Assembly: GCA_963575745.1 (NCBI GenBank)
Contig: CAUYUJ010001747.1
Span: 365,836-429,835, forward strand
Length of the DNA: 64,000 nucleotides
Direction: 5' to 3'
From: Prorocentrum cordatum
Lineage: Eukaryota; Sar; Dinophyceae; Prorocentrales; Prorocentraceae
Positions 1 to 64,000 of this stretch are shown here, in pieces. Made by a program: the position numbers and the translations under genes. The notes beneath the pieces are model-generated. The model saw only the letters and a program-made list of their open reading frames with translations. It had not been told where the DNA came from and did not search any database. Each line of letters begins with the position of its first letter. Position 1 is the first letter of the stretch.

Positions 1-506
1 CGACAGAAGCACTCGATGCAGGAGAGGCTCGTGTTGATTACCATGCAGATGAGTATTGCCCGCTTCCATCTGTATGGGATACCCTTCGTCGTCCTGAAGC
101 CGCCGCACTCGTTGTTGCTCTCCTTCATGGCCAAGATGCGTTTCTGGAGTTCGTGGTGGTAGCTCTGCGTCGCTGTCACGTGTGGGCACAGGTACCGCGT
201 TGCATCCACGACTTTGCCTGGTATCTTGCACTCTGGGTTTTTCTTCATGTCCTTGTGAGCCTGGGTGGTCCCCTTCCCCTGGAAGTGTACGGGTCTCCTG
301 CTTGTCCTGGTTCTGCTTGAGGCTGATCTCTCGGAGGCGTGTGTTCAGTGTCTCGTCCACCTTCTGTGCCTGCTCGACCAGCTGGTGTGCGTCCGCGTAG
401 TTTTGACTAAGAATCAGCTTTCTCAGGTCGTCCGCGTACTTCGTCAGGCCCATGTACACTGGATGCTGGACGAGCTCGCTGGTGTTGTGGAGCCTCCTGT
501 CGTTCG

Positions 507-1990
507 TCACCTCTTCGTTGCAGTCGGTAGTCCAGTTCTGCATACATTGCGCGAAGCTGGCCACGAAGTTGCGCACCATGTATGGATCGCCGGTGAGTCC
601 TTCGCGCAGTGCGGCTTGATGCAGACTACCTCCTCGGCGTCTCTGCAGGCTATGTGAAACGTTGCTCGTCGGTTTCGTTGCTCGCCCAGGTTCAGAAGAT
701 CGTCTTGCATGATCTTGCTGTTGGCGTCGTCCATGGCTGTCCACATGTCCTTCATCGTCGATGCGTAGCTTGCTCGTCTAGCCCTGTATTCCACCGCCGC
801 CGCGGTAAGTATTGCTCCTTCGCTGCGTCTGCCTTTGATGAAGCCGTAGTGCCGGTCGCTGTGTACTATGTTCTTTTTGCGTCGAGCCTTGCTGCATGGT
901 ATGCCTTGCCAATCGGGCCCATGATGTGATATATGCGTTTGCCTGCTGGGTCTTTCTTCATGTTGTTCTTTACTACTGTTGCTGCGCTTTGATGCCATCG
1001 TACAGGTGTCGCATTGCCTATTCGTATCGCTGCCAGTGCTGCCTTGATCAACGCTTGGAATTGTTCTGGTTCTCTTTGGTCGTTGTGTAGTCCGAGTCCG
1101 TGGCGCTGTATTGGTTGATTGTCGTCGTGTGGATATAGAAGTAGTCGCCATATCTCTGATGGTGCTGCCGTTGGCGGTGCTGCTCTTCGTAGTCTGGCTC
1201 GTGTAAGACACCGCGCGATCTCGCCGTAATCCTCCTCGACCTTCTTCTCTAAGTCCTTCTTGCAGTAGTCCTGTTCCTCTGCGTTGTGAGGTATGGTCTC
1301 TATGTCGTTGATGTCCTGCTCCGTTTCTTCCATGACCCCTGATCCTCCTGGTAGTTGCCAGAAGTCGATCCACTCCTGCCTTGTCGGGTTCGCGGTGGTG
1401 GCCGTCCAGAGGTCGCGCTTCCTAGGTCCGTATCGTCCTCCCGCGATTCGCCGTGAAAGCCTTCCCAATCTGGCTAGATCCCGCTGCTCCCACGCCTCGT
1501 ACATCTCCTCGACCTTGGCGTCGGTACGCTTCTGGTGCTCTGTCGTGCGCTTCTCTTTGCAGAACTTCGTAATGGTCCTCAGAAGGTTCTCGATTGCTCT
1601 CATTCGCAGTTCTGTCTCTGAGATCTGCTCTGGTACCTCGTCGGCGTATGGGTTGCTGTCTGGCGTTCTCTGTCCCTGTGGCTTTATCCCCTGGGTTGCC
1701 CCTTCCTCGAGGCGTTCCATGCACAGCGGGGGTTGCGACGAGATGGACTCGTTATGGCGATCAGCCTCGGTAGTATTATCTGCATGTAAGTCATGGGGAG
1801 CTGCTCTGGCTTCACGTCGTTCTCGTAATAGCTGCACACGCTCTCTGCGTAGTACATCGTACTCGTCTGTTGCTCTAGGCCGTTGTCCGTAGTGCTTCTG
1901 CGCCTCTGTGCTTCGAATCTCGTTGACATCGTTGAATAGCTGGTCCACGCCGTTGCCAGCTGTGTCGTATTGTCTGATCGCCTCCTCCAC
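507..1990 (-). pseudogene. LINE linker and reverse transcriptase N-terminal fragment
   Basis: A 374-codon open frame (1990 to 866) is rich in charged residues, as is the linker between endonuclease and RT in LINE ORF2. Its end reads PVRWHQSAATVVKNNMKK followed by a GK motif, typical of the segment just before the RT fingers. The reading then moves to another frame (507-1373), where HYGFIKGRRSEGAI matches the conserved G-F-x-x-G-R-S/R-x-x-x-A-I region. It is followed by TMKDMWTAMDDAN, a degraded form of RT motif A in which the usual AF is altered. One frameshift near 880-900 and an early stop at 507 mark it as non-functional. Confidence 0.6.
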
Positions 1991-2223
1991 GTTTTTGATG
2001 AAGTCTGGGCTGTGTAGTCCATGTCGTACTGCTTGGACCAGGCTATCCTCGTCCTATCTTGGAGGCTGGTGTCTGTGTTGTACTCGTTGCCGTAGTGGGA
2101 GTCTGAATGTCTCTTGTACTCGTACGTGGTCGCATCTTGCTCTGCATTGTATATGTTGTAACCGTGCTGCCATGCGTAGCAGTGGTCCCTGCGAGACGAG
2201 CGCGTCCGCTAAGCTTTGCGGCA

Positions 2224-2964
2224 TCATGATGTAGTCAATGCAGATCGCAGTGTTCTCGCCGAAATACGTCGGCGCCAGGAGATCATGGGGTTGACGATCA
2301 GAAGTCCATGTCGTTCTGCGTACTGGCGTACCTTCTGGCCAGCTCCTCCTGCTAGTCGTTCTGACGCCCTACCTGGACCCACTGCCAATGTGTCTGGTCT
2401 TGCTCCTTTCTGTGTGATGCCCACGCCGTCTTTCAAATCTCCAGCCGTGATGATAATGGCTTTGCGCGGCCTGTTCTTGGTGATTGTCTCCATCCATGCG
2501 AAGAGCCTGTTCATGGTGGCGAAGTAGTCCTTGCTTGCGTTCTTTCCCTTGGTAGGCTGCGGCGGGCAGTAGTTTCATATGATGATCAGCGTCTAGTCGT
2601 GGTGCTGCAATGTGATAGCCAGTCCTCGTCCGCTGAGTTATGGTGGTTGTTCCGACAGGTCTACGACTGTTGCGTTCCTGAGCCTGCCTTGCAGCGCAAT
2701 GATGATCCCTGTGCTCTTGTTGGTGAGGTATCTGATTTGCCAACTGGCTTCGTAGTATCGTGTATTCTCGCTTCGATTCTGAGTGATTACGGGCTCTCTT
2801 CTTCTGCGTGCTGTCCCCGTCAGTACTATTGCATCGGAATTAGACGCTTCTTCGTAAATCTCCGCCAGTCTGTCGGGATTCGGCGGGGGCGGGTTGAATA
2901 AAAACACTGCGACAGAAGCGGTCCATGCCGCCATCGTGCGGGCCGCCGCCCCTTCTATCCGCAC
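2224..2964 (-). pseudogene. AP endonuclease-like fragment of the LINE
   Basis: Three overlapping minus-strand frames give a broken exonuclease/endonuclease/phosphatase-type domain. The upstream frame contains DAIVLTGTARRR, resembling the early strand of LINE endonucleases where a conserved acidic or threonine motif sits. The downstream frame contains IIITAGDLKDGVG, resembling the GDFN-type catalytic motif of that fold. In a LINE this domain nicks target DNA to prime reverse transcription. At least two frameshifts separate the parts, so no active enzyme is expected. The assignment rests on short motifs and on the RT fragment following in the right order on the same strand. Confidence 0.5.
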
Positions 2965-3019
2965 TATTTGTGGAATGACATAGTGGCGGTTTGGGCTGCC
3001 CTGACAATCTCTTAGGCCC

Positions 3020-3078
3020 AGATGGCAGGAGGAGGAGGAGGAGGAGGAGGAGGAGGAGTAGGAGGAGGAGGAGGAGGA
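3020..3078. repeat. (GGA)n microsatellite
   Basis: Near-uninterrupted GGA/AGG run with one GTA interruption, at the 5' edge of the minus-strand LINE. Long open frames across it are repeat artefacts. Confidence 0.95.
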
Positions 3079-3099
3079 CGCGTACGACTACCACGCACA

Positions 3100-4135
3100 A
3101 CCCCGCAGTTCCTTGCCCCACGGCCTCCGCGCCCCCCGCCCCCCCAGCCAAACCCCGAGTGGCCGCGTGCCCTGCGAGGGAGCCCGCGGGGGGCGCGTTT
3201 GGGGAAGCGGCCATAGGGGCCGCTGGCCAGCCGGCAGCAGGTGGCGCCCCCGCGGCGGGCTCGACATCCCGATTGGCCGCATGCCTTGCGAGGGAGCCCG
3301 CGGGGGGCGTCCCGGGGGTGTCGGGCCTGGGGACGGCCGAAGCCACCCCCTGGAGCCCCACGCCTGGCCCCCCCGACCGTCCCGCGACCCTCGACTACCT
3401 CGCGGCCCCCGCGACAGACCCCGCAACCCCCCAGCCGAGCCCCGAATGGCCGCGTGCCCTGAGGCAGGCGCGGCGGGGGGCATGCCCGGGGAAGCTGCCA
3501 TAGGAGCCGTCGGCCTGGCCGAGTCTGGCGCCGCCTGCCCTGCGGCGGGCTCGGCGCCCCGTGTGGCCGCGTGCACTGCGAGGGGGCCCGCGGGGGGCAT
3601 GCCCTGGGAAACAGCCGTTGGGGCAGCCATAGCCGCCCCCCAGGGCCCCCGACCCGACCCACCACCGCGACTGCCCCCACGACCCAGCGCCGCGACTGCC
3701 TCCCACGACCCGCCGCCGCAACGGCCTCCCACGACGTCCCCCGCGGAGGCCTACCTCCCCCCCCCGACGACGCCCCCGGTTACTTCCGCGACGGCCCCCA
3801 CGACCCCCCGCCCGACATTCCTTGCGACGGCAGCGCCCCGAGTTGTCGCGTGGCTTGTGGTGGGGGGGGGCGTTGGGGGGCGTGCCCGGGGAAGGGGCCA
3901 GAGGGGCCGCTGGCAAGGCCAAAGTTGGCGCCGCCCACCCAGCGGCGGGCTCGGCACTCCGAGTGGCCGCGTGCCCTGCGAGGGAGCCCGCGGGGGGCAT
4001 GCCTGGGGAAGCGGCCCTAGGGGCTGCCGACGACGCCCCTTGGGGCCCCCCCGACCCCGCGGGGGGCATGCCTGGGGAAGCGGCCCTAGGCTAGGGGCTG
4101 CCGACGACGCCCCTTGGGGCCCCCCCCCGACCCAC
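3100..4135. repeat. Degenerate GC-rich minisatellite
   Basis: A block of the type GTGGCCGCGTGCCCTGCG, then GGGAGCCCGCGGGGGGC and GGGGAAGCGGCC, recurs at about 3151, 3270, 3436, 3557 and 3958, spaced roughly 120-170 bp with a gap where copies have decayed. A recent duplication of the CGCGGGGGGCATGCC block lies at about 4003 and 4061. Many overlapping open frames exist in all phases because the sequence is so GC-rich that stops are rare. None has protein-like composition, so I do not call a gene here. Confidence 0.8.
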
Positions 4136-4690
4136 GCGACGGCCCAGCGCCGGCCCACTCAACCCCAACCCCTCTTCGACCCACCACGCCACGAACCCTT
4201 GCGACGGCCTCTGTGCGCCGGCCTCCACGACGGCCCCTCGCCGCCGCCTCGACGTCAGACCCCGCGGGGAACCCCGTGACGGCCTTCCTGGCTTGCGCGG
4301 GCGGTGCTTCCCTCGCGGGCTGCTGGTCTGACGAAAGGACAGCTGAGGTGAAGGCCTCTCGCCTCGCGACGGCCCCCTCGACTCCCTCTGCGACGGCCTC
4401 TGGGTGAGGACCTCTGCGACGGCTACCCCCTCGACCAAACCCCCGCCACGACCCCCGCGACGGCGACGGCCAAGGCGGGCGCGAAAACGGCCGCGGCTAG
4501 TGCGACAGCCCCCACGCCTGCCCTCGCGACGACCCCCGCGACGGCCTCGCCGACAGCCCGCGCGACAGTCTCGCGGACTACCGCTGCAAGCGCGACGGCG
4601 AAGACAGCGGCGTATCGCCAGGGGAGACAAGCCCCGAGGAGGACGAGCGCGCCACCTCGGGCGATTCTGACACGTCTAATCCACTCCTCG
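3640..4690. repeat. CGACGGCC / CCCACGACC short-motif repeat tract
   Basis: Short units such as GCGACGGCC and CCCACGACCC recur every 15-40 bp through this tract, overlapping the end of the minisatellite before it. The region is over 70 percent GC by eye and has no protein-like frame. Confidence 0.6.
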
Positions 4691-6084
4691 CCGCCTGGCG
4701 ACGGAGGCGGCGGTGACCCTACAGGAGGACGCCCCCTCGCCGCCCCTCGTCCTCGGGCCGCGCGACCCACGGCCTCCCGAAGCGAGGGCGAGGCCGCCCA
4801 AACGGCAACGGGCCTCAGGGCGCCCCACGGGTTGCGCGGCATGCCCGGCAGCGCCCTCGCGCCCACCCCGACTTGTATGGAAGAAGGCCCCTGCGACGGC
4901 AGAGGCGACAGATCGTCTCTCCAAGATCGTCGTGCAACGGCAGTGGCAACATATATCAGTGCGCTATTTCCCGCATATTTCTTTTGCTTCATTGCAGACA
5001 GGGACGCCAGCTTCTACATGCGCACTCCCATCCGTGCGCTGTTCAATTCTTCAACCGACACGCACGCACTCACCGTGAGACGGAAGCGGCTCAGATGGTG
5101 GCATGTGGAAGCTATCTTCTCTTGGCATATCTACAGCGCGAACATCCGCGGCGATTGCGATCAGCGCGGGACCCCACGGGCCTTTCTCACCCGCTCGAGC
5201 TCAAACCATTGCCGCAAGGAACGCATGCCCCCCCCCCCCCGATGGGGCTTTCTCACCCGCAGCGCATGAGGCCTCCACCTACCGCCACCCCCTGCCGGCT
5301 CACCTTCTTGCAGCCCTGACCCCCCCACACGCCTTTCTCATCTAGCCTCCTCTATCCCACCTTCTTGTGGAGGGTCATGGGTCGGGCACGTGGGCGGAGG
5401 GGGGCTTGGACTCACAGCGGGCCGCCCTTGCAAGGGCCAGGGCGGCCGCGGCCGCCGCCAGGGCAGACGCCACCAGGGCGCCCGCTCAGCCTCGCCCCTT
5501 ACCTGCCAGGGCTGCCCAGCTAAAGCACTTTCCTACCCCGCCGCCAACAGGGCACCTCCGCACCACCTTCTCCTCACCGAGCCACCGCCGCAGATGGCAG
5601 AGACCACCCCCGCGCGCAGTGGGACCCCCCCCGTTCGGGGGACCCTACGCCTGCCTGCGGGCGAGGGATCCCGCCGTCGGCCTCTCGGACGCCCGTGGGG
5701 TATCCCATGCGCAGAGGGATAGGCCATTGGGCCTTCCACTCGCAGCAAGCGGCGCCCAAAGTGACCCCGCGAAATAGCTCTGCCACCGCGCCGTTTTAAT
5801 TCAGCTGTGCCACCTCACCTCCTCTTGTCTACCCTACCGCCTGGCTTTCGCACGCCCTTTAGCGCCGCCGCGCCACCGACTTGCTGCAGCATCCCCCACC
5901 TCCTCTTCCCATCCCCCAGATGTGATGCTCCTGCCCTTTTACCTTCCTCCTGCTCTTCGAGGCCACGGTCCGTATTTGTCGTTGTTGTTGTATTCCGCAA
6001 AGGGTGCCCGCCTGGGCTTCCCTGGGGGGGGGGCAGCGTTCGACGAGCACTATCGCCATCAGGAGCACAGGAGCACAGGAGGAA
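4691..6084. other. No gene recognised
   Basis: GC-rich, proline- and alanine-biased frames in every phase. Two short copies of a CTTTCTCACCCGC segment lie near 5180 and 5245. I see no conserved domain, RNA gene or element end. Confidence 0.5.
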
Positions 6085-6096
6085 GATGAGGAGGAT

Positions 6097-6140
6097 GAAG
6101 CGGAGGAGGAGGAGGAGGAGGAGGAGGAGGAGGAGGAGGG
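6097..6140. repeat. (GGA)n microsatellite
   Basis: Uninterrupted GGA/GAG run about 40 bp long. Confidence 0.95.
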
Positions 6141-6379
6141 GCGGACGATGATGGGGAGGTGGAGGACGGAGGAGGCGGACTTTCCCCCAGTCTCGTTTCT
6201 AATAAGAGCATTGGCTGGTATTGGTCATGAGTCAGCGTCCCCTCTCTCCGCCTCGTTTCTCTGCCTTCTCCCGTTTCCCTTTTCCCTCTTCCGTTTCCGT
6301 TTTCTTCGCCGTGTGTTTCTTCATCTTCGTTATTTTTGTTCATCTATACCCACGCCGTCATTGTTTTTCTTCTTGTGGT

Positions 6380-6650
6380 TAGTATGATTATGGTGTGTCT
6401 TGTTATTAGTAGTGTACGTCCGATGATTAGTATTATTATTATTGCTCTTATCGTTAGTACTACTTTTTTACATGGTTTCGTATGTGCGACTCGTCTGTAT
6501 TAGTAGTGTTACTATTATTGCTCTTAGTATTATTATTAGTAGTAGTAGTATTAGTATTACGATCATTATTAGTATTACGACTATCTATTTTAATATACGT
6601 AACATTACTAGTCGTAGTGATATAATGTTCTTATGATATGTTTTATTATT
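6380..6650. other. AT-rich island of TATTAGT-like low complexity
   Basis: A sharp drop in GC. TAGTA, TTATTAG and GTTACTA motifs recur throughout, unlike the GC-rich flanks. No open frame looks like a protein. It may be a decayed AT minisatellite. Confidence 0.6.
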
Positions 6651-6657
6651 CGTCATA

Positions 6658-6960
6658 TCCTCCTCTTCGCCTCATCTCCTCCTTTTCCTCCTCCTCCTCC
6701 TCCTCCTTTTCCTCCTCCTCCCTCCGCCACCACGCGGGTGCGGTAGGCTTCAAGGCATCCGAGTGCCACATAGGTGCGCAGGAATTGTGCCACCCTGCGA
6801 GGGTCGACTTCTGCCGCCGTTTCTGCCGCCCGTGGCCTCGGAGCGCAGGGTCCGCGCCCGACCACGACGACGACGACGACGACGACGACGCATCCGACGC
6901 GGCCACCGCCGCTGCCGCCGTCGTGGTCGTCGTGGTGGTGGTGGTCGTCGCGTTCCTTCC
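6658..6960. repeat. Cluster of (CCT)n, (GAC)n and (GTC/GTG)n microsatellites
   Basis: CCT-rich stretch at 6658-6725, a GAC run at about 6860-6895 and a GTC/GTGGTC run at about 6918-6950. The GAC and GTC runs are complementary and could pair as a hairpin. Confidence 0.85.
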
Positions 6961-7356
6961 TTCTCCCCGCTCTTCGTGTTCCTCCTCCACTTCCTCCTCC
7001 TCGTGCTCTCCCTCCTGCCTAGTTTTAGTTACTCCGACCTTTGTCGAACCGATCGCCGCGTCTGAATCCTCCTCCTCCATCTCCTCCTCTCCCACGTCCG
7101 CCTCCTCCCGACCTCCCCCCCCATGCCCTCCTTCACCTCCCCTTCCTCCTCCCCCTCCCTCGTCCGCTTCGTCTTCGCCGTGCCGCCTGCCTTCTCCCTT
7201 CCTGGGCGGCCGCGCAGGCGGCCCCGCCGCAGAAGGCCGTGGTGGCCAGCGAGGAGGCGCGGGGTCCGCCAGCCCCCGCCTGCCCAGCCCCCCCTCCGGG
7301 TCCTTCGCCGCTGGGTATCGGGCACTCCTTTTCGGCTATACGCAAGAGTGACCCTG

Positions 7357-7473
7357 GGTAAGAGTGACCTTTGTTGCGCGGCTTTTTGGGGCTGCTACTG
7401 CTTCGTTTTCAGCCATCTGTGGACCCATCTGTGCCCGCACCACGGGGCACTCCTGCGAAAGGTCACTCTTACC
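7357..7473. repeat. 16-bp inverted repeat
   Basis: GGTAAGAGTGACCTTT at 7357-7372 is exactly reverse-complemented at 7458-7473, separated by 85 bp. A third partial copy, GCAAGAGTGACC, lies just upstream at about 7342, and GGGCACTCCT-type sequence sits near both arms. Confidence 0.8.
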
Positions 7474-7738
7474 TCTAGTCGACCTTTGCGGTCCTCGCTC
7501 CGTTGCGGACGTCCTTCGAGCTCTCGACCCTGGCGGGTTTCCCAGAAGCCTGGCCTGCGGGAGCGGGGGGCACACGTGGCGGCCCGTGCCCGCGGGCCGC
7601 CCGGCGGCCCGCGGGAGCAGGCGGTCATCCTTCGACTTCTGACCCCCGTCCGGTCCTTCGAAAGCCTGGCCTGCCCGAGGGTGTGGCCGCCGGTGTGACC
7701 GGCCACCTCCCTGGCTACCGCTGCCACATATCGAAACT

Positions 7739-7775
7739 AGAACCATTGCGCGCGCTTCGCGCGCGCTCAAGTTCT
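7739..7775. repeat. Strong hairpin
   Basis: The outer stem AGAAC/GTTCT, then TTG/CAA, then CGCGCGC/GCGCGCG around a TTC loop form a nearly perfect stem with two 2-nt bulges. It marks the step from GC-rich to more AT-rich DNA. No T-run follows, so it is not a bacterial-style terminator. Confidence 0.7.
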
Positions 7776-7869
7776 AACTAGGCTTAATAGGCTAACTCAT
7801 GTCATCTCATTTTGGTCGCTTCTTGCGTCCAGGGACTCCCTTGGAGGCCCTGCGCAAGCCTCGGAATCG

Positions 7870-9660
7870 TATAGAAGGGGAAACGCGGAAACGCAGAAAT
7901 CATTAATTCCATTTAGGTATTCAACGATTTGGGACCCTCAAAGGCTTCCAGGGGTCTTTTTTGGGAGGTGAGGGCGGTCTGAATTGTGGTCTGTTGTGCA
8001 AGAGAAGACCAGGGGCCAAACTTGAACAAAAAAATAAGGAATTTCGGGATTCCCATGTTTTTCGAGTTCCTCGGCGCTGTTCGGCGCTGTTTTTTGTTTG
8101 TGCCTCGCGGGTTTTGTTAGCCGGGCCCCTCAGGGGTGTGGGATCTTCCAGACCCACCGGGGGTTTGGATGCCTCCTGGAGGCCTGGACAGCCGTCGGAA
8201 GGGTGTCGCGGGCTGCGCGGGAGCGTGTTGGGCCGTTCTTTACGTTCTGGGGGCTCCTTGGGGTCGTCATGGGCTGTCCTTCGGCGACTTGGGATCTCCC
8301 CTGGGAAGCCAGGAGGCGCGGTACCGGCCAGATGTCAGGGGATGTGTAGGACCCCCGAGTAGGAGTCCCATTTTGAGAAAAAAAGAAAAAGGGGGGATTC
8401 TGGGAATTCCTTTTTTTATGAAAATCCTTGATCTTCGAGGGTTGGAAGCGGGAAAACGTGAGAAGGCGACAAACATTAGAAAAACAATTGGAAATCAACG
8501 ATTGTACCCTCTTTGGGCTCTCTCGGGCCTCTCGGGACGGCTCTCGCAGCTCTCTTGGGCTGTTCTTGGAGCCTCGTCGAGGTCTTTCTGGGGCCTCTCA
8601 GGGATCGGGGGTGTATTGGGGGCCTCTGGGTGGTCCCAGTGGCCTTTCCTGGTAGCCTCCTGCTCCCGCTCTTGGGCCCATCTTGGGCCTGTTCTGGGGT
8701 GGTCTTGGGCTGTCCTGGGCGCCTCTTCGGCAGTCTTGGAGCCTTCTTGGCCCGTCTTGAGGCCGTCCTGAGGGTCTTTTGGGTGGTCTTGGGGCGATAT
8801 TGGGAGCCTCTTCGGCGCTCTTGGACCGTTGGAAGGTCGAAAACGCGAGAAGCCAAAAACATTGAAACAAAAACAATGACAATCTACGATTTGGGCCTCT
8901 TCGGGCCGTCCCCGGACGCCTCTCGGACCTCCCTTGGGGTCTCTTTGAGGTTACCTGGGGGCCTCGAGAGCTGTCGGAAGGCTAACTTGGGCTGCTTGGG
9001 AGCGTTTTGGACCATGCTTTCGCATTCTGGGGGCTCCTGGGAGGCGTCTTGGGCCCTCCTGGAGCGCTGTGGAGGCCCACCGGAACGACAGGGGGAGCGG
9101 TACCGGGAGCGTTCCCGAGAAGTCACGGGGAGGTGTGGCACCCGGGGCCGGGGGGGGGCTCTATTGGGGTGCCTCTTGGGCGTCTTCGGGGCCTCTTTTG
9201 GTGTTTCTTCTGATCTCATGGGGGCTTGGGGCTTCTGGGGCGCTTCTTGGAGCCTCTTGGGGTCTCCTGGGGGTCTCTTGGGCCAAAAGGCGCGAATCTG
9301 GGGCACACTCGTCCCCGTCTTGTGCGCCGCCTGGGGGCGTTGTTGGGCGGTTTAGGCGCCTCGTGGGCCGTCTTGGCCCCCTCGTGGGCCGTCTTGGGGC
9401 ACTCTTGGGGGCATCCTCGACCGGCTTGGGTGCCTCTTGGGCCGTCTTGGACGCAGTGGAAGCCCAAAAGGCGACTACGCCAAAAATATTAGTTTTATCA
9501 TAGGAAATCGGCGATGTTTGCTTATTGGAGCTCTCTCGAGGTGCCTCTTGGGCGTCTTCGGGGCCTTCGGGGGCCTTCTTGGCGTCAGGGGAGTCGTCTT
9601 GAAAGGCGTCTGGAGCCATCGCTGCGGCCTCCTGGGGCCTCCCTGCAGCCTCTTGGGGCC
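7870..9660. repeat. Higher-order repeat: GGGGCCTCTTGGG arrays punctuated by AT-rich boxes
   Basis: Most of the stretch is built from degenerate 10-14-bp units such as CTTGGGGCCTCT and GGGCCGTCTTGGGG. An AT-rich box recurs four times (about 7878, 8448, 8831 and 9472). Each has a variant of AAACGCGAGAAG, then an AAAAACATTRAA-like run, then ATCAACGATTT just before the GC-rich units resume. Spacing is 570, 383 and 641 bp. Open frames here are glycine-, leucine- and serine-rich repeat translations, not genes. Confidence 0.75.
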
Positions 9661-9810
9661 CTGTTGGCCCCGGGTCGGAAAATGACGCCCGGGCCCCACA
9701 TTTGTGGTCGAGGCGCCGGCCCCTGGACCCGGTCCCCCGTTATATGTATAGGACAGCCAGCACAGAATTGACGCTGACATGTTTTTGTGTGCCATGCGCA
9801 GGTCGGTTTT

Positions 9811-9960
9811 CCTCGACCTGCGCCTTGCGCACCTTCCGCGCGGAAGGTGCCGCAAGTGTACGGGCTCGACGCCGCTGCGGCCTCGGCGGCGGCGGCCGCG
9901 GCGGCGGCCGCGGCAGCGCCGCAACTGCCGCGCGGAAGATGCAGAAGGCGCAGGTCGAAG
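9811..9960. repeat. 32-bp imperfect inverted repeat with nested hairpin
   Basis: CCTCGACCTGCGCCTTGCGC followed by ACCTTCCGCGCG (9811-9842) is reverse-complemented with a few mismatches at 9929-9960. The left arm itself contains the palindrome ACCTTCCGCGCGGAAGGT. The loop is a GCC/CGG-rich low-complexity run. Confidence 0.75.
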
Positions 9961-10184
9961 GGTCGCCGTGTCTGCCGCCGCCAGGGGGGGGTTCGAGCGA
10001 GAGCGCGGTCCCCCTGTAAAGCGTGAGGTCCACAGCGAGAGCATGCTTCCCGAGTGTCGAGGGCGCGGCACCGCAACTCATTGCGAGGAAGTCCCACGTG
10101 ACACCGCGATTCTTGAACTCAGTGTGAGAAAGTCCCGCGCGAGCGCGATTTCGAATCCCCCCGGCGCCGCTCGGCCCCGGGCCG

Positions 10185-10305
10185 CAAGCCGCCGCCGCCT
10201 TCGCCGCCGCCGTTGGCGCCGCCACCGCCGCCGTCGGCGTTGCCGCCGCCGACGTTGCCGCCGCCGCTGGCGCAGTCGCCGCCGCCGTTGCCGCCGCCTT
10301 GAGCC
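10185..10305. repeat. (GCC)n-type trinucleotide tract
   Basis: CCGCCG, GTTGCC and related trinucleotides make up almost the whole interval. No gene. Confidence 0.85.
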
Positions 10306-10420
10306 TGTTTTTTAGTCCGGGGCGATGACGGCCATCATTTTGGGGGTGGGAGGGGGCCGATAATGTCACGTGTCGCGCCAGCGGCGTCATGGAATGCCTG
10401 GGAATGACTGATGGCGGGTA

Positions 10421-11452
10421 GCAGCAGCATGTAGGTGGCGATCTGCACCACAGCGCTTGTGTACACCTTAGTGCCTGCGTGCACCATGGCGGCTGTGTAC
10501 ACCACGGCGCCTGCGTTCACCATAGCAGCCGTGTGCAACACAACACCAGCGTACACCATAGTGCCTGCCTGCACCACAGCGCCTGTGTTCACCAAGGCGC
10601 TTGTGTGCACCACAACAACCGTGCGCAACAGAGCACCAAAGTTGTATACAGAATGTTGCATACAGAATTTGATGAGAAATCCGTTTGGCAAAACGGAACG
10701 CTTCTGGATCCCACCGGATATATGGTTTACTATAAGATCTGGAAAGGGAATCCTTCTGAAAAAAGGAGCGCCGCTGTAATCTGCGAGTCCTCCCGACTCC
10801 TCCCGCATCATCCTAACTCCTTCTGTCTGCGTCCAGAATGCTCCCGCAGAGTTGGCCGTCCGAGAACCAAGTTGCATGATTCACTAGACCAGTCTGCGGG
10901 GCACACTGAGATGCGCGCGTGCGCTGTAGCGCCGGCCCGCACGACGGGGGGAAGGGTGAGGGAGGAGGAGGAAGAGGAAACAGAGGAGGAGGACGAAGAC
11001 GACGAAGAGGAGGAGTCGGAGGAGGATGAGAAGGAGGAGTGGAGAGGTAAGAACATCGCATTGTTTTGGCTGTTCGCTGCAGATCCTCATTGACATGCTC
11101 CTTCTACCTGTCCTGTGCACGCAGGCATTTTGGTTTACATCAGCGCTGCGTTGCACGCGGGTGCTGTGGTGTACACAGGCGTTGTGGTGTACACAGGCGC
11201 TGCGGTGCCCGCAAGCATTGTGGTGTACACAGGCGCTGTGTTGCACATGGTTGCTGCAGTGTATACATTCGCTGTGGTGTACACAGGCGCTGTGGTGCAC
11301 GTGAGCACTGTGGTGTACACAGGCGCTGCGTTGCACACGGCTGTTGCGATGTAGACAGGCGCTGTGGTGTGCACGCGCGCTGCGGTGCACGCGAGCATTG
11401 AGATGTACACATGGGCTGTGGTGCAGATCGCCACCTACATGCTGCTCCTACT
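10421..11452. repeat. Foldback structure built from an 18-bp minisatellite
   Basis: The left arm (about 10421-10640) and right arm (about 11105-11452) are made of the same 18-bp unit, CACCACAGCGCCTGTGTA, in opposite orientations. The outer ends match over about 36 bp: AGCAGCATGTAGGTGGCGAT then CTGCACCACAGC on the left is reverse-complemented at 11416-11450. Read on the plus strand at left and the minus strand at right, the unit encodes the same hexapeptide repeat (H-H-S-A-C-V), because 18 is a multiple of three. The 460-bp centre holds a GAG microsatellite and a short unmatched segment. Confidence 0.8.
10963..11042. repeat. (GAG/GAC)n microsatellite
   Basis: Purine-rich GAGGAGGAC-type run giving long Glu/Asp or Ser/Ser frames in alternate phases. 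It lies in the centre of the foldback. Confidence 0.9.
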
Positions 11453-11814
11453 TGGCCTCGGTCGGCCAGCCCTAGGCTTTCCTGGACGCCGCCGGCGCGG
11501 AACGTGACGTCATCTGGGGGGGGGGAGGCGAAGCTGGTGACGGCCGTTATCCTGGGAAAAACTAAAGCAAGTTTCTTCGCCGCCGCCGTTGCCGCTTCTG
11601 CTGCCGCCGACGCTGTCGCTGCCACTGGCGAAGTCGCCGTCGTTGCCCTCGGCTGCCTCGCCGTCGCCGCCGCTGTCGTCGCCTATGGCGCCGCCCGGCA
11701 CCAGGCCCCGCGCGGCGCGCCCCTTGGGCGCGCCGCCGCAGCGGGCGCGCAGGCGTCCCGGCACGAGGAGCGCCGCGCGGCCATCGCCGCGCGCCGCCGC
11801 CGCCGCCGCCTGGT
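11453..11814. other. GC-rich low-complexity DNA, no gene recognised
   Basis: GCCGCC- and GCGCGC-rich sequence between the foldback and the GTC microsatellite. Alanine-rich frames only. Confidence 0.5.
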
Positions 11815-11838
11815 CGTTGTTGTCGTCGTCGTCGTTGG

Positions 11839-11869
<31 letters not shown>

Positions 11870-11968
11870 GGCGTCGCCGTCGTCGTCGGTGGCGTCGTCG
11901 TCGTCGTCTTCGTCGTCATCGTCGTGGGTGCCGTCGTCGTTGTCGTCGTCGTTGTCGTCATTGTGTCG
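11815..11968. repeat. (GTC)n microsatellite
   Basis: About 150 bp of GTC/GTT/GTG triplets. The long Val or Asp runs in the translated frames come from this repeat. Confidence 0.95.
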
Positions 11969-12975
11969 TCGTCGTGCTCGCCGATTGAAGATGGAGGCTC
12001 GACGATTCAGGTTTTGGACTGCTTTTTTTGGTGGGTGCTCTTGGAGTTTCTGGAGGTTTCTAGTGCGTGTGTGGGAGGGTTCTTCGTCGTCGTCCTCACT
12101 TGCTTTTTCTCGTTCGCCGATCGGCCATTTCGAGTCTTGAGAACACGACAGCACGCAGCGTCAGCAGCGCACCACATATGAAGCAGGAGAATTGACGTGC
12201 AATTGCACGGTGAAGAACGAACAGGAGTTTGTACAGTCGGATCGAGGTACAGATCGAGGTATGTTCGGGAAGGGTACCCTGATGTTCTTCGTGTTTGTGG
12301 GATGTTCCTGTGCACGCTGGGGAGGGTACCCTTGGATGTTTGGTGTGTCTTGGCCCGCAGAGGGTCTCATGTTTTTTAGGGATCATGATGTTCTTCTGGC
12401 CCAGGTCCGACTGTATGCAACTGGATACTGTTGTGGGGCGTGGAAGCCCGCCAAACCCACCAGTCCCAGCCTGTCTCTCCGCACTACATGCCTCAGTACT
12501 CTTGGATCCAAAGAGACGTGTCAAGTCGTCTGTTGTCCCTTGATGAATGCTCTCACTTACGTCTCGCATGGCGACGCATACTACACCGATTTGCTGTGGC
12601 AAAGGTAAACAATCGCGACCCTGGCGATGCACAGGAATAAGGACATGATCAGGAGGAGTACAAGGAGAAGAGTTAGTCGGGTCGAACGAGTCAGAAGGCC
12701 CCGTCCATTCTCACCCTCCCTCCCATAACGTACGAATCAATTGTGGCACAACCTGTTGATTATTGGGATTGGAGCGCGGTCCCACCTGGCGAACGGAAGA
12801 CGATTGCGCGCGGTCCCTCTCCCGACAATTTGGCGACCGTACAGCCCTTCGCAGAGGCGGGAATGGCTCTGAGAAAATCCTCCGATGTAGCTCCTTTTCC
12901 TTTTGCGGCCAAGCGAGGAGCGCGGAGATTACGATCGGTGGCTAGCCTGGGGGTTGGGAAGTTAGAAGGGGCAGG
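11969..12975. other. No gene recognised
   Basis: Moderate-GC unique sequence. It has a local near-duplication (a GGGTACCCT-led segment at about 12274 and again at 12325), but no domain or RNA gene that I can identify. Confidence 0.5.
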
Positions 12976-13107
12976 CCTTCTCAGAAGGCTCGGGAGTCCC
13001 CCGGCCTTCTGAGAAGTTCTCTAAGCTTACCATGAAGACACAGGCAACCTCCTGAGAAGGCGCGAGGACTTCGCAGAAGTCCCGCCGCCTTCTGAGAAGG
13101 CCTTCTC
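12976..13107. repeat. Cluster of CCTTCTGAGAAGG palindromes
   Basis: The near-palindrome CCTTCT(C/G)AGAAGG occurs at 12976-12988 and 13088-13100, with partial copies at about 13003 and 13051 and a GAAGGCCTTC overlap at the end. Each copy can form a short hairpin and the copies can pair with one another. Confidence 0.75.
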
Positions 13108-13168
13108 CGTTTCACTTCATCCCCTCGCTCGCCGCTGAGACTAGGGAAGAGCCGCGCCGACAGAGCAG

Positions 13169-13205
13169 CATGCCACTATCTCTCTCTCTCTCTCTCTCTC
13201 TTTCT
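13169..13205. repeat. (CT)n microsatellite
   Basis: Dinucleotide CT run about 30 bp long. Confidence 0.95.
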
Positions 13206-13776
13206 CGAGCACAAGCTGCGCGGTGCCTTGGGCGACAGCAGCCCTTCGCCCGCCCTCCCGCGCGGTCCCGTTGCTGCCGGTGCCGCTCTCCATCGACTCG
13301 GCGAGAGAGACCTGCGCCGCACTCGCGCGGTCGCGCCGTGTCCAAGAGGGATCTGCGCGGAGCTGCGTCGAGGGCGACATGTCGCCCGCTCGCGCGGCGG
13401 CCTCCGGAGCTTGGGAGGGTGAGCACGTGCGCGCGCGCGCGCCGAGGCGGGAGCACCACGTTCGTGCGAGATCTGCGCGGCGCCAGAGCGAGAACGGCAT
13501 TTTCGTTCGTTCGCACGTCGACGACGACGTTCTAAAACTCAGCGCCGCGCTTACGCGGGAAAATGAGCGCTGCGTGAGGCGAGAGCGACGTTTCCGCCCT
13601 GTCGCGCAGGAAGCGCACCCGTCCCGCATTTGCCGCGCACATTGCAACGTCAGCGCCAAAAGTCCATGCTGATATCAACATGTAGACTTTACATATTTCC
13701 AGGTCGAGTGGAAGGATTGGGATTGGTGTCCACTTGGGCAGCTAGAAGGCACAGCAGGGATACATGTATAGATATG
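13206..13776. other. Flank of the outer retroelement, no gene recognised
   Basis: GC-rich to about 13660, then AT-richer unique DNA up to the first terminal repeat. Open frames are Arg/Ala-rich in all phases and look non-coding. Confidence 0.45.
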
Positions 13777-13864
13777 AAACATGCTTGCAGGGGTATGCTG
13801 AGCAGATCGTTGAACGCCGTCATTTTTCACTCTGTATTCATATGGGCTCAAGTTTTTCTCTCGG
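13777..13864 (+). repeat. Terminal direct repeat A1 of the outer element
   Basis: This 88-bp block matches 29811-29898 in direct orientation with 7 mismatches and no gaps (about 92 percent). It begins AAACATGCTTGCA and ends GGGCTCAAGTTTTTCTCTCGG. ORF1 starts 12 bp after it. The last third contains CATATGGGCTCAAG, which resembles the 3' end of the dinoflagellate spliced leader. Confidence 0.9.
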
Positions 13865-13876
13865 GAAGAACGTTTG

Positions 13877-14215
13877 ATGGCCCTGCGTGCCTACCGCGGC
13901 ACGCTGGCCCTGGCTGCCGCGTCGGCGCCTGGGCTAGCCTCGCTGCTGCGACACTCGGCGCAGTCCAACTTTCTCGCGGTGCTCTTCGGCGCTGAGGCCC
14001 AGCGGGCTGCGCGCGCCGTCGGGGCGGCGGTCAGCGGCCCAGGGGCCGTGCACCCCGAGGAGGGGAGCTGCCCAGTGGTCCCATACCCGCCGTGCCCCGA
14101 TCTCGTCTGCCCGGAGGCGCCGCCGTGTGCGCCTTGCCCGGCACTGCAGTGCCAGGCGTGCCAGCAGATCCCGGGCGACCTCGACCAGCCCGTTTGCATC
14201 GGCTGGGCCCTCAGT
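13877..14215 (+). pseudogene. ORF1 of the outer element, 5' part (interrupted)
   Basis: An ATG at 13877 opens a frame of 113 codons up to the insertion site. It starts with an Ala/Leu-rich stretch and then has a Cys/Pro-rich region (repeated C-P and P-C pairs, about codons 65-100) that could bind metal; I do not recognise a known domain. The codons CTC AGT (Leu Ser) at 14210-14215 are the copy of the target duplication on this side. The same two codons at 24035-24040 lead into the remainder of the frame. ORF1 precedes the gag-like region and may be an accessory or Gag N-terminal product, which is an inference from position. Confidence 0.65.
14210..14215 (+). repeat. 6-bp flanking duplication CTCAGT, left copy
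   Basis: CTCAGT directly abuts the left inverted terminal repeat and is found again directly after the right one at 24035-24040. It could be a target-site duplication, or the crossover sequence shared by element and target in tyrosine-recombinase integration. Confidence 0.8.
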
Positions 14216-14261
14216 GTAGGAGGAGTCGGCATGCAGGGGGGGCGGGCGCGGTGGGGGCGCC
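14216..14261. repeat. Inverted terminal repeat, left end of inner element
   Basis: GTAGGAGGAGTCGGC at 14216-14230 is exactly reverse-complemented at the right end (24020-24034). Similarity continues, with substitutions and a one-base gap, through a G-run and CGGGCGCG to about 45 bp. Confidence 0.9.
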
Positions 14262-14415
14262 CACAAATCGAGCCGCGCGTGCAGGGCCTCGACCCCGCCT
14301 GCTGCCGCAGTCGGTGGGAGCGGCGCGGCGCGAGGCTGCCCCCCGCGGGCGGCTGCGACGGGCCCAGGCCCGACGCACCGCCGCTTGGGCGGCCTCGCGC
14401 CACGCCTGCGTGCAG
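14262..14415. repeat. 154-bp direct repeat, outer copy
   Basis: It matches 14799-14952 at 153 of 154 positions by eye (one A/C difference in GCTGCCGC(A/C)GTCGG). The near identity implies a recent duplication or gene conversion. Both copies sit in the 3' non-coding end of the inner element, next to its terminal repeat, so they may be part of its replication signals. Confidence 0.9.
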
Positions 14416-14511
14416 CAGACAGGGCGGAGGGTGGGAGAAAGAACGCGCGCCAGGGAGGCACCCGCCGCGCGCGCGCGCGGGGCGCGCGCGCGGCGCCTCC
14501 TCCAAATGCAA

Positions 14512-14644
14512 ATCGCCTGCGAAGCGCACGCGCCGCGGGGGCAGCGACCCCCCCCCGCGGCGACGCAACCCCGGCGCTAGCAAATCACCTGCGAAGCGCA
14601 CGCGCCGCGGGGCAGCGACCCCCCCCCCGCGACGCGCAACCCTG
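14512..14644. repeat. 65-bp tandem duplication
   Basis: Two adjacent copies of a block beginning CAAATC(G/A)CCTGCGAAGCG and containing CGCGCCGCGGGG then a C-run. They lie between the two 154-bp repeats. Small length differences are in the C and G runs. Confidence 0.8.
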
Positions 14645-14794
14645 GCGCGCGACGGCGCGATGGCCCGCGCCTGCGCAGCGAGGCCGCGGTCGCGTCGCAC
14701 TGCCGCGCGCGCGACCTACGCGCAACCGTGGCCGATTTGTGCCCGCCCACAACGGTGAACGTCCGCGTCTGCGAGCGGACTTGCCGCCGTGGGC

Positions 14795-16643
14795 CTACCA
14801 CAAATCGAGCCGCGCGTGCAGGGCCTCGACCCCGCCTGCTGCCGCCGTCGGTGGGAGCGGCGCGGCGCGAGGCTGCCCCCCGCGGGCGGCTGCGACGGGC
14901 CCAGGCCCGACGCACCGCCGCTTGGGCGGCCTCGCGCCACGCCTGCGTGCAGACCCAATGCCACACGGCACGCAGGCGACACGGGCCGGCAACGCCGAAC
15001 GCGCGGGGGCAGAGCACGGGAGCCGTCGCGCGCACCCGCTCACGCACAGAAGCGAAACGTGGCGGCGCTGGCCGCCGGCGCCTAGCAGGCACCCTCGTCC
15101 GAATCCGACTCCAGCATGTGCGCCTGGCGCGAGCAGCGCGCCGCGGCGCGGGCGGAGGGCGCGTGGCCCCGCCTCCACGACCGCGTCCCTTTCAAAATCG
15201 TCACGGTCGAGATACGCCATGAAAGCGCAGGACCGCCACTCCCCGGCCGCGAGAATCTCGGCCAGCGTCGCGCCAGCCTCCTGCAGGTCCTTGGCGTGGC
15301 CCCTGCGGAGGTCATGCAACCGAAACAGGCTCGCCCCTTGGACACCGAGGGCAGCGAGCATCTCGCGCAGGGTCCGCAGCGCAGCAGCCACCGAGATGCC
15401 TCCGAAGAGCCCGCGGCCCAGCCCGCAACGCGCCACCCAGGGGCCCGGGGTGTGCACGGGGCACGTGGCGCGGCACGATGAGCACCAGCACTTCCGCGAC
15501 AGGCGACTGCCCTGCGGCCGGTTCTTCCGCCGCCGCAGCAGCAGCGTGAGCTCCGATTTGCCCAGCACTAGCGCCGCTTGAAAGGGCGGCGCGTCGCCGG
15601 CGTCGGCCACGCGCACGGCCGGCAACGCCTCGCTGGGAACACGCAACAAGAACGTGTAGGCGAAAAGGAAAAGCATCGACGCGCGGAGCCACTCGGGGCG
15701 GCGCGCTCCCAACTCGACCAGCGCGGCGACCGCGCTCTTACGGATGAACAAGCGCGGGCGCGGAGCCCAATCGGTCCGCGCCCGGACGGCGGCGCGCGCA
15801 CGCTCGACCTCGGGGCGGTCGAACACGGCGACGCAGACCCCAGTCAGGAGGCAGCCGATCTTAACGTAGCTGCAGTAATTTGCGCACGTCTCCCCGCAGC
15901 GAAAGAGGGCGCTCCAGGCGACCAGGTCCGCGCAGGCTGGCGGGAGCTGCATGCACGGGTATTTCAACATTCTGATGCAGTAGGCCTCCCAGCATTTGAG
16001 GCCGCTTCTCACGCTTGCGAGCGACCGTGCGCATGGTTGCAGCATAGCGCGAACGCGTTCCTCCTCCCGCCAGCGGGCCGCGCCCGCCGGATTGCGGAGG
16101 CGAGCAGCGGCCTCGGCGAGCGCCGCCCGGGGCCCGCGCGTTATTGGCAGCGCGACCGGCGCGCCCAGCTGGTCGAGGACGCTCGGGACGGGCGCCTCGC
16201 GAGCCACGGCGCGTGGGCATGCGCAAGCGCGCGGGGCCGATGACGCGCGCCTGTGGCGGCCCAGGGGGTGACCCCGGGGCGCTCGGCGCCGCGCGTCTCG
16301 CCGGCGACCGGCTGCGGGCGGGCGCGCGCCCTCCAACTGCCGAGCCCACGGCGACGGGCGCGCCTGCGAGGCGCACGCGCGGCGGGGGGGGGGGCCGCGC
16401 GCGCCAAAAAACCCTCGCCAGCCGAGCCTCGGCGCGCAGCAATCTTCGCGGCTCTGAATAATTCGTGCAGGACTTCGACATTGGCCTGCGCGGTGACCGG
16501 CCAACCTTCCAGGTCTGCGGCGTCTGCACTGGCGAGCTCGCAGGCTCGTGCGAAGCCGTTCTCAGCCAGGAAATCAGCAGCCCAGGCGACGGCCGTCCTG
16601 GGCGCTGTCGGGCGCAAGGAACACAATTCAAGGAATAACGACA
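14795..16643 (-). pseudogene. Tyrosine recombinase of the inner element
   Basis: This is the enzyme DIRS-like elements use instead of a DDE integrase, joining circular cDNA to the target. A minus-strand ATG at 16643 (MSLFLEL) starts an N-terminal helical domain, and the frame then shifts to the 569-codon frame 16504-14795. In that frame FLFAYTFLLRVPSE supplies the first catalytic Arg (codon 288, about 15643). HDLRRGHAKDL supplies the H-x-x-R box (codons 397-400). GEW gives the His/Trp position (423), and Tyr431 in FMAYLD (about 15213) is the likely nucleophile. The conserved fold ends near 15180; the rest of the frame runs through terminal repeats. All catalytic positions are present, so only the frameshift before 16200 argues against function. 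Confidence 0.85.
14799..14952. repeat. 154-bp direct repeat, inner copy
   Basis: Partner of 14262-14415. The two copies start 537 bp apart. It lies just beyond the recombinase coding region in the minus-strand sense and overlaps the run-on of that frame. Confidence 0.9.
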
Positions 16644-16778
16644 TGATGCCGCGCGGCGCGCCTGACAATGCGAGCGATGCGCCTGAGGCACTGGCCGCGT
16701 GCGCTCCGCTTGCGACAAAACGCGGGACCCTAGGATGACAAGCGCGGCGGCGCGCCGAACGCTGTGCCGCGCCCAAAC

Positions 16779-17890
16779 TTAAATATCGCAACGCCCCGAC
16801 GCACAAGATGGCACCCGGGCGCGACATGGCGCGCGGTTTAGCCGAAGAGGCGGGCCACAGAGAGAGCGCCCCAGGCATCCGCGTGCCAGAATTCTTCGTC
16901 GAGCCACGGGCGCGTGCGCACCGCGCCGATGCGTAGCAGGAGTTCGTCGTCCCCCCTGCGACACGCTGCGCCCGCGGCCAGCCCGCAGCACCGCGCGGCG
17001 CGCACGGGCGCGCCGAGAAGGCAAATCGGCCAGATTCTCAGCCGTGGGCACGCGGAAAACCGCGAGGTCAACGTCGAGCTCCACCGCGCGCCTCCACATG
17101 GAGTGGACGATGCACGAGTGGTCGAAGGATTTCGCGGCGCCCTTCCGCAGGCAAGACTCCGCGCCGGTATTGTCGTTGTAAATATGCAAGTCGCAACCTT
17201 GCACTTCCCCTGAGCGCAGCGAAGACGAGGGGCCGGACCTGCCCGCCGGCGCGGGCAGTCGCACGCGGAAGCAATGCCTGCAAAGGTGCACATGCCCAGC
17301 GCGATAGAGAGGAGCTCCAGCCCCTGAATCTGGTTGTCCCGGCGACGCTGGAAAGACGCCATCAAGGAATCCGGGACGACCATGGAAGTGAAACGGATGC
17401 CCGTGGCGGTGACGAGCACCGCGGCCACGCGCGGTGGTTGGCCCGACGCGTCCGCGAAGAGAGTTGCGCGAGGCCGCGCCTTGTCGGCCCACGGCCGCGC
17501 TTGGCACAAGTCCATGGCCAAGACCTCGCGCCACCACTGCAGGGCAAGCATCAACGGCTCATGGGCCTTCGATGCCCCGCGATGCGATTGCGCGTGCAAC
17601 GGCCTGCGAGCACGAAGCGCGGCGCCCCGCCCCCCCGGGCGCGCGGGGGCAGCGCCGCGCCTGAGGAGGGCGCGCCCCAGGCGGCGGAAGAGATGCGACG
17701 CTGCCCAGGCCAAGCCCCCGGCCAGCTTGGGCGATGCGCCTGCACAGCGAACGCAAGGTCCCGACACATTAGGGGGGACGCGCGAGCCGCCTGGCGCGAG
17801 GGCGCGCGTCGCGAGCGCCTTGCCGATGACGCGCTGCCACTTGGCGGTCTTCGCGGGTGCGGGACGCGCGCAGAACGCGCGTGGCAGCAC
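16779..17890 (-). pseudogene. RT connection and RNase H domain of the inner element
   Basis: After the RT palm the minus strand gives KLAGGLAWAASHLFRRLGRA, the conserved connection typical of DIRS-type and retroviral-like polymerases. RNase H follows: LFADASG (first Asp), then QIQGLELLSIALG (Glu). After a frameshift comes LHIYNDNTGAES (second Asp), ending with FRVPTAENLADLPSRR (last Asp). RNase H removes the RNA strand after cDNA synthesis. All four acidic positions can be matched but lie in two frames, so the copy is broken. Confidence 0.8.
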
Positions 17891-17949
17891 CTGGCGATGC
17901 GCGCAGCCGGCCGGCCAGCGCGTCGCGCCAAGGCCGCCCCGCCTTGATT

Positions 17950-19207
17950 TCGAGGCCGAGGATGACCAGCGGGGACCCCCAGGCGATCTTGTCCGGTGCC
18001 ACCGCGCCTGGGCCGAGCATCAGCTGAATTAGCTCCGCCAGCTGCGCTGCTGCGTGCTCCACCACTTCGGGGTGATCCGGCCCGAAATAATCATCCACGT
18101 ATCGCAGCGCGGCGATCCGCAAGAGCACGCGCGCCGCCTACGCGATGAAGGCACCCACTCGCGCCCAGCTGTGCACCGACGACGTGGCCCCGAAGGGCGC
18201 TGCCGCGTGCTGCGCCGCCCAGACCTGCCCGGCGGCGCTGAACGCGATCCAAGCGAACCGGCGGTGCTCAGCGCGAATGGGCACGCGACGAAAGGCAGCG
18301 TCGATGTCTGCCTTCCAGAGGGCGGGTGCCCGCCCCGCAACTTCCTGGAAGATGCGAGCTGCTTCGAAAAGCGCGTCCACGGCATCGTGGTGGAGCCGCT
18401 CCTGAGGCCGCGTCGCCTCGTTAATCCTAGCCTTGGTCATGTCGTCGACCAACCGGAGTTTCGAGGACCCGTCTTCACGGAGCTGCTCAACCGCAAACTT
18501 CGGAGCGATGACGGCCCCGTCCAGGCACGCGTCGCGGAGCGGCACCGGGCAACTGATGCGCCCCAGCTCGGCCTCGTCCCGTGTCTTGCGGAGGATGGCG
18601 TCGCCGTGCGCGCCGTCGCGGAGGCCACAGGAAATGTCGCGATGTGTCGACTCGGCGTTGCCGAGCAGCTCCGCGATGCCCAGACGGGGAGGGAACACCT
18701 GGGCTGCCGTGGCCTGACCGCGGGAGCTCGCCGACGAGGGGCGCCCCCGTCCTGAAGAATTCCACGCAGCCTGGGTCGCAGAAGGCAATGCGCTCCGCGA
18801 TCTCTGCGCAGAGAGGCCCGTTCACGCGCTGTGCGACGCGCCGCATGGCGGGGTCCACCCCCCGGAACCATTCTTCCACGGCGCCACTGGCCCGGAGAGC
18901 TCGATCCCTTTCGCGAGCCGCGAGTTCGCCCTCGCGGAAAGCCACCGCGTCGGCGGGGGCGGTCTGCGCGGCCCACCGCACTGCCTCAGCGGCCGTGGGC
19001 GGCAAAGCCGAGGCCGCGGCGGGCCGCCACTTGCCCCAGAGCGCGGGGTCGCCGTCCAGCGCCCTTGCCAGAAAGGTAAGTTTCTCCGCGTCGCCGCCGC
19101 TACAGCCGCCGGCCGCGACGCAGATGTCGCGCCACGCGCTGTCGCTGCAACGCCGAGACCAATCGCTCCTGAATTTCGGCCCTGGTGGCGCTGGCGGCGC
19201 CGGCATC
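17950..19207 (-). pseudogene. Reverse transcriptase of the inner element
   Basis: The frame can start at ATG 19207 (MPAPPAPPGPKF). It has a helical N-terminal extension ending CVEFFRTGAPLVGEL, a motif typical of this group just before the fingers. After a frameshift near 18690 the palm reads KLRLVDDMTKARIN, then motif A ALWKADIDAAFRRVPI, motif B FGATSSVHSWARVGAF and motif C RYVDDYFG, with LGLEI as the following strand. An in-frame TAG (plus-strand 18138-18140) lies between motifs B and C. Motif C has the intact Asp pair, unlike the outer element. Confidence 0.85.
18138..18140 (-). other. In-frame TAG between RT motifs B and C
   Basis: The same reading frame holds motif B just upstream and YVDD just downstream, so a single stop separates two conserved motifs. 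It is either a point mutation or a base-call error. Confidence 0.75.
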
Positions 19208-19587
19208 ACCTGACGCGCGCCGCTGGCTCGCGCGCGACCGAGAGCCGGGAAAGCGCGCCTTGCGAGATTTGGCGACGACGCATGCAGTCCCAGGCGCCGC
19301 CCGCTTTCGCGCGCCAGATGCGGGCGGCGGGGGCGGCGCCGGCACGGCAAGCATTGCGCGAGATCGCAAACCGCGGACGTGGACAAGGCGCCAAAGCGTA
19401 GCGAAAAGCGCCCTCGGAACGCACGCTGCCCCGCGGAACTCCCCCGCACGCCCCGCCCAGGCTGGCCGCGGCCAAGCCGGGCACTCGCAGCGCGGCGCGG
19501 AAAGCGAAGCGGCCTCCGCGGCAACAGCGCACGCGGCATGTCCCAGCACGCGGGTGGGGGTCCTGCGCACGGCGCACGGGGCCATTT

Positions 19588-21291
19588 TTAGCGACAAAGC
19601 GTAGAACTATCGGGCGCGCCCGGGTCACGGCCCCGACCCGTCGCGGGCGGAGGCAGGCTTTTGCGCGCGAGCCGTTCTGACGGCTGAAGGGGCTCCACCC
19701 CTACGGGGGCTCGCGCGCGCCCTGCCAGGGCGGCGCTCAGCGCTGCGCCGGGCGCGGCGGCGTCCGTGCCTTCCTCGTGTCCTTTTTCTTCCAATCGCTG
19801 CCCCACGAGCGCTCGCGCTTCTGGCCCTTCGGCCAATCGCTGCCCCAGGAGCCGCTGCTCCAGCTGTGCGCGGCGCGCCACGGCTGGCTGGCGCCGCCCG
19901 CCCCGCGCGCTTTCTCGGGAGCGCGGGCCGCCGGTGCCTGCGCGCGCGGAAACGGCGGAGAAAGGTGGCAGAAGCGAATCCGCGCGGCGCGACGCTCGCC
20001 GTCGCGTGGGTGGCGCCGTCTTCTTTGTCGCAAGCATCCCGCGCCAGCTGTAGGGCGCGCGGGTCGACCCGCAGGATCGTCTTCCCCAGCTTGAAATCTG
20101 GGTCCCCCGAGCGTAGCTGCTCGGCCCATAGCTGCCACGCGCCGGCACAGACGCAGGGCGCCGCGCAAGCACGAACGCAGGGGCGCGCCTTCCGCGCCTC
20201 CTCGTCGCACACGATACCGAGGTGCACGCGGCGCTTCGAGGCCGCCGCCTGCGCGGCAACGCGCGGCGAACAGAGAGCGACGAGAAATCGCGCGCGTGCA
20301 GCCTGAACCGCCACCTTCAAGCAGTTGTCGCGATGCGCCTGCACCTCAGCCCACGTGAGCTGGCCCGTGGCGACCAGCGCGACCATGTACCTGCCGCGCG
20401 CGGCGCGATAACAGGCAGGCGCGCGGGGGGGGCGCGCGACGGGCAGGTGGCGCCGGTTCCAAGCCAGTTGCCACTGGCAGAGGGTTAAGTAGGCCTTCTT
20501 CTCGGGCCCTTTCTTCACCGCCGCCACTTCCTGCGGGGCGAGCGCCCGCGCGCGGGCCAGGCAACGCGCGCGCGGCGCGAGCCTTGGCGAGGTCACGAAT
20601 GTCCTTGCTGGCGCCGGACGATCCGTCAGCCTCCTCTTCGAAATCGCGAGGGCCCGAGCGGGCCCACTCGGGCACCCACTTGCGGATGTCCGAGTACAGG
20701 AAGACGCGCGCTTCCTCGCTGGATTCCTTCTTCTGCCGCTTCAAGACTTCCGCGTTCAACGCGTCAAGCATGTCGGAGCTACCGGCGCACGGGACCAGAT
20801 GCGAGAACCAGCGCGCGCGCGCGCGAGCGCGCCTGGGCCAGAACTCTTGCGGGAGGTTGGCCAGCGACGCCTTGCCGAGGAGAGGGCCCAAGAGTACGCG
20901 GGCCGGCTTTTCCTGCGAACGCGCCGCGCGGGGCCACGCGAGCCCGAGATCGCGTCGAGATCGCTTGCGCCTCGCTGGTGCCCGTCTTGAGCGCGGCCAA
21001 GAGGGCGGCCGCGTTCTCCGCCGCCGAGGGCGCTGGAGGGGCGGCCGCCGCCGAGCCCCCAGCCACCGGCGCCGGCGTGCTCGCCGCGGCGATCCCCGCG
21101 CGCACGAGGCGCTTCTGCGCGGCGTCGAGCTCCTTGTCGACAAAAGAGAAATCCTCGAATGCCGCGCCCTCTAAATCGGCGATCGTCGCCACACCTCGGC
21201 CCTTGAGCGCGGTCACCGTGGCTTCGAGCCAACCGGCCTCGTGCGCCGACGCGCCGTCCAAGGCGCCAAGAAAACTGCCGAGGTCGCCCAT
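19588..21291 (-). pseudogene. Gag-like region of the inner element
   Basis: A minus-strand ATG at about 21291 (MGDLGSFLGAL) starts a helical region with GWLEATVTALKGRGVATIADL, resembling the small SAM-like domain at the start of YR-element proteins. Two frameshifts later the sequence contains EVAAVKKGPEKKAYLTLCQWQLAW and LTWAEVQAHRDNCLKVAVQAA, conserved-looking and alpha-helical, then ends in an Arg/Ala-rich tail. Position upstream of RT suggests a nucleocapsid role. I do not see a zinc knuckle. Confidence 0.55.
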
Positions 21292-21512
21292 CGCGAAGAG
21301 CGGTGCCGCGCGGCGCGAGACAGCTTGGGCGCCCGAGCTCGGCGAGCTGCCGGTGCGAGCGCGCACAGGACGGAGACTGCGCGGGGCCCCAAGAGGTGGC
21401 GGCCAGGCCTGCGCCCCTCACGAGAGGGGGAAGACCAGGGCCTGCGCCCAACCCAAGAGAAGGCCCGGGAGCTCTCCCAAGAAGAAGCCAGAGCCCAGCC
21501 AGACGGGGTCTT

Positions 21513-22160
21513 GGGGCCTGCGCCCTACCCGACTCAGGGATCAACGGGATGCGCCCTCCCCCTGTGCACAAATGGGCCCTGGGGCCTGCGCCCTACCCAA
21601 GACAGGGATCAACGGGATGCGCCCGCCCCCTTTCGCACGATTGGGTCCTGGGGCCTGCGCCCTACCCAAGACACGGTACCAGGGGCCAGCGCCCTCCCCC
21701 ACGCAAGACGAGGAGCCAGAAGCCAGCGCCCTGCCCGAGACAAGGCCCGCGGGCCGACCCGCGAGGAGAGCGGTGCCCAGCAAGACGGGGTCCAGGGGCT
21801 TGCGCCCTACCCAAGACAGGGATCAACGGGATGCGCCCTCCCCCTTTCGCACAGTTGGGTCCTGGGGCCTGCGCCCTACCCGACACACAGGGATCAACGG
21901 GATGCGCCCTCCCCCTTTCGCACCGCTGGGTCCTGGGGCCTGCGCCCTACCCAAGAGAGGGATCTACGGGATGCGCCCTCCCCCCTTCGCACCATCGGGC
22001 CCTGGGGCCTGCGCCCTACCCAAGACAGGGATCAACGGGATGCGCCCTCCCCCTTACGCACGATCGGGTCCCGGGGCCAGCGCCCGACCCAAAATACAGG
22101 CATCCTAAGGCCTGCGCCCTCCCCCGCACGAAACTTGGCCCTGGGGCCTGCGCCTTGCCC
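21513..22160. repeat. 69-71-bp minisatellite, about 9 units
   Basis: Units begin CCTGGGGCCTGCGCCCTACC and contain GGGATCAACGGGATGCGCCC. Starts at 21861, 21932, 22001 and 22070 show a period of 69-71 bp. Because most units are near 69 bp, long open frames with 23-residue repeats appear in several phases; I treat these as by-products. The array lies in the leader upstream of gag of the inner element. Confidence 0.9.
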
Positions 22161-22164
22161 GAGA

Positions 22165-23235
22165 CCAGGAGCGCCCTTGCCGCGAGCCTGGCGCACAGCC
22201 TGGCCGAAAGGCCAAGGCGACGCGAGCGAGGTGCCCACAGGGCCCGCGCCAGCGAGGGCCAGCGCCCAAGAGAGACGAGCCACCGGCAAAACGACGAGGG
22301 AGCAGGCAGGCAAGCAGGCAACCGCCAGGCACGAAGGCAGAAGCAGCAAGGCAGGCGCCAAGCGGCAGGCGGCGGAAGGGAAAGCAAAGGGGGCACGCAG
22401 GGGCGACGGCGACGGGAAAAGCGAGGCAACGCGACGCCGAGCGAGCGAGCAAGCACGCCGACAAGCACATGCCAGGACGACCCCACGCGAGGCAACAGCG
22501 ACAGCCGAACGCGAGGGCGACAAGGCGACGACAAAGGCGGACGCGAAAAAGGACGCGGCGACGAGCAAACACAAGGCCTACAACGACCGCGCCGATTCCA
22601 TCGCGGGCCGCTGCCCCTTCCCGGGACTCTCAAGAATCCTCCGGGCCCAGTCGGCCTCGCAGTCGGCGCCGGCGTCGCGTCGCCCGCGAGCGCCAGCCGG
22701 CGGGCGGGCTGACCTTGTTGCGCATGTTGGGCGCGAGAGACCCGCGCGGGCCTCGCGCTGTGCCCGCGCCCCAGGGCGAGGGCCCAGGCCCTTGTAGCCT
22801 CCCGCGCTGACGCGATGGCCTCGCGCGCGGCGCAGGAGCGGGCGCCGCCGACCGTTCGGTCCGGTTCCGCGCACTTCTCATGCGAGAACGCAAAGCGCCC
22901 CATGCTGCTCGCGCGCTGTGCGCGCTGAGCACTGGGATGCAGTTGCGACGGCCGCGCGTTCAAGTGGAAACCGCAGCTTAAGTTTCCATTCCCGCGCGCG
23001 GGGCGGGGCATGAACTTACAGACGCGCCGACGGTCGAGAACTCGCGCGCGCCCGCGCCTGCCATGTTGGGCGTGCGCGCTGGGCCCGGAAATCTGCGCCT
23101 CGGCCGCCCGATGCGCCCCAAAAATCGCCCCGCCCCCCCCCCCGCCCCCCTCCCCCTCAAAACTCTTCCGCGCTCCTGGAAAAACCATGCCGCCGAGGCG
23201 GGGGCTCGGGCCGCGGCCTGATGGTCCCCGGGGCA
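22165..23235. other. 5' leader region of inner element, no domain recognised
   Basis: Ala/Arg/Lys-rich plus-strand frames and Arg/Pro-rich minus-strand frames. AGGCAGGC and GCGACGC motifs recur. It may be untranslated leader of the minus-strand element. Confidence 0.4.
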
Positions 23236-23415
23236 CAGGGGAATCAAAGGAATCAGTACGGAATCAGTACAGAATCAAAACAGAATCGGCACAACTGCGA
23301 CCCCTGATTCTAGCGGAATCAAAAGAATCAGTACGGAATCAATACGGAATCAAAGGAGGAATCGGCGATGGAACCAGAATCGGCCAGAACGGGGAAGTAG
23401 GCCAGAATCGGTGCC
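23236..23415. repeat. GGAATCA / CAGAATC cluster
   Basis: About a dozen copies of (G/A)GAATCA, many as CGGAATCAGTA or CAGAATCGG, spaced 9-20 bp and in one orientation, about 0.6-0.8 kb inside the 5' end of the inner element. A binding-site array or short minisatellite are both possible. Confidence 0.7.
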
Positions 23416-23988
23416 AGAACCCATGGAGAGAGGCCTTTTTCCCGCGAGTTCATTGCGGCGGGTCCGCGGCGCGGGCGCGCCGCGCGACTTCGCTGGTTCA
23501 GCGAGGCGCGCAGTCGGCGTTCAGAGTGAACAGGTTGTTTTAAGGGCGATATCCTGGCGGCGCGCTGGCGCATTGCGCATTTGCGCATTCCTGGCGGGCT
23601 GTTTGAGGGCGACCTGGCAACGTCGGCCGAATGGCCCGCAAGTACCGCGCGGCCGATCGCGCGCCCCAAGCGGTCACGTCGACCGCCGTGTGCCGCGACG
23701 GCCGCGCGCCCCGGGCCGCGCCATTGCCGCGTTGGATTGGACGGCAGCATATCGCGCATGTCGTTACATGCATATCGCGCGTGTCGAGCCAGCAGCAATC
23801 GCTCCCAGAAGCAGCCTTGACAGGCGCCCCGTGCCCGTTGTCGCCCGGTTCCGATCCAAATCATAGTTTCTTAGGATGCGCTTGCGCGAATGTGAGCGCG
23901 CGGGCAAGCAACGCGCGCGCGCTTGGCGCAGCCTGGGAAATCCAACATGGAGCCCCCCAGGGGCGCGGGGCGCCGGCGAAGCCTCCGC

Positions 23989-24034
23989 CCGCCTCCCGCG
24001 CGCCCGACCCCCCCCGCAAGCCGACTCCTCCTAC
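23989..24034. repeat. Inverted terminal repeat, right end of inner element
   Basis: Reverse complement of the left end; the outermost 15 bp are identical (GCCGACTCCTCCTAC ending at 24034). Confidence 0.9.
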
Positions 24035-24040
24035 CTCAGT
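24035..24040 (+). repeat. 6-bp flanking duplication CTCAGT, right copy
   Basis: Directly follows the right terminal repeat and pairs with 14210-14215. Confidence 0.8.
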
Positions 24041-24235
24041 GCGTGCAACCTGGCGCTGACCGCGGCGGCGGGCTGCTCCTGGCGCCGGCCTCGCCAGCGC
24101 GAGGCGCCCGAGGCGCGGCCCGAGCAAGCCCCGCCCACCGCCGTGGAGGAGGACGCCGACGCCACCGCGCTGAGGACCGAGGCGTTCCGCCGGCGGAGAG
24201 CGATTTGGGATCGGGCAGTCTTACGCACCCTCTAA
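24041..24235 (+). pseudogene. ORF1 of the outer element, 3' part
   Basis: This continues the frame broken at 14215 for 64 codons to TAA at 24233. The first codons (Ala-Cys-Asn-Leu-Ala-Leu) follow the Leu-Ser shared by both flanks. The end is acidic, then basic (EEDADATALRTEAFRRRRAIW). The gag-like ATG follows 6 bp after the stop. Confidence 0.65.
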
Positions 24236-24241
24236 GGAGGC

Positions 24242-25636
24242 ATGGCGCAGGTTGGCGACTTGATCCTGATAAGGTGCAACTTGGACGGGGGCGACGAGCC
24301 CGGCTCGTCGAGTCGCTCTATCACGAAGCCCTCATCACGGGAGCGAAGCAAGGGCTGCCACGCGTGGTGTCCATCGGCACGCCTGGCGGCGACCACTATG
24401 ACATCGACCTGACAGTTGGTGAAGATATCTACTCTGTGCACTGGCTCGGCGCGCAGGGCGCTTTTCATCCTGGGATTCGGAACGATCGATGCTACAGGCC
24501 CTCGAGGAGGCCGACCGCCGCCGCGGTGAGGGCGCTCGTCCGCGACAGCCTGATCATGCTCGGCGGCGTCGCGCAGGATCGCCCCCCCGTGCGGGTGGCA
24601 GCCGCCCCTGGGGACCAGGTCGGGGGCCTCGCTAGGGCGCCAGCGCGGCAATCTGGGCCCGTGCAGCGGAGGGCTCCCCCGGGGCGGGTGTGGGTCGTCG
24701 CCGAGGACGAGGGCTCCCTCCGCCGTGGTGAGATCGTGGATGAGCTCACGCGGGAAGCCCATGTCATCGGAGACAAGGCTTTGACGCCGCTGGAAGGGCG
24801 GCGACACCGTGATGCTGAGGCAGATCGATCGGAAGGATTTCGATGATTACGTTAACGATGATTCGAGGGTGCTCCCAGTCCGTTTCGACGGCACTGGCCG
24901 CCGCAGGAGGACGTTCCCCGACGCCGTCGGACGCATGATGGATGAGCTGCCCGAGGGCGGTCTTGGCCTTACGACGCATGGTGGGATGCCCCCCTGTCAC
25001 TGGGGCAACGCGCCGCCCCTGGGATACCTCTGTGTTTGTCGTGGTTGAGCTCGTGGGCGAGATGGTGGTGGGTGTCTGTTGGGACGATGCCGCTTCTCGT
25101 TATCCCCAATGGTTGTGGTCTCGTGCCATTTAACCAGTACAGCAGAGTGAGGGCGGCATTGACCTTGCGGGCCCTGGCACTTGCTGAGATCGGCTTCGGA
25201 AAACCGCCTCCTTGTCTCAGACTCCTATCACGCAGTCTGAGCACTGGAAGGTGGCTGCCAAGATCCAGGAGGGGGACAGGTGGCAGTATGAGCACGAGGC
25301 GCTCTCCCACATCTTGGAGGCGATGGCGTGCGTAGACCTGTTCAACGTGCCCAATCTGAAGTCGGGCGAGCTGATCGCCAGGAGACTCCGGCTCATCGAG
25401 GATGCGCGCACTCATGCTGGCGCTGGAGGCGCAGCGGAGCCGACCGCTACATGGGCTGGTCGTCGCGGAGGATGGGAGTGGTCATCGACCCGCAGCTGCG
25501 CCAGCGCGTGGCCGACAACCTCCGCGGCGAGGCGCAGGTCGCCAAGGAGGCGAGGAAGGCCAAGGAGGAGCGCCGGCTGCGCAGGCACACTGGCGGCGGC
25601 AAGACGGATGGCAATAACGACAAGGAGCGCCCCTGA
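24242..25636 (+). pseudogene. Gag-like protein of the outer element
   Basis: ATG 24242 (MAQVGDLILIRC) begins about 460 codons now spread over several frames. Recognisable blocks in order are ARLVESLYHEALITG; TPGGDHYDIDL (about 24390); VWVVAEDEGSLRRGEIV; MLRQIDRKDFDDYVNDD (24809); RVLPVRFDGTGRRRRTF; and GDRWQYEHEALSHILEAMAC (about 25276). It ends in a basic Arg/Lys tail (EARKAKEERRLRR) that could bind nucleic acid. These blocks fit the gag-like ORF of dinoflagellate YR elements as I recall it, so the label is family knowledge plus position, not a search. At least four frameshifts. Confidence 0.6.
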
Positions 25637-26040
25637 TGGGGCGGGGGCGCGGGGGCTGGCCAGCCCGCGCCCCCTCGGGCGAGATGAGGGCCGCCCTCGG
25701 ATTGCAACGTCTGGGCTGCTCGGGCCAACGGCGTCAGAGCATCGTCGAGTCCCTCGCCGAGAGCTACTTCCTGTGCCTCCTGTCCCGGCCGCTCCTCCCA
25801 CGATTCCTGGGGCCTCGCACTGCGCGCGGAGGAGGCCGGCGCGTCGCCGCGGGGTCGAGGAGAGGGTCAATGAGGCACTCGCGGCTTTGAATGAGATGAG
25901 CTGCGCGGGTAAGGGATCAGAAACCCTTCGGCCGTCACTGGCGCAGCTCACCTCGCGGGGGGCGTTGCTCGAGCTGGCCCCCCCCCTGTCATCGCCCGCC
26001 AATGCAGTCGCCGCGGGGCCGCCGACGAGCTCCTGGCCGG
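25637..26040 (+). other. Spacer between gag-like and RT regions of the outer element
   Basis: Probably coding before decay: one frame reads VNEALAALNEMSCAGKGSE (about 25868). No domain recognised. Confidence 0.4.
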
Positions 26041-27205
26041 CGTGGTCGACCGCGCCGGGGTCGACCAGGGTGCCGCAGTGAAGCCGTGCAAGCGCTCTCT
26101 GGTGTCGATGCCAGCGGTTGGGGAGAGCTCTGCTCCGCTGACCTCGGTGGCCGGTGAGCTGGAGAGGGACTTGCTACAACGGCCTGCAGAGACGACGCTG
26201 GCAGGCCCCGACGACCCGGGTTGGAGGTCTGAGAAGATGAGTTTGATCATGCCCTACATGGACGAGGTCTCGCGTTCGGATAGGTCTCAGTATTCCGATT
26301 TTCCTTGGACCTGCACGGCGCATCGCTGATTTCTTGGGCGTGCCGACCTCGCGAGATTTGCGCGCCATTTTTCCTTGCCGAGAAGAATGGCGACCTCTGC
26401 GTGGCGATGGGCTGCCGCGTCAGCAACCTCCACTTTCGCCCCCCCCCCCCCCGCATCTCGATGCGGGGACAGGGGGTGCTTGGTCGAGGCTGGAGAGGCC
26501 CGAAGGCGCGGGCCCACTTCGTACAGCCGCAGCAGACGAGAAATAGTATTTTCACACCATCCAGAACCATCCGGACCTTCAGCCCTTCTTCTGCTTGCCG
26601 CCGATCTCGCGCGGCGAGGCGCGGACCTTCGTGAGCGGTCTCGAAGGGCTGAGCGATCGCGAGCCTGTCTGGCCCATGATTCGGTCTGTTCCTACGGGGT
26701 GGAGCCGGGCGTTCTATGTTGGCCAGAAGATCTTGGAGAACCTCATCGACGAGGCGCTGAGGCGCTTCGCTCAGTGCGCCCTGCTGAGGGGTGTCGGGCC
26801 GATTCCGGACGTCGCTTCGGAGCTGGGCGCGCTGCCGCACTGCGACAACCTCAACGTCTTTGGCCTGGACAAGAGCGCCGTGCAGCTGGTCAAGGACAGG
26901 GTGGTCTCTCACCTGAGGGCGAGATGCTTCCCCGTCCACGAGGAGGTCGACGCCTCGGTGAGGGTCACCTCCCTCGGCTGGTGCATCGGCGGCGACAGGT
27001 GGAGCGTCTGCAACAAGCCTGAGCGGGCAGAGCGGCTCGCGAAGGTTTGCAGCGTCATCGAGAGTGGTGCCCGTCTCTCGGGCCATCCAGTACAGAGGTG
27101 GGCTGGCCACGTCGTAGACTTCTTCCTGATTCGCAGGGAGGGCTTGGCCGCCCTCAGGTCCACCTACGACTTCATTGACAAGGTTGGCTCGGGCAGGCAA
27201 CGAGC
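26041..27205 (+). pseudogene. Reverse transcriptase of the outer element
   Basis: The fingers segment FFLAEKNGDLCVAMGCRVSN with LHFRPPPP (about 26360-26450) matches the F-x-x-K-x-x-G-x-x-R-x-x-x-D/C-x-R-x-x-N-x-x-F region. Motif A reads D-E-K-stop-Y-F-H: Asp at 26535, TAG at 26544-26546. Motif B is in PVWPMIRSVPTGWSRAFYVG. Motif C reads ALPHCDNLNVFG, with Asp at 26844 and Asn at the second catalytic position. VTSLGWCIGG is the next conserved strand. A frameshift separates fingers and palm. The second Asp replaced by Asn is discussed as a finding. Confidence 0.75.
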
Positions 27206-28100
27206 GTGGCCGTCGCTGCGCAAGAGGCCCGCTGGGCGAGGGGCCTCATCGGAGTCTGCGCAGCCGACCTTACGATGCGTTGGCATCCACAAGCTACCAT
27301 GACAGACGCCTGCGAGACTGGCGCAGGCGCGTCTGCAGTTTTTGAGCCTTCCAGCGTTGCGGCCGCGGGTCGCGTCTCAGGGCGCTGGCGCTATCGTGGC
27401 AAGCGCCCTCTGTCGCAGCCCCGTCGCAGCGCACTCGGAAAACTGGGCGTCTTCCCGGACCCCAGCTCCGTCATCCCAGAAGGTTCAGGAGGCTCCTTGG
27501 AGATGCTCGAGAAGAGCCCGCACTTCCAGGAGGCCCCCGATAGCATGCTCAAGGAGGAAATCTGGAGAGGGGATATCTCTACGAGGTTCAGGGACGTCGA
27601 GGGGATGCCCGCTCTGGAGGCGAGGGCTATTGTCATGGGCGTCAGGCGCGGTCTCAGGTCCATCGAGGGGTTCAAGAGGCCCCACCTCATCATGGGGGAC
27701 CAGCTGGGCAACGCCATGGCCTTTGGGAAGTCGCGGGCTGCGTCCTTCTCCATCCTCAACCTCATCCGTCGTGCCTCGGCTCTGGCCTTAGCTAGCTGTG
27801 CCAAGTGGCATTTTCATTGGGTGCCTTCTGAGAAGAACACCGCGGATGGCCTCTCACGGCGATGGGGGGGAGGCCCGCGCGCTGGGCAGGGCCACCCCCC
27901 CAGCGCGCGGGAAGCCGCCCCCCCGCCGCCTCGGGCTCGGGCTTCCGAAGCCGCCGCCCTCGTCGAGAGGCGCGGCGCGGACGGCGGTGGCCACGCGCTC
28001 GTCAGGGATCACCTCGCGACTGCATCGCGAGGCCGCTGGAGTGCCGCTGCCGCAGCTGGAAGCAGCCGAAGCGAGAGGAGGTCCAAGAGGGCCGCGACCT
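27206..28100 (+). pseudogene. RNase H domain of the outer element
   Basis: In the 380-codon frame 27206-28348, DACETGAGASAVFEP supplies the first acidic position and MPALEARAIVMGVRRGL the Glu. HLIMGDQLGNAMAFGKSRA supplies the next Asp, and WHFHWVPSEKNTADGLSRRWG the C-terminal Asp. This is the order of an RNase H fold as found after RT in retroelements. The same frame runs on without a stop into the recombinase N-terminus, so RT, RNase H and YR were probably one polyprotein. Confidence 0.7.
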
Positions 28101-28990
28101 TCGGCACATTCGAACCTCCGGCTGCAGCAGGCCAGGTTCCCATTCCGGAGTCGCATGCCATTGCGAGCGCGACGGAGGGCCTCTACAATGTTTGGTTCAA
28201 GGAGCTCCTGGCCTATACGATCTCGATCGGGTGCGCCCTGGACTCCGTGAAGAGCGTCGACGCTGCCATGACGGACTTCGCGGACTATCTATTTCTAGAG
28301 GGCTTCGAGAAGGCCGACCTGCTCAAGGCGCACGCCGCGGCGGCCTGACATCTTGCGGATTTGTCAGCACGGGGAAAGCCGGGCCCCCCGCGTTTCCAGA
28401 GAGCGCTGAAAGGGCTACACCGACCTCGGCCCAGGCGTCGCTCCGGCGCCCATCCCGCGGGGGATCGCGTGCTGGATCGCCAGGCAGTTGGCCGAGAAGC
28501 TGAACTCGGTCGTCGCTTGCCTGGCCGCCCTCGCGACGTTTACCGCGCACCTGCGGCCGATCGACCTGCGCTCCCTGAGGGGGGGGGGACCTCGCGCCGC
28601 CGTGCGCGAGCAGTCGGTGGTGGGCTCTGAACCTCCACCCGGCCGCGCGTGGCCACAAGTCGAAGATCGGCCTCTTCGACGAGGTCATCCTGCTGGACGC
28701 GAAGTACCTGCCAGGCCTCGGCGCCGCGGTGGCGACGCTCGAGACGGGCGACCCTGGGAAGAAGCTGTTCGACATCGAGCCCTCGGCCCTCCTGGCGCTC
28801 TGGGAGGCAGCGACGCGCCCGCTAGGTTTCCCGGCCGACGCCAAGTGCGTGCAGTGCCAGCTCCGGCACGGCGGCCCCTCCCACGACCGCCCCGCGGGCT
28901 GCCGCGCGCTGCCGGAGATCCAGCGCCGAGGCCGATGGCTGGCCGAGGGCGCGACGAGGCGCTACGAGGCGAGCGCAAGGGTTCAGCAGG
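28101..28990 (+). pseudogene. Tyrosine recombinase of the outer element
   Basis: The N-terminal core-binding part is in the RNase H frame (SVDAAMTDFADYLFLEGFEKADLLKA, about 28255-28330). The frame then breaks. The catalytic part continues with TAHLRPIDLRSL (first Arg, about 28550) and KIGLFDEVILLD. In the final frame come QLRHGGPSHDR (Arg at codon 46, with Cys where His is common), RGRW (Trp, codon 70) and RRYEA (Tyr79, about 28964), the probable nucleophile. The layout matches other dinoflagellate YR elements I know. The methyltransferase-like domain follows in the same frame. Confidence 0.75.
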
Positions 28991-29049
28991 AGTGGACTCG
29001 CCTCTCGGACGACCAACAGGGCCTCGCCCGCAGGGCAGTCGCCTGGATC

Positions 29050-29811
29050 GAAGATCGGGTGCGCTCGCTGCCCCTGCCCGCCGCCAGGCCGCCTTCTAGC
29101 CGCGCTGCGTCCTCAACCTGCGCCGGGTGCGCGGGCGTCAGCCAGGCGCTCGCGCGCAATAGCATCGAAGGCTCCGCGCGGGACGCCCTCTTCAGCCAAG
29201 AGGCCGACCTTGCGAGCCTGGACAAGATGAGGTGGCTGGCCAGGCGCGCGACGCAGTGCGGCATGGCGCAGCATCGGCGCCAGCTGGCCGCGGCAGGCTG
29301 GAGGCAGGGCCTGGCGGCTCGCTGCCTCGGAGTGCGGGTCGCCATCGCATGTGCGACGTGGTCCAGGGTTCGCGACCTGCCGCCCAGACCGAAGATCCGC
29401 GATGACAGCGAGAATTTGTTTGGTTTTCCAAATCTGTCCGCTGCTGATGGAAGAGACGTTGAGCTTGGCAATGAAATTGCTGATTCGCTTTGTATTTTTC
29501 TAGAGGCTGTGCTGCGTCTGCGCATTCCAGTCGTCATTGAGAATCCTCGCCTGTCTAGGCTCTGGCTTCATCCCAAAATAATTCGCTTGTGGAACATGTC
29601 CTCTGCAGAATTTCTCGCGTTTGACCCGTGCGGTTTTGGAGCCCGTTGGAGAAGGTCCACTGGTCTCGTAGCGCGGCACTTCCCTGAGCTTGCCCAGTAC
29701 TCCCGCAGGTGCTCGGGACGCAAAGGCTTGTGTAGCTTCACAGGCACACTAGCCCAGCCCAGCCCTGAAATACCTGATAGTCTGGCAGGAAATGAGAGCT
29801 GGGAAGCATAA
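29050..29811 (+). pseudogene. Cytosine-5 DNA methyltransferase-like domain fused after the recombinase
   Basis: In the frame that ends with TAA at 29811, CAGCAGVSQALARNSIEG (codons 131-148) resembles the AdoMet-binding motif I. ACATWSRVRD (207-216) resembles the P-C catalytic loop, with Pro changed to Ala and Cys208 kept. PVVIENPRLSRLW (267-279) resembles the E-N-V/P motif VI. FDPCGFGARWRRST and a CSFTG segment follow. In C5 methyltransferases the Cys attacks C6 of cytosine. Retroelements carrying cytosine methyltransferases have been reported in dinoflagellates. The middle of this domain is shortened and scrambled, so activity is unlikely. An alternative is a related methyltransferase-like fold without this chemistry. 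Confidence 0.55.
29747..29810 (+). repeat. Direct repeat B1
   Basis: A 64-bp block starting CACTAGCCCAGC and containing CTGGCAGGAA matches 30004-30067 with about 9 differences. B1 overlaps the last codons of the methyltransferase-like frame and abuts A2. Confidence 0.8.
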
Positions 29812-29898
29812 AACATGCTTGCAAGGGAATGCTGAGTAGATCGTTGAATGCCGTCATTCTGCACTCTGTACTCATATGGGCTCAAGTTTTTCTCTCGG
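29811..29898 (+). repeat. Terminal direct repeat A2 of the outer element
   Basis: Partner of 13777-13864. It begins at the end of the coding frame. Confidence 0.9.
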
Positions 29899-30003
29899 CC
29901 CGCCATCCACCCCCTTCTCGTCCTTCTCAAATTTAACAGGCTTGGAATGTCACCTGGGAGTGCTTCCAGGTCAGTTGTCTCGGCTCTGTCGCGGTCTCCC
30001 GTT

Positions 30004-30067
30004 CACTAGCCCAGCGCCGCCCTGAATGACCTGATAGCCTGGCAGGAATATGAGAGTTGCGAAGCGT
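30004..30067 (+). repeat. Direct repeat B2
   Basis: Partner of B1, separated from A2 by 105 bp of unmatched sequence. It marks the likely right limit of the outer element. Confidence 0.75.
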
Positions 30068-30180
30068 ATATACACATACATATAGCTTGAAATCTACACA
30101 TAAACATACATGCGTGCATGCATGCATACATACGTGTGCTTATACATACACACACTTATGGATAGTATATATAGATCGGC
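30064..30180. repeat. TACA/TGCA-rich microsatellite
   Basis: ATACATAC, ACACAT and GCATGCATGCAT units just beyond B2. Confidence 0.85.
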
Positions 30181-30804
30181 AACTAATACGGGTCGGCCCT
30201 TGGGAATGTGGAGTGCGGAAGGGGTGAGGCGTGTAGACGAGTCGGGGGGGGGGCATCGATGGGGACGATGATGGCGGAGGAGGGGGAGGGGGAAACGGAA
30301 TCGAATTTTTGTTTGAAGTTACACAGTGCTTTTTTGAATTAAAAAAAGAATACCTTTGCATGTGGAAAACCAGAGGCTGCTTTTTGAATTCAAGCGCGGT
30401 TTGTTGAATTCAAAGAGCCTTGTTGCCGCTCTGGGTCTGCTGCCCCCGCCAGAGGAATTGGTCGTCTCTCTGCAGAAGATCAGGCACCCAGGGAGGGGAG
30501 GCTACAATCAAGACGCTGGAACATGTTGTTGTTGTTTCCCCGACCCCACCCACCCCGACTCTGGAACAAGGAGCAGTTCGGGTTCGAAACCGGTTCGCTG
30601 TTCCTTGGGTCCTTCCATGGCTGTCCCTCCAGTGCTCCTCATGCGTCCAGGTGCTTTGGGGGAGGGGTTTCGTTCCTCGTTTCGCGTCCCTTAAGGGCGT
30701 TGCTTGCCTGGACTCCCCTCGTTCATTCCTCCCCGCCGTGTTGGGCCCAGTTTGGGGCCATCTGGGCCGTCTTGAGGCCCTGCGGGAGCATCGTGGAGAT
30801 GGTT

Positions 30805-30866
30805 GCTCCTCCTCCTCCTCCTCCTCCTCCTCCTCCTCCTTCTCCTTCTCCTTCTCCTCCCTCCAC
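30805..30866. repeat. (CCT)n microsatellite
   Basis: CTCCTC run with a few TTC interruptions. Confidence 0.95.
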
Positions 30867-30879
30867 CATGGCCACGGTG

Positions 30880-31735
30880 CTGTACGGTACGGTACGGTGG
30901 CAAGAACACGCGGTGTCGGTACGGCCAGCACAGTCCGGTTAGGACCGTTGGTGCTGTCAGCACTGGTACACTATCAAGCTCCCACGGGACCGGTGCCGGT
31001 GCGGTCGCAGGACCACGTGACCGGTACGGTTGTGGGATTACGTGGCCCCGACTCTTGCCGATTCGATCGTCGTCGTCGTCGTCGTCGTCGTTGAGGGACC
31101 CGGGGGGGTCCCGAGAGACCGAGGGGTCCCAGGACTGGGGTTTCCATGCGTCCACAGGGTGGCCCGCGCGGGCGGCGTCGCGGAGGGGCTGTCGTCGTAA
31201 AAATGTCGATCGTCGTCGTGGATTGTCGTCTTCGTCGAATCGTCGTCGTCGATCGTCGAGCATCGTTCGTCGTCGTCGTCGCTGACCATCTGACCCTCTG
31301 AGGGGGTGGTCGCAGGGGCCGGCCCCGCTCGGAAAGATTCGGCGTGGACGTCCAAGGGGCTTGCATCGTTATCGCGCGTCCTTACTATCAATCGTGGTTG
31401 TGCCTACAATTCCCTGGACTACGCTGTTCTCCTCGCCCGTTCTTGGTTGCTCGGTCGGGTCCCAGCGGGACCCAGGGGGTCCCGTGCAAGGGGTCCCGCC
31501 GGGTCCCTGCGGGACCCGAGAGGCCCCTTGGGTCCCGCCCTGGGACCAGCGCTATATCGTCCAGTACGGTATCGTCCGGTGCAGAAGCCACGGCCAGTAC
31601 GGTATCGTCCAGTACGATGGTTGTGACCGGCACAGTATCGTTCGGCACGGTAGCGGAGGCCGGTGCGGTATCGATCGGTACCGTTGCCACGGCCGGTCGG
31701 CGCAGTACGGTGCGAGCCGGTGCCCGTTGGTTTGC
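30880..31735. repeat. CGGTACGGTATCG-type minisatellite with (GTC)n runs
   Basis: GGTACGGTACGG at about 30887 and repeated CCAGTACGGTATCGTCC-like units at 31558-31735 (spacing about 18-40 bp, diverged). GTC/TCG runs lie at about 31060-31093 and 31195-31285. A GGTCCCGCGGGACCC palindromic motif recurs near 31460-31540. No protein-like frame. Confidence 0.65.
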
Positions 31736-32032
31736 ATTTGGCACGGTTGCGGCCATGGTGTCATTTCTTTTTCCTCCACCTCCCCGTCCTCGTCCCGCTA
31801 CGTCTGCCGCCTTTCCTTTCCCCCCCTCCTTCCTTCTCTCTCCTTCCCTCCGTCCTCCGTCCTATACCTCCTCTCTACAATTACATTATATGACTACTAC
31901 TCCCCTCTCTTCCCTAATCCTGTTCGGAAGATATCCACCCCCTTCCGCGTCCTGCTTCTTTAGACAGGATTTGGTCGAGTTGGTTCTTCGCATGTGTTTT
32001 CACAATATGTTAATGTTTGGTGTTTCCAAAGT

Positions 32033-32495
32033 GGTGCTCCCGGTGTAGCGTGTGCCTCATGTTCGGATTGGCGCTGTGCTCCCATCGTTCAGGATGGCGC
32101 GTTCGCCCTGGCGCGGGCAACTTTTCCGCATCCAAGTCCTGTCGCTCCCTCTTTTCCTCTTCGCCTTCCTCCTGTCCTCCTGCTCCTCCCACTCGTTCCT
32201 TTCCAGTTCCTGCTTCCTCATCCTCCTCCCTTTCCTCGTGTCCATCCTCCTGCCCACCCGCCACCCCCTCCTCCTCCTCCTCCTCCTCCTCCTCCTCCTC
32301 CTCCTCCTCCTCCTCCTCCTCTTCCTCTTCCTCCTCCTCCTCCTCCTCCTCCTCCTCCTCCTCCTCCTCCCCCTATGCACGCAGCTCTCATTGTCCGATT
32401 TTGCAAAACACGATGAGATATTATGTGGATTTCCAGGCCGGCTAATACACGCGTCCGCGGATAGAGAACAAATCAGCGCAATGGGAATTGATAGG
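32033..32495 (+). repeat. Dispersed repeat family R1, copy 1
   Basis: It aligns over its length with 54350-54785. Shared landmarks in the same order are TTCGGA then GGCGCTGTGC; CGTTCAG; TGGCGC then GCGCGGGC; ATCC-A-GTCCT; a CCT-rich middle; TATG-ACGCAG; TCCAGG-CGGCTA; ACACGCGTCCGC; ATAGAGAA; and CGGCGCAA or CAGCGCAA. No coding sequence is apparent, which suggests a non-autonomous element or a decayed element end. Confidence 0.75.
32262..32372. repeat. (CCT)n microsatellite inside copy 1 of R1
   Basis: About 110 bp of CCT with one CTT-rich interruption. The matching copy at 54 kb has a shorter, degenerate CCT stretch at the same place. Confidence 0.95.
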
Positions 32496-32499
32496 GGGG

Positions 32500-33450
32500 A
32501 AGGGGTAGGACGTCTGACATGGCGCGAGCGTGCCTAGCGTGCCGCCCTCCTCTCTCTTCTCTGTATGATATCACCTCCTTTCCTCCTTGCGATTCGCTGC
32601 TTGCTCGTTGTTCCCCCCTCCGCCCTTTTCATTCCTGCCTCCTCATTATTTCCTTCTGTTGCTTCTCCTTCATCCGCGTCCCTCGTTTCTTATTATTGCT
32701 CTCGCTTTTTGTTATCTACTCTTCCCTCAACGCTCCTCACTGTCTTCTCCCCTTTTCCTTCTTTCTCCCCCTTTCCTTATTTCTCCTCCAACCTTGCTCT
32801 TCGCGCCTCGCTGCCAACTCCTGCCAACTCCATCACTGTCTTCTCCTCCCTTTTCTCTCCATCCTCCTCCCCTTCTGCTACTGCTCCTCCTTCCTCTTCC
32901 AAAGCCCCGAATAACCCTCATAACCCTCACAGGACTCGAGAAATATGGCCAAGCTCACCCCTCTCTTTCTTCCTCCTCCTCCGCTTTCGTCGTCGCTCGA
33001 ATCGGATCCCTCTTTGCTGCCTGGGCTCCCACGTTGGCGCGAACGCATTTTTTTGCTGAGAAGAAAATAGTGCCGCTCTACATCAGTATTGCCGCCACGT
33101 TGCCTCTCAAGCATCAACAATACCCCCGCAATTCTAGTTGGTAGCGGAGTTGGCAGCAATCCCGGCTCGCGATCCACAGAAGACGCGCAAAGTGGGATGT
33201 GGACGCGCATTCGCACTTCCCTCACCTTCTGCATTGGTGCCGCCTTCCATTCCTTGAACAGCCTGTGCTGGTGGTTTTTGAGCACCCCTTCGGGGGTGCC
33301 AACACACCCACAGGCTCGACGAGGCGAGTGCTGGTGCCCTTCCTTGGCGGCGGCCACTGGTGGTGAAACAGGTATACTAACCGGTTCGGAGCCACTCAGA
33401 GTGCGCAGCGTTTCCATCTGGATGTAAGCCAGGACCGCTGCGCACCATCC
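32500..33450. other. Pyrimidine-rich then unique sequence, no gene recognised
   Basis: C/T-rich to about 32900. A minus-strand frame at about 33050-32960 has a short Ser/Asp/Glu-rich segment (GSDSSDDESGGGG), but nothing supports an exon around it. Confidence 0.4.
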
Positions 33451-33454
33451 GAAT

Positions 33455-33871
33455 TCAAGCATTGCCCCAATCGTGCAGCACAACGCATGGATCTGCGTTC
33501 CGTTGCCAGCGCATGGAACCTGAGCATCGTTGTTTTTTTGTGGTCCCCCAAGAGACGTTGCCCAGTGTCGAGGTGACTTTCGCCCCCGTGCAGGTCTGAG
33601 TCCCAAGGCGCTTGTACGGCAACATCGACGGCGTTGTGAACGGGGGGATCTTCAACTTGGCATTACTGGGCAGTATCTGCATCCCCGATGCGATCGTCTT
33701 TTCTTGGTTTTCCTGCGTGAAGCCTGGAGGAGCCGGACAGCAAGGTCGAGGCGGTGGTCCGCCAACCACCTTCTTGGTCACCCGAACGAATGTCCGCTTA
33801 CCCGTTTCGTCACTCGGGTGCAGGACGTACATGCGTGGACCGCACTCAGTACATACATAGAGGGCGCCCAA
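33455..33871 (-). CDS. Possible hypothetical coding segment
   Basis: A 138-codon open frame with mixed, protein-like composition (for example VCTECGPRMYVLHPSDETGK and FVRVTKKVVGG), unlike the Arg/Ala/Pro-biased frames nearby. A C-x-x-C pair occurs near the N-terminus. I do not recognise a family and see no splice or start signal that I trust. It could be an exon, a fragment of an element, or chance. Confidence 0.25.
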   Translation of the reverse strand: MGALYVCTECGPRMYVLHPSDETGKRTFVRVTKKVVGGPPPRPCCPAPPGFTQENQEKTIASGMQILPSNAKLKIPPFTTPSMLPYKRLGTQTCTGAKVTSTLGNVSWGTTKKQRCSGSMRWQRNADPCVVLHDWGNA

Positions 33872-33959
33872 CAGTGCGCAGCCATCATGATGAAACGTGG
33901 TTGCGCTGCTCGCGAAATTACCCGTTCACAGATCTGAAACAGCAGGGTCTGTAAATTGT

Positions 33960-36900
33960 CAACCGGAAGACGCCGTCACCCACCTCGTCGCGACCCTCGC
34001 GACCCAGTGCGGCCATTTTGGCGAATACTTACGTCTACAAACTACCCGTCAGCTCTTCGAGTTCTCGAGGCGACGCAACAATGCGGACGCGTTGTTCTCG
34101 CGGTTTCGCACAGTGCGATTCTGAGCCACGCGCGTCGGTGGCGATGCGATGTCATGGGGGGGCTTGCCCGGCTGCTTTTTCGAGCGGTCGGCGTCGTGGC
34201 CAGCCGAGCCCATTCATGGCGCTGCTCCGGCGCCGCGGCGTCCGATATCCAGCAACAGAGCCCGAGTTCAGCAGTCTCGCAACTACGTTCAGGCGCGCTG
34301 GTCATATCGTCGAGCATGCGGCCAGCGACATCCATCGCCGGCGCCCTCTTTTCACCGCCGTCTTTCTTCGGCGCTGCAGGCCGCGACCGGCGTCGCCAGC
34401 AACCAATGCGACGCGCGCGCGGCAGATCCAAGGCATTCGCAAGGTCTTGCCTTTGTGCTGCTAGCGCTGTCGAACTCCCAGGTGCCGGAGGTGCCCCCGC
34501 GCGCGCCAGCGGCTTTCAGCCGAGCGCTGCGCCGCCGCAGGCCGCAGCCCCCGCCGCCGGGCGGCGCCCCGCAGACGCTTCGCAGGCCTGCTGCGAGCAT
34601 GCGAGCAGCTCCAGTTCTGACGCTGAGGCGCCGTCGACAACCGTTCAGGACTGTTCAGAGGCTTGTCCCCAGCCCAGATCGTCGCCACGCTATTGTTGCG
34701 CGCGAGGTTCCGCGAACGCCAATGGGGGCGTCGTGCGAACAAGCGCCCCAGAATAGTCATGGGGCTCATCGAGAAGAGCGGGCGCGCATTCTCGGGCGAG
34801 GGCCGGGGCCGCCTAGGGGAGCGCCCCAGCGGCGGAGGCGAGGGCCGCAGAGGGATGCCGCCAGGGTGCGACGGGCAGGTCCTGGCGCGCAGCATCTGCG
34901 GGCCGAAGTTCCACTTCGGAGCGGGATGCCGACGGGCAGGCTCCGGAAGTGCAGGTGCCCACGGAGGTGGCTCGAGCTTCTGAGGTTGCGCCGGCTCGGT
35001 GCCTGTCGGTGGCGTCCTGGATGCTGGGCCTCGCTCGGGCATCCCAGGGGTCGCTTCCGCGGTCGCCGACGCCCCCCAGGATTGCGGCCACGGCCCAGCC
35101 CACCTCCAGCGCGGCCTGCCTGCGAGAGCCCCCGGCAGATGCCCGAGTCTGCCCGAGGCTCGCGGTCGGCGGCGTCGCCGGCCGCCGCCCAGTGCCGCGC
35201 GCGCAGAGCCGCGCCCGCCGCGCCACCTGCAAGTCAAATCTTCAGCGTAGCCGCGCCGTCATTTGGAGCGCAACTCCTGGCGCTGCCGCCGTTCCCTGAC
35301 TCTGCCCCCGCAGCCGCGGGGCCAGCGGCGTCGGCGGGCCAGTCGCGCTCCCGAGCGCGCGCCGCCCAGCTCTTATGGGGCCCCGCGAGCTTGTCCTCAT
35401 AGATCGACAGCGCAGCGCGCGGTGCCGGGGCCTCGCCGCAGCCGACCGAGCGACTCGCGGCCCCGACGACCAGCGATTTTTGCCGCGCCTTGGCGGCTTC
35501 AGCCGGCTAGCTGGTCTTCGGCGGGGCCAGCGCGGGCGAGCCGCCGCGCCATTCAGAGCGCGGGGCCGCGGCTGCGAGCGCCTCGCCGAAGTGCCGACCG
35601 CGGCCCTCGGAACGAGCATCGCGCGCGGCCTCGCTTGAGATCGCGGCGCGACTCGCCGCCTCGGCCGGTCAGGAGTCCGCGCGTCGTTCGGGCGGCGCGA
35701 CGCCGCGCCCGCCGCCGCGTGCGAGCCTGGCAGGCGATCGACCTGGTCATCGTCAAATGAATCTCGCATTGTGATCTTGCTGCGCACGCAGTGCCTCCTC
35801 TCCCCTCTCCTCGACCCCGTCTCTCCCATGGCCGCTCTGGTGCCCTTGAGCTCGCGGCGCGCCAGCGCCCGCCGCGCGCGCCCGGCAGCGCGGGGCGATC
35901 AAATCTAGCATGTAAATCGGCGCCAGTCTCACTCCGCCAGGGTGTGATTTGCGTCTGCCGAATGAGTGGCGCGCAGCAGCGTTCCTTCGGGCGTTGTCCG
36001 CGGCAAGTCGAGGAACCCCGCTGGGCGCGCCAGCCGGCGCGCGAGGCTCTCGCGGCAGGCGCTCGGGGGCCGACGACCAGCGCGAGGGCCCAGAGGAGAA
36101 GCCTTCAGACGCGAAGGGCAGGGCGAGGGGCGACCCCTCCAGGCCTCGCGGCAACCCGCCGCCCCCCGAGTTTCACGGTGACGTTGAGGGCCCGCAGGTC
36201 TTCGCAAGATGCGCGCCTCGGGTGGGGAATCGGGCAATTATCGCGGGAGACATGGCCGGCCCTGAGGAGGGGCCTCCCCGACTCCACGCGGCCCTGCGGG
36301 ACGGCGCCTTCGACCGCATCGAGGATGAGAGCATGGCGGCGTCAACAGTAGCCGACGGCGCGGAGCCCGCGCTAGTTAGTTTCGACCAGCGCTCGTCCGC
36401 GAATATTGGCGCGGCCGTCGGCGAGTTCATGCGCGCGGATCATCGAAACAGGCGAAGCGCTCTTGCAGCTGTCAGTCCGAATGAAAAAGACCATATTCAA
36501 GGCGAAAGCGGCGCAGCTCGAGATTCTTGATCCCATCATTTTTTGACATGTCATGAGGAGTTCTCCGCTTGGCGCCAGAGCGTTGGCGACCTTATTGATG
36601 ACAGCAGGCTCCACGTTCAAGTGGTCGTCGCTGAAAGAGCAAGCTGCGTCTCTATGCCAATTGCCGCGGCCCCCAGTGAACATCTTCCAAGACGGTCGAC
36701 GGCGTCAGCGAACCAGATCCGCGAAACTGGCGACCAACGACAGCAGTGACCGGTGGAAGCGTGATCAGCAAGCAAGTCGCGAGGAACACGACCCTGCAGG
36801 CGACGGCGACGAGGACGAGAACTACGACGACGGCCGGGGAGAGGGCGACATTCACGCGCACGATTCTTGGAGCGAGCAACCTCCAGGGGCCCTGGCCCCA

Positions 36901-39201
36901 GAAATGCACGGCGCCAGCGCGGCGGTGGCAAGCCTGCCGCCGCCGCCCGGGCCTGGCGAGGCGGGCCCGCGGCCGCTGCAGCTCGCGAAGGCGCGAAGCC
37001 GGGCCGCGGCAAGGGCGGGGGCGGCAAGGGCCATGTCGCACCCAGATCCGGGCCCGCGGGCAGGCGCGACGGTGGCGCGGGTCAACCATGCCCGCCGCGG
37101 CATGTCCTTGGGCGAACTCAAGAAGGTGTCGGGCTGCTCTGAGGGCGCTGCCCGTGGCGAGATCGGACATTGAGCCAGCGATCGCAGGCGCCACTCACTT
37201 GCTGGCCAAGGGTCTGCGCGAGCGTCGCTGTCATGTTCGGAAGGCGAGGTGCCATCGCAGGGTTCGCGGCGCGCGCCCGCTGAGAGCGAGGGCGTTTAAT
37301 AGTCGGGCGCCGGCTCATCAGCATCGACGCGACGTGGTTTCGCGGCCAGCAGGCTGCCGACGGTGGATGAGCCGGAGTGCATGCATCACGCGCTGGTGGC
37401 AATTCCGAAGTCTCACTGATTCCTAGGGGCGTCGGAGCCCGCCGTCAGCGCACCGCGCTGGGTGGCAACTGTGCGAGACCTGTTCCCGACGAGAGGACGC
37501 CGCCCCGTAGAACGTGCCCAATCGCGCAAGACACGTCATGAGGACCTACGGCAGCGGCAACAAGACGAATGAGGCCGGTCTACATGATTACGATCAGCAA
37601 CGCGCTGTGTTTTGAGTTCCGAGAATTTTCGATTTGGATACGTGCCCGTCTTTAGGTTCGGGGCACAGCATGTCCGTCCGCAGTGGTTGGGAAACGGCGT
37701 TTGCATTTCTATCCAGATAGTTTCCTGGGCTGCCGTGACCGTCGAGCTTGCTTTCGACCTGTGCGTGCGCAATGTCATTTCGGGCCTGGTGAGCCTGCCA
37801 CCAGCTGCGGGGTGCGGTCAATTTCCGCTGGGATCTACAGTCGCGCCGTGGTTTTGCCGCGTCGACCATCAACGATAGCAGCGCGGCCCAGCTGCCAGTC
37901 CCCGGTATTTGCGATTTGATCACCGACCTCGGCTGTGTGATAGATGGGCTGGCGCTCAGGCTCACGGCCTGTGCCTTGGTCATCAGAACACGTAGCTGCC
38001 TCCGCCTCCGCCCCCGCCCCCTGCTCGCGCGTCGCGAACGATGGCAGGGCCTTCGGGGGGGGCCCAGGCGCGACCTGGGATTCAGTTGGAAGCGAACATC
38101 AACTAGGGCACGTGCGCGTCGCGGCCACGAGCACTTCGGCCCCGAGGAGCAAAACGCAGCCCTGCCAGACCTTTGAAGCGCACGCTTCACGATGTCTGCG
38201 TGCGAACAGTACACAGTGGCCACCAACTAATCTTACGTGATACACCGGCGCCAAAACACATGCGCGCATGGTTGCGGGGCAGGCGCCAGGACCGATGCCG
38301 CGCAACGCTCTGGCTGCAAGGGCTTGGGGGCGGCTCGCCCGCCGCTCGGGGCGACGGAGCGGCTCGCGGAGCAATGGGAACGCCGACGGATCAATATGCC
38401 CGTAGTAAGCAGCCCCCGCGGGCGACCCCTGTGGGCGGCGCGTCAACGGCGGCCCCGAGACTGCGCATGGCGCGGCACGGTTTGACGCGAGACGCTGTCT
38501 GCATTGGATCCGTCTATGAGCCCGACGCCGCACTGCCCGTCATTGGCGCCCATTTGTGCCGAAAGAAAACGCAGGGCCCCCTTGGGGCGCGCAAGCCTCG
38601 GCGCCCTCCGCGCGCGGTTCAGACGCCGACGCGCGGTGACCAGGCGAGTCGCCGGTTTGCGGCCGCCCCCCCCTCTTGGGATACGCAACCGACATTGGCG
38701 GCCCAGCCGGAGCCCTGGCTGACGCCGACGCTCCAGCCACAGGTCCCCCGCAGGCCTGCGGCTTCTTGCTGGGCGCATATGCAGTCTCCGTTTGCCGAAG
38801 CTGGCCGCGCGGAACAACGAACGACCCGCGTCGTCATCGACGCCATTACCTAGAACAGCATCGCGAGGCAGCAGCGCGACATGATCAGCAACGCCTGACC
38901 CAGCTAAACGCGAGCTGAGCAGCCACGAGCCGCAGGACAACATCCGCATCGTCTATCAACTGCACGCAGATCAGGAGTGGGCAACGGCAACTGGGAAACC
39001 ATGGGCGCCAAGCAGCATCGGCGAACGCGAGGACGAACAGGAACGGCGGGACGGAAATCAATCGTAACGCCCAGTTCTCGGACTATGCCAGCTATCAATA
39101 ATGCGGACATTGCTCTCGAGCGCGAAAGATACCCGTACCCTTACCCAGACGGGGTGGCAAGGGGCCCTCGGGGCATCACCCCCCCTGGGTCCGGGTCGGC
39201 T
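33960..39201. other. 5 kb GC-rich region without a recognised gene
   Basis: Long Arg/Ala-rich frames exist in nearly every phase between about 34.1 and 36.2 kb because stop codons are rare at this GC content. None shows a domain I know. From 36.4 to 39 kb GC falls and frames shorten. It may be the decayed 5' part of the Copia-like element downstream, but I found no gag or integrase motif to show that. Confidence 0.4.
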
Positions 39202-39287
39202 CCCGAAACCACCATACATACCCGTACCTAGACGGGGTGACCCAACCACCACCCCAGCTAGGTCCGGGTATGTATGGTTGTTTCGGG
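39202..39287. repeat. Large palindrome: 38-bp arms, 10-bp loop
   Basis: The left arm 39202-39239 and right arm 39250-39287 are reverse complements at 34 of 38 positions. The arm contains CATACATACCCGTACC. Flanking copies of the TACCCAGACG(G/A)GGTGGC motif lie at about 39137 and 39298. It could be a MITE-like foldback or a cruciform-forming repeat. Confidence 0.85.
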
Positions 39288-39528
39288 CACCGACCCGTAC
39301 CCAGACGAGGTGGCGGCAAGGCCGAAAACGCTCTAGCGGGCGGCCCTTTTCACCCCAGCTGACCCCGGGTCCGGGTATGTTTTGGGCTAATGAATTGCAG
39401 CTGTTTGTGCGCCGAGCCAGATTCCGGGACAACGCGGGCCCCCGAGAGCACGCGAGTGCGCTTGGCGATTCTACCATGCGCCATTGCAATTGTGACGCCA
39501 GAGCATCATCAACCGCGCGATCGCTGCC

Positions 39529-40107
39529 ATGTTTCTGGCGACGCAGCTCGTCTGCTCGTTTGAAAGACATGCGCCGAGCTACGTGCCGGACGCAGGGTCG
39601 GGCTCGACTACGCGGATGGACTACTTCCCAAACATGTCATGGCTATGCACCCAGCACCCCGTCAACGGCGAGCGCCCCGACTCGGTCTCTGCCGGGCAGG
39701 CCAAGGAGCGCCTCAACTGCGGGTTGGTCTACAAGGGCTGGAAGCACCTGGTCAAGATCGGCAAGGGGCAGATGGCGGAGGCGATCTTCTGGAACGCCCG
39801 CGGCGCTCGAAAGTGCCCGGGAGCTTGGATCGACAGAGTCAGCACCCTTTCAAGCAGCAGTCACGAGCCGCCTCCCTCGTCGGCGCGGCCCTCGCGCACG
39901 CCGCGCGATGGCCGCCCGGAGAATCGAGCGTCGCAGTGGGCGACGAGACTGCGGCGGGCGAGGTCGACGGCCACCGCGGGCGACGCGGCGGTCGATGGTT
40001 GTTCTCGAGTGGGAAACGGCCCCCGAGGCGGGGGCAGAGCGCGAAGAGCCGATGGGCGGAGGGCACTTCAGGCGCTGCGTTGGCACGACCACGGCAGCGC
40101 GCGATAA
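39529..40107 (+). CDS. Hypothetical open frame, possibly retroelement-derived
   Basis: A 192-codon frame. The first 100 codons look protein-like (YFPNMSWLCTQHPVNGERPD, LVYKGWKHLVKIGKGQMAEA); the second half is Arg/Ala-rich and non-descript. There is no known domain. It lies upstream of the Copia-like remnant on the same strand. Confidence is low that it is expressed. Confidence 0.3.
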   Translation: MFLATQLVCSFERHAPSYVPDAGSGSTTRMDYFPNMSWLCTQHPVNGERPDSVSAGQAKERLNCGLVYKGWKHLVKIGKGQMAEAIFWNARGARKCPGAWIDRVSTLSSSSHEPPPSSARPSRTPRDGRPENRASQWATRLRRARSTATAGDAAVDGCSRVGNGPRGGGRARRADGRRALQALRWHDHGSAR

Positions 40108-43100
40108 TATCGAGTTCGAGGAGAGAATCTACTTCGAGAAGCTCGACCACTGAAGGTTCCCGCGCCGAAATCGTCGCGGTGTTGACCTGCTTGCGGCCGG
40201 CGGCGGCGAATGCGGCATCGCTGTCTGTGCCGCCGACTGGGCCGACGGTCGGCGCGCGCGCGCCGAGCTGCCCATCGACCGGCTGCGCGGCAAGGGCCTG
40301 CAGCGGCAATCAGAGCGCAAGAGAGTGGTAAAGACGATCGACGCATGGCTCTCTCGGCAGGTGAGTTTCCAGCTGCCGTGCGCCTTGTGGACCCTCCTGA
40401 ACAGGAGCGCCAACGACGAGGATACCACTTAGTTTCTCTCAGCGCTCCGCAACGGAGAGCGCTGGTTCCTCATTCTCACCGTTCCTCAACCAGCAGAAGT
40501 CGCGCCGCGTTCATGCCCCCCTGGAGACGCCGGCGCTGGCGGATCCCTGGAGGGGGGGCGTCGGCGCGGAGCTCAGGAAGGGGGGTCGCGAATGCATTTT
40601 CAACGCGCGTATGTTTGGCATGGCGGTGATGGCAGGCGTCTTTCTCAAGCAGTTGGCAAGACGACTTGGGCCCGATTCAAAAGTGACATCGAACAGTGCG
40701 AGCGCCAGCGCCAACGTCGGCGGCTCCCTGGAGGCGGACTCCTGTGGCGCAAAGGATCCAAGATGCGGGAGCGGGTCGGGGAGTCTACCCCGTGGCATCT
40801 ACTCAGCATGCAAGCAGCTTGTTAGTCCGAGGCCAAACGGGTTCGACCAGAGTTTAGACCGGGCGACCATCGGTGCTCCGTTATGCTACATGACGACGAC
40901 GACGACGACGTCGTGATCGAGCACGAGGACGCTCCCGACCCTCACGCACCTCGCGAACGATTTCAGACGCCTGTCAGATGCGCTCTCTGCGTGGTTGGCC
41001 GATCCCGACTTGGCCAAACAACGCCGCTGCAAGCCCCAGTCCGAGGCGAGTTGCGTCAAGTAGCGCCTATGCCAGACGAGCCCCGCCCAGGGGGGCTGCG
41101 ACCGCTTCCTGTTCAACGACGTCCTGTCGACGAGATTCGTTTCGCAGGCCGTCCACCTGCTGCCGAAGAGGCGCGCGGCGCCCGCGCTGGCCGGGGCGCG
41201 TCGGATCTTGGCCCCCCCCGCTGCAGCCAGATTCCAGGATATCCTTGAACAGCAGCGACGCGAGCCAGATCGCGAATGACTTCAGCCGCAAACTACGACA
41301 AAGCTCGCGCCTTCGCATGAGAAGCCGAGACGACCACGACCGGTCGCGATTATCTGCGTCGTCCCGTCGTTAAACTCTCGCGTCGGGTTCGACAGTTTTG
41401 ACCTGCCTGCCGTGTCGCTCACCGCGCGCTGGCGTTTGTTTATCCTGGAGATGTCTGAGTTTTCCACGGAGGTGGTCTACTGTCTCGCGCTATCCAGCAG
41501 CCGTGCTGGGGGCCATTCTTTGTTTTGGGCAGGTCATCCGGGCCACGCGGCGCGCGATCGAGAAGGCGTTTCCTAATCGACATTGGCCGAACACCTGGAG
41601 GAGCACGACTGCGTTGCGGAGAAGCCGCCGGCGAAGGCGCGTTGGCAATCTGAATGCATCGAGACCAACATTACTCTCTGGAAGCACCTGGCCAGGAGAC
41701 GAATGGGCACCGCGCGTGCGAGCGGCATCCACGATACCGAAATGATGACCGCTTCGATGAAGCAATCGAGGAACCGGCGCGTTACCTTGCCCGTGCTCTT
41801 TCGGCAACGGCCCGAGGATTCCAGAGAGTATAGCCGACCTTTCCAATTTCGGCAGTGGCGCATGGTGCGATGGCGGCCGACGCCGAACTAGTCGCGCGGG
41901 TCCGTGCCCGCGCCTTGTCGGACATGGCCTTGGCGGAAGACGATCGCCCCGAGTCCCTCGCGCTCGATCCTCTGGGTGGGCCGGTTTTTCCGAGAAGACT
42001 GCGCCGGCGGCGACCGAATGGTTTGCTGGTGACAGCCGAAGATCAATATGGGAAAACCGTATCCAGCGACATATGATGTCGCGACGGTGGTCGGCCTGGG
42101 CGGCGCGAGCGTCGCGGGCGACGTCAACGCGTCTGGGCGCAGCCATCGGGGCGCCCCACCCTCGTCTCCAAGGGGCAGCTTCGCAAGGCCCACGCGCCGA
42201 GATGCGGGTTCCAGACGGCGCCGACCTGGCAGAGCTGCGCCGAGCTTCCCAGGCACCGTCGCGCCCCCCGAAGATTCGAATCTTGCCGCCGCGGTATCGG
42301 GCATAGCAGGAGCTATACGCGACGAGTCAGGCTGGGATCATGCCAGGCTGCCGGCACAGGCGCAAGTTAGCGAACCATCGTCACCGCGTCGCCCCCGGAA
42401 GCATCACCTGAACCTTTGACGGCAAGCTCATCCTGAATTGGAGCCGGAGCAGCTTTTTTTCCCACGTGTGACCACTGCCCGACGCAGGCGCCGATGGTCC
42501 AGCTCCCCGGCGCCCTCGTTTTGCGGAGCCAGTCCACCGCGCGCAGATCCGTCATCGGGTGTCCCTGGCACCCGCGCGTGCATCAGTGGTTCCGAGACGG
42601 ACGCTGCAACGCCCATGTTCGATTGCGAACGCTGCGCCCACGTCGACTCCCTCGGGCGAGGAGGCTACTGCGACGCGAGCGGCCAGTTCAACATGGCCAA
42701 GACGGACCAGGAGGCCTACCCGGTCCTGAGTAAACTCGGACCCGGTCCTGGGTAAAAAGCAAAGACGAACGTGGCTCGCATCAGAGAGATACCCTACCCC
42801 CAGACTCACGAGCACCAGGGGCGTCTCTATCGAGGAGCCTTGGCTCGCGAATAGACATCGCGACAACGCTACTCAGCAGTGGGTGCGCTGGTCGCCATGG
42901 CCCCAAGCAGACCGGGACGGGCCGCGAGAGACGCGGGCGTGTCATGCCTTCCAGAGCGTGCTACTGCGACGCGGCCGCGGCGCTGCCGAGTGGGCGCTGA
43001 CCCAGACACTACGGCGCCTTGCCCCAACTTTGACACGGGCCGGTTTCGCATCCCACCCCAGATCGTGGCTCGCTGGAATGCCAACCTCTGGCGGCGACTC

Positions 43101-43160
43101 GACGACCGCCTTCCTCCGGGCTGGCCAGGCGAATGGCTGGACAAGCCCATCTAGATTCGT
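40108..43160. other. Decayed region upstream of the Copia-like remnant
   Basis: Frames are short and mixed. FDCERCAHVDSLGRGGYC at about 42616 has paired cysteines that might belong to a zinc-binding segment. An integrase D-D-E signature was looked for and not found. Confidence 0.35.
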
Positions 43161-44260
43161 CATCCCGTGGAAGGCTTACCAGGGGTGCCCGAAGGAGTCT
43201 TCGCGCACGCATGCCGAACCATCAACGTTCGCGCGCGCGGCGCCCATCTCTGGTGGCGTGAATTCTGTGATCTCCTGATCCGCATCGGAGGAAACTTGTG
43301 CCTCCTGGGCGGCTCAGTTCTCATTCTACATGTCAGGGCGGCTGCGTTGTTCGCAGGCGCTCAAATGGGCGACCTCGCCGGTGGAGTTGGCCCTTTGGCG
43401 GGTTCCGACCTGGCCGAGAAAATCCGCAAACGGTTTGATTGCGGCAAGTGGTGGAACAACGAGCTGGCGAATTGTGGCAAGCAAGTCCCTGAGCATATCG
43501 ACGACAATCCCCTCGTCGGCCAGGATGGGTTCTCAGCGCAATGTGCGCCCGCAGATCTATCGCGATGGAGATCGGCAACGCGGGGCCCAGTTCTGACGGC
43601 CTACGAGAAGACAACCTTTCCCAGTGGAGTCCCATCGCGTCAGTGGCTAGCGCGGCAGCCTCGACCAGACCTGGCAGCAGTTGCATCGCTCGAGCGAGGA
43701 TTGAACCCGACCATCCCCGACCTCATGGCGATCAGCCGCATGTTGCGCGAAGCTCGGAATGCAGAGGACTCCGGTTTTATAACTGTTGGTTTGGATCTGC
43801 GCTCGGGACGTGCGCAGGTGCAGCTTGGGCGAACACTCGAGGGAATGTGAGTTCGGCTGGTCTAGTGGTTGCTGTGCCGACCTTAATTATCTTGCTCTCG
43901 GCGGCGGAGCCGGATGTGTGATTGATTGGCGATCCCACCGCGTATGGCTAGTGGCCCGCAGTGCCCCAGCAGTTGAGACGGTGGCCATGGATGCGAGTGT
44001 TGACGCGGCCTACTTCCTTGGACTGTCTGTCGAGATGGTCTGACGCTTTCCGCCCTGGCATGTCCAGAAGGACTCCTGCTGCGGTAATGCCTATCAAGGT
44101 GGCGACTGATTGCAATTCGCTTCGGGACATTTTGACAGCCTTGGGGCGCCGATTCGGCATTGACGCTGCAGCCGTCGCGCGCACCGAAGAGGAATTTGAC
44201 GACGAGAACCCAGACCAGAGTGTTCCTGGGTTGGAGCGACAGGCAGGTCGCTGACCATCC
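43161..44260 (+). pseudogene. Copia-like reverse transcriptase C-terminus and RNase H remnant
   Basis: Three consecutive frames, each shifted by one base, continue one homology. The first (43167-43853) has KIRKRFDCGKWW, then QWLARQPRPDLAAVASLERG with DLMAISRMLREA, the conserved end of Copia RT. The second (to 44043) has GGGAGCVIDWRSHRVWLVAR then SAPAVETVAMDASVDAAYFLG, the RNase H segment with the RS-x-x-V and S-x-x-x-x-E blocks. The third has IKVATDCNSLRDILTALG, the following Asp-containing strand. Copia elements use this module to make and process cDNA. This copy is dead. Confidence 0.65.
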
Positions 44261-46750
44261 TGCAAATGTCGAGCCCCCTCACCATCTCCGTCCAGACCTC
44301 GTCTACCTAATTTTGCTTTTTCTCACATCGGTTTCCGTCAGGGGCCGTGCCTGAATTGATCCGCCTTCTTCCCGCGTGAGACTTCCCAAGTTTCTGCGTC
44401 TGCGTGCAACCGTGATTACGCGATAGTTTCTTTGAGTGTGGAAGTGAAGTTCAGGTTATTCATGCAATATAATTGATCGTGAATACAACGTGGCTGCGTT
44501 TGTATTGTCTCCTCTCTCCTCTCGGTCCTCTTCCCCCCTTTGCGCCGCGCTGCTCTGCCACCTCCCTGCCCTATCCGCGCCCGGGCCCATGAGCTCGTGG
44601 TGCTCCAGCGCCCACTTTGCGGATCCAGTGACGCGCCGCTGTCGCGTTCCGCTCGTGAAACGACACCGACCCCACTGCATCTCAGTTTGCTTGCATCGCT
44701 TCGCAGATCCACCACCTCTGCCAGAGGATTTGCGAGCTGAATCAGAATCCGTGTGCGTGGGCGTTGGCAGAGACGCCGCGTGGCGTTGTTTCGCGCGCCC
44801 CCGCCGCTGGGCGAACAGCGCGGCAGGGTGCTCGCGGAGGCTAGCGGATCAGTTTCGCGCCGCGCAGCTGCCCGACGCGCTGCGGAGCGACGCCCGCGAT
44901 GTGCGAGCGGATCCCATGACGGAAGGGAGCGTCGACAGAGAGCTTATTCTCGACGTCGTGGAGGGCAGGCTTGTCTACGCCCGCCCCGCAGCGAGTCCGA
45001 GTTAGGAACGCACCGAAAAGGCCGTGCCAAGCTCCATCTACAGCGAGCTCACCAGGGATATGGGCGACGGGCGACCCGCGCGATGTCCCTGGTTAGAACT
45101 GCGTTCGCGACTGCGGCGCCAATCTCACCGAGTCGAGGCGCCAGGCAGGGGCCCAGCGAAAGTCGCGGAGTCGGGGCGCGAGAGACCTGGCCAATGTCGC
45201 GGACTCGTTGCGCCAAAAGCCCGGCCACAGAGGCCAGGGAGAAGATAATCGTGCGAGGCGAGCTATGTTCGCGAAGCGAAGAAGTGATCCTTTTCGGCAA
45301 AAAAAAGGCGAACTGCGTTCGCAAAATGCGACATCGTGACCCACGCTGATGAGAGGTTGCTCTTTTGAGCTGCGTTGGAGCGGTAGCGGGCGAGTTGAGA
45401 GGCCGCTTGCATTGTCAACCATGTGCTGTAATGGTGTGGAGAGTTGGTCGACTTGTTCGGGTTGGTCCCATGGCCAATGATGGGAGTGACTCTACCATTG
45501 CCGCGGGCGCCGTGAACATGATTTGCGATGTTCGCAGCAGGTGCCACCGCGCCCTGGGGTGGAGCGAAGCCAATCAAAAACGGGACCTACCAGAACCGGT
45601 TAATCAACCCCCCTCTTGTGGGCAATGTTTATACATCGCTTGGTCAAGATACCCTTTTCTTTCACCCTGTAATTGTTCAGTTGGTCCGGGGTGTCTTGAT
45701 GGTGGCTTGGCCAACGAGGCACAAAAGATTCGGTTGAGCACAGGGCTCGATCGGTAACGCATTGATGCGTAGCAGCATTGCAAGCGTGCGGGTGGCCACC
45801 ACCCGCGCCCGCCATACAGGTGACTTATGTTACCATCGCTTCACAACGCCGTACAACACATAACCAATGTTTATCCACATATTTACATGGTAGTCTCCAT
45901 TTCCCCTTCTTTTTCATCCCCCCATCAACTTTCTCATCCTCCTTTTCCGCCGCCCTTTTCCAGGAGGGCGGCGCAGGATGAGAAGCAGCGCGAAGAGGAG
46001 GACGAGAGGGAACATTTCAAGAAGGAGAACGAGAACAATTACCGCGACAGAGGTTAGAATAATGACGAAACCACAAGAAGAGGAGGAAGAAATGGACGAA
46101 TGGATGGATCAGTCGATGGATGGACGGATGGACGGAGGAAGGGAGGGGGGGAGGGACGCAGGAGGGGGAGGGGGAGACCGGATCAGCAGGAGGGTTGCTT
46201 GGTGTTTCTTGCGCGTGAGCGAGCGGAAGGCACCGGCTCGCGGATAACCTCGGGGATAGCCACGAGTCCGTGCGCGCGGCAACCAGGCCAGCCGCGAATG
46301 CCCTCGGCCGACGACGGTCGACGGCAGCGGCGGTAGGCAGGGCGTTCCACGAAGAGCCCCGCCTCCCAGATCTCGGACGATGTGTTCCCTGCTTCGGATT
46401 TTCCTACGGCGTTGTTCTTCACCAGTGAAAACCTGTGGGCGTGGGGTCAGAGGCAGCTCTCGGCGTTGTTCGGGGTCCCTCGGCGTTGCTTTGCAACGGC
46501 GGCCCCCGGCCTTGCTCGGGTTTCCTCGGGGGATCCACGGCGTTGCCCGGCAGCTGACTGGCAAGCTCCAGGATTCGAGAAGGCGGCTTCTTGTTTGCCG
46601 GAAGGCTTGCGGAATCCCATCGGAAGTAAACGTTAAGGCTAAGCCTCGTCTTCAGACTGTCCGCGCCAGAGGTCTTCCAGTTTTCAAGTTGGCTCGGACC
46701 ACTGGCAGGCGAGCGCGTCGGTTGTGGGTCGCGCGTCCGCTCCCCGTGAT
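44261..46750. other. No gene recognised; GGAT-rich tract near 46.1 kb
   Basis: Mixed sequence. From about 46090 to 46180 GGAT/GGAC tetranucleotides recur (ATGGATGGACGGATGGAC) and merge into a G-rich run. A frame ending near 45000 (ELILDVVEGRLVYARPAASP) looks protein-like over 20 codons only. Confidence 0.4.
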
Positions 46751-48188
46751 ACTATGGGCATGAATACGATGGGGTTTCTCCTTAGAACTTGCTCAGCCTT
46801 TGGCGCTCTTTCGCCAGGGTGAAGCTTTCGGCTGGCGAGAGGAGGTCGTTACGGGTTTTGCTTCTTCTTTAGAGGGGCCCCAAGTGGCACCCAAGTCGCG
46901 TGTATCAGCCGCTGGCACCGTGAGATCTGGGCCGCCAACGCTAGTCTCCACGAGGCTGCTCTCTCTCTCTCTCTCTCTCTCTCCCGTGCCCCAGTCGCTG
47001 TTGGGAGGCCGTCAAGGCCCGAGATAAGCTCACGTGGCGAAGAGAGGCTGGCCCTATTTCCGCGAAGCTGATGTCCCTCTCTCGCCTTGGGTGGGAGATG
47101 TGTTCCTTTAGCTTCTCGTCAGGACGACCTGGTTAATTGGCAGGCACGAGCTTTTCCTCACCTCCCCTGCACCCCTCAGGACCCATTTCAAGGGAGCCGT
47201 CCCCAGGAGCCTAGACAGGGACATCGGCACCAAACACAGTTTCAAGCATAGACTTTCGAATGATTTGGTCCTGGCAGCGCTTTCTTCCACATTTACCCCG
47301 TTGGAAACAGGGATCTCTCAGAGTGGCGGCTGGGGAAGCAGTGTGGACACGTATGCGAGCTAGGAGCAAAGGGTACCACTTCCCAGATGTATGCGAGCTT
47401 TGCGGGGGTGCTGGAGATTCTCTCTATCATCGCTTATGGGGATGCCCCGCTTGTGATTATCTTAGGTGAGAATTGGTTCCCCAGGAGCTGGTTGATGGGG
47501 CTATTGAGTTTGGGCTTTGTGGGGCCGATGAGCTGTTTATCCACACTCGCGAGGCCATCTTCCACCCTGGAGACCGCATCCCCCCCGCCCACGCATTTAG
47601 AAGACTGGACTCTTGATTTCCATTGGTATATTGACCCCCCCATCCCCGAGATATTTGAAGGCCACATTTTGCAGCCGGGTCCTGCACCTGGCTTTGGTTC
47701 GCGAAATGAACAATGCTTCTTGGAGCGTTGTTTTGTACATCCAGGGCGTTTTGGCCTGCAGGGTTGTCGGCCTAGTTTGGGCCCACCTGCCGCAAACTCC
47801 CCAGGCGGCCGAGTTTCGCTGGTATTTGGCGGCCAGACAGTTGGCCACGGGGCCCAGTGATATTACGTCTGATTGTGAGAATGTTGTGGGATCGCATGCT
47901 TGGTTGTCGCCCGCCGTTTTCTCGGAGAAGCGAAATTATTCTGGTCATGTTTTGCAAGCCAGATTGCACGCTTCCTTTGGGTTCGTCGAGCGGGTGGTCC
48001 ATGTCAGAGCGCATCAGGATATTAACGGGTTTGATGTTAGTGATGGGCGTTGGTTCAGCCGTGAAGGCAACGATGCTGCAGACCATGCAGCTAAGCACGC
48101 TCTCTCGCTCCACCCTCGGCCCAATGATGCTGTGTACGCAGAGCTAGAAAGAGGAGGTTCAGTACGCTCGTTCCGTCTGTCTTCTTAG
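46750..48188 (+). pseudogene. LINE 3' part: zinc-knuckle-like segment and RNase H
   Basis: Frame 47260-47469 has CELCGGAGDSLYHRLWGC, a C-x-x-C...H...C segment typical of the stretch between RT and RNase H in LINE ORF2. Further on, another frame reads EFGLCGADELFIHTREAIF (about 47500). The last frame (47613-48188) has RNase H features: AAEFRWYLAARQL (Glu), DITSDCENVVG (Asp), VVHVRAHQDIN, and EGNDAADHAAKHAL (final Asp). The first Asp strand is eroded. Frameshifts make it a relic. A CT microsatellite at 46968-46984 interrupts the part before it. Confidence 0.65.
46968..46984. repeat. (CT)n microsatellite
   Basis: Short CT run, possibly inserted in the LINE coding region. Confidence 0.85.
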
Positions 48189-49010
48189 TGTGCGTCTTTT
48201 GCCTTTGTGGAAGCCGTTCCGAGAGTTTTGGTGCCTTCGATTACGTTTGGCCCCCTCGGGCCTCCAAGATTCCTAAGTATCCCTCTCCGCATGCTTGGGT
48301 GTCTGTGGGCAACTTTTGGCGTTGCTCTGTGTGATGGCGTGATAGTCGTACTGGCTGGCGAAGAAGCCCCCCCGCGTCCGAGTGTTCTGGTTCCCTGGGA
48401 GCGTCAGAGCAAGGCACATCAGGAAAGTGACACAAGGTGGGCCCACACCATCTCACAGCAGGGTACGCAACAGCAATGTCGGACGTCCTCTCCGGTAGGT
48501 TGGTCGTCTGTTCATCACACCCAATACTTGTGACCATTCAAGCATGCCAGCAGGGCTACTACACCTGTCGGCCGCTCTCCATCTTCTTGCTCACTTTGGT
48601 ACTCTGCAGATGTGGCTGGTCATGTGACTATTGCCCCATCACTCAGTGAGGCACGCTCAGCTCGCACAGCGCCAGGAGCCCATGTCTCAGGGACCGCAGG
48701 CGGGAACACCTGCCGAAGGGACGGCAGCTCATCTTTGAATCAACGAAGCTTGTTCGTGGCTCGGGCATGTGGCCCGCACCGCACGGCACAACCCTTCACA
48801 ACCACGAGATATGTACTGTACAGGTCGCATTCTAAACAAATCGACCCAGCCGTGAATTGCTTTCTCTGGAGGGCTCCTTGCCTGAGCAGAATTTCAAACA
48901 TTCAACGGATGTCGCCATGGAGGGGGATAGGGCATCCCACTTACTGATCAACAAGGTAATTTGAGGCGGCAACGTGGAATGGGGACTCCCCGCTGCAATG
49001 TCCTGGCGGA
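48189..49010. other. No gene recognised
   Basis: Unique-looking sequence after the LINE RNase H, perhaps its 3' untranslated tail. No poly(A) tract or target duplication was found. Confidence 0.4.
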
Positions 49011-49019
49011 GACCCGCGG

Positions 49020-49200
49020 GCAACGCGTCCTCCTCCCCCTCCTCCTCCGACTCCTCCTCCTCCTCCCCCTCGTCCTCCTCATCGGCCTCCTCCTCCATCT
49101 TATCCTCCAGGCCCTCCATCTTCATCTCGTGCCATTGGGTTTGCTTCTCCACATGCCCATCCGCCTCTTCCTGCTTCCTCTCTTCCTCCTCTTCCTTGGG
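49020..49200. repeat. CTC-rich low-complexity tract
   Basis: CTCCTC runs broken by short unique pieces. Confidence 0.8.
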
Positions 49201-49237
49201 CTCATGCACCTCCTGCTTCTCGGGCGGTTGGGCCCGC

Positions 49238-49597
49238 GGGCGGGCTGACATGTGCCGCCTGGTTGCGCTTGCGCTTGCGCCCGCGGGCGGGTTGAAATGT
49301 GTCGCCTGGTTGCGGTTGCGGTTGCGTTTGCGGGCGGGTTGAAATGTGTCGTTTGGTTGCGGCGATGGTTGCGGTTGCGCCCGTGGGCGTGTTCAAATGT
49401 TTCGTTTGGTTGCGGTTGCGGTTACGTTGCGCCCGCAGGCGGGTTGAAACGTGTCGTTTGATTGCGATTGCAATTGCGCTTGCGGGCGGGTTGCATTGTG
49501 TCGCATGGTTGCGATTGTTGCGTCTGCGGGCAGGTTGAGATGTGTCGCTTGGTTGCAGTCTCGGTTGCGCCCGGACGGGTTGAAATGTGTTGTCAAC
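49238..49597. repeat. Minisatellite, about 8 units of 45-60 bp
   Basis: Each unit has GCGGGTTGAAATGTGTCG followed by (T/C)TGGTTGCGGTTGCG. Counting the GCGGG(T/C)TG landmark gives eight copies. Units vary in the number of GGTTGC triplet pairs. Confidence 0.9.
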
Positions 49598-50205
49598 AGT
49601 TTCTTTCCAGCGCAGTCAGTTCAGTGCAGTTCAGTTCAGTCTGTCAGTCAGGGGAGGGTACGGGATTTCAATTGGCTTCGCCAGGAAATGCACAGTCGAG
49701 TGTGCGAACCAGAATGGACGTACCTTCTCTGAGCGGAAACGCAAGACAGCGAAGCTTGTCTACTCTTAAGACTACTTGGACAGGGAGGCTGTGAGCACGA
49801 AGCAACACCTCCTGAACGATAATCTTGCTCTCTGTGGAAGGGGCGAGTGGCTTCTCCATGGCGGCGCGTTGCATTCGAACCAGCACCACAGCAACTTCTT
49901 TCTCTGGCCGATAGGACAGAATGTTCCAGACAGCCGCATTGCCGTAGCATCCCGCAGTTGCGAATACGAGTGAGGGGGCGGCGGGGACGTCAGCAGTCTG
50001 CGAGGCTCTGATGAAGCCCGCAGCAGGTGCCCAATTTTTGCAATTCGTATTCTGATATAAAAAAACATCCTGTCAGAGCGAAGGCGCCAGCGTACTGGCT
50101 TGTGCAGGCCGCTGGCGCGCCCCCCCTGGGCGCCAAGGCTCGCTGCACTGGTTGGGCTCCCCTTTCATGGAATTCGCACGGTGTGCAAGATCCATGGCCA
50201 TATCT

Positions 50206-50385
50206 CAGAGAAGGAAAGGTACCCATACTTCTACCCTTTCCTCGTTTTCCCCTTTCTGGGCCTCCTCGGAGGCCCTCGTCGCCACCGCTGGATTCGCTTC
50301 GAAACTCTGGTCAGAACGCACCCCGGTAGGCCCGGGGAGTAGCGGTATTGGTACTTGTTGGCTTCCCCAATACCCCCAGAAGCAC
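50206..50385 (+). repeat. Dispersed repeat family R2, copy 1
   Basis: It matches 60565-60740 in the same orientation. Shared blocks in order are GGAAAGG-ACCCATAC, CTACC-TTTC, CTCGTCG then CACCGCTGGATTCGC, GGCACCCC or CGCACCCC, and GGGGAGTAGCGG then ATTGGTACTT or ATCGGTACTT. No coding content. Confidence 0.8.
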
Positions 50386-50624
50386 ATACCATGGTTCTTA
50401 AGGATGCATGGGATCGTTTGGCCATGACGCTCTCGCTACGACGTGGCATGACATGGCCCCCCGTCAACCCAGACCATCCGTTGAACAGCCCGTGACCTAC
50501 ACCTGTGGGCCCCCAAAGCAACACATTCTTGCCCAAGTTAGGGGCGATGCCTGTGGGACGTATGGCTGTGGCAAGGGTAACGATTGCCTGGGCCGCTGCC
50601 GCTTAGCGCTGAACGGATATCTCT

Positions 50625-50690
50625 CCCTCTCCTCCTCCCCCTCCTCCTCCTCCTCCTCCTCCTCCTCCTCCTCCTCCTTCTCCCCCACTG
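50625..50690. repeat. (CCT)n microsatellite
   Basis: CTCCTC run about 60 bp long. Confidence 0.95.
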
Positions 50691-50865
50691 CCCCTGCCCT
50701 GCTCCCTCGCACTCTCCCTCCATTTGTCCTTATGAATATCGCCTCCCTGTCGCACCCCGAGGCCAGTCCGAAGGGTGGGCCAGGCGTTTCGCCTGAGACT
50801 TCCTTACCATTTATGAGCCTGAGGCTTGACACTGGCAACTGGTTCACAGATGAAGGGCGGTCCGT

Positions 50866-51190
50866 GTTCAAAATGTGGCTCTCGCCTTGGCGCCGCGCAC
50901 ATCCGTCTTAAAAGTTTGCCAGAGTTTCATTCATGGAGTGCGGTTTGTTTTCAACATGTGGCTATCGCCTGAGCGCCGCGCACACTCGTCTTAAACGTTT
51001 ACAAGAATTTTACGGATGGAGGACAGTTCGTTTTCAAGACGTGGTTGTTGCCGTAGCGCCGCGCTCATTCGCTTGAAAGACTTTGCAAGAATTTCACGGA
51101 ATGAGAGGGTGGTTATTTTTCAACATGTGGTTCTCAATTTTGTGCTGCGCACATTCGTTGTTATGGTTTGCAAGAGTTTCCTTGGTTCTC
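50866..51190. repeat. Minisatellite, about 4 units of 83-86 bp
   Basis: Units contain TTTTCAACATGTGGCT, GCGCCGCGCACA-TCG and TTTGCAAGA(G/A)TTTCA. ATGTGG landmarks at about 50874, 50957, 51040 and 51126 give the period. Confidence 0.85.
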
Positions 51191-51215
51191 ATTGTTAACG
51201 TATCAGAAACTGTGT

Positions 51216-51390
51216 TCTGATGCGGTTCAGGATTGTCAGGGCTCAATACTTACGTTGATTCGCTGTGTTGGAGTTCCAGGGATGATGTTCTGGCGCGATT
51301 CAGGATCGTCATGATGCACCAGTCAGGTTGACTCGTGGCGTTGAAATCACGGGAATGGAATTTGTGGCACGATTCAGGATCTTCAAGTAG
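51216..51390. repeat. Minisatellite, about 2.3 units of 73-74 bp
   Basis: GATTCAGGATCGTCA-like landmark at 51224, 51297 and 51371. It directly follows the 83-bp array and has a different sequence. Confidence 0.8.
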
Positions 51391-51689
51391 TTGTTTCCCA
51401 ACGGGGCACTTCCTTCATTGGACATGAATCAGTGTAGGGGCCTACGAAGAGGGAGCGTGGAGGGAGGGTCTGTTCCAACATCGTTGATGAGTCTTGGGCT
51501 TACACTTGTCCTTCTCCTCCTCCTCCTCATCCTCTCCCCCCCATCTCCTTCACCCTGCACTTCTTCGCTGGCTCGCCTCCCACTCCTGCCAGTCCTCCTG
51601 TTCCTTTGCCCCTGAAGGCAGTGCCTGGTCGAGCACGCCAGCACCGGGAGGACCGTGGGGCTCTAGTGGGCGCGCAAGCAGGAGGATGG

Positions 51690-51800
51690 TGACGAAGGAG
51701 AGGAGGAAGAGGAGGAGGAAGAAGAGTAGGAGGAGGAGGAGGAGAAGGAGGAGGAGGAGGAGGAGAGGGAAGAGGAGCAGGAGCAGGAGGAGGATTCTGC
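51690..51800. repeat. (GGA)n microsatellite
   Basis: Purine-rich AGGAGG/AGGAAG run. Confidence 0.9.
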
Positions 51801-52930
51801 TATGAGGATTCTGCTACCCTGATCTGCCGTGCTAAGAGCAAGAGAGCGCGACACACGACTGAGACATCACCATCCCCCAGGCCTCTCCTGGGCGACATGG
51901 GGCTTCATCAGAAAAGGCGGTTGGTGGTCGGGTGTCGCCTTTCCCCAACCGATTTAAACGCCCAGAGATCTTCCTAGGATCGCCCCCATGACACTGAGAC
52001 AGAAGACCGGGCACACCGACGGCAGAGTACTACTCTTGGGAGGATCACGGAGGCGGTGGCTTCTGGCGCGGGCTAGCTTTTTCTAACCTCCGTCCCCGTC
52101 CAGATCGGCCCGAGAAGGCAGAGAGAGGCCAGGTGGCGGCGGTAGAGGTCCCGCAGGCGCCTCCATTCCCCCACTAGGCTGCGGGGGGTGGGGGCACGGG
52201 AGACTGGCTCGGAGCCGCTCTGCGCGGCTCCGAACCCTCGGAGGTGTCGACGGGCCCCTGGCCGAGAACCCCGACGTAAGCGGAAAACTCTACCACGTCC
52301 GAAACTCTAACACGTAACCAGCGAGTGCGCTCCTCCTTCTTTTCGCAGGTGGATCCGAGGCTTTGCTTAGGATCCTTTGTCCGTCCCCTGGCGGGGTCGG
52401 GACTGCCCTCCCCCTCCTTCCTCTTCCTCCCCTCCTTCTTCCCCCCCCCCTCCTCCTTCGCATCCCCTGCGTTTCAACCGTCCGCCTGGAGGGCGGCGAG
52501 TGGTCGAACGCGACGGTCGTCGCGTGCGTTCGTCTCTCCGTCCCCCTTTTCTCCCTGTCCCTCCTCCCCCTTCCCCTCCCCTTCTCGTGGTGGCGGGGCG
52601 AGGCGCTCGGCCTCCTGGGGCGGCTGCCGCGCCAGAACACCGGCGCCGCCCCGTCCGCGCTGGTCGTGCGGTGAGGCCTGCTGGCCGCGCCAGGCGCCTG
52701 CCTCGTGCGGCCCGTCACGTTTTGTTTGGCGGTATTTAAGTTGACTTCCAAGAGCTGTTCGCTCAGTCGTCACCGCTCCCTTGCCCCGTGGATTCGTGGT
52801 CGTTCTCGGTCGTGGCCTAGGGACCTTGGCATATTTCTGTACACCACCCCACGCGCCATAGGCTTTAACCGTCTTTGCTCTCCGTTTCCTTCCTCCTCCT
52901 CCTCCTCCTTTTTCTCTTCCTCCCCGTTAC
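51801..52930. other. No gene recognised
   Basis: Mixed GC-rich DNA. Pro/Ser frames on plus and Arg frames on minus come from C/T-rich sequence around 52400-52600. Confidence 0.4.
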
Positions 52931-52933
52931 GGT

Positions 52934-52954
52934 CTTGAGCCAAATTGTATCCGC
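52934..52954 (-). other. Spliced-leader-like sequence, minus strand
   Basis: On the minus strand CAATTTGGCTCAAG matches CATTTTGGCTCAAG, the 3' end of the dinoflagellate spliced leader, at 13 of 14 bases, and weaker similarity continues upstream. No open frame follows it, so it may be a relic of a lost retrocopy or chance. Confidence 0.35.
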
Positions 52955-53128
52955 AGCGCGGCTGTTTTCTCTTTCAGGCTACTGTTCACAAGCTGCATTT
53001 GCCTATTGCAGGTCGGCTATTGTGGCGTTTCCTGGTTGCTTGGCGTACCTTTATGTCGCTCTGTGATGCTTGCCGCGAAATGGGGACATGATGTGGCCGC
53101 CTCCTCCTCCTCCTCCTCCTCCTCCTCC

Positions 53129-53811
53129 TCAAAAAGAAAACATCCGAAACGAGTATCGTTGGATGTACTCTTCTCGCTGCCAGGCTACGTGCTCGTGCTG
53201 CTTGGCTCTTAGCTTGGCGTACTGATCAGCATACTTCTTTCCAGCAAACTGCGCGAGGCCCGCGTCGCGTGCGCCTATACTTTCTGAAACGGAATCCCCC
53301 TCGGGCCGATGCCACCGTTCTCGGCGATCAGGGCCCAGCAGCGGCTCCACGTCTCAGGATGCATCGAGCTCGGCCTCTCGGCCCAGGCTGGGCCGCTCGC
53401 GAAGCCGTCGAGAATGCTCTGGCAGTCGGTCCAGATGGTGAGCGGCGGGCAGGCCACCTCCAGCACGCGCCGAACTGCCGGAAATTCACTTCCGAAAGTC
53501 GCGTGCTGCCATTGCGCCCCAGGCTGGGGCCCGTAGCAGGCGAAACGTAGTTTCATGTCGGGCGTCATTTGCACGAGCGACCAGCCTCCTCGCCGCAGAG
53601 CCGCGTGGCTGCCGTACAGCAGGCTGCCGTCGTTGTAGACATCGCCCGTGACGAAGCCGTCGAACTCGCCGTGGACCAGGAAGGTGTCCGTCGATGGCAA
53701 GTCCCACAGCCCGAACTCCACCGTGGGGTCGTTGGCCAACCCGATGCCCCAGAGCTGCTCCGTGCTTGGCCAGGGGTTGGCGCCCCGCTGCACGATGTGG
53801 TGCCCCTTCAC
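53129..53811 (-). pseudogene. LINE-type RNase H fragment
   Basis: The minus-strand frame 53811-53275 holds TGDVYNDGSLLYGSHAALRR (first Asp), ATFGSEFPAVRRVLE (Glu) and LTIWTDCQSILDGF (second Asp). After a frameshift near 53300, ARDAGLAQFAGKKYADQYAK gives the final Asp-containing helix. This is the RNase H fold found at the end of LINE ORF2. It is oriented opposite to the copy at 47-48 kb and differs in sequence. No RT is seen upstream of it. Confidence 0.6.
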
Positions 53812-54349
53812 CTCGCGGCGGTGGGCCTCGCGCGCGGGGCACTCGAAGGTCCGAGTGGCCTCGAATGTGTCCGCTCGTCGCTTCCTCTTGTCACGATCTC
53901 ATTCTCGCGGTGACGTCTTGGCTTCAAGCTCCCGCCCGCCTCCCCCACGCACCACGAGTTTTGTGTTGTGTGGCTTCCATCGGCCGTGTGGATGCTACGG
54001 CGCTTGCAACTCAGGGTCGTTGTGAAAATATGCCTGAATCCAAAGTGCTGTCGCCCGTCTCCGCAACCCCTGGGGAGGCCACGCCTTGAAGGCAGGAGTT
54101 CTTTTCGTTTTCCTTCCCATCCACCTCTTTGTTCCTCCTTGTCCCCTTCCTCCTCATAGTTTTCCTCCAAAATTCCTTGTCAGTCCACCTCGCCCTCGCC
54201 CCCCCTTTTCATTCCATCCACCTGGGAGCCCTCCGAAATCCTACAGAAGCTTCTTGTAAATATGAGACACCACAGAACTTTCGAAACCAACCGAACGCGG
54301 TATGGCATAAGTCCCCCACATGTTTGCAATCCGATCGTCTTCGGTGGTT

Positions 54350-54785
54350 CAAAATAGTGCTTCCGTTGCAGCACGGGCCTCATTTTCGGACCGGCGCTGT
54401 GCACCCCCCGTCGTTCAGAGTGGCGCTCTCGCACCAGCGCGGGCCAGTTTTCTGGATCCGAGTCCTTTTTCGTCGTTGTCGCCCCCCTCATTTCTCTTCC
54501 GGTCCTCCTGCTCTTCCAGCTCCTTCCTTTTCAGCTCTTGCTGCTGCAATTCGTCCTCGTCCTCCTCCTCTCCCTCCTTCTCTTCCTTCGTGATCCTCCT
54601 GTTCCCCCTGCTCATCCTCCTGCTCATCCGCCACCTTCTCCTCCTCCTCCTCCTCGCCCTACTCCTATGTACGCAGGTTCCGTCTTCCGATTCCGCAGAT
54701 AGCACGATACCTTTTTGTCTGAAGTTCCAGGTCGGCTATGACACGCGTCCGCAAATAGAGAAAGCATCAAATCGGCGCAATTGTA
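54350..54785 (+). repeat. Dispersed repeat family R1, copy 2
   Basis: Partner of 32033-32495, same orientation, diverged. Its CCT middle is shorter and mixed with TCG triplets. Confidence 0.75.
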
Positions 54786-55224
54786 AGGGATGGGAGGGAG
54801 GGGTCGGACGTCAGGTATGACGCGAACGCACCTAGCTTGTCCTCTCCCCCTTCCCTCTGTCGCCCCCTTGCCAGTCAAATGTGTGAAGTGGCGCGGTGGG
54901 AGGCACTTGCAGGGGGTGCTCAAGCTGGTGGTGGACTTCGGCATTACCCGTCAGAGCCACTGGCACCGCCACGGAAGGGCGGGATCAAGGAGGAGCCGGT
55001 TTGGAGACGATCTTGAAGGAATTGTGCGGATTTCGAGCGTTTTGTTGGATTTCCAGACTTTCCCTTGAGGAGGGGAGGTCGAGGGGGAGAGAATTGTGGA
55101 GGGACGGGGGAGAGAAGGAGGAAGGGGATATTGGAGGCGAGGAAGGGTGACGAACGTGGAGGAGAAGGAGGAGGCGGAGGAGGAGAATGAACAGGAGGAG
55201 GATGAGGGATGCATTAACGTGGTG

Positions 55225-55297
55225 GGGAAGGGGGAGGAGAAAATGGATGATGATGATAATGATGATGATGATGATGAGGAGGAGGAGGAGGAGGAGG
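55225..55297. repeat. GGA and GAT microsatellites
   Basis: A GGAGAAAATGG lead-in, then (GAT)n, then (GAG)n, ending at the tandem duplication. Confidence 0.9.
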
Positions 55298-55300
55298 TTC

Positions 55301-55428
55301 GAGGTTCGAACAATCCCAAGTAGTGGTCGACACGAAACTATGAGCGATGGACCTGCTCAGTCTGGAGGTTCGAACAAACCCAAATAGTGGTCGCCACGAA
55401 ACTATGAGCGATGGACCTGCTCAGTCTT
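55301..55428. repeat. 64-bp tandem duplication
   Basis: Two adjacent copies beginning GAGGTTCGAACAA and ending GACCTGCTCAGTC, with about 4 differences. GGTTCGAA looks like a tRNA B-box fragment, but no tRNA fold is present. Confidence 0.85.
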
Positions 55429-55849
55429 GCTAAGCTTTTTAAGCCACTTCGCTCCCTCAATGCGGTTAAGATACTCCCGCCTGTAGGGGTCGACTCTGTG
55501 AGAATACGGTTTCGTTAATTCGCGGATGTGTGGATGAGCAAGGTGACCCCATGACATACAAAGCCAAACGTTTCAAGTCTTGGATCACCTAATTTTTTTC
55601 CCCTGTCCATCCACCCCCCAGCGATGTGAAGCATCCCCCCTCGGGGATCGTACAAAACTTTGGAATTGGCACACCGGGCTGGAAAAACGGAAAATCCACC
55701 ACTCAGACGCCGTAGTCTTTGAGTCTCACCCATGACAAATGTTGCATCAGGGATTGAAATCGCCAAGCTCGTGCCGAGAGCAGCGGGCGCGAACGACAGA
55801 GTCCTCCGCCTGAGTTGTTTCGAGGGTCGCCCTGATCAACCGGTGCCTT

Positions 55850-56065
55850 GCGAGACAGGCCATCCTTTCGATCTTTTTTTTGCTTGGGTACCATTCGGCA
55901 CAAGGGCGAATTGGGCGGCCAAACCTGCAAGATCATCGACACAACTGGTGTTTACAACGAGCCACCTTGGGGTGCCAGACGCGTCTGCCTGATCCTCCGT
56001 GAGGTGGCAAGTAACAAACAGTCGCCATGAAGCCATCGGCAGTCTCATTGGGGACTCTGTTTCAG
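55850..56065 (-). CDS. Possible short coding segment
   Basis: Minus-strand frame upstream of a methionine-repeat artefact reads MASWRLFVTCHLTEDQADAS and WLVVNTSCVDDLAGLAAQFA, which look protein-like. No family recognised and no flanking splice sites that I trust. Much of the longer frame comes from the ATC microsatellite. Confidence 0.2.
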
Positions 56066-56321
56066 CCTTTTGCTCCCCCAGAATTTCGTCCAGACGTTTT
56101 TTGTTGCCTTGTGTATTCATGGGCAGATGCTGGCCTGTGCATGGTTGCCCTCTCCTTTGCTTCGCGGCGGTGGCTGTTCTGGACAACCCCGCCGTGCTCC
56201 GACGTGGTGTCCGCGCGCCTTCGATGTCGTCTGCGCAGCCCGCGCGCTTGGTCATGGGCATAGGTCTTGGCCGAACAGAGGCCATTCGCATGCGCATGCG
56301 CGCTGGGGGCGCAAGAACCAT

Positions 56322-56329
56322 CATCCTCC

Positions 56330-56362
<33 letters not shown>

Positions 56363-56447
56363 GCATCAGCATCAGCATCAGCATCAGCATCAGCATCAGC
56401 ATCAGCATAAGCATCAGCATCAGCATCAGCATCAGCATCAGCATCAG

Positions 56448-56485
<38 letters not shown>

Positions 56486-56501
56486 GCATCATCATCATCA
56501 G

Positions 56502-56591
<90 letters not shown>

Positions 56592-56608
56592 TATCATCAT
56601 CATTCATC
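56322..56608. repeat. (ATC)n / (AGCATC)n microsatellite
   Basis: About 285 bp. ATC triplets flank a hexamer phase (AGCATC) in the middle. It gives long His, Ile, Met or Asp runs in different frames. Confidence 0.98.
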
Positions 56609-57734
56609 CTCCCCGACCCTTTCCCTCCGTATCGTACTATTCGTCCTTCTCGACTCTAGACATCCCTGCCTAATCCTCCTCGCCCCCCGTTTCCCTCCTC
56701 TTCATCATCTCCTTTCCTGCGCCTCGTTTCTGCTCTCTCCCCCTTGCCGGCATGTGGGTTTGCTGACGCGTGCTCGGGGCTGGGCGGGGCCGCGAACCCG
56801 AATCGGTGCTCTGGGCGGCCGCAAGCGGGGCCTCTGGGGGAGGGCCAGGCCCGCGCGGACGCGCCTCGGTCGAGAGCGTGCCTCAATCCTGCTCGGGAAG
56901 ACCCTCGGGCCGACCGAAACCTCTGCTGCCGCTCCCCTCCCCCTCGCCCCCCTCTTTTCCCTCCCGTGCCCTCCCTCCCTGCCCTCTCGTGTTCGTTCCC
57001 TCTCTCCCGTGTCTGTCGGCCCCCTCCCCCCCCCTGCCTTCCTTCCCCTTTCCCTCTCTGCCCTCTCTGTCAGCAAATCCACATGCTCCGTGCCGCGGCT
57101 TCCCCCGCCGCGCCCGGCGCGCCCGAGCCCCGCCCTCGGCCCTATCGGCCGCCGCCAGGCGGGGCTCGGGGTGCGACGGGTCGGTCGGGCGGTGGCATGA
57201 CGGTCGCCGATCCTGCGGCTCCGACTGGGCCGTTGCCCTCGATGGGTCGGCCACCAGTGGGCAACCCATGCCGTGTGGATGCCGCTCTTGGCCAGAGCCT
57301 GGAGCCTCTGGCCGTCCCGGATTGTCAGCCACTGCGTGCCGATCCGAACGCACTGTCTTTCCGGATCTCCTCAACCAGCCCCGTGACCTTGCCCCATCCG
57401 AGCTGGCCTGGCTGCAGCCGCCCCCCCTGCTCGTCGGCTCGCGTGCTCCGACGGGCGGGCCTGCGCGTGCCGACGTTTTCCCTTACAAAGACGTTGCCCC
57501 CCAGGCTGACGATGGGGGGCTGGGCCCCGGTGCTGCCTCGATCCAGGGGGCGCATCCTCGACGCAAGCTGCGGCCGCTGACCAGGTACCCTTCGCCCCGG
57601 GAGGTCGGGGCGCGCCCCTCACAGTCTGCTCGCTGGGCGGGGGCGGGGGTGGCGACGCTGAGCTGGCCCCCCAGCAGCCCTCGAAAGTGTCGACAGCGTC
57701 GCACTTCTCAGCCCCTAGGGATGGCGAGGTACCG

Positions 57735-57960
57735 GCGGCCAACCCTAGCGGACCCTTCCAGACAGCTCGCGCACGAGTCTGGGCATAACGACCCACCAGA
57801 CAGCACGCCCCACCAGACAGCTCGCAGCTACCGTGGCCAGGCAGCGCAACCAACGTCAATCACCAGACAGCTCGCAGCTACTACCAGACAGCTCGCAGCT
57901 ACCCTACCAGACAGCTTCCCCACTAGAGAGCCCACCTTGTCAGACAGCGCAACTAAGTCA
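57735..57960. repeat. CCAGACAGCTCGCAGCTA minisatellite
   Basis: The 18-20-bp unit occurs about eight times, some truncated to CCAGACAGC, with unique sequence between copies. Confidence 0.85.
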
Positions 57961-58099
57961 ACCCGCGTAGTAAGGATTAACGACTTCCCAAGGTTACCTT
58001 GGCATACTGCACCTTCGGTCCATCCTCATCCGTTTTCGCTGGCCGCGCACCGCGTGCAAAGTGCGGCATGGTCTTCCATTGCCCTTGCGTCCTTACCGT

Positions 58100-58625
58100 G
58101 CGGTTGTATATGTAAGGGCTTCGCGGCCTCGGGCCATTTCGGCACACCCCTCACGAGGATCGTGGCCCCATAAGGAGCTCCACCGAAGGCGCCAGTAGCA
58201 AAGCGCGCATGGCGGCCTCGGGCCATTTCGGCACACCCCTCACGAGGATCGTGGCCCCATAAGGAGCTCCACCGAGGGCCCCCAGTGGCAGGGTTCGCAC
58301 GGCGGCCCCGGGCCATTTCGGCACACCCCTCACGAGGATCCTGGCCCCACAGGAGCTCCACCGATGGCGCCAGTGGCAGGGTTCGCATGGCGGCCTCGGG
58401 CCAATTCGGCACGCCCCTCACGAGGATCGTGGCCTCATAATGGGAGCTCCACCGAAGGCCCCCAGTGGCAGGGTTCGTACGGCGGCCTCGGGCCATTTCG
58501 GCACACCCCTCACGAGGATCGTGGCCTCATAATGGGAGCTCCACCGAAGGCCCCCAGTGGCAGGGTGCGCATGGCGGCCCCGGGCCATTTCGGGGCACCC
58601 CTCACGAGGATCGTGGCCCCATAGT
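58100..58625. repeat. Minisatellite, 6 units of about 90 bp
   Basis: GGCACACCCCTCACGAGGAT landmarks at 58141, 58230, 58320, 58408, 58500 and 58592 give spacings of 88-92 bp. Units also carry GGAGCTCCACCGA and CCAGTGGCAGGG. The minus-strand frame gives a 30-residue repeat that merges with the exon-like segment next to it. Confidence 0.95.
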
Positions 58626-58815
58626 TGTGCTGCTTCAACAACCGCGCCTGGGTGTTGTATTCCGCCTTTTCGACGTGCACCGACACCTCCTCCCTCATGA
58701 CTCTCAAAGCCCTCTCCTGCTTCTGCTCCTCGGTCAGAGGGACGCCGTCCTTGTCGTCGTCGGCGCCCGCGAAGACGGCCACGAACGTGTGCCACTTGGA
58801 GCCATCTTTCGCTTT
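58626..58815 (-). CDS. Possible exon of an unrecognised gene
   Basis: The minus strand reads AKAKDGSKWHTFVAVFAGAD, then DKDGVPLTEEQKQERAL and VHVEKAEYNTQARLLKQHNY, a charged, helical, protein-like sequence. Just upstream a TTCCAG precedes GCCCGCG, which could be a 3' splice site. At its 3' end the frame runs directly into the 90-bp tandem repeat. I recognise no family. It may be an exon followed by a repeat-filled intron, or a fragment carried by the repeat. Confidence 0.35.
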
Positions 58816-58879
58816 CGCGGGCCTGGAAGCTCAAATCTTTGGTTCGTGGTCCCGCTTTGGACCTCTCTTGGTGCCATCT

Positions 58880-58995
58880 TCAGGATTTATTGGGCCGTCC
58901 CAGGTGCCCCTTGAGCTGTCCTGGTGCCCTCTGAGGCCGTTTTGGGGCTTGCCTGGACGCTTCTGGGGCCGTTTGGGGCGGTCTTGGCTTCGACG
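58880..58995. repeat. CTTGGGGCC-type repeat, short copy
   Basis: Same degenerate unit type as 7.9-9.6 kb (CTGAGGCCGTTTTGGGGC), without an AT box. Confidence 0.6.
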
Positions 58996-59242
58996 GCGTG
59001 AACACCGTGTAATTTACTACAGGGAGGGGTGACAAGTGGGGAGGAGCAAATGGGAGGGCGGGGAGGAAGGGGGGAGCCTTTGGCTCCTGCCCCAGTGTGA
59101 CGGCGCACGGATCTCCTCTAGGAGGGATGGGAGGCCTCGTCCGCGCTGGATTTCCAGGGCCAACGATTGGGAGGGGATCGGCTGAAACGCCCCATCCTCG
59201 CCGGTATGGGGCCTCTCTGTCTGGCATGCCTGCGCCAGGAGT

Positions 59243-59270
59243 CCGCAGCCTGGCTCAAGTCTGGCTCAAC
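59243..59270 (+). other. Degenerate, doubled spliced-leader relic
   Basis: CCGCAGCCTGGCTCAAG (59243-59259) matches the dinoflagellate spliced leader except for one substitution and an internal ATTT deletion. Right after it CTGGCTCAAC (59261-59270) repeats the leader's 3' end. Tandem relics like this arise when a trans-spliced mRNA is reverse-transcribed, inserted, transcribed and trans-spliced again. It lies 76-103 bp before the start codon of the intronless gene. Confidence 0.7.
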
Positions 59271-59345
59271 CGATGAATGGAAGACGTGAGGGCTGCCTTC
59301 TGAGCATCATTGTCGCTGGCAGCCCGCAACATCTATTCCAAGCCA

Positions 59346-60461
59346 ATGGGGAGTACGTTGGTGTGCGCATGTGACGAATCGTGTGACGCAGATGCGCTGT
59401 CTGCAGAGCAAGCAGTACAGACCATGGATCCAGAACGTGAGGTCGAGGCCAGTTTTGACGTCGCCAGGTCCACAGAAGAAAATTGGCGCGTGCCTCATTT
59501 TGTTGGTCCGAACCATGATATTCGGCCGCTTCTTGATTATTCATATCACGCGACTTACAACATAAGACGGGTGGACGTTCAGGATGCCATCATTGATAGA
59601 TTCTGTACAGATCAAAATTGTCAATCGGAATTGCTACCCTGGGTGGTATTCACAGCTGGAGCGATGGGTGCCGGCAAGGGTTACGTGGTCCGCTGGATGG
59701 ACACGAATGGGTATCTCCCTTTAGATAAATTTGTAGTGGTGGACCCAGACCAAATACGGCAAATGCTCCCAGAATGGGGCGACTACGTAAAGCACGAACC
59801 AGAATCAGCGGGTGACAAAACACAGAAGGAGGCGGGACACATAGCTGAGATTTTGGGATACAAAGCGTTGCGCCATCGGTACAGGGTGATATTCGATGGT
59901 AGTTTGAGGGATGCGCAGTGGTACGTCACATTCTTTCAGAGAATACGCGATAATTTTCCCGGCATCCGTATCATGATCCTTCACATCATGTCAGACAAGG
60001 ACGAGGTTATCCGTCGGGCAGAAGAACGCGGTCAAGAGACAGGGCGAGTTGTCCCGAAGGCGACACTATTGGAATCAATGGATGCAGTTCCGAAGTCTGT
60101 GGGTGTTTTGGCACCTTACTGCGACTTCTGTTGTCGCGTGCTGAATATGGCAGGACAAGATCCGCAACTCATGCGGGAACCAGGTGCACCATATCCACCA
60201 GAACATGTCCCCGTCAATTGGGACACGTTCAAAGGCTTGTGGGACAGCCTAGATTTGAATGGAGATGGAGAGATAGACGATGGCGAAATTCAAGTTGCCA
60301 TCTCAAGGGGGGCTCTCTCTGAACATGCCGTCAAAACCATGGACATCGATGGAAATGGAAAAATATCGATAGACGAGTTCAAATCAGCCGTGAGCGTGGC
60401 GAGCACCAATGGCGCGTCCTCCGGCAGGCAGAAGGAGTGGTTCCGCTTCGGCCGCCGCTAG
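59346..60461 (+). CDS. Zeta-toxin-like P-loop kinase with two EF-hands
   Basis: An intact, intronless 371-residue protein. The start is the first ATG in frame (59346); an in-frame stop lies at 59301. Residues 105-112 are a Walker A loop, GAMGAGKG, with Gly where Ser/Thr is usual. VVVDPDQIR (about 130-138) and YRVIFDGSLRD (about 179-189) fit the nucleoside-kinase fold of zeta-toxin/AAA_33-type enzymes, which phosphorylate small molecules such as UDP-amino sugars in bacteria. The substrate here is unknown. Two canonical EF-hand loops follow, DLNGDGEIDDGE (303-314) and DIDGNGKISIDE (333-344), so Ca2+ probably regulates it. Gly2 with Cys7 and Cys9 might allow lipid attachment (inference). This is not a bacterial toxin-antitoxin pair: no antitoxin is nearby. 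Confidence 0.85.
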   Translation: MGSTLVCACDESCDADALSAEQAVQTMDPEREVEASFDVARSTEENWRVPHFVGPNHDIRPLLDYSYHATYNIRRVDVQDAIIDRFCTDQNCQSELLPWVVFTAGAMGAGKGYVVRWMDTNGYLPLDKFVVVDPDQIRQMLPEWGDYVKHEPESAGDKTQKEAGHIAEILGYKALRHRYRVIFDGSLRDAQWYVTFFQRIRDNFPGIRIMILHIMSDKDEVIRRAEERGQETGRVVPKATLLESMDAVPKSVGVLAPYCDFCCRVLNMAGQDPQLMREPGAPYPPEHVPVNWDTFKGLWDSLDLNGDGEIDDGEIQVAISRGALSEHAVKTMDIDGNGKISIDEFKSAVSVASTNGASSGRQKEWFRFGRR

Positions 60462-60564
60462 GCCCACCGTGGGGCTATCTTGCATTATGTCACGTACGCA
60501 GTGTTCGGTGTTTGCAGTTTTGAACACGGGAGCGGATGGCTCGGGGTTACGCCTGTTATTCGGA

Positions 60565-60740
60565 GGAGGGAAAGGATACCCATACCTCTACCTTTCGCCC
60601 GTTTTCCTGTCTGGGTACACTGGGAGACCCTCGTCGACACCGCTGGATTCGCCCCGAAATTCTAGTCAAAAGGCACCCCAGGAGAGGTCCGGGGAGTAGC
60701 GGCATCGGTACTTTTGCTTTTTGGTTTCTCCACAATTGGC
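60565..60740 (+). repeat. Dispersed repeat family R2, copy 2
   Basis: Partner of 50206-50385. It begins about 100 bp after the stop codon of the kinase gene, so it may be in its 3' untranslated region. Confidence 0.8.
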
Positions 60741-62050
60741 TCGGGCTTACTCCTGTTACCAGGACCATTTCGTCTCCCATGGGAACTGCGGTCATGAATT
60801 TTGAAGCCTAGGGCGAGCGTTTCTTTTGGTCCTCTCCTGGGTTACGCTCGTTACCCGGGCCAACCTTCACCCCCCCCCCAGGGTAACGCTGACGATCGTG
60901 CCAGGGGGGGGGGTCTGGACCCCCCTCCACATGCTATGGTGCATACAGGCGGTTGATGCGCCGGTGCTGCGGAAGCACCCTGGCGGGTGCACGCCGCGGC
61001 CGCCGTTACCGTTCCCCTCCTGCCCGAACGCCCCCCCCCCCCGGGGTAACGTTTTTTTACCCCGGAAAGAAAATGAGTGGACATTGAGGATTGCTTCAGC
61101 TTCGTGGTATCATTCTTGGCTCGATTACGCATGTGTGCAGTTTTTCCCGATTTGAGCTCTGCACTGGCGCTCGTGCTTCTTTTGAGCCTGCTTCTTCTCA
61201 GGCTCTGCCGCGCGCATCCGCCACAACGGCTTGCGTCCCATCAAGATACGCTCACTTCCCCTCAGCTGCATTCAGTCCCACTCATCTGCGCACGGCTTCC
61301 CTCAGCCACACGTAGTCGCCCTCATTTTCATTCAGTGTCTCTTCAGCTTTACTCACGTAGTCACCTTCCGCCATACTCAGTGCCCCCCCCCTACGTTCAG
61401 CTCGCTGAATATTGAGTGCTTTCCCCTTGCGTTGATGCCTTGCAGCATGCTGCGCCAGAAGCTGAGTGTAATCGCTGTGAAGCTGTGTATAACCGGGGGG
61501 ACGTCCCGCAGCCCACATACATTCCCATGCTTGAAGTTGCGTCCTCTTTTTAATCCATCCTCTCTTTTGTCTTCTCGCTCACCCCTTCCCCTCCCCCCGC
61601 ATTGCCTCTCCTACTCGCTCCCTTCCTCGCTCCCTCTCTGCCCCCCTACATTATCCTTCTTCTCTCCCCATCGTCGTCTCCACCCACATTTCCATCAGTT
61701 CACCCTTCCCGTCCTTGCGATTCACACTTGCAGTTTCCGCTACCTCTTTTGCTCTTTTTTGTCCATCCCTTCCGAAATGGAAGGTCGATGCAGTCCAAGT
61801 GCGCTAGTCCCAGCGCCCGAGCCCCCATAAGCTTGCACTTAAACCCCTCTCGTTTGTCCATGCAGCTCTCCTTCGCATCCTCCTAATCGTCTTTCTGCCC
61901 TATTCCCCATCCTTCCTTGTTTGTCCCTGTCAGCTCCCTGGACCTCCGAGCCTTGCCCCGGATTCCAGGGTAATCATCTCACCATGCCAATCTGCAGTTT
62001 TCTTCTAGGGAAGGCCTCACGGCCGGTGCCGCCGACCCTGAAGGGGGACG
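60741..62050. other. No gene recognised
   Basis: Contains poly-C/poly-G runs (60870-60915 and 61030-61045) with nearby GGGTAACG copies, then a pyrimidine-rich tract from about 61200 to 61900 with CATTCAG-type repeats. Confidence 0.45.
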
Positions 62051-63005
62051 GCGGCGGCGACGACGACGACGACGCTGACGCTCTGGAGCCCTTCTTGGAG
62101 ATCTCTTGGGAGCCAATTGGTCTCTGCTGGGGGGTCTCTTGGGGCCCAGACTCTTGGGGGACTTCTTGGAAAGCTCCGTGGCCACTCGGAGCCGCCTCCG
62201 AGCGGATCTGATTGCTCTTGGAGACATGTTTGCAAATCCGCAGCGCCCTTCAACAGCAGGTGCCTCTGGGGGGTCGGTCCTGGAGGGAGGGTTGATGGTG
62301 GTGATTTCCTTGTCCACAGGGGGGAGGCGGAGGAAGAGATCCTGAGTTTCCCCTGTCCACAAAGGGGACCACCCCGAGACCGCCCGGGGGGGAGGTCACG
62401 ACCCCTGGGACCCCCCCCCTTCCCAGGACCCCCCCCAGTGCACCCTCCCAGAGATCGACCTTCCCCGGACTCCCCCCGTTGGACCGCTCCCCGGACCCCT
62501 CCCGGGACACCCCCCGCGCCAGGGAAGGGATCAAAGGGAAGGGGTTCCGCTCGAATGAATTACGACGATGTTTGGTCTCCGTCTGGCTGGATCGCTTCAG
62601 GAGGCGGACCCAGGGAAAGGGGGGAACGGCGACGACGACGACGTCTCAACCGGACAAACTGTTCACGCACGCTGGTCGGGTCGGCGGATTTTGCCATTTC
62701 TGCCATGGTTCCTCCTTCCCCCTGGACTTGTAATGTCCAACTGACGGTAGCAAGTTCCGCCGCCGTGCCAGCGCTGCATTCAGTGTCGCAACATGTCCGT
62801 CGCCGCCCAGGAGGCCGTCTCGCTTCGTCCTTCCACCCCTCGTCCAGACTTTGCGACGCCCCCTTGAGCAGTTTTGGCCCACTCTTGGTGTCATTGACCG
62901 CCTTGGGGAGCTTTGCGGGCCCTCCTGGGCTCAATTGGGGCCCTATTGGGCAGTATTCAGACCCTCTTGAGCAACTGGGCCCCCTTTTGGCAGCCTAGAG
63001 GGTAT
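62051..63005. repeat. CTTGGGGCC-type repeat region
   Basis: Units such as CTCTTGGGGCCCAGACTCTTGG resemble the 7.9-9.6 kb array. Purine/pyrimidine-rich unique pieces are interspersed (62370-62650 is C-rich). No AT box of the 8-kb type was found. Confidence 0.55.
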
Positions 63006-63449
63006 ATTTGGCATGTTTTGTGGCCCGTCGGGTGCCTTCTCTGGACCCCGTCGGATTAATTCCTATGCCAGGCCCAACCTGACCACTGTAGTAAGCCCTC
63101 TGATCCACTTCTCGGCGTGGGCGTGAGCAGAATGTGGAACGGTTCAGAAGGCTACGTGTGCACTCGCGCAGAGTAGTTCATACGCCCCGCGCAATTCTGC
63201 GTCCAGAGCGGGCCTCCGTCTTGGGTTCTCCTTGAGCCGTGTTTGGATCCTCTTGAACAGTTTCTTGATTGCTTGGATTTGCAGTGCGATCGGTCCCACC
63301 AGAGCGTTCGAGTAAGCATCCCAATGTACGCAAGAGTCGCCATTCCGCCGACAACATGAGAGGAGATGTGTGCCTTCGGAATTCGAATTCATTGTGTGCC
63401 GCTTCGAACTGAGCTGTCTGCGTGCAATTGTCGCTGATTCGTCCTCCTG

Positions 63450-63820
63450 TCTCTTGCGAGGCTTTTGGGGGGCTTCTATCTGGGCCTTCAAGGATCCTGG
63501 GCCTTATTCTGGGGTCTTTCTGGAGGCTTTTTTGAGGGCATGTTCGGGAGTCTTGTTGGGGGGCATCTTGCGGGGGGAGGCCCCCGGAGTCCCCGCGAGT
63601 TGCCCTTCTCGGGCCTCTGTGAGCCCATCTTGGGGTCATGTTGAAAGCCTTTGTGGTTGTCTTTGGGGACTCTTTACACGCTGATTACCTCGGGGTTGCA
63701 CCTCCCTTGGGTCCTGCCTGAGCACAGAAGTATGCCTCCTGATCAATTCGCGGCGTCTTGGGGCTTTCCTGGGGACTTTCTGGAGTATTTCTACAGAAGG
63801 AGTTGTCGGAGGAATTGTCG
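63450..63820. repeat. CTTGGGGCC-type repeat, further copy
   Basis: GGGGCTTTCCTGGGGACTTTCTG-like units of the same family. The preceding 63006-63449 holds nothing I recognise. Confidence 0.5.
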
Positions 63821-64000
63821 AACATACTTTCGCGGGAGCGGTTCCCCTGGCTGCGGCAGGGGTTGCAGTGAGACTTGCAGTGGGATCTGTATTCGTGCTA
63901 CTGTAGAACATGCAGTAGGAAGTGAACGAAGATCCATTGTCTGAGCTGCAGTCGCAGCTGTGGGATGTGTACTAATGGTTGTAACAGTGATTGATATAGG

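Follow-up and report, generated by a model that had tools for sequence, protein, structure and literature searches.

Three nested layers of mobile elements at one locus of the dinoflagellate Prorocentrum cordatum

Results

The window analysed here is a 64,000-nucleotide stretch of the Prorocentrum cordatum genome (assembly GCA_963575745.1, contig CAUYUJ010001747.1), in which a plus-strand tyrosine-recombinase (YR) retroelement, YR-A, spans approximately 13775..30067, as judged from split direct repeats, genomic paralogs and a YR-type open reading frame (ORF) with relatives, with the end bases read from the sequence. Comparison of its repeats, all on the plus strand, showed an A1-body-B1-A2-B2 layout: A1 (13775..13864) forms the left terminus and is identical to A2 (29809..29898) at 82/90 positions, and B1 (29747..29807, right edge read from the sequence) agrees at 53/60 of the columns compared with B2 (30004..30067, edge likewise read), which forms the right terminus. 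An ORF at 28579..29808 (plus strand, stop-to-stop, plus a further C-terminal part), which we take to be the tyrosine recombinase on the strength of its motifs, has the pattern LRH.GP..DR...RRGRW...RYE in common with its homologs P0021-P0023 (E 2.2e-65 to 2.0e-10). A candidate YR-A reverse transcriptase (RT) was read from the sequence by eye; Pfam gave no match for either the recombinase ORF or this RT.

The present length of YR-A, ~16.3 kb, includes an insertion of 9,825 bp (insert plus one target-site duplication, TSD) that splits ORF1 into a left part (13814..14215, plus strand, stop-to-stop) and a right part (24041..24235, plus strand, ending with a TAA at 24233-24235). The initial annotation had proposed that the frame to the left of 14215 resumes after 24040, and this was borne out, with paralogs carrying the same reading across the site. 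It had also predicted an empty site; when we checked this in ten fetched paralogs, the site was uninterrupted and contiguous in all nine whose fetched piece covers it, six of which carry exact CCTCAGTG there. That 9,825 is a multiple of three is correct, although calling the insertion frame-preserving says nothing about its biology: the frame halts within the insert at 14756, and removing the insert with one TSD always restores it, so that the divisibility is arithmetic only.

The insert is bounded by inverted-repeat arms of 27 bp (14216-14242 and 24008-24034, 25/27 matching), which the initial annotation had recognised, placing each end one base too far out. They belong to an element with terminal inverted repeats (the TIR element) that, as interrupted, occupies 14217-24033 and comprises two plus-strand pieces: a left piece of 45 bp with the left TIR, TAGGAGGAGTCGGC (14217..14261), delimited by comparison with 16 intact copies (L009-L024), and a right piece of 1,452 bp with the right TIR (22582..24033), delimited by blastn against intact copies. 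Together these form a 1.5-kb element with many copies in the genome. The 16 intact copies were chosen as inverted pairs of the 15-mer end about 1.5 kb apart, and all sixteen pairs proved to be the same TIR element; in the blastn rows listed, which reach 13/16 of the copies, the right piece showed 93-95% identity over ~1.45 kb. Within the window, the exact 14-mer TAGGAGGAGTCGGC occurs twice, at the two ends of the TIR element alone, and allowing up to two mismatches gave 7 matches against 0.66 expected, a number reached in 0/100 shuffles. Genome-wide, the 15-mer TIR end was counted 80+98 times, compared to 35+34 for a reversed control. No coding region was detected in the 1.5-kb element, which is a separate DNA transposon, apparently non-autonomous; two copies, L009 and L022, are 99.87% identical, suggesting that the lineage may have made at least one recent jump.

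CTCAGT is present on either side of the insert, as the initial annotation had stated, but it is not the full duplication. Between copies, the outermost G/C of what had been taken as a 15-bp repeat covaries with the flank, and the TSD is therefore 8 bp rather than 6, namely CCTCAGTG at 14209..14216 and 24034..24041 (plus strand), in accordance with the family TSD length. In a sample of TIR-element copies taken at one end, 14/20 were scorable, with an 8/8 match in 12 and a 7/8 match in the other two, and the outermost base was found to be A, C, G or T, so TAGGAGGAGTCGGC can be preceded by any base. Copies of the inner element whose ends differ from GTAGGAGGAGTCGGC had been named as a refutation, and this applies in part: what is kept in other copies is TAGGAGGAGTCGGC, with the preceding base varying freely. 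An 8-bp TSD also fits 13/16 copies exact at both ends, as well as L006 and L007 and the available part of L004 and L008; the remaining both-end copies (L013, L015 and L024) do not have a perfect in-register TSD. The duplication had been taken for 6 bp with invariant flanks because the search fixed the outermost base at both ends, which offers a small methods lesson. A 6-bp TSD is a trait of Polinton or other 6-bp-TSD superfamilies, which the 8-bp TSD of the TIR element does not match. For this insertion, the inverted repeats, the length of the duplication and the empty site are all directly observed.

Inside the TIR element lies a second YR retroelement, YR-B (14262..22581, minus strand, 8,320 bp), delimited by its genomic copies, termini and empty sites and internally deleted near its 5' end, to the right in the window. 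YR-B sits 45 bp inside the left end of the TIR element, where it has neither added nor removed a base and has left no TSD: GGCGCC and AACGACC, which flank this window insertion, are exactly joined in TIR-element copies, and all 16 intact copies (16/16) are contiguous at the site. The YR-B body occurs at at least 17 other genomic places, 12 of which span nearly the whole query at 97-98% identity; in the flank examined, these copies lie outside any TIR element, and their flanks differ. The termini are CACAAATCGAGCC and GGCCTAC, and the joined 18-mer of the right TIR-element/YR-B junction was found once in the genome.

The minus-strand repeats of YR-B comprise B2 at the 3' terminus (14262..14415), B1 (14799..14952), which differs from B2 by one mismatch in 154, and A2 (14435..14798, 364 bp), delimited by comparison with genomic copies. 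At 14798/14799 the A2/B1 join (CCTAC-CACAAATC) is identical to what joining the two termini of the element would give. A second A is present at the far end in 14/15 other copies compared, giving A1-body-B1-A2-B2 with both A and both B repeats; the exception, L032, has a single A in the piece examined. This split-repeat structure is established for the family and incomplete in the window copy, which keeps just the last bases of A1: at the deletion junction (22570..22581, minus strand), the body end ...ACAAGG is followed directly by CCTAC or GGCCTAC.

YR-B carries a tyrosine recombinase domain, within a 588-residue stop-to-stop ORF (14798..16561, minus strand; conserved core about residues 143-464) identified by fold and family profile. 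In its AlphaFold model, 187 core residues have pLDDT >=90, and Foldseek relates the predicted fold to those of Cre and the Cre derivative Tre (E 5.8e-8); the family profile matched Cre at E 0.007, and Pfam Phage_integrase weakly matched 5/21 family members. H-D-.-R-R-G-H-A is invariant and W442 nearly so. YR-B also carries a reverse transcriptase (approximately 17928..18497, minus strand), recognised by RYVDDYFG at 18081-18104 and by relatives, with an in-frame stop at about 18138 between its two RT blocks; the ORF at 18141-18821 has relatives P0024-P0037. RVT_1 was found in 11/15 scanned RT sequences (best E 1.4e-6), with the window copy itself unmatched, and the RT family profile gave no match against the PDB. 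Between the two domains, a minus-strand stretch in two frames (17010..17461; LFADASG..., IYNDNTGAE..., ADLPSRR), read by eye, is presumably RNase H-like on the basis of its motifs; P0003 has most of its second half joined to the YR. Pfam RT, RNase H and integrase domains were undetectable in the window copies themselves.

Discussion

The locus consists of three nested mobile-element layers, a real nest for which a two-layer reading has too few. As the initial annotation had it, a YR retroelement on the strand opposite to YR-A lies in the DNA that interrupts YR-A ORF1; the inverted repeats and TSD credited to that retroelement belong instead to the TIR transposon. Genomic copies and empty sites establish the elements and their base-exact joins.

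We consider it very probable that the locus arose by three successive insertions, YR-A then the TIR element then YR-B, an order that follows from the nesting and is supported by the divergences; a relative age had already been drawn from nesting, with two layers instead of three. The internal repeats differ by 8/90 (A1/A2) and 7/60 (B1/B2) in YR-A and by 1/154 (B1/B2) in YR-B. The terminal branch of the window TIR element, which groups with L013 at a support of just 0.76, is 0.038, an upper bound on the time since landing. The window YR-B has 40/6008 private changes, exceeding the range of 11 to 39 found in 12 other copies, so it is not especially young within its family. We infer that the TIR element was already at its present site when YR-B arrived.

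In the proposed course of events, YR-A would have inserted into an ATAC-rich stretch, probably by integration of a circular cDNA through its own tyrosine recombinase. With a transposase acting in trans, the 1.5-kb TIR transposon would then have been pasted into YR-A ORF1, where 8 bp (CCTCAGTG) were duplicated, and YR-B, of another family and on the opposite strand, would have integrated 45 bp from the left end of the TIR element. The 5' region of YR-B and most of its A1 repeat may have been deleted later or lost on the way in.

An improbable alternative is that YR-B already lay in the TIR element elsewhere and that the 9.8-kb compound jumped as a unit into YR-A ORF1. This would be compatible with the nesting alone, as TIR ends and TSD would look identical; however, the right junction 18-mer is unique and no donor was seen (cut-and-paste removal or mutation could hide one), YR-B is less diverged, on the above figures, than the TIR element around it, and the window holds the sole ~9.8 kb inverted pair among the 15-mer matches listed. 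An assembly artefact joining repeats is highly improbable: although repeats abound in the genome and some of the pieces fetched reach N (L041, L095), insertion would be expected to leave a perfect 8-bp TSD, exact joins at both levels and a unique right junction, as seen here. Still less credible is the first reading of the locus, in which a single YR retroelement of 9.8 kb, ending in inverted repeats, lies inside YR-A with a duplication of 6 bp. Inverted repeats and direct flanks exist and the minus-strand coding sequence of the interior is indeed that of a YR retroelement, but this reading is refuted by separate copies of interior and ends: interior copies begin at 14262 and do not extend into a TIR element in the flank examined, the end copies are a 1.5-kb element without the interior (16/16, picked as ~1.5 kb pairs), the TSD is 8 bp, and no 9.8-kb copy with the same ends was found among the copies compared. 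MITEs often originate as internal-deletion derivatives, and the shared ends, with 93-95% identity over ~1.45 kb in the blastn rows listed, could suggest that the 1.5-kb elements arose in this way from an autonomous DNA transposon represented by the 9.8-kb unit; this has virtually no credibility, being refuted by free-standing YR-B copies: the extra 8.3 kb recurs apart from any TIR element, bounded by termini of its own and by flanks that differ, and this DNA encodes RT and YR, with no transposase seen therein.

Such a nest is ordinary biology, resolved here with unusual cleanness; genomes of this kind often carry mobile elements inserted in one another. Empty sites in other copies place both insertions into an existing layer to the exact base, so a single locus yields the order of all three. 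The analysis also cleanly defines two families in a dinoflagellate genome whose annotation is poor, namely a TIR element that duplicates 8 bp of its target and a split-direct-repeat YR retroelement with exact termini.

Among known DNA transposons, the 8-bp TSD of the TIR element is like that of hAT non-autonomous elements and MITEs; unlike hAT, it is about 1.5 kb long and very G-rich near its ends. hAT termini follow the rule YARNG and hAT TSDs the pattern nTnnnnAn; the TIR element departs from the former, TAGGA having A as its fifth base, and T stands at TSD position 2 in 11/28 perfect sites by hand count. The terminus TAGGAGG is similar to 5'-TAGGGTG, given for hATm in the available text of PMC6004678, and the element may be called hAT-like on its TSD length and this partial terminus match. 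Merlin transposons, reported in dinoflagellates, share the TSD length (8 or 9 bp), whereas their TIRs have a conserved terminal 5'-GG-3', according to the available portion of PMC8101967, and the present family begins TAGG. Introner elements, in which P. cordatum introns are reported to be enriched, likewise have short inverted repeats at both ends and are discussed as non-autonomous DNA transposons; unlike the 1.5-kb TIR element, which sits in a retroelement ORF, they are intron-borne in the accessible text of PMC10666404. It is conceivable, if rather unlikely, that the TIR element is a non-autonomous branch of a dinoflagellate DNA-transposon lineage outside the named superfamilies, a reading suggested by the 8-bp TSD, the TAGGAGGAGTCGGC terminus, the G-rich ends, the departure from the hAT terminus rule and the lack of a transposase candidate.

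Turning to the retroelements, a methyltransferase domain separates DIRS, where it is present, from Ngaro, where it is absent; Pfam methyltransferase profiles gave no match in the window copies, but Pfam missed their RT too, so this negative carries little weight. That the RT of the window copies escapes Pfam accords with the text available of PMC5890265, where the DIRS RTs of Symbiodinium are said to give poor Pfam alignments. The same text describes SymbioDIRS-Dnmt3 as A-coding-B-A-B, and PAT repeats are given as A1-B1-A2-B2, with Ngaro likewise having split direct repeats, in the part available of PMC4157794. Unlike these systems, the window YR-B is without almost all of A1; like the PAT group of DIRS, Ngaro and dinoflagellate SymbioDIRS, it has RT and YR on one strand and no TSD at the insertion checked, and both the YR-B family and YR-A have the A1-body-B1-A2-B2 arrangement.

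Three nested mobile elements at one locus

The locus is a genuine nest of mobile elements in a dinoflagellate genome, three levels deep and resolved to the base; all three elements are of known kinds. The outermost level, YR-A, is a plus-strand tyrosine-recombinase (YR) retroelement at approximately 13775–30067. Its ORF1 carries a DNA transposon of 1.5 kb with terminal inverted repeats (the TIR element, in two pieces at 14217–14261 and 22582–24033), which is itself split by a minus-strand YR retroelement, YR-B (14262–22581). All genomic comparisons were made against 4,128,499,153 bases in 21,875 contigs, in which the window (GC content 63%) lies at G000:C1747:365836–429835. Rfam returned zero matches in the window at gathering score.

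An initial annotation had described one YR retroelement inserted in the ORF1 of another, bounded by inverted repeats at 14216–24034 and flanked by CTCAGT. The repeats and flanks are present as described, and the ORF1 frame left of 14215 indeed resumes after 24040, running to a TAA at 24233–24235. The identity given to the bounded element was wrong, in that its ends are those of a DNA transposon and its interior is a separate, third element. The 9,825 bp added at the site are divisible by three, as claimed, which would happen by luck one time in three; this frame preservation has no functional meaning, however, as the insert halts the frame at 14756.

The ends of the insert belong to a DNA transposon family

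The exact 14-mer core of the TIR occurs twice in the window, once at each end of the insert. Genome-wide, the 15-mer TIR end was found 80 times in forward and 98 times in reverse orientation; single hits are perhaps partly due to chance, because a reversed control gave 35 and 34. Among the matches listed, at least 16 further inverted 15-mer pairs lie approximately 1.5 kb apart, and all 16 of the pairs fetched (L009–L024) are one family, measuring 1,503–1,513 bp as first bounded. These copies align to window positions 14216–14264 and approximately 22581–24034 without the intervening 8.3 kb, at 93–95% identity in the rows shown, which cover 13 of the 16. The insert's ends belong to a DNA transposon. 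One further locus, L003, has the TIR 15-mer but no 1.5-kb element and was excluded from every count. In the titles and abstract beginnings searched, with subscription journals mostly outside the search, we found no description of this TIR family.

The TIR element generates an 8-bp target-site duplication

As first bounded, the 16 pairs suggested a 6-bp target-site duplication (TSD), with a C preceding the 6-mer in 16 and a G following it in 15. This invariance is an artefact, because the search had fixed the outermost G at both ends and so selected the flanking C and G, and the 6-bp reading was dropped. Re-bounded at TAGGAGG, 13 of the 16 copies have a perfect 8-bp TSD; the remaining three match at 7/8 (L024), 6/8 (L013) and 3/8 in register (L015). 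In L015, the 8-mer of the left flank recurs 3 bases further on, past the register, an extra CCA lying between the right TIR and this repeat.

Where a copy was located through a single exact end only, the outermost base at the other end tracks the flank. The TSD matches at 8/8 in genomic copies L006 and L007, L008 and L004 agree over the 7 and 2 bases fetched, respectively, and L005, whose far end is missing from the fetched piece, was left unscored. Six of a further one-end sample of 20 were dropped, five because the fetched piece contained no second end (one such piece consisted entirely of N) and the sixth because an end was spurious; 12 of the 14 scorable copies matched at 8/8 and two at 7/8, with all four bases seen at the outermost position. 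The TSD is thus 8 bp, not the 6-bp CTCAGT of the initial annotation, and in the window it reads CCTCAGTG on both sides; because it spans 8 bp, the TIR element occupies 14217–24033.

YR-A paralogs retain the empty site

The YR-A segment 13774–14215 has 25 genome matches, including itself and short terminal-repeat matches. Ten paralog pieces around the site were fetched, of which nine were usable, L063 being excluded since it begins past the site. All nine are uninterrupted at the insertion site, bearing out the predicted empty site, which reads CCTCAGTG in six, CCTCAGCG in two and CGTCAGCG in one; in five the right-flank match picks up at the adjoining base, and in the other four it starts no more than a few bases away. 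One of those four, L060, has a 14-base deletion immediately after CCTCAGTG, possibly by chance and possibly as a footprint.

Two other features of YR-A were observed. An additional insert of approximately 175 bp at 24974–25148 looks SINE-like; other YR-A copies are without it, five of them giving two matches that overlap at this point by 17–22 bases. On either side of the insert lies a diverged repeat of approximately 21 bp (GAGGGCGGTCTTGGCCTTACG / GAGGGCGGCATTGACCTTGCG), and the piece recurs on five other contigs at 90–93% identity. Separately, the YR ORF of YR-A has a C-terminal extension at 29100–29808 (ENPRLSRLW...FDPCGFG...) without counterpart in three homologs (P0021–P0023).

YR-B is an independent retroelement inserted in the transposon

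The interior, 14262–22581, matches at least 17 other genomic places, a lower bound given that scoring covered 18 of the 333 first-look candidates. Twelve places span almost the whole query at 97–98%, and two others are shorter; partial places cover query 1–7887, query 7–7353, and query 966–8312 plus 1–882. Among the copies compared, none runs on into the TIR element within the fetched flank, and on these genomic copies of the interior we rejected the 9.8-kb unit as an autonomous transposon. The left edge of the copies is mostly CACAAATCGAGCC (L035 and L039 differ), and on the right they continue past the stop of the window copy to a second 364-bp repeat ending GCCGTGGGCCTAC, with varying flanks at both edges. 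Across the insertion point, all 16 TIR-element copies read straight through GGCGCC/AACGACC or a close variant of it, so YR-B inserted without gain or loss of bases.

On the minus strand, YR-B is laid out as A1-body-B1-A2-B2. Both A and both B repeats are present in 14 of 15 copies, L032 having one A in the fetched piece. The sequence at the internal A2/B1 join (14798/14799) is that of the two element termini placed end to end, a pattern that use of a circular or tandem intermediate would predict. In the window, the body ends in ...ACAAGG, followed directly by CCTAC and then TIR-element DNA, and an 18-mer across this right join is unique in the genome. A 5'-truncated element was replaced as an explanation once the terminal A1 bases were recognised at the join: because these last bases remain, albeit as a kept stretch of only 5–7 bases, the 5' region was probably lost by internal deletion rather than ragged truncation. 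The missing region measures 0.6 to 1.2 kb in 12 other copies.

YR-B contains a 69-bp tandem array of 8.4 copies (21506–22092), which may be a deletion hot spot, since in L038 and L039 the array region joins terminal repeat A1 directly. The window has two other arrays, CATCAT (48 units, 56319–56608) and a 92-bp unit (5.6 units, 58123–58623); by eye, both flanks of YR-B copy L029 contain a sequence that, once reverse-complemented, resembles a portion of the latter unit.

Coding content of YR-B

The minus-strand YR ORF of YR-B (14798–16561) has 20 relatives, among them P0003, a protein named as Prorocentrum cordatum (79% identical across 63% of the query). Its predicted structure (mean pLDDT 63.7 overall) has a confident core, with 187 residues at 90 or above, and a Foldseek search of the PDB gave Cre recombinase and its derivative Tre as best matches (E 5.8e-8; target-normalised TM-score 0.60–0.62). 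By sequence profile, similarity to Cre is weak (E 0.007), and Pfam Phage_integrase is found in only 5 of 21 family members.

Upstream, ORF 18141–18821, together with a YVDD-bearing stretch after its stop, looks like a reverse transcriptase (RT). This ORF has 14 relatives, among them P0024, likewise named as P. cordatum (95% identical across 47% of the query). RVT_1 matches 11 of the 15 RT-family sequences scanned but not the window's own, and a PDB search with this family gave zero hits. Visual inspection showed RNase H-like motifs. The window copy is not intact, because an in-frame stop lies within the RT stretch. Pfam searches, run on ORFs read from stop to stop and on entire frames with X for every stop (minus strand only for the YR-B interior), gave nothing useful for YR-A or YR-B; weak Pilus_CpaD and MbtH rows were taken as chance.

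Relative ages of the three elements

In YR-A, A1/A2 differ at 8/90 and B1/B2 at 7/60 positions, and in YR-B, B1/B2 differ at 1/154. If such repeats start out identical when a YR element inserts, per-lineage divergence would be approximately 4.4–5.8% for YR-A and 0.3% for YR-B. For the window's TIR element the terminal branch is 0.038 long and 23 changes are private; its age falls between the two, the value being an upper bound. Compared with 12 of 15 other copies (L038, L039 and L040, broken or short, were omitted), the window YR-B has 40 private changes at 6,008 comparable sites, the highest of the 13 (others 11 to 39). The order is usable but the dates are not, given such short repeats and a tree with weak support (0.76 at the node of the window copy).

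Relation to known elements

The components of the nest are known kinds of mobile element. TSDs of 8 bp occur in the hAT, P and some other superfamilies, and the TAGGAGG terminus is off the hAT terminus rule by one base. Merlin elements have the TSD length of the TIR element (PMC8101967), and the hATm terminus TAGGGTG is near TAGGAGG (PMC6004678). PAT and Ngaro elements are marked by split direct repeats (PMC4157794) and dinoflagellate DIRS elements with an A-coding-B-A-B layout have already been described (PMC5890265); both YR-A and YR-B fit this split-direct-repeat kind.
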